Shown: positions 1-34,843 of the stretch, in pieces
How the letters are laid out: every line of letters begins with the position of its first letter
How positions within the stretch are numbered: the stretch's first letter is position 1
Source of the DNA: Gracilaria domingensis
Lineage: Eukaryota > Rhodophyta > Florideophyceae > Gracilariales > Gracilariaceae
Direction of reading: 5' to 3'
DNA: 34,843 bases
NCBI GenBank assembly: GCA_022539475.1
Contig: VCMS01000515.1
Location: forward strand, 1-34,843
The notes under the pieces: model-generated
Database searches by the model: none
What the model saw: the letters and a program-made list of their open reading frames with translations, nothing else
Told to the model about the DNA's origin: nothing
Translations under genes and position numbers: made by a program

Positions 1-679
1 AAGTAGTGTTTGATACCTAACAAGTTACAAACAGCTTCGAAGAACTTCGCCGCGAGGTTCGAACCGTTATCTGTCAGCAAGTAAAAGCGAGGCACCATAC
101 GATAGACCCAATTGTTCAGAAACGCGATTGCCAAGGTGTACTCTTCGTGTCCTTCAGAGGTATAGCTCTAGTGAGCTTGGAGAACCGATCGGTGATAACC
201 ATAATATGTCAGTATCCCCTTGAGGTCCTCGCTAGCGGACCTAGAACGTCAATGGCGACAAACTCCATAGGACCCGATGCTGGAAACAGCTTGAGGTACT
301 TCCTATGTTTTCGCAAACCACCACGGGTTCTCAAACATGACTCGCACTGAGCCACAAAGGAGTACACGTCGTGTGCCATGTGTGGCCAGTAGAACTGCCT
401 CCTCAGGGTATAATACGTCCTTGTACCACCTGGGTGACCAGCAAGCCTGGGAAAGTGAGTCAGATAAAGGACTCTAGGCCGCAAGGATTTCTGTAGGACC
501 TTTTGGAGGAGACCGTCGAGGGTTGATTTCCGCACAAGATGACCGTTTCGGTCGACGTCAAACTGCGATCCCTTCCTGCCAACTTGGTCTGCAAGCGACT
601 TGCAATACGGGTCGTTAGCTTGCTCCCGAAGGAACTCCTCTTGGGGAATGGGGGTGACGTCCATTTCCTCAAGGGTCAT
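1..679 (-). pseudogene. Ty3/gypsy integrase fragment (broken)
   Basis: The minus-strand frame 679-209 (156 codons) carries the integrase HHCC zinc-binding region (LTHFPRLAGHPGG followed by QCESCLRTR) and the start of the catalytic core with its first Asp (EFVAIDVLGPL). It lines up well with the integrase of the intact element at 16622-20914. The frame ends near 209 in a stop. Core sequence goes on in other frames to base 1, where the second catalytic Asp block (LTDNGSNLAAKFF) is readable. The catalytic Glu lies beyond the window. Integrase would insert element cDNA into chromosomes; this copy cannot make an intact enzyme. The frame 679-209 continues the RT frame, separated from it only by one stop codon at 686-688. 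Confidence 0.85.
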
Positions 680-685
680 GACCTG

Positions 686-2165
686 TTAGTAAAGATTGTC
701 ATTCCAGAGTTCACCTTCCCCAGGTATTTCCCAAACTCCCCGTACCGTATCGGTCGAAATATCACTTGGTTCAGTAGAACTTGTGAAGCACGGTATATCG
801 TCTTCCACCGGTTCGGTTTCCAACCCATCGGTACTAAGACGTGACAAAGCGTCTGCGACTTTGTGTTTTATACCGGGACGGTACTCTACGTCGAACTCCA
901 TCTCAGATAAATGAAACCTCCACCTGGCCAACCGCCCAGAAGCATCTGACAATCCGAGTATCCACCTGAGGGAATCATGATCAGTCCGCAAGGTAAAACG
1001 TTCACGATATAGGTAAGGACGGAGCATCAGTATGCTCCACACTACTGCTAGACATTCCTTCTCGGTTATTGTATAGTTCTCTCCCGTTCCGGTCAGCGCT
1101 CGACTCCAATAACCAATTAGTAGCTTGTCGCCGTTCTCTTGCTTTTGCATGAGGCTGCAACCAATTTGGACGTCCGAAACGTCGGTATCTAGCCTGTAAC
1201 GGTAACCAGCTTTGGGTATCGCCAATATTGGTGGGTTCAGAAGCGCTCGTTTGAGCGTTTCGAACGCGTCCATCTTTTCATCCGAGAGATTCTCAAACCT
1301 CATAGGTTGACCTTTCAGGAGCTTCCTATTCAAAGGTGCCGCAATAGTCGCAAATCCTTTGATGAATCTTCTGTAAACGTTGCAAAGACCAATAAAGGAT
1401 CTCACTTCTGTCTGAGACCACGGCGCTTTCGCTTCCTGAACGGCACGCAGATTCCGCTTGTCTAGCGAATGACGATCTGGGCTCATTGTGTGCCCCAGGT
1501 ATTTCACCTTGGTATCGAAAAAGAAGCACTTGCGGAGCTTCAGCGTTACCCCTGCGGTCTGTAACAATCTCAAAACCTGACGGACGTGAACGAAATGTTC
1601 TTCCGCAGATCTGGAATAGATGATAACATCATCCAAATATACCAATGCGGTTCTCCATTTGACTTTCGAGAGGATGATATCTAGCGCTCGCTGGAACGTA
1701 GCGGGTGCATTGCAAAGACCAAAGGGCATCCGAGTAAAACGGTAAAGACCAGCATGGCACGTGAAAGCCGTTTTATCTCGGTCCTCCCCCCTTATCGGCA
1801 TTTGCCAATAACCGCAATTGGCGTCCAAAGTGGTGAATATTTGTGCATCCCCAAGGGAATCAATGCACTCGTCCATCCTGGGTATTGGGTACGAATCCCG
1901 TATGGTGACATTGTTCAACTTCTCGTAGTCGATACAAAACCTCATTCTAGGATCTCCCCTTCTCTGAACCAACACCACTGAGCTGGCCCATTCCGATTGG
2001 GCAGGTTCTATTACACCTTCCCGGAGCATCCTTTCTACCTCTTCCAACTCTACCTTGCGGGCTTTTGGACCTGCACGGTAGGGTTGTTGCCATATTGGTT
2101 TCGCGTCTGGAACCAGTTCGATACGGTGCTCAGCTGACTTGATTTCACCTAAATGGCCAGACCAC
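686..2165 (-). pseudogene. Ty3/gypsy reverse transcriptase-RNase H segment
   Basis: An open minus-strand frame runs from the right edge of this segment (2165, where a solo LTR interrupts pol) to a TAA at 686-688. It holds the RT fingers and palm (RFCIDYEKLNN, FTTLDANCGYWQ, MPFGLCNAPATFQ), the catalytic box YLDD inside ALVYLDDVIIYS, the thumb and connection (FIGLCNVYRRFIKGF), and RNase H with LDTDVSD, EKECLAVVW, RTDHDSLRW and KVADALSRL. In the RNase H start the usual DTDAS reads DTDVS. The domain is otherwise complete and looks younger than the gag remnant. Its N-terminal continuation is on the other side of the solo LTR at 3184. Confidence 0.9.
2161..2165. repeat. 5-bp target site duplication ACCAC (partner at 3179-3183)
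   Basis: ACCAC stands directly before the TG of the inserted LTR and again directly after its terminal CA at 3179-3183. Five base pairs is the usual duplication length for Ty3/gypsy integration. The pol reading frame makes sense across the site when the intervening LTR is ignored, which confirms the boundaries. Confidence 0.9.
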
Positions 2166-3178
2166 TGTAGAGCAAAACCCTGCGATAAACGCTATGGGGA
2201 ATCTCCACTAGGATGTTTGAGTCCTACTCCCTATGAGGGATAGACTCAGCGATAGAACCCTCTGTCCGTACTCGAGTCGAGTGACAAGCCGGGTGTAAGA
2301 CCGGAGACGGTGACTGGCTATACCTACAGAGGTGGGATGCAAAGAACGACGCAGATCCAGAGATGGAGTGTGATCCGAACCTGAAAAAAGGGAAAGAAAA
2401 GGGGACCGCGTGAACGGGGGAGAGCTCACGGTAGAAACCACCGGAGGGGAGCTACGGACCGTGCCAACCGGCGAGAACAGGTCCGACAGCGCAGCGACGC
2501 ACTCAAAGGCGCCAAAAATAAACCCAATACTGGGGCGGAAGCGATACCTGAACCAGGTGAACAAGTGTAAACAGCAAGACTCAACAGAGTGACAACAACA
2601 AGAATCAACAACAAAACAAAACAAGAAAGAACAAAAGACAACCGACACAACGGTAAAGACAATCAAAATTCCAAAGATGGCGAGACAAGTGCTTCCTCAG
2701 TGACCCTGAGGGGTATAGTGCCGATACCAGTCGTGGTCACTCTCCGGTTGGAGTCGTAGACCTACGTAGGCAGTAAGCTACTATAGCCCGATCCTGAACA
2801 GGATTCGACTTGAGTTTCGACTCAGTTGTCCATTTACTTAGAGGCTCAAGGGTGAGATCACCCGAGCATATATACTATTACTATGTCTACGGTGCACATC
2901 TCCCGAGAGTTCTACACGTGGATAACCCACTGTCAGGGTGTGGGTAATTCTCAGCGGGCGTGGTACAACTATCTGCAGGCCAACTTCCACACGTGGCCAA
3001 CTATTCCACTTACTATACCCTTCCAACAGAGGATTCACCTATCAAGGCTCCGTTAAAACCCTCCAAAAATTGCCCAAAATTAAGGGGAGTTTTCATATCT
3101 TCGCCACGTCACCGGCCATCAGTACCATCTCATTATGAGTGGCATGATGCATCGATATCGGAAAGCCGTTGCTCCACA
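2166..3178 (-). repeat. Solo LTR of a Ty3/gypsy relative, nested in pol
   Basis: The 1013-bp insert starts TGTAGAGCAA and ends TTGCTCCACA, giving near-perfect inverted termini of the TG...CA type, and is flanked by ACCAC on both sides. No internal region is present, so it is a solo LTR left by LTR-LTR recombination. It is a distant relative of the 858-bp LTRs at 12262, 23205 and 25600: they share the terminal GCAAAACCCT block, the block around GCCGGGTGTAA, and a hairpin at 2224-2243. Orientation is judged minus from this shared order. A minus-strand TATA-like stretch lies near 2867-2876, and CACGTG occurs at 2915-2920 and 2990-2995. Confidence 0.88.
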
Positions 3179-3183
3179 ACCAC

Positions 3184-4130
3184 ATGGTTTCAAATTCTTC
3201 AAGGAGACGGAGGATACGTCGCTTGTATGGACCGTAATCGTTACCTACTTGGACTTCCTCTCTCCAATCCCTTACTGGATCTAGCTCCAGTTTCTTCCTG
3301 GCTTTTCCCGCATCGGTGTCAGTATCGGCCAGTACGATCTTGTCATCAGCATTCTTCGATACAACTTGATAGTTCTCGAACGATTTCCTCCCCCCTTCCT
3401 TAGAGTAGGCGAACTCGCTGGACTCGGTTGGCATCATGAATACACCTCTTGGGGCTGGTAGAGCGACACCTATCACGGTATTCTTCGGTAAATGCACCGT
3501 GTGGTTTCCGAAATTGCTGAGGTATACCTCATATGGTCTATGGGGTACGTTCTCGACGATTCCGTTCGCCATTAAGGTAAGATATCGTTCCGCTGTCCTT
3601 GGATGGTTCTGCAACGTTACCAGGCCTGGCGTATCGCATGAAACCGTAACCGTAGCCTGGTGCATAGGGGCTATAGAAACCTTCTTGGTGAGCCTAACCT
3701 TCTTGGAAAGCGTATTGGTTGGAAGTTTCCGCGTTGGTGTTCGGGCCCAACCACTCCTAGTTTTCGTATGACCTTGAATGGCAACCTTTCCACCGTAACG
3801 GAGCAGGATTGTCTGTGATCCTGGGGAGATTGCTCTCACATGATTTTCAATGAAACTAGTTCCCAGGATGCAATCCGCAGCCAATCTGTCCACAACGTAG
3901 AACTTCACTCGCACCTTCCAGGTTCCAATTTGCACCATAGTGGTCAGCGTTCCTCTTACTAACAGAGGGCGATTGTTAGCGTCTACCAATGGGTTGAGTG
4001 TAGCTTCCGACTTGAGTGTATCCAGCACCGCTTTCGGTATCACACGGGCGTTCAATACGCACGGACTGGCACCAGTATCGAGTACGGAAATTGCAGGCAC
4101 CACAAGGTGAGAAACAAAGCGAAACACCAA
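3184..4130 (-). pseudogene. Ty3/gypsy protease and pol N-terminal region
   Basis: The minus-strand frame contains the aspartic protease active-site motif VLDTGASPCVLN and the flap and C-terminal half (DANNRPLLV, DCILGTSFIENH), followed by the linker that precedes reverse transcriptase (ending FETMW at the solo LTR border). The enzyme would cut Gag and Pol polyproteins. The frame stays open a little into the solo LTR, but those last residues belong to the LTR. No ATG opens the frame: its upstream end simply runs into the degraded gag area, as expected for a pol expressed by frameshift or readthrough. Confidence 0.82.
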
Positions 4131-6300
4131 CTTTAGAGTTATTGTACTTCATGAACATAACCTTCATTGGTGCACTGTTCTCGTCCTTCACGGTGTCATC
4201 CAATCCTTTCGGTATCGCATGGCCTTCCAAATTCCGGTTGGGTGTGGCCTCGACCACAACCGGTTTTAGTTTTCCTCCTGCTGGGAGCAGAGGAGGCTTC
4301 CAAGATCGGTTCCTGTTCCACAAGGTTGACCTGACTGGGTCCAGAAGGTGCTGATTTGCTACCAATTGGTAGGTTACGTTCAGGACCAAATAGGTGAAAA
4401 TGATTTTGCTGCCTGGCCTGGACAAGTCCATCGCGCAATCCGGGCGGTAATTTGTCACACCTATATGCCATGTGATCAGCTGAAAGGCAAAAACAGCAAA
4501 GAAGTCCCCCTGTATGAGGGTCCGCATCACCATCGAGGTGGACTTCCGTTCTTCAGGGTTCGAAGTCGCATAAGACGAGTTAGAACCACTTTAGGCATTC
4601 CGTTGACGGGTACCGACGGGAGCAGGTGACTGTGTTGCCGCCCTGGTCGGTGGCGTGACAGACTGAGGAGTGCCAATTGGTGTGGTTGACCAGTTCCCTA
4701 CAGTAGAGGGTCGGGAATTTCCATGTGGTGCAGCAAATAAGTGAATTGCAGTACCAGTTGGTATCCTGATCAAAGAATCACCATCTGTGGTAGAGTTCTC
4801 TTCGATTTCCCTCACGGACCGTTTCGGTTCTTCCCTTGTGGTAGGACCATGAGTCGGTTTCTTACCCATGCAGAGCGTGTCGCCCAGACCCTGAGCGTAC
4901 CTGGCAAGGGTATCGTAGTCTACCTTTCGGTTAGTTGTAAGTAATTACGTACCTGAGAGCGGATGGCTCTGTCAACATTGTCAGAGAACATTGACTTTAA
5001 CCTCGTGGTAGTGATCACGTTCCCGCATCGCGTGGCTAGGTTCCACAAGGCAACTGAGAATTCCATTTCGGTTTGGCCCGACTTTGACGGTAAGCGAGCA
5101 ACTCCGAGTAGGACTCCTGTATTACCTCATCCGTCGCATATGTCTCCAACAAGAAATTAACCTCTTCAGGGTAGCTCTCCAACATCTCCGTTCTTCGTTG
5201 TCAACCACTAGGGTATTTCCTCGAAGGCGCCCCTGCAGGCGGTGGTAGGCTTGTCCTTTAAGGTAGAACTGGAACAATCACATGGCAGCCCCTTCGGAAA
5301 AACCATTCTGGTCACAGGCGATCTTGAATTTCTGCAAAACTCAATCACCGCGATGGGATCCTCACCGGTAAATACAGTATCACCCATCTGAAAGCTGAGT
5401 TCTTGTGATGCTTAGTAATTTTCTGAGCTACCGCATCGGTGTAGTCAGAATCCTTGTTCCGTAACCTGTAGGTCCTATAATCAACCGCTTTGGTGAACAG
5501 GTCGTTCAACGGCTGAATTACCTCCAGGTCGGAAACGGTGTCTGATTCGGTATCAGAATCATTCCTTCCTTTCCTACCCTTGCGGGTTCCCTTAGATTTT
5601 CTTGTAGACCTCTTGGTTTTGTTCCTTCTCCTTCTCTTACCTTTACGGTCGTCCTCCGAGGACTCCGAATCGGTATCTGAACTCGACGAAGTATAACTCG
5701 AATCCCACTTCCTCTGCCTACCTCGACGGTTCTCTTTTTCTTACCTTTATGGTTTCTTCGCCGCTCATCCTCCGAGTCGGGCGAATCACCCTCAGGGCCA
5801 TCTCCTCCGGCACCCTGTCGAGCGATACAATTGGTTTGGGCAAATAGGTTTGGGCAAATAGTAACCGATCGGAACATCTGCTGCCGAGCCCTGCGGTCAC
5901 ATCCCAACGAACCCTTGTGGTCCCCCACTGTCAGCTGGTAAAGACTGAGCATATTGTAGCGAACCCCTCGGGACCTCATAAGGCGTCGTGCCTACTATGT
6001 TCACCCTGGATGGTCTTCCTTCTGCGTACCCTTCGGTAATCCATAGGTCTTGAACACGCGGTATATCTCACCTTTGGCGTCCGTCCATAGGTACTCGCGC
6101 ACCATTTTCGGTAGCATTGCCCTAACTTCCACAACCGCGCGGTCAATTACCACTCGGGTAAGTGTGTCCACATCCAAAGAGGGCGCAGCTATTCCACCTT
6201 CAAGGTCTACCTTATTGGTCGTGGCGTCCTTCACCACTTGGGTCACGAGATTTCTGGGCTCGCTCCTCAAGACGAGGCCAGATCTCCTCAACCATTTCAC
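4131..6300 (-). pseudogene. Degenerate gag of element 1
   Basis: No frame is open for long here, but gag landmarks survive on the minus strand. A zinc knuckle of the form C-x2-C-x4-H-x4-C can be read at 4457-4498 (residues CCFCLSADHMAYRC). Upstream of it is an Asp/Ser/Glu- and Lys/Arg-rich region around 5518-5800, like the acidic-basic stretch in the intact Gag of element 2. Many frameshifts and stops separate these pieces. The exact 5' limit is uncertain. Gag would form the particle shell and bind element RNA. Confidence 0.65.
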
Positions 6301-6630
6301 CACAAGGATTAACCTTCAGGTATCTGCGGCGCCCTTACCACCGCCGGTCGTCCTGACGGACAGCCTTACCTCTTGGGTTACGTAGCAATTCCTCCGGGTT
6401 ATCCAAAATTGGTTGCACCGGAGGTACAGGAGGTCCACCTGCAAGGCTTGAAGGGGCACTAGACCCTTGAGTAGACCTCTTAGGTTTCACCATTACTTGG
6501 CTGACGGGGGTAGCCAATTGTTTTCCTGGTATTCCAACTACCGAATTGCTTTGAATCCCTTTCGTCCTACGAAAGGCTTCGTTTCCAAGTGCTTACAACA
6601 AAAACCTATTAAGTGTTATCCACAACAACC

Positions 6631-6648
6631 TTCTAGGTCGGGAGACCA
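6631..6648 (-). other. Primer-binding site (PBS) of element 1
   Basis: The + strand reads TTCTAGGTCGGGAGACCA, ending in CCA like a tRNA 3' end, so the minus (sense) strand begins TGG as PBSs do. It lies 5 nt from the LTR edge. The same 18 bp occur next to the 5' LTR of element 2 (23184-23201) although the surrounding leaders differ, which is the best evidence that it is a PBS. Confidence 0.8.
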
Positions 6649-6653
6649 AAATA

Positions 6654-7175
6654 TGTCGTATAGCCACGGGCGGTGTTCGTCGGTTGTGGGGAGCCAGCGA
6701 GGGCTCAACCTATAAGGTACGGAGTAGAAGACGAACCACGACGGTAGATGAGCACCTGAATACCATGTGGTACAGTAGGTAGGATTGCTAGCTCCGACGG
6801 TATCGGAAACGGCAAGCGGGAGCGCAAGCGTACGCACAAGACCTTAGCGGTGATAGTTCTTAACCAGAAAAGCAAGAGTTTACCAAGTTGGTGCTTACTT
6901 TACAATCTGTAGAAGACGCGGACCTCGGCAGCGCCTAAGTATGGCTGCCGGGTCAACAAGATCTCGCACACGTGTCAAACCTACTGTCTGGTGCACCACG
7001 TACGTCTCTAAAATATCTACATAATTAAATAAACTATCTTAATTAATAACTAGTTGGTAGAATGTCCACAACCCGTCAACACCCACTTGGTAGATCTATA
7101 GCACATTACCAACCAGTCAATTTCTCCCATATCCATTTTGTAGCAGAACCATTAGGTCAAATTAATTGTACGACA
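6654..7175 (-). repeat. 5' LTR of element 1
   Basis: Bounded by inverted termini TGTCGTA (6654) and TACGACA (ending 7175), with the PBS just inside on the left. This gives a 522-bp LTR. It has no obvious similarity in body sequence to the 858-bp LTRs, although both PBSs are the same. A CACGTG core lies at 6969-6974. The partner LTR is outside the window, so the boundaries rest on termini and PBS position only. Confidence 0.65.
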
Positions 7176-10100
7176 TGCACGTGTTCTACAGCTAATGATG
7201 TAGATTGCTACAACATCATTTATCTGAAATATAGTTTAAAAACAACAAGAACCCGTCCATAATCATCTCAGGTCATCAGAAGATGATTTACATCTGATTT
7301 TGAAATCAATAAGTTTTGTAGCATAAATCTTTCGCAAGAGACATCATTTCTTAACATAACGCATCAAACATGATCTCTGACATAGTTTGATTGAAAGCAA
7401 CACAACGTTTAGCAATGAATGTAACATCTTCATATTTATTGCGCACAAAATGCCAATGTAGAGCGTTTTCCGAACATCATAATGATGGTATGCCATAAAT
7501 TGGTTTCTTTTGTCCATGTTTACCTCTAAAGCTTATTATCTCATTTTAAGAACGCTTAGATCTATGACGTTATGCCACACTATTGGCGTTTTCTCTGGGA
7601 ATATGAAAGATTATGGATGTAAAAGTTTCTCTGTGAGCTAAAGTGATGCATAATGGATGTCTTTTGGATAGAAATTTGGGATATCTATGGAATATCAGTC
7701 GCATATCTTTCGAACATCCAGGATATTTAAAAGATGTACTGTGGTGCCTTATTACATGCGTGTAATTAATACCCTTTAAATTTTATTACGATTTGCCAAC
7801 CTGTTCTAAAGATATTTATATTATGCGGAAGGAAATTTCCAAAAGATGTCCGGAAATCCACGTTGCTTTGTTCGAAAAAAATAATGAACTCAATGAGCAC
7901 TCTTTCTAACATCATATGATTATGAGTTGATTATTTTTCAGATATACCTGATGTATCAACTGAGCATAATCTGAATATGTCATCTAGACATCGTATGAGG
8001 ATCAAATGGACAATTTTAGGTTTCATAATTCTGATATGGGTTATGTAAAAGGTATCATCCAGATTTCAATTTACCTCTTTGGGTTTGTAACTAAACTGTC
8101 AATCATGAATTCATCTAGATGACAGCTGTTACCTTTTGTATATAACAGGAAGTGTCCGGTGCACAGATGCGTGTAAACGCACTACTGAAATGAATGTCTT
8201 TACAGGCCTGCTCAGTTTAATCATTTTGGCTTGCACAATTCAATGCCAGAAAGTCATTTAAGCAACGTGTTCTAAAAACTAAAACCTGTTGGCACGATAA
8301 CAATTGAAAAAACCATTTTTTCCTGCATTTGTCTGCAAAGTGGGCGCCCAAAGCATTAGAAGCTTTGCTATAAAGTTTAGTCTCATTAAGTGATTTACAG
8401 TACAGATTTCTAGACATAAGTTAAATCTCTTCAATTGGCTACGAATTTAATCGGTTTGAGATCTGACCAATAACATGCAAACTCCAGTTCCACGTGTGTT
8501 TGAATGAACATGGTTTGTTAAACCACTCTCTTTTAGCCGCAAGACCGAGTCATTGCTTTTAAATTTCATCAAATTTTCTTTCATTGAAAGTAGTATACAT
8601 AGATAACTATTCGTTAAGATGTTTTTCTTTATTTATTTTGATAGCAAAGCTCCTACTGGTATAGGCGTAAATCTAATCCGGAGCTGATTAGCAGAACCAA
8701 CCTATTTTAAAAGGCTGTCTACTTATATTTTGGCGGCAATATGCCGAAATTTGGAACCGTCTCGTAGGCGACCGCTTATTTTTAGAATGGGCTTTATTTC
8801 TTCATACAAGATACAGCCAAAAATTAAAATATTAAAACAAATGCGCAGTGTCACAGGGCGCATTTGCCCATCTTTTTGGACATAAGCTCCACATTAGATC
8901 ATACCATACCAACAAATTAAAATTTCAGGAGAAAACATTCCTTCCATGCACAATTTTGGGAGATGTTCCTAGGTAGCATCCAAAATTAAGGCTACACGTA
9001 ACTTTGACTAACAAGTTTTTCGAAAATACTTCCAAAAATTGGAAATGTTCGATGTGTGCCACATAGCGCACACAAATAGGATTTGTCGTCAGGTTACTGT
9101 TTCCTTTGACAGAAGCATTTTTTTAATTTTATTCATTTAGAAGTACAGATTTGAAAAGTGTAGACGTAGATTCGCGCATATAGAATAGAAAGATCGGCTT
9201 TGTTTAAAAAGAAAGATATAAATGCTCCTTTTAGCATGTTGTGCAACTACTGTTAGGAAACTTGAAAGGATTCGAGATTGCATAGAAAAGTGGTTACAAT
9301 GCTGTTAAAGCAAATACATATCCTTGCCATAGCATTTGCATCTATATGATTTTGCAATTTACGTTTTATTACGTAGTGTTTTATTGTAACGTTTGTCTCA
9401 TGTTTGACATTTATCAGACCACTAATGTTGGTCCAAAAGAAATACTTCACAGCAAACAAAGCTTTCGTATGATAATAATGATTTGAACAACTAAACATCG
9501 TATATTTTGCACGATATGTTTTGTATTAGGTAGAGATCTAAAACATAGACTAGCGCTGATAGTGTTCTAAATAAAACAAACGCAATATGTACTTGTACGA
9601 GAGTTCTACCAATGTGACAACCTTAGCATGCATGATTTCATAGGATCTTTATTGAGTCATTTCGGTGCAGCTCGATGAGCGATCTTTACTGAGTTTTGGT
9701 AGTGGTGTGCAGCAGTAAACACAAAGGCACAAGCTTGAAAGCAACGTAGTCAAACTCCAGCGGCATCTAGGAGATGCAAACTGTCCCATGGAGAAGGTCG
9801 GTGGGTGAAAAGAAAACTAAAAGCTTTCGCAAGAAGATGTTGATGGCTGCGATAGAAGATCGCTGATCGTCGACTGAGTGCTTGCCGCCAAGGTGAGTGT
9901 CCCTCCATTGATCAATGCATGGGTTTTGGCGGCAAGACGTCACAGCAGCAAAGATCCAATTCACAGCCCCGAATTTCCAATAAATCAGCTTCCTGGTTCG
10001 GAAATTCCAATATATCTGAAACCAAGAGTAGTGCAGTTTAATTTCTAAGCAAAGACTTTTAGAAAAAGGACAAAGGAAAATGGCACTAAATATGACTGAG

Positions 10101-10325
10101 TACAAATTTTTTGGGTGACTTTGACTTTCCGACTTGGTCAAAAATCTAGTCACAAATACGGCCTTGGTCTTCCTGAGGCGCAATAACGAGAGAGCCAGGT
10201 TATCCTTGTACCCGTCGTAGCTTCAACAGGCAGATCTGCTGCAGATTGGCAACTATGATACTTCCGACCCCAAATTGCATCAGCAGCCTTCTACCTCCCT
10301 CCGCAACTATACGAACTGAGTTGTC
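7176..10325. other. AT-rich region without recognisable genes
   Basis: About 3.1 kb, clearly more AT-rich than the elements on either side. The open frames here are short (at most 138 codons, minus strand 9767-10183), have no recognisable motif, and have the composition of random AT-rich sequence. I see no tRNA, rRNA or transposon domain. A few short inverted repeats occur (for example AATGATGT...ACATCATT near 7193-7219, and the 11-bp pair at 9881-9936). It may hold decayed repeats too old to recognise by eye. Confidence 0.6.
9881..9936. repeat. 11-bp perfect inverted repeat
   Basis: CTTGCCGCCAA at 9881-9891 is matched by TTGGCGGCAAG at 9926-9936, 34 bp apart. It stands out as GC-rich in an AT-rich background. 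No transposase or second copy is visible, so its nature is open (hairpin, or the termini of a very small element). Confidence 0.5.
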
Positions 10326-11096
10326 CTACTTGCTCAGCAAAACATTAAGGCGATACCCTTGCCAAGATGCATCTTCCGCCTCCCCAAACGAATTCGATCT
10401 AATAAGCTTCAGCTTTCCGTCCGTCCACCGCTCTATTTCTTGTGCATCATCACAAGCCCACCGGAAATAACTCTCCTTTGGCAAATGTTTCATAATCACA
10501 TGCTTACTCTGCGTGTTCATCATGAGTGTGTCTGCGGTATCTGTACAAAACCACACCGGGTGAAAGTTTTCGGCAATCTGTATGATCGCCTTCTTTGCAT
10601 TATCTCCGTCCAAGTAAATCATGGCCGCCTCTGACACGAACAACCACGGCCCGCCAACTTTCTTCACAGCGTCCATCCACTCAGTATCAACAATGCTGCC
10701 AGAAATCATCGTCCTGCGCGCTCCGTCTTCGAAAAACTTGCGTCGCAACGCGATCACATCGGGAAGATCGAGATCAAACCACCGCACAGTACCGTTGTCA
10801 AGTCGCTCAAAGCGCGTGTTAAGCCCGCATCCAATCTCCACGACGGTGCCAGCGGGAAAGCGCTCCAAGAACTGCTTTATGTCTTCGTCCATCATAACCG
10901 TGCGTACCGCGTTGATTCGGATTGTCTTCCTCACGTTTTCCCACTTGGAGAAGTCGTAGTTGAGCGAGTTGACGATCTCTACAGCCTTCGGGTCGCGAAG
11001 CACGCAGTTGGGCTGCTGCGTCTCTTGTGCTCGCGCCATCAACGGCACTTGTAACGTCTCCTGTACGGCGCCGAGCTCGACGGCAATCTTGGTCAT
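10326..11096 (-). CDS. SAM-dependent O-methyltransferase, TcmP/leucine carboxyl methyltransferase family
   Basis: A 256-codon, intron-less frame from ATG (11094-11096) to a stop at 10326. Residues 86-95 (VEIGCGLNTR) are the glycine-rich SAM-binding loop typical of the LCMT/TcmP family, followed by the acidic post-loop segment WFDLDLPDVI at 106-115 and the FVSEAAMIYL segment at 153-162. The N-terminal part (NCVLRDPKAVEIV, 30-42) also fits the family. Such enzymes move a methyl group from SAM to a carboxyl or hydroxyl group. The TcmP branch acts on polyketide-like small molecules, the LCMT1 branch on the PP2A C-terminus. Length and lack of extra domains fit the TcmP-like branch better; the substrate cannot be told. 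No signal peptide, so presumably cytosolic. It is the only intact non-transposon gene here, isolated between AT-rich DNA and retroelements. Horizontal origin is possible but not shown. Confidence 0.85.
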   Translation of the reverse strand: MTKIAVELGAVQETLQVPLMARAQETQQPNCVLRDPKAVEIVNSLNYDFSKWENVRKTIRINAVRTVMMDEDIKQFLERFPAGTVVEIGCGLNTRFERLDNGTVRWFDLDLPDVIALRRKFFEDGARRTMISGSIVDTEWMDAVKKVGGPWLFVSEAAMIYLDGDNAKKAIIQIAENFHPVWFCTDTADTLMMNTQSKHVIMKHLPKESYFRWACDDAQEIERWTDGKLKLIRSNSFGEAEDASWQGYRLNVLLSK

Positions 11097-11414
11097 GGCC
11101 TATCCGTAAGGAAGCTCTGCGCCTCAGTGCAAATCAACCCAAATTTGACTTGTATGCGAACTAGGTCGCGAAGCACGAGCTGAAAGCTGAAGATACATGC
11201 GTACAACGGCAATGTTCACTTCAATGAAGTTCATCTCCCAAATGAGTCGGCGAGATGTCGGCTGAGATGCCAACGTGTGGTGATTGTGTGAGGAAAGCCC
11301 TGACGCCACCTTACTTGTTATGAATTGATTGCCGCAAATCAATTTATTGAATTTGGGACTTCTACTTAGGCTAGAATTTGGATTTGCTGGAATTATTGTG
11401 GTGGAAATAATGGT
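11097..11414. other. Upstream region of the methyltransferase gene
   Basis: About 320 bp between the methyltransferase ATG and the putative copia LTR. I see no clear TATA box or oomycete-type initiator on the minus strand. CAAATTTGGG-like sequence lies some 50-60 bp upstream of the ATG but is too weak to call. The small frame at 11124-11342 shows no motif. Confidence 0.4.
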
Positions 11415-12261
11415 TGTTATATCTACAATGAGTATTGTTAATAAGTAGAAGTTTATTGTAGTTACTGCTAATGTTTATCTACACTACAGTGCTTCTACTA
11501 TAGTTCTTAGAGCATTATATAAACTGTTCTTGTCGCCGGCCTTTGCGCTCTCTCTCTTCCCGCTTCAAGTGCAAAGCGGGATCGAGTGCCTCAAAGAGCC
11601 TCCCCCGACAAGACACTCTTTCCTGAAACAATACCAGAACTCAGTTGTCCGTAGACTTCTGAGTGCATCTGAAAATTGTTCAAAAATCTGAAAGTCCAAA
11701 ATAAGTCCAAAATCTGAAAATAATCAGTAAGTTTTAAACATTTGACAACAAAACTTTCAGAAAAAACTTTCCAGATTGCTACAATTTGGTAGCATCGCTT
11801 TACAATACTAACATTTTTACAGTGACTAAATCTGCTGACAGTAAAACTGGAAAACAGTCCGACGTGGACAAAGTTGAACACGTGGACACCAAGGACAAGA
11901 AGACGGGCAATAACGACGCACTAAGTGGAACACGTCATCCGTCGAATTCAACCAATAAAGAGCCGAATTTGTCGACTAATCAAATTTCACTACGTGACCA
12001 GAACGACACCAATAACACGTTGCCAAGTGGAGAGCAAGTTCCTGTTATTCAGACTGTTTCCGCACATTCTTCTTCATCCAATCAGAAATCGACAGTTGTC
12101 GGCTGTAAGCCTTCCGTGTCCACGTTCCTACGTGGCGGGACGCTCAAGCAGGTTTTTAAGAAATTGCCACGTCCAATCAGAGCACCGCTGTTAACGAGAA
12201 TCAGAGCGGTTACTTACGGACTGACGAGGATACTTACGCTCCGCTGACAACGCGTCACCTT
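11415..12261 (+). mobile_element. 5' end of a putative Ty1/copia-type element (LTR, PBS, leader), truncated
   Basis: The segment 11415-11783 begins TGTTATA and ends GCTACA, has a TATA box (11516-11523), and is followed 3 nt later by TGGTAGCATCGC (11787-11798). TGGTAGC... is the kind of PBS that pairs with eukaryotic initiator tRNA-Met ending GCTACCA, the usual primer of Ty1/copia elements. The rest up to 12261 would be leader or early gag; its one long open frame (11786-12247) has no ATG. The element is cut at 12262 by the LTR of the next retrotransposon, and I do not find its continuation in the window. The 5' limit of the LTR is approximate. Confidence 0.45.
11516..11523 (+). promoter_or_regulatory. 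TATA box (TATATAAA) in the putative copia LTR
   Basis: A textbook TATATAAA followed by a GC-rich stretch and a 7-bp hairpin (CCCGCTT...AAGCGGG, about 11559-11581). It fits an LTR U3/R boundary with transcription to the right. Confidence 0.5.
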
Positions 12262-13120
12262 TGTGGTGCAAAACCCTCGACGGGAAAACAACAAGCCGCG
12301 TCGCGAACGAGCACCTCAGGGTGTTCAGGCCCTGCTCCCTGTGAAGGGCAGTCGAGCGGCAGAAACCCTCCGATAGGGCCAACACGAGCCGGGTGTAAAT
12401 CCGGGTGGCCCCGATCTGGGCGTGCAGTCGGAGGTAGAAGGGGTAGAATCGGCGTAGGTATCCGGATGGTTCCGGCGAGCCACAGCGAGTGGGGGTATCC
12501 AGCCCAACGGTATGGGACGACAAAAGATCAACAAACGAGCCGCACTGCGGAGCACTGACTCGCGATAAGCGGGAAAACTCCCGAGACAAATAAAACAAAC
12601 CTACAATGTAGGGCAGAGTAGCGAAAGCCGTAAGACGGAAATGAAAACAATAAAATAGATACGGAAAGTGCCGTGACGACGGATTAGTACTCCTCAGGGA
12701 CGGAGGTTGGTTGATCAGCCCGGAATTGCGGCGGTATTCCCCAGGATGGGGCTGGTGACCGTGCGCAAGCGGCAAGAAGATCAGAGCCCAAAGGCCTCGT
12801 TGAGGTTTACTTCCCGTACAGTGGCGGCAAGTGCCGCCACTTATATACGGCACTTGAAAATATCAATTAAAATATCTAACTATCCGGCGCTGCCGGCCAA
12901 TACACTACAGGTGTGCAACCGTGGCAGGCTTGCCACGGCGCACCCGCTATCGGGCCAACTTGGCACACGTGTGCAGAAATACTACCCTTCCTAGGCATAA
13001 CCCAAAATAGGGCACTACCCCAGTAGCCTCTCATAACCTGAGGTGTCGAAGCCGATGACGGATCAACAAACTATGAAAAACACCTCGGTGCATCCCCACA
13101 AAAGGGCGTTTTGCTCTACA
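12262..13120 (-). repeat. 3' LTR of element 2 (LTR A)
   Basis: On the + strand it starts TGTGGTGCAAAA and ends TTTTGCTCTACA. Sense-strand landmarks are the TATATAA at 12841-12847, a perfect stem-loop GTGGCGGC-4 nt-GCCGCCAC at 12821-12840, the palindrome GCACACGTGTGC at 12963-12974, and hairpin CCGTGGCA-4-TGCCACGG at 12919-12938. Compared with LTRs B and C it has about ten private changes, several of them single-base insertions, which partly look like sequence errors. Confidence 0.9.
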
Positions 13121-13134
13121 TCTCCCCTTCTCAG
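13121..13134 (-). other. Polypurine tract (PPT) at the 3' LTR of element 2
   Basis: Directly inside the LTR edge the sense strand reads CTGAGAAGGGGAGA and then the LTR start TGTAGAGC. This is the expected plus-strand primer for element cDNA synthesis. The run has one G fewer than the equivalent tract of element 3 and the internal copies. Confidence 0.85.
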
Positions 13135-13172
13135 GCTGAGACACCGACTCCGTCGGCTCGATACGCCTCGCG

Positions 13173-15000
13173 ATGGAGGTATATAAGGAAGTCTCCCAAG
13201 ACGGGTCTGCCGAGAACTGTTCGGAGCCACCAACACCTCCGGTGTCAGTAGCGAACCTCGTCATCTCGAGCCCTCCCGCGATGTCCCAACGCACCGAACG
13301 GCCCTCCGTCCTCGACGGCACGCATGCAAGTATCGAAACCCGCCGTTCCGGTTCTGTTCCTCTCCCGCAGNNNNNNNNNNNNNNNNNNNNNNNNNNNNNN
13401 NACCGGACAAGATCACGCCTCCAGCTCAGGCTGGTCCGCGCCCCGTGTGGGTATTGAGGTTCAACGCCGAGAATGCCAGCTACGCATAGGTGGAGTGGCT
13501 ACCGCAGGCGCGTTTACGCATCGGGATCCCCACACCGGGCACAGTTTCCCCTTTTTGCCGCAGGCCCCTGTTTGACGCCGAAGCCGATTCTGGGATACAG
13601 ATGCGTTTCGTCGACTCGTACGCTGTCCGACGGCTCAACTCCTGGTGGGCTTCCTGCTGGCGTTACCGTATCATGGGACTGGATCGCCCAGCGTTTTGCC
13701 GTTATACAGCAGCGCTGTTTGTAGGTCGAAACGAGACGAGACAATTCCGCTCGCAATGAGATGGCCCGCATTGGGGTACGCGCGACACTTCCGAGCTCCG
13801 AACGAACATCCGGTGCCGGCACAGTACCAGTACGATGTGGCACGTTACCGAACTTTCGGCGAGGTCGGCTACGGCGACCATCTAGCCAACGCGTTGGACG
13901 AAATTGACCGATATTCGGATACCGTTCAGCCGCAGCAGGAGTTGATCCTGTGGGCGCGGCCGATCCTTCGCGCCGAGTTCCGGTTCCTTCGCCGTCCTGG
14001 ACGGTCTCAATTTCATGAAGGCCTCCGCTTCGAGAGGAAATGGCGTTCCCGCTTCGGGGTACTGGTGCCGTACCAGTGCACGGAGGTGGAACGCATTGCG
14101 CGTCACTCCCATACTGGGCGATACCTGCCGCTGCCGTCATTCTGGCCTGCGGTCGAAGTCCCACGAGGGTGTCACGTAGAGCTACCGCCCTGCCTAACTT
14201 ACATAGGCTCGTACTTCATGAACGATCCGCCTCGCGGCCTGTGGAGCATCCTGGCAACAGAATGGACCGTCCGCGTTGCGGCTTTCCTCCTCATCGAGGC
14301 ATATGATTCGTACCGAGTTTGGTTCATCCCGGAACTCATCCGGCAAGCGATCCGAGCGTTGGATCTCTCCGAAGTGCTCGGCTCGGTCCGCAATGCGCGC
14401 GAAGCCACCGCGTTGGTGGACGTCATTGACCAGATTGACTGGAATGAGGTGCCTGCTAGTCAGGTTTCCGACGGAGTCCGCCGGCAGTCGGACCGTTCTC
14501 CCGGACGGAACGTCAACGCCGGCGACTTCGTATACTTTGACCCGTGGATTTGGGAGGTAATTGGCCCCGCTGAGGCGGCTGGTCGCCGCCGAGAGGAGCG
14601 ATATATCCCGGAAGGGCACCCGCGTGGGTTCGTATACGTCGACGATGACGGTGATGACCCTGCAGAGGGAGGAAGTCCCATGGATGAGGGGAGCCCAGTG
14701 GGGGTTGCCTCGGAGCCCGACACTACGGGAGATGACGACGAAGTCGTGATCGTTGACCCACCCGCTGTAGCGGCTCCCGCTCCGACCGGCCCGTGGGCTC
14801 AGGATGTAGCATCCGCCGTGGGCGGCAGTTCTTCTCTCACTCCGCGAGCGGCGGTCATTCGCGACTTCCTTCGAGGCGTGGGAGTGGCCGTTCCCGATAC
14901 GGTGACCGACGAGTCGGAGTTGCAAGCAATAGCGGCACAGCGCTTCTCCGGGGCTCCCGGTAGTGGGGGCACCCCAGGTGCTGGGCCGTCCGGCGCGTAA
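13173..15000 (+). pseudogene. Antisense open reading frame of element 2, disrupted copy
   Basis: This is the counterpart of the intact 599-aa frame at 26510-28309, running against the element's own genes. It starts at the same ATG (13173) and ends at the same stop (15000). From about 13770 to the end it is essentially identical to the intact copy. Between about 13280 and 13770 it carries more than a dozen single-base indels plus a run of 31 N, so the frame is broken; only the C-terminal ~400 codons are cleanly open. The density of errors next to an N run suggests poor sequence quality rather than natural decay. For protein features see the intact copy. Confidence 0.6.
13371..13401. other. Run of 31 N (sequence gap)
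   Basis: The homologous stretch in element 3 is only about 28-29 bp long, so the gap size is close to real. The sequence for several hundred bases on its right is full of indels relative to element 3. Confidence 0.95.
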
Positions 15001-15127
15001 TTCCCCGGCTCGCGATCCCCTACGGGCTACGGTAGTCCGCGATAGACCCCGATGATGAGGGGCGACTCAATAGTTAGAGGTAAACTTCTCCAGCCGTGCT
15101 GGCTTGGCTCAAACTCTTCGTCTTGCT

Positions 15128-15141
15128 CTCCCCCTTCTCAG
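15128..15141 (-). other. Internal PPT-like motif, copy A (element 2)
   Basis: The sense strand reads CTGAGAAGGGGGAG, identical over 14 nt to the PPT of element 3 (26458-26471). It lies 2.0 kb inside the real PPT, so the two copies bracket the antisense frame. The next sense bases, AGCAAGACG, resemble the LTR start AGCAAAACG. Confidence 0.6.
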
Positions 15142-15247
15142 TGGGCAATACCTCGTTTGAGGCTGTTGCGAATGGCCCACAAGAGAGGGGTAACTTTTCC
15201 GCACAAGCGGCTGTAGCGATAAAACTTCTTAGTCTTCCTTCCAGTTC

Positions 15248-15298
15248 CTGGCTTCTTCTCCTTCTTCTTAGGCTTCTTTCTTCTTTATCTTCTTCTCC
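15248..15298 (-). other. Purine-rich tract (sense strand), about 50 nt
   Basis: On the minus strand this is an almost uninterrupted A/G run built of GAAGAA-type units. It translates to Lys/Arg/Glu-rich sequence in several frames, so the small frame at 15074-15328 is not convincing. It sits in the non-coding spacer between the chromodomain frame and the antisense frame. Confidence 0.6.
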
Positions 15299-15312
15299 AC
15301 TGTAAGTGGCTT

Positions 15313-15484
15313 CCGCATTTCGCGGCATGTTTGTTCAGCAAAAAGCTGTCCGCTTAGAGCGGCCTGGTCCGCCTGAGGCGGCTAAGTGATCTCGAGTTAA
15401 CTTCAAGTTGCATCCGCTTGACGCGGCATATTCTTGCGTAATGCAATACTGTCCGCATGAGGCGGCATATTCCGTCTGGGACGG
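15313..15484. repeat. Cluster of six CCGC-N5-GCGG mini-hairpins (element 2)
   Basis: Six 13-nt units with a 4-bp stem and 5-nt loop stand at 15313, 15350, 15369, 15414, 15453 and 15472. Five have CCGC/GCGG stems; the sixth has CCGT/ACGG, a paired change that keeps the stem. Loops differ (ATTTC, TTAGA, CTGAG, TTGAC, ATGAG, CTGGG). Start-to-start distances are 37, 19, 45, 39 and 19. The cluster lies just past the stop of the chromodomain frame and between two converging reading frames, so a role in RNA 3'-end formation, stability or packaging is possible but unproven. Confidence 0.75.
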
Positions 15485-15509
15485 CTGTGCTCAATAGAGA
15501 CGTGGGTGG

Positions 15510-16664
15510 TCAACCCACTTGGGCCTTGTCCAGCGTAGCCGGTATCGGTGTCCGTGTGCGACGGTGGTACTGCAAGACCTTCGAGCGAGGCAAGTGCTCA
15601 ATGGGCTCGTGCGTATCCTCTGAAGAGGCGTAGCCGTACCAACGGACTCGATACAGTAGTTCCCCGTCAGGGGCGTAGCCGTGACTTATCAGACGGTCAA
15701 TGACATACTCCTCATCGAGGACCTTCCGCGCAGGATGCGGCTTTGTCGATGTATCCTCTCTCGAGGTGTCGTTGTTACCTCTCCCGTCGTGGGCTTCATT
15801 GGTTACTTTCGGCTTCCGTCCTGACGGCAAGACATCCTGTACGCCAGGCGAGAGCCATTTTGACCATGGTGTTTCCATGTCATTCCGGCTTCCAGAGTTC
15901 TGGCTTTCCTTCCCGTATTGTCGGGCTGTTACCGAGCTTCGGTGTTCTCGAATAGCGAGCTTCCGGCGTTCCGGCAAGATCTCCCGAAGTGAGGGTGAAC
16001 GGTCCGCAATGCGGTGTGCCAGCGAGTGGTGCCGTGGCACGTGCCGAGGCGACGCCTTGCCAAGCATTGCTGGCGGTGGGGCCTGCGCCGTTGCACGGCT
16101 GTGCGTTGCCGATTCAAATTCGGAATTTCCGTTTCCGGCGGCCGCAAGCCTTACAGCGGGCACGTGCCCGGCTCGTGTGTTGTCACCCTCCACTGGAGGC
16201 GGATCGCCGGCGAAGCCAGACACTTGGCGCAGCGTGCGCGCGTGTGCAGCGTTGGGCTGCTGCCCACCTACTGTGGCATGTCGGCCTGCTGTTGCGGCGG
16301 TTGCCTCCGTGTTTTCAACGGCTTCATTACTCGATGCTTCAATAAAATCTCCCGAAATCGGGTCTGCCGTAACAACACGGTCTTTCTGGACAGGCTTCTT
16401 TTCCGGTCTTCCGGCTTCTTTTGACGCGAGTGCGCTGCCGCTGCCGGGCTCCGACTGCGGCGGGCATGTACTTTCCGCATTCGACGTGGCTGCTGCGGTG
16501 GTTACCACCCTCTTTTCCGGCGTACCGGTCTCACGCTGCACAGCTGGGGCAGGCTCTTGTCCTTCCGTCTGTGACGGCCGTACAGTGCTATCCGCGGGCG
16601 AAGCGGCGACTTCTGCAGCAGCTACATCCTGGTGTTCTTCCGGTTCTCCGGCTTCGTGCTCCAC
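15510..16664 (-). CDS. Chromodomain reading frame 3' of pol (element 2)
   Basis: A 384-codon frame overlapping the end of pol in the -1 frame. Residues 1-300 are low-complexity (Ala, Glu, Pro, Thr, Ser). Residues about 319-368 form a chromodomain: EYVIDRLI, then ELLYRVRWYGY, then DTHEPIEHL. Tyr, Trp and Tyr stand where the aromatic cage for methyl-lysine is expected, so binding to methylated histone H3 is plausible, guiding integration to heterochromatin as known for chromoviruses. The frame opens at GTG, and the first ATG is only at residue 200. Upstream the frame stays open to about 16757, some 135 nt inside pol. It is therefore probably made as a Pol extension by -1 frameshifting, or by splicing, though I see no canonical slippery heptamer. 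A fixed frameshift mutation is the alternative. Confidence 0.7.
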   Translation of the reverse strand: MEHEAGEPEEHQDVAAAEVAASPADSTVRPSQTEGQEPAPAVQRETGTPEKRVVTTAAATSNAESTCPPQSEPGSGSALASKEAGRPEKKPVQKDRVVTADPISGDFIEASSNEAVENTEATAATAGRHATVGGQQPNAAHARTLRQVSGFAGDPPPVEGDNTRAGHVPAVRLAAAGNGNSEFESATHSRATAQAPPPAMLGKASPRHVPRHHSLAHRIADRSPSLREILPERRKLAIREHRSSVTARQYGKESQNSGSRNDMETPWSKWLSPGVQDVLPSGRKPKVTNEAHDGRGNNDTSREDTSTKPHPARKVLDEEYVIDRLISHGYAPDGELLYRVRWYGYASSEDTHEPIEHLPRSKVLQYHRRTRTPIPATLDKAQVG

Positions 16665-19600
16665 CGAAGTGGTGCGTTCCTCTTTAGGCTTCCGCGATAA
16701 CTGCGCGTTTCTCGCTCTTTCCGAATCTTCGGCTGTACGTCGCGCGTCCGCGTGCTTTCACCACGACTTGCGTGCGGCCCGGAGGCCTGCAAAGGCACTT
16801 CCGTCGACGACGGCGACAACGAAATCGAGCGACTTACCTCCTCCTCCCCCTTCTCAGTTGGAGCGTCGGGGGTGGTGGTGAGTATCCCCTGAGGGGCCAG
16901 TATCCGCGTGTGGACATGTGCGGCGTTCGAGACTGGCGGGTTAGCTTCCGGCTTTGCCGGCAAATCAGCAAGTCCGCGGCTAGGATGCGGCAGGACTGAC
17001 AACGAAGCGCGCTCTCCCGCTGTCGCGGCTTGGTCCACAGTAGGCGTAGCGCTGTCCGGCGTTTCCGGTTGCTTTTCCTGACGAACAGGCTGTGGCGCAG
17101 GCGTTACGCGATCGCGCGAAAAACGCTCGTGTTCACCCTCAATATCGAGGACAACCGTTGTATCGGTGATAGAAATAACCCTGTAGGGGCCGTCCGCGAT
17201 AGGAGAGAGCTTATGCCTCTTCTCCTTTTCCGGGTTATAGTATTCCTTCCGTAGGAAGGCGTAGTTACCTTCCCTGATCTGAGGGGCATCCCTGCGCATT
17301 CGTGCGTCGAAATTCCGCTTGTACGCGGCTTGTGCCTTATCGATGTTTTGCCTAACTGTAGGAATGATGTTCTTAAGCCAGGCCTTCCAGGCGTCCCTGT
17401 GTAGACGAGGCGAGGGGAACTTATCCAAAGTTGGCTGTGGCTCGATAGCCACCGAAGGTGGAACGCGTGATAGCACAAGCTCGAACGGCGAGATCTGAGT
17501 AGTGCGATGAACCTGCGTATTGTAGGCATATGTCACCGCATCGGTGTATTGATCCCACTCCGACGGATGTTCGGCAACGAATGTCCGTAATGCATTGAGC
17601 ATTGTGCGGTTAAAACGTTCAACCTGCCCATTACTCTGGGGGTGGTATGTTGTCGTAAACCAGTTTTGGATCCGCAAGATGCGGCAAACGTCCTGAAAGA
17701 ACTTAGCCGTAAACTGCGGTCCATTGTCCGATAACAGGTCAATCGGCGGTCCGTAGACAAAAACCCAGTGTGTAACGAAAGCTTGGGCGACCGCACTGGC
17801 GGTAACCTTCGTCAAAGGCACAGTCCGTACCAGTTTAGAAAAACGGTCGGTGATCACAAGTAGAAACCGGTTTCCCCGGCGAGTGCGGATAAACTCGCCG
17901 AGCAAGTCAATTGCCACGAATTCAAGTGGAGCCCTGGCAGGGAAGAGTACCAACTTCTTGGAGTACTTCCGCAGTTTGACGCGGTTCTTCGCGCAGTCAG
18001 AACATCCACGAACAGTGGCATACGCGTCGAAAGCCATTGCTGGCCAGTAAAAGTCCTTCCGTAAGGTGTAGTACAACTTCCTGCCACCAGGGTGGGCTGA
18101 CAACTTCGCGTAGTGCGACAAATGCAGTACTCGTGACTGAAGTGAGTGCGGAACCACAATCTGTGGCCTGTTTCCGACGGTTCGGATTAGAAATCCTTGG
18201 TCGTTCTCGACGAAAGGCAACTGTGCTCCACCGTTTAGGCGACTACGAATCTCCGTACAAAAACGGTCGGTGTGCTGCTCCCGGATGAGTTCCTCCGGCT
18301 TGATCGGTACGAAAGAGCCCGGTTCGGGTTGCGTGTCAGACACGGCTAAAACAGCATCGTAGATGTCCCATCCTTCCGATTCTTCATCGGCATCGCTCGA
18401 GCCGTCTTCCACGAGGAAGCACGGTATCTCCAGATCATCGACTGGCGCAGCTTCAGCCGCTGTTTCCAAGCGGGACAGTGCATCAGCCTGAGTGTTCAGG
18501 AGTCCTTTCTTGTAACGGATTTCGAAGTCGAATTCCGACAAGCGAAGTCTCCACCGCATCAAGCGGCCAGATGGCTCTGCTATAGAGAGTAGCCAGCGTA
18601 ATGCCGAATGATCGGTATGGACAATGAAGCGGGTCCCCATAAGATAGGGCCGCAGTGTCTGTAACGCCCAGACAACTGCCAAGCACTCCTTCTCGGATAC
18701 CGAGTAATTCCTCTCGTGAACGTTGAGGCTCCTTGACCAATACCCAATTGGCAATCGCTCGCCATCATTGGTGGTCTGGAATAGGGCACAGCCGACTTGG
18801 TAGTCGCTCGCATCCGTATCTACTGCATATGGCAAACCAGCCCTAGGCAGGGATAAAACAGGTGGCGATGTCACCGCGTCCACGAGCGACGAGAAAGCCG
18901 CGACCTTGCGGTTGTCGAATTCTTCCAGATCGACTGGCTGGCCTTTGCGAAGAAGCTCGTTCAGAGGTGCAGCGATATCCGCAAAGTTCGGAATGAAGCG
19001 GCGATACACATTGCACAAGCCGAGAAAAGATCGGAGTTCCGTCTGCGTCCTCGGATGCTTAGCCTCTTTGAGGGATTTCACGCGTACTTCGTCAATCGAA
19101 AGCCGTCCCGGACGGATAACATGGCCGAGATACCTGACGGTTTCGGTAAAGAACTCACACTTCTTGAGCTTGAGCGTAATGCCTGCATCGCGTAGGACTC
19201 GCATCACATCCCGTACGTGGGTCAAGTGCTCATCCAGGTTGCTGGAGTAGACAATGATGTCATCCAGGTATACCAGGCAAGTCTTCCACTTAAAGCGGGC
19301 TAGCAAAATATCCACAGCTCGTTGAAAAGTGGCTGGCGCGTTCGTTAACCCAAAGGGCATCCGATTGAATCGGTACAATCCTTCATGACAAACGAAGGCT
19401 GTCTTGTCACGATCCTCAGCCCTCACGGGAACTTGCCAATAGCCCCAATTCGCGTCTAGGGTTGTGAACACTTTCTCGTCGCCCAATGAATCGATGCATT
19501 CATCCATTCGTGGGATAGGATACACATCCTTGACCGTAGCCGCGTTTAGCTTGCGGTAATCGATGCAAAATCGCCAAGACCCATCAGCTTTGGGCGCGAG

Positions 19601-20914
19601 CACCACCGGCGATGCCCAAGGTGACTGAGCCGGCTCGATAACTCCAGCGCGGAGCATCTTCTCAACTTGAGCTTTCTCCTCCTGCCGAGCTGTCGGTCCT
19701 GCCCTGTAAGGGTGCTGTGAAATGGGCCGAGTATTCGGTAGCAAATCAATCCGATGTTCGGTAATACCAATCTTACCCAGTGTGCCATCCCACATGGGCG
19801 TGAACTCCTCAAGCATGTGCCGCAATTTATCGCGGTGAGTCTCTGGGACATGTTCAAGATCCAGAGACTCCAGTTCCTGTACTGCCTTATCCTTCGTGTC
19901 AGCAGCACTCAGGTCCGTATCATTACTGTCCGACGAGGTCGGCATTGCCTCCTTCGACAGGCTGCGGTTATTTGCATCCGACGAAGTCGGCGTAGCATCT
20001 TCCGACGAACTGTTCGGTCCAGTCGTTTCGGAATTGTTCCGTTCCGCCTCCCCCTCCTCAGCTTCGAGGATTCCGAGAACCTCGGCAATAGAAACCTGAG
20101 TAGGCACTATAGCCGCAGGGTGCGGAAGCAACGAACCAATAACTTGGCTCCTAACCAACCGTTGAGAAAAACGGCTGAAGTTCGCAACCAGCACCTGAAA
20201 AGGCTTCTCGGGTTCGACGAAAACAATCCCATTAGCGAGGGCAAGCTGATGCTTCTCCTGTAACGCAGGCAACGGTTGTACCGTTTGTAAGCCACATTGT
20301 GGGGAGGTCACAGTAACCCAGACCTGTGATTCAGGCGGGATGGAAATGGGCCGAGCTACTCGGAGCTTTGTAGACTTCCGTTCATCGGCTGTAGGCTTCT
20401 GTGCCGCAGGCAAAGGGACTTGCTTCTTCAGAGCCCGGCGCAGGGGACGCCGAACGATCGGTACAGTAGTCCCATCTTCCATTTCGATGGTTCGCTTCCG
20501 CGGTCGAATTGCATCGACGAAGCGGTCACAGAAGTCGCAGCCGAGGATAACCGGCGCAGCGAGTTGCTTGCAAACCAAGAAATCGAGCTTCGCCACGTAG
20601 CGGCCAAGCCTGACGAGCAGGTCTATTACTCCCACAGTCGAAAGTGGCCGATTGTTCGCATCCGCTATGTCAATCTGCGGCGCCGCACGAACGCGAGACC
20701 GCAAGTGCGGCGGAATCATTGATTCAACCAAGAAATTTGGCCCAGCTCCTGTATCGAGCACGGACAACTGCCGAACCATGTACTGGTCGGAAACACCCAG
20801 GTCGGCGTAAACTTTGTAGTTACGTTTCGCCATGACCAGGACTCTATCCGGGAACCGGCTGTTCTTAGACCGTATCCACGGGCGACGCAAGACACCAAGG
20901 TGCTCAGAGTCCAC
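16622..20914 (-). CDS. Ty3/gypsy Pol: protease, RT, RNase H, integrase (element 2)
   Basis: 1430 codons as counted from a GTG; the frame is open further upstream toward the gag stop and has no nearby ATG, so it must be expressed from gag by frameshift. Domains in order: aspartic protease with VLDTGAGPNF (about 52-62); RT from WASPVVLAPKADGSWRF with YLDD at about 549-552; RNase H from DTDAS (about 699) through HTDHSALRW to QADALSRL; integrase HHCC finger (LSHYAKLSAHPGG ... GCSDCAKNR), core with D (EFVAID), D (LLSDNG) and E (NGQVERF) in D59D35E spacing; then a GPY module (ADGPYRVI, about 1241). A Pro/Ser/Glu-rich tail of about 160 residues follows. All catalytic residues are present. It differs from the element 3 copy at only a few residues (for instance GDEKV instead of GDAKV before FTTLDANWGY). 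Confidence 0.93.
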   Translation of the reverse strand: MDSEHLGVLRRPWIRSKNSRFPDRVLVMAKRNYKVYADLGVSDQYMVRQLSVLDTGAGPNFLVESMIPPHLRSRVRAAPQIDIADANNRPLSTVGVIDLLVRLGRYVAKLDFLVCKQLAAPVILGCDFCDRFVDAIRPRKRTIEMEDGTTVPIVRRPLRRALKKQVPLPAAQKPTADERKSTKLRVARPISIPPESQVWVTVTSPQCGLQTVQPLPALQEKHQLALANGIVFVEPEKPFQVLVANFSRFSQRLVRSQVIGSLLPHPAAIVPTQVSIAEVLGILEAEEGEAERNNSETTGPNSSSEDATPTSSDANNRSLSKEAMPTSSDSNDTDLSAADTKDKAVQELESLDLEHVPETHRDKLRHMLEEFTPMWDGTLGKIGITEHRIDLLPNTRPISQHPYRAGPTARQEEKAQVEKMLRAGVIEPAQSPWASPVVLAPKADGSWRFCIDYRKLNAATVKDVYPIPRMDECIDSLGDEKVFTTLDANWGYWQVPVRAEDRDKTAFVCHEGLYRFNRMPFGLTNAPATFQRAVDILLARFKWKTCLVYLDDIIVYSSNLDEHLTHVRDVMRVLRDAGITLKLKKCEFFTETVRYLGHVIRPGRLSIDEVRVKSLKEAKHPRTQTELRSFLGLCNVYRRFIPNFADIAAPLNELLRKGQPVDLEEFDNRKVAAFSSLVDAVTSPPVLSLPRAGLPYAVDTDASDYQVGCALFQTTNDGERLPIGYWSRSLNVHERNYSVSEKECLAVVWALQTLRPYLMGTRFIVHTDHSALRWLLSIAEPSGRLMRWRLRLSEFDFEIRYKKGLLNTQADALSRLETAAEAAPVDDLEIPCFLVEDGSSDADEESEGWDIYDAVLAVSDTQPEPGSFVPIKPEELIREQHTDRFCTEIRSRLNGGAQLPFVENDQGFLIRTVGNRPQIVVPHSLQSRVLHLSHYAKLSAHPGGRKLYYTLRKDFYWPAMAFDAYATVRGCSDCAKNRVKLRKYSKKLVLFPARAPLEFVAIDLLGEFIRTRRGNRFLLVITDRFSKLVRTVPLTKVTASAVAQAFVTHWVFVYGPPIDLLSDNGPQFTAKFFQDVCRILRIQNWFTTTYHPQSNGQVERFNRTMLNALRTFVAEHPSEWDQYTDAVTYAYNTQVHRTTQISPFELVLSRVPPSVAIEPQPTLDKFPSPRLHRDAWKAWLKNIIPTVRQNIDKAQAAYKRNFDARMRRDAPQIREGNYAFLRKEYYNPEKEKRHKLSPIADGPYRVISITDTTVVLDIEGEHERFSRDRVTPAPQPVRQEKQPETPDSATPTVDQAATAGERASLSVLPHPSRGLADLPAKPEANPPVSNAAHVHTRILAPQGILTTTPDAPTEKGEEEVSRSISLSPSSTEVPLQASGPHASRGESTRTRDVQPKIRKERETRSYRGSLKRNAPLRWSTKPENRKNTRM
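16844..16857 (-). other. Internal PPT-like motif, copy B (element 2)
   Basis: Sense strand CTGAGAAGGGGGAG, again identical over 14 nt to the outer PPT, here inside the Pro/Ser-rich tail of pol. A further copy with one mismatch lies at 20048-20061. All are in the same orientation, as a central PPT would be. Confidence 0.5.
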
Positions 20915-21028
20915 GTCTGTAGTGGCCAGTTTCCTCGAAAGGATTGTGACCGGGGAGCGAGGCTTTTCAGCCTCAGGCGCACTAAACCCCGTCGCTGGGG
21001 GCGCCTCTCCATTGCTGGAGGCTCCCTT

Positions 21029-21045
21029 GCTCAGTTTTTCTGAGC
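21029..21045 (-). promoter_or_regulatory. Hairpin at the gag stop codon (gag-pol junction, element 2)
   Basis: The sense strand reads GCTCAG-AAAAA-CTGAGC, a perfect 6-bp stem with an A5 loop that contains the gag TGA (21031-21033). Pol continues in the -1 frame from here in this copy. The run G-AAA-AAC just before the stop is a weak slippery sequence. The same hairpin is kept in element 3 (34338-34354). Confidence 0.6.
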
Positions 21046-23040
21046 GTCGCCGCCAATCTGCGGAGGTTGCGATTCCGCAGGGGCGGCTACAGTTCCACCA
21101 TTCGATGGCACCGTTTCCTGGTTTCCAGGCTGAGTCTCCGCCTTCGCACGAAGGTACGATTTGTCGGGAACACGTTCCCGCTCGGCGGGCGTCAACGACT
21201 CATACTGAGGCACTATCTTCGCCATATCCCGTATGGGCATTAAGCAATTCGGAGCGATGTGCCCTGGCCTGTAACAGGTATGACAAATAAGGTGACGAAG
21301 AAGATCCGCGTTGGGCGGCCGGCGCTCCTGTCGAGGAGGATACGGGTCCCTCCATCCGGGGCGTTGGCTTCGATATCCGCCAGAGTGCGGCACGGGCAAT
21401 GCCGGGACTTGACGTCCGGCGTACAGAGCGGGGTCTCCGTCCACTGTAGACTGCTCCGTCGTCGACGGCAATTCCGAACTCGGCATTGAACCATCGTCCT
21501 GTAACAGGTGCAGGTTATCATAACCCCCTTGAACAGAACCTCGCGAGTGAGGCAGTGAGGAGTCTCGGCCTTCTACATGAAGGAGTCGGCGCGTGCGCGC
21601 CTTGATACCAGTGCGTGCTCGAGCTGCATCTCCCTCCGCTTGGGCAAATTGAACGAGTTCCAGATAGGTAATCCGGCGTTTGTTCTCCCGATAATGGGCT
21701 ACCAACGTCCGAATTGATCGGTCCAGTCCATCAACAAACATCGTACACCGCTCGGCTGCGGAGAACACGTTGCCACATCTGTGGAAAGCCTTATTGAGGC
21801 GGGTCGAATAAACGGTTTCCGACTCTTCGGCTCCTTGCTTCGTGTCTCGTAGCGCGAGTATGGCACCTTGTATCGCATTGCCTGTCGCGTAAGAGCGCAG
21901 GAGATATTGTACCGCTTCCGGCCAGCACGTAACTCCTCCTTCGGAGGCGCGAGACGACCCACGAACCGAATTGAATTGATCTTCGGCTACACCCGTCAAA
22001 AAGTACGGCAGCGCGATGTAGGCCTGTGCCTCACTCATCCGAAGTACATCGGCTTCCGCTACGAAGCGGCTAAGAAAATCCAAGACAAGAATTGGATCTT
22101 CCCCAGAGAACTTGTGGGGCTTTAACGTGAGCTCCATTTGTCGGAGATGATTTCGCACTTTGCCAGTCCCACGTGGGGTCCTCTGTGGCGTCGTGTCATC
22201 AAGCCGATAATATCGGTAAGATAGTAGCTTCCGATACAGTAAGTTTGTCGGCTTCAACTCCTTCAATCCGAGGTGTCTCCGTCCTTTCGTACGGCCTCGT
22301 GCAACGCCAGAAGTGGCTTCAGTAGCCCGCGAACGGGATGCACGATAGCGAGAGCGCTCTTCCGCGCTGTCCGAAGAGTCGGTAGACGACCCCTTTTTGG
22401 GGCCCTCCTCATCAGAAGAGGATGAAGAAGACGAGTCAGACTCAACCTTGACCTTCTTCTTTGCCGGACGATCCCGGGAACGGCGCGAGTGCTGAGAACC
22501 CTCAGAAACCGGGGCTCCCGGCGCAACAGCATCAGATACGATGATTTGCTCGACCGTCTCCAGACGGGTAGCCAGGCGGTCCAGGCGTGCGGCAGCCTGC
22601 TCGTGCAGACCAGCCGACACCTGTCGGTGTTCCATAATCTGGTTGACATCAGACCGTAAAACACGGACGTCGCTCGAAACATCCCGGACACCGGCTTCAT
22701 CGAGCCGTTGCCGGAGTTTCGTAATGTCCCGGATGAGGCCCACTTGGGAGTTCTGCAGGATGCGAACCTGAGCCTCTAATTCACGGAGGGTATACTCGTC
22801 GGACCGCGACGACATAACGTCAACCGCTGCGGCGGCATCAGCCGCAGGTGCGGTTTCAGTTGGCCCACGAGTGGGTGGGGTCCCGTTATCAGAACGGCGG
22901 CCCCGGGAAGCCGGTTTCGGGTCGCCATTGCCTGGGACCTCCAGTGCGTCCTTCGGCAACGGAGGCAAACTTGCCGGCAAGCCGGACGAACCGGGCACAG
23001 AAGCGGCACGTGGCGCGCTACTCCTGCGACGGGACGACAT
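21031..23040 (-). CDS. Gag (element 2)
   Basis: 669 codons from ATG (23038-23040) to TGA (21031). Layout: Ser/Pro/Ala-rich start (1-80); a long heptad-rich coiled coil (about 84-168, ELEAQVRILQ through RLDRLATRLETVEQ); a basic cluster resembling a nuclear localisation signal (PAKKKVKVE, 192-200); a Ser/Asp/Glu tract (201-226); an Arg-rich linker; a retrotransposon capsid-like region (about 304-470, from LTLKPHKFSGEDPI to YLELVQFAQAEGD); and one CCHC zinc knuckle with C586, C589, H594 and C599 (CHTCYRPGHIAPNC). Gag forms the virus-like particle and packages RNA. The coiled coil and possible nuclear signal are more than a minimal Gag has. It lies 164 bp downstream of the 5' LTR, and pol follows in another frame. 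Confidence 0.92.
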   Translation of the reverse strand: MSSRRRSSAPRAASVPGSSGLPASLPPLPKDALEVPGNGDPKPASRGRRSDNGTPPTRGPTETAPAADAAAAVDVMSSRSDEYTLRELEAQVRILQNSQVGLIRDITKLRQRLDEAGVRDVSSDVRVLRSDVNQIMEHRQVSAGLHEQAAARLDRLATRLETVEQIIVSDAVAPGAPVSEGSQHSRRSRDRPAKKKVKVESDSSSSSSSDEEGPKKGSSTDSSDSAEERSRYRASRSRATEATSGVARGRTKGRRHLGLKELKPTNLLYRKLLSYRYYRLDDTTPQRTPRGTGKVRNHLRQMELTLKPHKFSGEDPILVLDFLSRFVAEADVLRMSEAQAYIALPYFLTGVAEDQFNSVRGSSRASEGGVTCWPEAVQYLLRSYATGNAIQGAILALRDTKQGAEESETVYSTRLNKAFHRCGNVFSAAERCTMFVDGLDRSIRTLVAHYRENKRRITYLELVQFAQAEGDAARARTGIKARTRRLLHVEGRDSSLPHSRGSVQGGYDNLHLLQDDGSMPSSELPSTTEQSTVDGDPALYAGRQVPALPVPHSGGYRSQRPGWRDPYPPRQERRPPNADLLRHLICHTCYRPGHIAPNCLMPIRDMAKIVPQYESLTPAERERVPDKSYLRAKAETQPGNQETVPSNGGTVAAPAESQPPQIGGDAQKN

Positions 23041-23204
23041 CGTTCACCGACACAGTCGGCCAATGGGCAACCAAAACAACTTCCGAAAACGGACAATGAG
23101 AGAACCGTAAGAACGGATATTCCCAGCTATCTGGGCTCCAAACAAACGAACCAACTCCAACGAACGTTGGCCAATTAAGCCGATTCTAGGTCGGGAGACC
23201 AGTT
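23041..23204 (-). other. 5' leader of element 2 between LTR and gag
   Basis: 164 bp holding the PBS next to the LTR and no open frame of note. Short inverted repeats occur, for example CCCAG...CTGGG around 23131-23143 and AACGAACGTT-like sequence near 23160. A packaging signal would be expected here. Confidence 0.6.
23181..23201 (-). other. Primer-binding site of element 2
   Basis: The + strand ends in GGTCGGGAGACCA, that is, discriminator A plus CCA after a 7-nt acceptor strand TCGGGAG. Further left it reads CTAGG (T-stem) and CGATT, which matches the end of a TTCGATT T-loop. So 21 nt fit a tRNA 3' end in tRNA geometry. It lies 3 nt from the LTR. I cannot assign the tRNA species. Confidence 0.85.
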
Positions 23205-24062
23205 TGTGGTGCAAAACCCTCGACGGGAAAACAACAAGCCGCGTCGCGGACGAGCACCTCAGGGTGTTCAGGCCCTGCTCCCTGTGAAGGGCAGTCGAGC
23301 GGCAGAACCCTCCGATAGGGCCAACACGAGCCGGGTGTAAATCCGGGTGGCCCCGATCTGGGCGTGCAGTCGGAGGTAGAAGGGGTAGAATCGGCGTAGG
23401 TATCCGGATGGTTCCGGCGAGCCACAGCGAGTGGGGGTATCCAGCCCAACGGTATGGGACGACAAAAGATCAACAAACGAGCCGCACTGCGGAGCACTGA
23501 CTCGCGATAAGCGGGAAAACTCCCGAGACAAAATAAAACAAACCTACAATGTAGGGCAGAGTAGCGAAAGCCGTAAGACGGAAATGACAACAATAAAATA
23601 GATAAGAAAAGTGCCGTGACGACGGATTAGTACTCCTCAGGGACGGAGGTTGGTTGATCAGCCCGGAATTGCGGCGGTATTCCCCAGGATGGGGCTGGTG
23701 ACCGTGCGCAAGCGGCAAGAAGATCAGAGCCAAAGGCCTCGTTGAGGTTTACTTCCCGTACAGTGGCGGCAAGTGCCGCCACTTATATACGGCACTTGAA
23801 AATATCAATTAAAATATCTAACTATCCGGCGCTGCCGGCCAATACACTACAGGTGTGCCCCCGTGGCATGCTTGCCACGGGGCCCGCGCGATCGGGCCAA
23901 CTTGGCACACGTGTGCAGAAATACTACCCTTCCTAGGCATACCCCAAAATAGGGGCACTACCCCAGTAGCCTCTCATAACCTGAGGTGTCGCAGCCGGTA
24001 ACGGATCAACAAACTATGAAAAGCACCTCGGTGCATCCCCACAAAGGGCGTTTTGCTCTACA
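23205..24062 (-). repeat. 5' LTR of element 2 (LTR B)
   Basis: 858 bp, TGTGGTGC...GCTCTACA on the + strand, next to the PBS, hence the 5' LTR that drives the element. Compared with LTR C it has few differences, most of them in a cluster at 23859-23898 where two neighbouring hairpins are lengthened. The palindrome GCACACGTGTGC is at 23905-23916. It interrupts a hAT transposase gene at its right edge. Confidence 0.92.
23763..23789 (-). promoter_or_regulatory. LTR promoter: TATATAA plus adjacent stem-loop
   Basis: On the sense strand TATATAA (23783-23789) is followed directly by GTGGCGGC-ACTT-GCCGCCAC (23763-23782), a perfect 8-bp stem. The same pair is at 12821-12847 and 26157-26184. Transcription would be expected to start about 25-30 nt beyond the TATA box, just past the hairpin. 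Known LTR promoters have a TATA box in U3; the hairpin in this position is unusual. Confidence 0.6.
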
Positions 24063-25599
24063 GATGAGGACGAAATGCGCTTAAGTTTTCCGCAAGGCTC
24101 CTGATATCTAACATGTAGGCAACGTAATGTAGCGGCGTCACCAATGCTACCTTCTGTCCCTCCCCATTCATTCGTCGCTCGAAAACCTTAATTATATCAT
24201 CCCTTCTCTGCGATGTGTAGAAAGGTGTAGTCGGTAGCTGCTTAAGCTTTTCCAATAGTTGCGTCGTGGCGGGGTAAACTTCAGATAGAAGTGAAGACTC
24301 GTCATCAAATATCCTTAAGTACTGGCGAACGAGCCGGAAGATATGATACACATCCAAAAGTTTTTCGTAGAGTGCTTCGTTTCGAACAGTTGCCTTGAAC
24401 AGCTCCCGTTTCTCTCGGTTCCTACCGCTGTACAAACTAGAGTGGAAGTCTTGGCAGTCAATCAGTTCGTTAAGAACTACTTTGCACCTTAAAAAGGATG
24501 CAATCATGCTTTCTGAAGAAGCGAATCGCGTCTGCGCCATTTTAGCCGGAAGAACTGCGGATGGAGGCAGTCGAACGCGTCCATACTGGTCCAATTCGGG
24601 TGACGTCGAGTTCCGAGGAGCTCTCAAATTAAAGCGGGTTTTCAGCTCCTTAAATCTGTGGTATAGTTTAGGATGGTTCCTAAGGTCCGCAATCACAATT
24701 GATACCATCGTAAGGAGCTCACTCACCCACGCCAGCTTTCCAATATCCTGCATCAATAGGCTAGCGAGGTGAGTTTGGTCCTGGCACGAAAACATGAATG
24801 TATGCTTCTGAAGCAAATTCTGCTTAGCTCTAACACAAGAACTGGTGTTGTCGCTAACAACCGCGCCGACTCGTCGCATTTCTCCGAATTCTAATAGAGA
24901 ATCTTCAACAACCTTTGAATAAAAGGCTGCATCGCAGCTGATCGATCCAGTATAAATCGATTTAAGAAAGAACGTCTTTCGAACGCTTTCCATTCCGGTA
25001 AGGGAAAGCAGAACATTAACCACCCCTTCGTTGTTTCCATCAGTCCATCCGTCGAAAATCAAGGTTCCATACGAGTCTTTCAGTGAAGCAGCGATGGATT
25101 GCTTCACTCAATTATGCATCTCTTCGTAGTAAACGCTAATATTCTTGGAACCCATTCGTTTCGGATCGGGCAATTGTTTGCTGAGTTCATAATCCGCGAG
25201 TCTCACTATCTGATAGAACTCATTGAAACCTTCCTTTCGACTCAGCAACGAAAAGGGTAGCATATGCTTCACGAAGAAGCGTGTGACAAGGTCGTTAAAC
25301 TTTGACCGACGATCGCGCGAGATAAGACTCATGTCGCTTCCTGAAAACTCGCTTTTTGAGTTTGAAGAAGCCATAAATGTTTTCTTAACGCAGACCGGAG
25401 CTTTTCGCTTGACACCTCCCCCATTAGATCTCCTCGACGCCACGTTTTGTCTCCGCTTCTTTGATATAATGGGAGTTACCGGGCGTCCAAATAAGTCGGA
25501 ACCACCACTGCCGATATTTTCCCGGTAGTATGTCTTGAGACGATTGTCTTTCAGAAGACGATGACGTACGTCAGAAGAAGTGCCTTTGCACTTCACTGC
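24063..25599 (-). pseudogene. hAT-family transposase fragment, truncated by LTRs on both sides
   Basis: One minus-strand frame with a single in-frame TGA (25108-25110). The upstream part (25599-25111) starts inside what may be the end of a BED-type finger (CKGTSSDVRHRLL) and has a basic linker (KKRRQNVASRR). The downstream part has the hAT/DUF659 core: LIFDGWTDGNNEGVVNVLLS with the first catalytic Asp, VVSDNTSSC with the second, and the C-x-H block (SCQDQTHLASLLMQD). The catalytic Glu and dimerisation region would lie left of 24063 but are removed by LTR B. hAT transposases cut and paste DNA elements with 8-bp target duplications; this piece is dead. The C-terminal half is not found left of element 2. 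Confidence 0.85.
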
Positions 25600-26456
25600 T
25601 GTGGTGCAAAACCCTCGACGGGAAAACAACAAGCCGCGTCGCGGACGAGCACCTCAGGGTGTTCAGGCCCTGCTCCCTGTGAAGGGCAGTCGAGCGGCAG
25701 AACCCTCCGATAGGGCCAACACGAGCCGGGTGTAAATCCGGGTGGCCCCGATCTGGGCGTGCAGTCGGAGGTAGAAGGGGTAGAATCGGCGTAGGTATCC
25801 GGATGGTTCCGGCGAGCCACAGCGAGTGGGGGTATCCAGCCCAACGGTATGGGACGACAAAAGATCAACAAACGAGCCGCACTGCGGAGCACTGACTCGC
25901 GATAAGCGGGAAAACTCCCGAGACAAATAAAACAAACCTACAATGTAGGGCAGAGTAGCGAAAGCCGTAAGACGGAAATGACAACAATAAAATAGATAAG
26001 AAAAGTGCCGTGACGACGGATTAGTACTCCTCAGGGACGGAGGTTGGTTGATCAGCCCGGAATTGCGGCGGTATTCCCCAGGATGGGGCTGGTGACCGTG
26101 CGCAAGCGGCAAGAAGATCAGAGCCAAAGGCCTCGTTGAGGTTTACTTCCCGTACAGTGGCGGCAAGTGCCGCCACTTATATACGGCACTTGAAAATATC
26201 AATTAAAATATCTAACTGTCCGGCGCTGCCGGCCAATACATTACAGGTGTGCAACCGTGGCAGGCTTGCCACGGCGCACCCGCTATCGGGCCAACTTGGC
26301 ACACGTGTGCAGAAATACTACCCTTCCTAGGCATACCCCAAAATAGGGGCACTACCCCAGTAGCCTCTCATAACCTGAGGTGTCGAAGCCGGTAACGGAT
26401 CAACAAACTATGAAAAGCACCTCGGTGCATCCCCACAAAGGGCGTTTTGCTCTACA
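25600..26456 (-). repeat. 3' LTR of element 3 (LTR C)
   Basis: 857 bp, same termini as LTRs A and B. It carries TATATAA on the minus strand (26178-26184), the adjacent stem-loop (26157-26176), the palindrome GCACACGTGTGC (26299-26310), hairpin CCGTGGCA-4-TGCCACGG (26255-26274), CCCC-5-GGGG hairpins at 26076-26088 and 26336-26348, and the hairpin 25670-25689 shared with the solo LTR. The left flank is hAT sequence ending ACTGC. Confidence 0.92.
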
Positions 26457-26457
26457 T

Positions 26458-26471
26458 CTCCCCCTTCTCAG
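26458..26471 (-). other. Polypurine tract of element 3
   Basis: Sense strand CTGAGAAGGGGGAG, directly before the LTR start TGTAGAGC (with GA at the border). Primer for second-strand cDNA synthesis. Confidence 0.88.
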
Positions 26472-26509
26472 GCTGAGACACCGACTCCGTCGGCTCGATA
26501 CGCCTCGCG

Positions 26510-28309
26510 ATGGAGGTATATAAGGAAGTCTCCCAAGACGGGTCTGCCGAGAACTGTTCGGAGCCACCAACACCTCCGGTGTCAGTAGCGAACCTCGTCA
26601 TCTCGAGCCCTCCCGCGATGTCCAACGCACCGAACGGTCCTCCGTCCTCGACGGCACGCATGCAAGTATCGAACCCGCCGTTCCGGTCTGTTCCTCTCCC
26701 GCAGTCGGCGGCTGCCTCCCAGCCGGGTTCTTCCGGACAAGATCACGCTCCAGCTCAGGCTGGTCCCGCGCCCGTGTGGGATTGGTTCAACGCCGAGATG
26801 CCAGCTACGCTGGGTGGATGGCCTACCGCAGGCGCGTTACGCATCCGGGATCCCCACCGGCACAGTTTCCTTTTTGCCCAGGCTCCCTGGTTTGACGCCG
26901 AAGCCGTTCGGGATACAGAGCTCGTCGACTCGTACGCTGTCGACGGTCAACTCCCTGGTGGGCTTCCTGCTGACGTTACCCGTTCATGGGACTGGATCGC
27001 CCGCGTTGCGGTTATACCGAGCTGCCTGTTTGTAGGTCGAAACGAGACGAGACAATTCGCTCGCAATGAGATGGCTCGCATTGGGTACGCGCGACACTTC
27101 CGAGCTCCGAACGAACATCCGGTGCCGGCACAGTACCAGTACGATGTGGCACGTTACCGAACTTTCGGCGAGGTCGGCTACGGCGACCATCTAGCCAACG
27201 CGTTGGACGAAATTGACCGATATTCGGATACCGTTCAGCCGCAGCAGGAGTTGATCCTGTGGGCGCGGCCGATCCTTCGCGCCGAGTTCCGGTTCCTTCG
27301 CCGTCCTGGACGGTCTCAATTTCATGAAGGCCTCCGCTTCGAGAGGAAATGGCGTTCCCGCTTCGGGGTACTGGTGCCGTACCAGTGCACGGAGGTGGAA
27401 CGCATTGCGCGTCACTCCCATACTGGGCGATACCTGCCGCTGCCGTCATTCTGGCCTGCGGTCGAAGTCCCACGAGGGTGTCACGTAGAGCTACCGCCCT
27501 GCCTAACTTACATAGGCTCGTACTTCATGAACGATCCGCCTCGCGGCCTGTGGAGCATCCTGGCAACAGAATGGACCGTCCGCGTTGCGGCTTTCCTCCT
27601 CATCGAGGCATATGATTCGTACCGAGTTTGGTTCATCCCGGAACTCATCCGGCAAGCGATCCGAGCGTTGGATCTCTCCGAAGTGCTCGGCTCGGTCCGC
27701 AATGCGCGCGAAGCCACCGCGTTGGTGGACGTCATTGACCAGATTGACTGGAATGAGGTGCCTGCTAGTCAGGTTTCCGACGGAGTCCGCCGGCAGTCGG
27801 ACCGTTCTCCCGGACGGAACGTCAACGCCGGCGACTTCGTATACTTTGACCCGTGGATTTGGGAGGTAATTGGCCCCGCTGAGGCGGCTGGTCGCCGCCG
27901 AGAGGAGCGATATATCCCGGAAGGGCACCCGCGTGGGTTCGTATACGTCGACGATGACGGTGATGACCCTGCAGAGGGAGGAAGTCCCATGGATGAGGGG
28001 AGCCCAGTGGGGGTTGCCTCGGAGCCCGACACTACGGGAGATGACGACGAAGTCGTGATCGTTGACCCACCCGCTGTAGCGGCTCCCGCTCCGACCGGCC
28101 CGTGGGCTCAGGATGTAGCATCCGCCGTGGGCGGCAGTTCTTCTCTCACTCCGCGAGCGGCGGTCATTCGCGACTTCCTTCGAGGCGTGGGAGTGGCCGT
28201 TCCCGATACGGTGACCGACGAGTCGGAGTTGCAAGCAATAGCGGCACAGCGCTTCTCCGGGGCTCCCGGTAGTGGGGGCACCCCAGGTGCTGGGCCGTCC
28301 GGCGCGTAA
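26510..28309 (+). CDS. Antisense ORF between pol/chromodomain and 3' LTR, 599 aa, unknown function
   Basis: An intact frame from ATG (26510) to TAA, running opposite to gag-pol and starting 54 bp from the LTR edge. I recognise no family. Residues 1-95 are Pro/Ser/Ala-rich. Residues about 88-460 look globular, with many Trp and Arg (VWDWFNAEMP 88-97, SWDWIAR 159-165, FRFLRRPGRSQFHEGLRF 260-277, FDPWIWEVIG 446-455) and two helix-like segments (356-420). Residues 480-520 are acidic and include DDDEVVIVD (511-519), which fits a SUMO-interacting motif. The end is Gly/Ser/Ala-rich. No signal peptide or membrane segment is clear. A TATA-like TATATAAGG lies at 26517-26525, on top of the first codons; if it is used, translation would start at Met37 (26618). 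The copy in element 2 has the same frame but is damaged near an N run. Antisense ORFs in this position are known from some plant gypsy lineages, mostly of unknown function. It might instead be a captured host gene. Confidence 0.6.
   Translation: MEVYKEVSQDGSAENCSEPPTPPVSVANLVISSPPAMSNAPNGPPSSTARMQVSNPPFRSVPLPQSAAASQPGSSGQDHAPAQAGPAPVWDWFNAEMPATLGGWPTAGALRIRDPHRHSFLFAQAPWFDAEAVRDTELVDSYAVDGQLPGGLPADVTRSWDWIARVAVIPSCLFVGRNETRQFARNEMARIGYARHFRAPNEHPVPAQYQYDVARYRTFGEVGYGDHLANALDEIDRYSDTVQPQQELILWARPILRAEFRFLRRPGRSQFHEGLRFERKWRSRFGVLVPYQCTEVERIARHSHTGRYLPLPSFWPAVEVPRGCHVELPPCLTYIGSYFMNDPPRGLWSILATEWTVRVAAFLLIEAYDSYRVWFIPELIRQAIRALDLSEVLGSVRNAREATALVDVIDQIDWNEVPASQVSDGVRRQSDRSPGRNVNAGDFVYFDPWIWEVIGPAEAAGRRREERYIPEGHPRGFVYVDDDGDDPAEGGSPMDEGSPVGVASEPDTTGDDDEVVIVDPPAVAAPAPTGPWAQDVASAVGGSSSLTPRAAVIRDFLRGVGVAVPDTVTDESELQAIAAQRFSGAPGSGGTPGAGPSGA
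26517..26525 (+). promoter_or_regulatory. TATA-like box for antisense transcription
   Basis: TATATAAGG on the + strand, overlapping codons 3-6 of the longest antisense frame (same at 13180-13188). It could place a transcript start near 26550 and make Met37 the true start. Short AT-rich words also arise by chance, so this is tentative. Confidence 0.4.
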
Positions 28310-28436
28310 TTCCCCGGCTCGCGATCCCCTACGGGCTACGGTAGTCCGCGATAGACCCCGATGATGAGGGGCGACTCAATAGTTAGAGGTAAACTTCTCC
28401 AGCCGTGCTGGCTTGGCTCAAACTCTTCGTCTTGCT

Positions 28437-28450
28437 CTCCCCCTTCTCAG
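28437..28450 (-). other. Internal PPT-like motif, copy A (element 3)
   Basis: Sense CTGAGAAGGGGGAG, identical to the outer PPT at 26458-26471 and 1.98 kb from it, bracketing the antisense ORF. Confidence 0.6.
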
Positions 28451-28622
28451 TGGGCAATACCTCGTTTGAGGCTGTTGCGAATGGCCCACAAGAGAGGGGT
28501 AACTTTTCCGCACAAGCGGCTGTAGCGATAAAACTTCTTAGTCTTCCTTCCAGTGTCCTGGCTTCTTCTCCTTCTTCTTAGGCTTCTTTCTTCTTTATCT
28601 TCTTCTCCACTGTAAGTGGCTT

Positions 28623-28794
28623 CCGCATTTCGCGGCATGTTTGTTCAGCAAAAAGCTGTCCGCTTAGAGCGGCCTGGTCCGCCTGAGGCGACTGAGTGAT
28701 CTCGAGTTAACTTCAAGTTGCATCCGCTTGACGCGGCATATTCTTGCGTAATGCAATACTGTCCGCATGAGGCGGCATATTCCGTCTGGGACGG
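28623..28794. repeat. Mini-hairpin cluster (element 3)
   Basis: Same array as at 15313-15484. Five of the six stems are intact. In the third unit GCGG has become GCGA, which breaks the outer pair. It lies in the spacer between the converging chromodomain and antisense frames; the spacer (28310-28819) has no other feature than the PPT copy and a purine-rich tract. Confidence 0.72.
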
Positions 28795-28819
28795 CTGTGC
28801 TCAATAGAGACGTGGGTGG

Positions 28820-29974
28820 TCAACCCACTTGGGCCTTGTCCAGCGTAGCCGGTATCGGTGTCCGTGTGCGACGGTGGTACTGCAAGACCTTCGAGCGAGG
28901 CAAGTGCTCAATGGGCTCGTGCGTATCCTCTGAAGAGGCGTAGCCGTACCAACGGACTCGATACAGTAGTTCCCCGTCAGGGGCGTAGCCGTGACTTATC
29001 AGACGGTCAATGACATACTTCTCATCGAGGACCTTCCGCGCAAGATGCGGCTTTGTCGATGTATCCTCTCTCGAGGTGTCGTTGTTACTTCTCCCGTCGT
29101 GGGCTTCATCGGTTACTTTCGGCTTCCGTCCTGACGGCAAGACACCCTGTACGCCAGGCGAGAGCCATTTTGACCATGGTGTTTTCCTGTCATTCATGCT
29201 TCCAGAGTTCTGGCTTTCCTTCCCGTATTGTCGGGCTGTTACCGAGCTTCGGTGTTCTCGAATAGCGAGCTTCCGGCGTTCCGGCAAGATCTCCCGAAGT
29301 GAGGGTGAACGGTCCGCAATGCGGTGTGCCAGCGAGTGGTGCCGTGGCACGTGCCGAGGCGACGCCTTGCCAAGCATTGCTGGCGGTGGGGCCTGCGCCG
29401 TTGCACGGCTGTGCGTTGCCGATTCAAATTCGGAATTTCCGTTTCCGGCGGCCGCAAGCCTTACAGCGGGCACGTGCCCGGCTCGTGTGTTGTCACCCTC
29501 CACTGGAGGCGGATCGCCGGCGAAGCCAGACACTTGGCGCAGCGTGCGCGCGTGTGCAGCGTTGGGCTGCTGCCCACCTACTGTGGCATGTCGGCCTGCT
29601 GTTGCGGCGGTTGCCTCCGTGTTTTCAACGGCTTCATTACTCGATGCTTCAATAAAATCTCCCGAAATCGGGTCTGCCGTAACAACACGGTCTTTCTGGA
29701 CAGGCTTCTTTTCCGGTCTTCCGGCTTCTTTTGACGCGAGTGCGCTGCCGCTGCCGGGCTCCGACTGCGGCGGGCATGTACTTTCCGCATTCGACGTGGC
29801 TGCTGCGGTGGTTACCACCCTCTTTTCCGGCGTACCGGTCTCACGCTGCACAGCTGGGGCAGGCTCTTGTCCTTCCGTCTGTGACGGCCGTACAGTGCTA
29901 TCCGCGGGCGAAGCGGCGACTTCTGCAGCAGCTACATCCTGGTGTTCTTCCGGTTCTCCGGCTTCGTGCTCCAC
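28820..29974 (-). CDS. Chromodomain reading frame 3' of pol (element 3)
   Basis: 384 codons counted from a GTG, open further upstream to about 30067 within pol, in the -1 frame relative to pol. It is identical to the element 2 copy except for eight residues, all between about 259 and 319, just before and at the first strand of the chromodomain (for example RNDMET versus MNDRKT, DEEYV versus DEKYV). The chromodomain proper (about 319-368) keeps the cage-like Tyr, Trp and Tyr (YVIDRLI, RVRWYGY). Ala/Pro/Thr/Glu-rich N-terminal part without ATG before residue 200, so most likely expressed as an extension of Pol. Confidence 0.7.
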   Translation of the reverse strand: MEHEAGEPEEHQDVAAAEVAASPADSTVRPSQTEGQEPAPAVQRETGTPEKRVVTTAAATSNAESTCPPQSEPGSGSALASKEAGRPEKKPVQKDRVVTADPISGDFIEASSNEAVENTEATAATAGRHATVGGQQPNAAHARTLRQVSGFAGDPPPVEGDNTRAGHVPAVRLAAAGNGNSEFESATHSRATAQAPPPAMLGKASPRHVPRHHSLAHRIADRSPSLREILPERRKLAIREHRSSVTARQYGKESQNSGSMNDRKTPWSKWLSPGVQGVLPSGRKPKVTDEAHDGRSNNDTSREDTSTKPHLARKVLDEKYVIDRLISHGYAPDGELLYRVRWYGYASSEDTHEPIEHLPRSKVLQYHRRTRTPIPATLDKAQVG

Positions 29975-32900
29975 CGAAGTGGTGCGTTCCTCTTTAGGCT
30001 TCCGCGATAACTGCGCGTTTTCGCCTCTTTCCGAATCTTCGGCTGTACGTCGCGCGTCCGCGTGCTTTCACCACGACTTGCGTGCGGCCCGGAGGCCTGC
30101 AAAGGCACTTCCGTCGACGACGGCGACAACGAAATCGAGCGACTTACCTCCTCCTCCCCCTTCTCAGTTGGAGCGTCGGGGGTGGTGGTGAGTATCCCCT
30201 GAGGGGCCAGTATCCGCGTGTGGACATGTGCGGCGTTCGAGACTGGCGGGTTAGCTTCCGGCTTTGCCGGCAAATCAGCAAGTCCGCGGCTAGGATGCGG
30301 CAGGACTGACAACGAAGCGCGCTCTCCCGCTGTCGCGGCTTGGTCCACAGTAGGCGTAGCGCTGTCCGGCGTTTCCGGTTGCTTTTCCTGACGAACAGGC
30401 TGTGGCGCAGGCGTTACGCGATCGCGCGAAAAACGCTCGTGTTCACCCTCAATATCGAGGACAACCGTTGTATCGGTGATAGAAATAACCCTGTAGGGGC
30501 CGTCCGCGATAGGAGAGAGCTTATGCCTCTTCTCCTTTTCCGGGTTATAGTATTCCTTCCGTAGGAAGGCGTAGTTACCTTCCCTGATCTGAGGGGCATC
30601 CCTGCGCATTCGTGCGTCGAAATTCCGCTTGTACGCGGCTTGTGCCTTATCGATGTTTTGCCTAACTGTAGGAATGATGTTCTTAAGCCAGGCCTTCCAG
30701 GCGTCCCTGTGTAGACGAGGCGAGGGGAACTTATCCAAAGTTGGCTGTGGCTCGATAGCCACCGAAGGTGGAACGCGTGATAGCACAAGCTCGAACGGCG
30801 AGATCTGAGTAGTGCGATGAACCTGCGTATTGTAGGCATATGTCACCGCATCGGTGTATTGATCCCACTCCGACGGATGTTCGGCAACGAATGTCCGTAA
30901 TGCATTGAGCATTGTGCGGTTAAAACGTTCAACCTGCCCATTACTCTGGGGGTGGTATGTTGTCGTAAACCAGTTTTGGATCCGCAAGATGCGGCAAACG
31001 TCCTGAAAGAACTTAGCCGTAAACTGCGGTCCATTGTCCGATAACAGGTCAATCGGCGGTCCGTAGACAAAAACCCAGTGTGTAACGAAAGCTTGGGCGA
31101 CCGCACTGGCGGTAACCTTCGTCAAAGGCACAGTCCGTACCAGTTTAGAAAAACGGTCGGTGATCACAAGTAGAAACCGGTTTCCCCGGCGAGTGCGGAT
31201 AAACTCGCCGAGCAAGTCAATTGCCACGAATTCAAGTGGAGCCCTGGCAGGGAAGAGTACCAACTTCTTGGAGTACTTCCGCAGCTTGACGCGGTTCTTC
31301 GCGCAGTCAGAACATCCACGAACAGTGGCATACGCGTCGAAAGCCATTGCTGGCCAGTAAAAGTCCTTCCGTAAGGTGTAGTACAACTTCCTGCCACCAG
31401 GGTGGGCTGACAACTTCGCGTAGTGCGACAAATGCAGTACTCGTGACTGAAGTGAGTGCGGAACCACAATCTGTGGCCTGTTTCCGACGGTTCGGATTAG
31501 AAATCCTTGGTCGTTCTCGACGAAAGGCAACTGTGCTCCACCGTTTAGGCGACTACGAATCTCCGTACAAAAACGGTCGGTGTGCTGCTCCCGGATGAGT
31601 TCCTCCGGCTTGATCGGTACGAAAGAGCCCGGTTCGGGTTGCGTGTCAGACACGGCTAAAACAGCATCGTAGATGTCCCATCCTTCCGATTCTTCATCGG
31701 CATCGCTCGAGCCGTCTTCCACGAGGAAGCACGGTATCTCCAGATCATCGACTGGCGCAGCTTCAGCCGCTGTTTCCAAGCGGGACAGTGCATCAGCCTG
31801 AGTGTTCAGGAGTCCTTTCTTGTAACGGATTTCGAAGTCGAATTCCGACAAGCGAAGTCTCCACCGCATCAAGCGGCCAGATGGCTCTGCTATAGAGAGT
31901 AGCCAGCGTAATGCCGAATGATCGGTATGGACAATGAAGCGGGTCCCCATAAGATAGGGCCGCAGTGTTTGTAACGCCCAGACAACTGCCAAGCACTCCT
32001 TCTCGGATACCGAGTAATTCCTCTCGTGAACGTTGAGGCTCCTTGACCAATACCCAATTGGCAATCGCTCGCCATCATTGGTGGTCTGGAATAGGGCACA
32101 GCCGACTTGGTAGTCGCTCGCATCCGTATCTACTGCATATGGCAAACCAGCCCTAGGCAGGGATAAAACAGGTGGCGATGTCACCGCGTCCACGAGCGAC
32201 GAGAAAGCCGCGACCTTGCGGTTGTCGAATTCTTCCAGATCGACTGGCTGGCCTTTGCGAAGAAGCTCGTTCAGAGGTGCAGCGATATCCGCAAAGTTCG
32301 GAATGAAGCGGCGATACACATTGCACAAGCCGAGAAAAGATCGGAGTTCCGTCTGCGTCCTCGGATGCTTAGCCTCTTTGAGGGATTTCACGCGTACTTC
32401 GTCAATCGAAAGCCGTCCCGGACGGATAACATGGCCGAGATACCTGACGGTTTCGGTAAAGAACTCACACTTCTTGAGCTTGAGCGTAATGCCTGCATCG
32501 CGTAGGACTCGCATCACATCCCGTACGTGGGTCAAGTGCTCATCCAGGTTGCTGGAGTAGACAATGATGTCATCCAGGTATACCAGGCAAGTCTTCCACT
32601 TAAAGCGGGCTAGCAAAATATCCACAGCTCGTTGAAAAGTGGCTGGCGCGTTCGTTAACCCAAAGGGCATCCGATTGAATCGGTACAATCCTTCATGACA
32701 AACGAAGGCTGTCTTGTCACGATCCTCAGCCCTCACGGGAACTTGCCAATAGCCCCAATTCGCGTCTAGGGTTGTGAACACTTTCGCGTCGCCCAATGAA
32801 TCGATGCATTCATCCATTCGTGGGATAGGATACACATCCTTGACCGTAGCCGCGTTTAGCTTGCGGTAATCGATGCAAAATCGCCAAGACCCATCAGCTT

Positions 32901-34365
32901 TGGGCGCGAGCACCACCGGCGATGCCCAAGGTGACTGAGCCGGCTCGATAACTCCAGCGCGGAGCATCTTCTCAACTTGAGCTTTCTCCTCCTGCCGAGC
33001 TGTCGGTCCTGCCCTGTAAGGGTGCTGTGAAATGGGCCGAGTATTCGGTAGCAAATCAATCCGATGTTCGGTAATACCAATCTTACCCAGTGTGCCATCC
33101 CACATGGGCGTGAACTCCTCAAGCATGTGCCGCAATTTATCGCGGTGAGTCTCTGGGACATGTTCAAGATCCAGAGACTCCAGTTCCTGTACTGCCTTAT
33201 CCTTCGTGTCAGCAGCACTCAGGTCCGTATCATTACTGTCCGACGAGGTCGGCATTGCCTCCTTCGACAGGCTGCGGTTATTTGCATCCGACGAAGTCGG
33301 CGTAGCATCTTCCGACGAACTGTTCGGTCCAGTCGTTTCGGAATTGTTCCGTTCCGCCTCCCCCTCCTCAGCTTCGAGGATTCCGAGAACCTCGGCAATA
33401 GAAACCTGAGTAGGCACTATAGCCGCAGGGTGCGGAAGCAACGAACCAATAACTTGGCTCCTAACCAACCGTTGAGAAAAACGGCTGAAGTTCGCAACCA
33501 GCACCTGAAAAGGCTTCTCGGGTTCGACGAAAACAATCCCATTAGCGAGGGCAAGCTGATGCTTCTCCTGTAACGCAGGCAACGGTTGTACCGTTTGTAA
33601 GCCACATTGTGGGGAGGTCACAGTAACCCAGACCTGTGATTCAGGCGGGATGGAAATGGGCCGAGCTACTCGGAGCTTTGTAGACTTCCGTTCATCGGCT
33701 GTAGGCTTCTGTGCCGCAGGCAAAGGGACTTGCTTCTTCAGAGCCCGGCGCAAGGGACGCCGAACGATCGGTACAGTAGTCCCATCTTCCATTTCGATGG
33801 TTCGCTTCCGCGGTCGAATTGCATCGACGAAGCGGTCACAGAAGTCGCAGCCGAGGATAACCGGCGCAGCGAGTTGCTTGCAAACCAAGAAATCGAGCTT
33901 CGCCACGTAGCGGCCAAGCCTGACGAGCAGGTCTATTACTCCCACAGTCGAAAGTGGCCGATTGTTCGCATCCGCTATATCGATCTGCGGCGCCGCACGA
34001 ACGCGAGACCGCAAGTGCGGCGGAATCATTGATTCAACCAAGAAATTTGGCCCAGCTCCTGTATCGAGCACGGACAACTGCCGAACCATGTACTGGTCGG
34101 AAACACCCAGGTCGGCGTAAACTTTGTAGTTACGTTTCGCCATGACCAGGACTCTATCCGGGAACCGGCTGTTCTTAGACCGTATCCACGGGCGACGCAA
34201 GACACCAAGGTGCTCAGAGTCCACGTCTGTAGTGGCCAGTTTCCTCGAAAGGATTGTGACCGGGGAGCGAGGCTTCTCAGCCTCAGGCGCACTAAACCCC
34301 GTCGCTGGGGGCGCCTCTCCATTGCTGGAGGCTCCTTGCTCAGTTTTTCTGAGCGTCGCCGCCAA
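29932..34365 (-). CDS. Ty3/gypsy Pol: protease, RT, RNase H, integrase (element 3)
   Basis: 1477 codons from a TTG that lies inside the end of gag; the first ATG is codon 75, so this is a frameshift product rather than a separately started protein. Domains: protease DTGA at 101-104 and ILGCDFC near 170; RT with YLDD at 596-599; RNase H DTDAS at 746-750; integrase HHCC finger with CSDC at 1018-1021; catalytic D1050, D1110 and E1146; GPY at 1289-1291; Pro/Ser/Glu-rich tail from about 1320. All active-site residues are present. In this copy pol sits in the +1 frame relative to gag, whereas in element 2 it is -1, because of one base (GCAAGGAGCC here, GCAAGGGAGCC there). The nearby gag end is error-prone here, so the element 2 reading is perhaps more reliable. 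Confidence 0.93.
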   Translation of the reverse strand: MAATLRKTEQGASSNGEAPPATGFSAPEAEKPRSPVTILSRKLATTDVDSEHLGVLRRPWIRSKNSRFPDRVLVMAKRNYKVYADLGVSDQYMVRQLSVLDTGAGPNFLVESMIPPHLRSRVRAAPQIDIADANNRPLSTVGVIDLLVRLGRYVAKLDFLVCKQLAAPVILGCDFCDRFVDAIRPRKRTIEMEDGTTVPIVRRPLRRALKKQVPLPAAQKPTADERKSTKLRVARPISIPPESQVWVTVTSPQCGLQTVQPLPALQEKHQLALANGIVFVEPEKPFQVLVANFSRFSQRLVRSQVIGSLLPHPAAIVPTQVSIAEVLGILEAEEGEAERNNSETTGPNSSSEDATPTSSDANNRSLSKEAMPTSSDSNDTDLSAADTKDKAVQELESLDLEHVPETHRDKLRHMLEEFTPMWDGTLGKIGITEHRIDLLPNTRPISQHPYRAGPTARQEEKAQVEKMLRAGVIEPAQSPWASPVVLAPKADGSWRFCIDYRKLNAATVKDVYPIPRMDECIDSLGDAKVFTTLDANWGYWQVPVRAEDRDKTAFVCHEGLYRFNRMPFGLTNAPATFQRAVDILLARFKWKTCLVYLDDIIVYSSNLDEHLTHVRDVMRVLRDAGITLKLKKCEFFTETVRYLGHVIRPGRLSIDEVRVKSLKEAKHPRTQTELRSFLGLCNVYRRFIPNFADIAAPLNELLRKGQPVDLEEFDNRKVAAFSSLVDAVTSPPVLSLPRAGLPYAVDTDASDYQVGCALFQTTNDGERLPIGYWSRSLNVHERNYSVSEKECLAVVWALQTLRPYLMGTRFIVHTDHSALRWLLSIAEPSGRLMRWRLRLSEFDFEIRYKKGLLNTQADALSRLETAAEAAPVDDLEIPCFLVEDGSSDADEESEGWDIYDAVLAVSDTQPEPGSFVPIKPEELIREQHTDRFCTEIRSRLNGGAQLPFVENDQGFLIRTVGNRPQIVVPHSLQSRVLHLSHYAKLSAHPGGRKLYYTLRKDFYWPAMAFDAYATVRGCSDCAKNRVKLRKYSKKLVLFPARAPLEFVAIDLLGEFIRTRRGNRFLLVITDRFSKLVRTVPLTKVTASAVAQAFVTHWVFVYGPPIDLLSDNGPQFTAKFFQDVCRILRIQNWFTTTYHPQSNGQVERFNRTMLNALRTFVAEHPSEWDQYTDAVTYAYNTQVHRTTQISPFELVLSRVPPSVAIEPQPTLDKFPSPRLHRDAWKAWLKNIIPTVRQNIDKAQAAYKRNFDARMRRDAPQIREGNYAFLRKEYYNPEKEKRHKLSPIADGPYRVISITDTTVVLDIEGEHERFSRDRVTPAPQPVRQEKQPETPDSATPTVDQAATAGERASLSVLPHPSRGLADLPAKPEANPPVSNAAHVHTRILAPQGILTTTPDAPTEKGEEEVSRSISLSPSSTEVPLQASGPHASRGESTRTRDVQPKIRKEAKTRSYRGSLKRNAPLRWSTKPENRKNTRM
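30154..30167 (-). other. Internal PPT-like motif, copy B (element 3)
   Basis: Sense CTGAGAAGGGGGAG inside the tail of pol, as at 16844-16857 in element 2. Confidence 0.5.
34338..34354 (-). promoter_or_regulatory. Hairpin at the gag stop codon (element 3)
   Basis: Same GCTCAG-AAAAA-CTGAGC stem-loop with the gag TGA (34340-34342) as in element 2. Confidence 0.6.
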
Positions 34366-34843
34366 TCTGCGGAGGTTGCGATTCCGCAGGGGCGGCTACA
34401 GTTCCACCATTCGATGGCACGTTTCCTGGTTTCCAGGCTGAGTCTCCGCCTTCGCACGAAGGTACGATTTGTCGGGAACACGTTCCCGCTCGGCGGGCGT
34501 CAACGACTCATACTGAGGCACTATCTTCGCCATATCCCGTATGGGCATTAAGCAATTCGGAGCGATGTGCCCTGGCCTGTAACAGGTATGACAAATAAGG
34601 TGACGAAGAAGATCCGCGTTGGGGGCCGGCGCTCCTGTCGAGGAGGATACGGGTCCCTCCATCCAGGGCGTTGGCTTCGATATCCGCCAGAGTGCGGCAC
34701 GGGCAATGCCTGGGACTTGACGTCCGGCGTACAGAGCGGGTCGTCCGTGCCACTGTAGACTGCTCGTCGTCGACGGGCAATTCCGAACTCGCATTGAACC
34801 ATCGTCCTGTAACAGGTGCAGGTTATCATAACCCCGCTTGAAC
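34340..34843 (-). pseudogene. Gag C-terminal part (element 3), frame broken, cut by window end
   Basis: Matches the last ~170 residues of the intact Gag at 21031-23040, including the zinc knuckle (CHTCYRPGHIAPNC), but split over several frames. Relative to element 2 I count at least six single-base gains or losses between 34420 and 34843. Since the rest of the element is almost identical to its twin, these clustered indels look like low-quality sequence near a contig end rather than real mutations. Functionally it would be the same nucleocapsid region. Confidence 0.75.

Follow-up and report, generated by a model that had tools for sequence, protein, structure and literature searches.

Does a long open reading frame that lies antisense to the gag-pol genes of a retrotransposon encode a protein of the element, and if so, what might this protein do? 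We addressed this question in the genome of the red alga Gracilaria domingensis (77.9 Mb, 680 contigs), starting from a stretch of 34,843 nucleotides, hereafter the window, which carries two Ty3/gypsy elements. Element 2 bears the intact antisense frame. The original prediction had described one unbroken frame from ATG to TAA opposite to gag-pol, which fills the interval between the 3' LTR and the chromodomain frame and has a middle part rich in tryptophan and arginine. This description was borne out in all three respects: the frame comprises 599 codons on the plus strand, with pol and the chromodomain on the minus strand; 510 nt separate the two convergent stops; and residues 103-480 contain 13 tryptophans, 45 arginines and a single lysine. 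The coordinates of the features are compiled in Table 1.

Table 1. Features of the antisense gene and its host element in the window.
Feature	Position	Strand	Remarks
Broken antisense-frame copy, element 1	13173..15000	+	start placed by repeat spacing
3' LTR, element 2	25600..26456	-	TGT...ACA ends
Polypurine tract adjoining the 3' LTR	26457..26470	-	read on the minus strand
Antisense frame, F1 family	26510..28309	+	first ATG to TAA, 599 aa
TATA-like box TATATAAG, F1	26517..26524	+	60 nt inside the LTR edge; candidate promoter
Likelier protein from second in-frame ATG (M37)	26618..28309	+	563 aa; putative start
Conserved folded core	26813..27949	+	379 aa; confident AlphaFold2 model
Chromodomain frame	28820..29974	-	384 aa, element sense strand, convergent with the antisense gene; PF00385, E 1.4e-7
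pol	29932..34365	-	RT, RNase H and integrase in that order; domain matches

The host element has a chromodomain after integrase, but in an overlapping frame of its own. By this domain order and the presence of the chromodomain, it belongs to a chromodomain-bearing, chromovirus-like Ty3/gypsy lineage. Chromodomains are usually fused to integrase; here, possibly, a programmed frameshift takes place or the chromodomain is made as a separate product. The overlap with the end of pol, in another reading frame, measures 43 nt in each of the two elements (29932-29974 and 16622-16664, minus strand). A polypurine tract similar to that of element 2 lies at the same place in the loci of the related families F2 and F3 that we examined.

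The window holds several further features. Element 1 has a gag frame (21031-23040) with a CCHC-like motif that falls under the Pfam cut-off, and a candidate primer binding site, TGGTCTCCCGACC, at 23189-23201 (minus strand), three bases inside the edge of its 5' LTR; the five bases that flank this element on either side are not the matching pair of a target duplication. A hAT-transposase-like sequence (24063-25599, minus strand; DUF659, E 2.3e-17), consisting of two adjoining frames, 25108-25632 and 24058-25107, split by a stop, separates the 5' LTR of element 1 from the 3' LTR of element 2. A leucine carboxyl methyltransferase-like frame at 10326-11096 (minus strand; PF04072, E 2.7e-10) represents a host-like gene, and a related gypsy pol remnant with RT and RNase H is found at 686-2047 (minus strand).

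The length of the antisense frame is not attributable to chance, since in 300 sequences of 2365 nt drawn from a first-order Markov model, open runs extended to 366 codons at most, whichever frame was read, and never to 599. The copy in element 1 is broken and retains a 451-codon GTG frame at 13645-15000. In order to assess constraint at the protein level, we calculated dN/dS between copies according to Nei-Gojobori and determined significance by permuting the changes (2000 permutations). Values between F1 and three copies of the subfamily F1b were 0.20, 0.24 and 0.26, and those between subfamilies of F2 (0.20, 0.27 and 0.18) and of F3 (0.29, one pair) were similarly low, compared to 0.61, 0.96 and 0.70 within F1b. 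Four between-subfamily pairs showed 50, 45, 102 and 63 synonymous changes versus 24.0, 21.6, 51.1 and 27.8 expected, and as many were found in none of the 2000 permutations. The 17 synonymous changes of the F3 pair (10.7 expected) were reached by 26 of 2000 permutations, and the observed values of two within-F1b pairs by 194 and 1182 of 2000. The low ratios between subfamilies and the higher ones within F1b suggest that the frame is constrained while the elements replicate and free to change after insertion. Comparisons across families are at or near saturation at synonymous sites.

We also calculated dN/dS for individual parts of the protein. The core showed 0.11-0.22 in F1 and F2; its value in F3, 0.40, is based on 11 changes. 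The linker ahead of the core gave 0.02-0.31. For the C-terminal tail, three pairs lay at 0.23-0.35, the F3 pair at 0.15, and one further pair at 1.40 on the basis of 5 changes. As a benchmark, the chromodomain accumulated 14 synonymous and no nonsynonymous changes in 74 codons in two F2 pairs, while a third pair gave 0.51 from 6 changes. The original prediction had read the frame as that of a real accessory protein and had proposed dN/dS of diverged family members as a check. The value is about 0.2 and not 1, and among the best 73 of 1352 candidates, for which in-frame stops were counted and frameshifts left out, 52 same-family copies are free of stops and 21 have one or more. We regard it as nearly certain that the 599-codon frame is a real protein-coding accessory gene of the element.

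Searches with distant relatives revealed four diverged families, F2 to F5, in the same genome as F1. Antisense frames occur in at least 79 places in F1, 46 in F2 (two of these belonging to F5), 71 in F3 and 43 in F4, as assigned by hand among the listed places, of which only the best candidates were scored. A chromodomain on the opposite strand, convergent with the antisense frame and located 3' of it, was found in all 30 F1 loci examined, in 28 of 30 F2 loci (none in L049 and L050) and in both F3 loci. LTR sequence adjoins the frame in all 30 F1 loci fetched, two of them as partial matches, and in the single elements sampled from F2 and F3, the distance to pol is as expected. The antisense placement is thus common to F1, F2 and F3, the three families for which surroundings were examined; F4 and F5 are represented by the sequence of the frame. 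The antisense proteins of F2 and F3 are 41-42% identical to that of F1, whereas pol is 63-71% identical between families, and therefore the antisense gene is more diverged than pol. Chromodomain identity amounts to 43-58%, depending on the stretch.

The closest named homologue among the roughly 8,000 candidates scored is a hypothetical protein of Gracilariopsis chorda, with 66% identity over the full length, and further kin come from Agarophyton chilense (protein searches, about 8,000 candidates scored in each); the nearest homologues with a name thus belong to the Gracilariales. In the core alignment, relatives are 32-47% identical to the antisense protein, and P0001 from Gracilariopsis 75%. 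In the tree, F1 groups with P0001 (100/100), F4 with P0002 (100/100) and F3 with P0007 (97/96). Families of the G. domingensis genome are thus mixed with other sources, which makes the families look older than their hosts. We additionally searched with the pol remnant and scored 93 RT relatives of 61-100% identity. Among the matches listed, in none of the 93 cases did an antisense relative occupy the expected position and strand, and seven had a listed antisense gene within 12 kb, elsewhere than at the expected place. Gypsy elements in general therefore perhaps do not need the antisense gene.

These data bear on two readings in which the frame would not be a gene of the element proper. An open frame without coding function, arising as a by-product of base composition or of constraint on the sense strand, would agree with codon-usage correlation, which did not single out the antisense frame among the frames, and with the low dN/dS (0.27-0.41) of one frame on the opposite strand, a value to be expected when third positions face each other. 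However, that frame holds 14-30 stops, within the 8-32 stops found in each of the five other reading frames. Moreover, dN/dS of the antisense frame lies well below 1, its relatives align over the core at the protein level, and the fold model is confident, so that we give this reading practically no weight. The original prediction had further considered a captured host gene, with which the lack of any relative in Pfam, NCBIfam or PDB sequences would be compatible. This alternative found no support: among the approximately 8,000 candidates scored per protein search, whose records come without genomic context, none was recognized as a homologue from outside such elements, and any capture must be old given that families of 41-42% identity occupy the same antisense place and that the tree mixes sources. 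We consider a captured gene very improbable.

How might the gene be expressed? TATA-like boxes were compared in five loci of three families. The box of F1 (Table 1) has counterparts in F2, TATTTAAG, 62 nt inside the LTR edge, and in F3, where the box TAAATACG at 63 nt is weaker. Transcripts from TATA promoters start 25-30 nt downstream of the box. Such a start would miss the first ATG in F1, F2 and F3 and lead to use of the second; judging from the sequence, translation may thus begin at 26618 and not at 26510. An "M-x-P-N"-like stretch accompanies the second ATG in all three families and is also found where P0004, P0007, P0009 and P0013 begin. In contrast, P0001 is annotated as starting at the position that corresponds to the first ATG of F1, and the stretch ahead of the second ATG has a dN/dS of 0.36 in two F2 pairs with 11 changes each (1, 4, 11, 11 and 2 changes in the five pairs), two observations that speak against the second start, the latter on the basis of few changes.

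The N-terminus of the protein, rich in Pro and Ser, is followed by a folded core of 380 residues with abundant Arg and Trp, then by an acidic tail and a C-terminal stretch. Two short segments recur between families, a "PLPQ" motif in the N-terminal part and a portion at the C-terminus. The HMM search and the structure prediction proposed originally gave no Pfam family at E <= 1 and a confident model of the core (22 sequences; pLDDT 87.9, pTM 0.89), for which no structural match was found in the PDB or among viral models. A full-length AlphaFold2 model from 11 sequences was unusable (pLDDT 39.7). Pfam searches with 11 aligned members returned one weak match in one of them (E3_binding, E 0.029), which is unrelated. 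Among PDB sequences, no profile hit was significant (best E 5.9 and 0.31), and PHROGs gave weak matches at most (best E 0.093). By sequence, the antisense product is a protein family absent from the domain libraries searched. The theoretical pI of the core, 6.6 in F1 and 8.3-9.5 in F2 to F5, varies such that nucleic-acid binding is not obvious.

Several specific identities were rejected. The TRP28 domain of Retand (PF04195) and the plant mobile domain, which we take to be PF10536, did not appear in the Pfam searches. An Env-like product would be encoded in sense orientation and have a transmembrane segment, which is at odds with the antisense orientation and with hydropathy, as the highest 19-residue Kyte-Doolittle mean, 1.52, belongs to a helix predicted within the core. 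Viral contigs, when scanned, yielded 25 pattern matches, none of which is a relative.

A striking property of the family is its depletion of lysine. The antisense frames contain 2 lysines in 599 residues in F1, none in 670 and 681 in F2, and 9 in 617 in F3 (8 in the other F3 copy), and the partial frames of F4 and F5 contain 2 in 497 and none in 475, in comparison with 71 of 1477 residues in pol (4.8%) and 24 of 669 in gag (3.6%). Where the frame spans 560 codons or more, 28 F1 copies have 2-3 lysines and 26 F2 copies 0-2; the three F1b copies have 2-4. AAY asparagine codons are not depleted, and AAR is found when the sequence is read in the +1 frame or on the complementary strand, so that base composition does not fully explain the deficit. 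In-frame AAR was as low in 0 of 1000 three-periodic Markov sequences for F2, 2 for F5, 21 for F1, 35 for F4 and 183 for F3; the deficit is accordingly clear for F2 and F5, less so for F1 and F4, and not significant for F3. Twelve of the thirteen P proteins contain 0.2-1.7% lysine, the exception being P0008 with 35 in 668 residues. P0008, with 33 member sequences, has a lysine-rich C-terminal tail.

In the available portions of two reports (PMC10169902; PMC10665810), lysine deserts are linked with limited ubiquitination, and proteins with such deserts include some viral proteins, toxins and ubiquitin-ligase receptors. The antisense proteins share the long lysine-free stretches but differ in that whole frames of 670-681 residues, folded core included, lack lysine, and the link to ubiquitin is putative here. 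The near lack of lysine could protect the antisense protein from ubiquitination and degradation.

With regard to function, we propose that a promoter next to the 3' LTR, on the internal side of its edge, likely drives antisense transcription without dependence on the sense promoter of the 5' LTR, and that a single protein would be translated from the one uninterrupted frame. This protein would act in trans in the nucleus and keep the element productive, by countering silencing or by aiding LTR transcription or the pre-integration complex. We give this explanation as a whole, an accessory gene with its own antisense promoter and a trans-acting nuclear product, an even chance. The role as a nuclear regulator, which draws on analogy with the antisense accessory genes of plant elements (Grande) and of retroviruses, is a tentative assignment to which we give somewhat less than even weight. 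A bolder variant, which we regard as a long shot, is that a lysine-purged protein of new fold, expressed from its own antisense promoter, works beside the host ubiquitin machinery, for example as a ligase substrate receptor that would remove a host silencing factor while itself being immune to degradation. We know of no such protein from an LTR retrotransposon.

Instead of a regulator, the gene might supply an accessory factor of particles or integration, such as a capsid-associated protein or a component of the pre-integration complex. Its maintenance beside pol in several families would fit, as would a divergence exceeding that of pol, as is often seen for partner-binding proteins, and the motifs common to families at both ends of the protein. 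However, element 1 already has a gag of its own, antisense expression would uncouple the amount of protein from that of gag-pol, and the core matched no fold in the PDB or among viral models, capsids included; we therefore deem this role unlikely, if worth serious consideration. Even less probable in our view is that the antisense product restrains its own element and so limits copy number, either by dominant inhibition or by way of dsRNA formed with the sense transcript. Sense and antisense genes converge such that their transcripts could overlap, and control based on dsRNA is discussed in the accessible part of PMC7264820, but a role of the RNA alone would leave the constraint at the amino-acid level and the foldable protein unexplained.

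The original prediction had likened the frame to the extra ORFs of Tat/Ogre elements. This comparison stands as an analogy, but the present element has a chromodomain, the protein is without Pfam match, and the host is a red alga. HBZ is a bZIP protein, VANDAL elements are DNA transposons, and Pfam revealed no sequence relation of the antisense protein to HTLV-1 HBZ or HIV-1 ASP. According to the available text of PMC7264820, antisense ORFs between pol and the 3' LTR (aORF-3R) include gene23 of maize Grande, rice RIRE2 and ORF4 of Silene Retand, and in Grande, gene23 is preceded by a promoter and its product is nuclear. The red-algal frame resembles them in place and orientation, in its presence in most copies, in its age within the lineage and in a function that is likewise unassigned; it differs in that the aORF-3R described there are from angiosperms, whereas here a chromodomain element of a red alga encodes a protein with no Pfam match and near-zero lysine (PMC7264820). 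Retand represents a non-chromovirus lineage, in which antisense ORFs mostly carry TRP28 (PF04195), as stated in the accessible part of PMC11963269. Like HBZ and ASP, the protein would be encoded antisense and expressed from the side of the 3' LTR, but these are retroviral and have promoters within the 3' LTR (excerpts of PMC10186651). VANC of Arabidopsis VANDAL elements is an element-encoded protein that counters silencing of its own element, as proposed here, in the part of PMC10398659 at hand.

In the titles and abstract openings searched, mostly outside subscription literature, no description of an antisense ORF in red-algal elements was found. While the arrangement of an antisense accessory ORF was already known from plant retrotransposons, the antisense protein family in a red-algal chromodomain lineage is new. 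The role of antisense accessory genes of retrotransposons is an open question, as formulated in the available text of PMC7264820, and our results extend the phenomenon to this lineage. If its fold is really new, the antisense product adds a protein family beyond the domain libraries searched. Overall, purifying selection, co-existing families, the core model and the scarcity of lysine make the role of such a gene unusually testable, and expression, localisation, stability and partners can be addressed on one folded domain.
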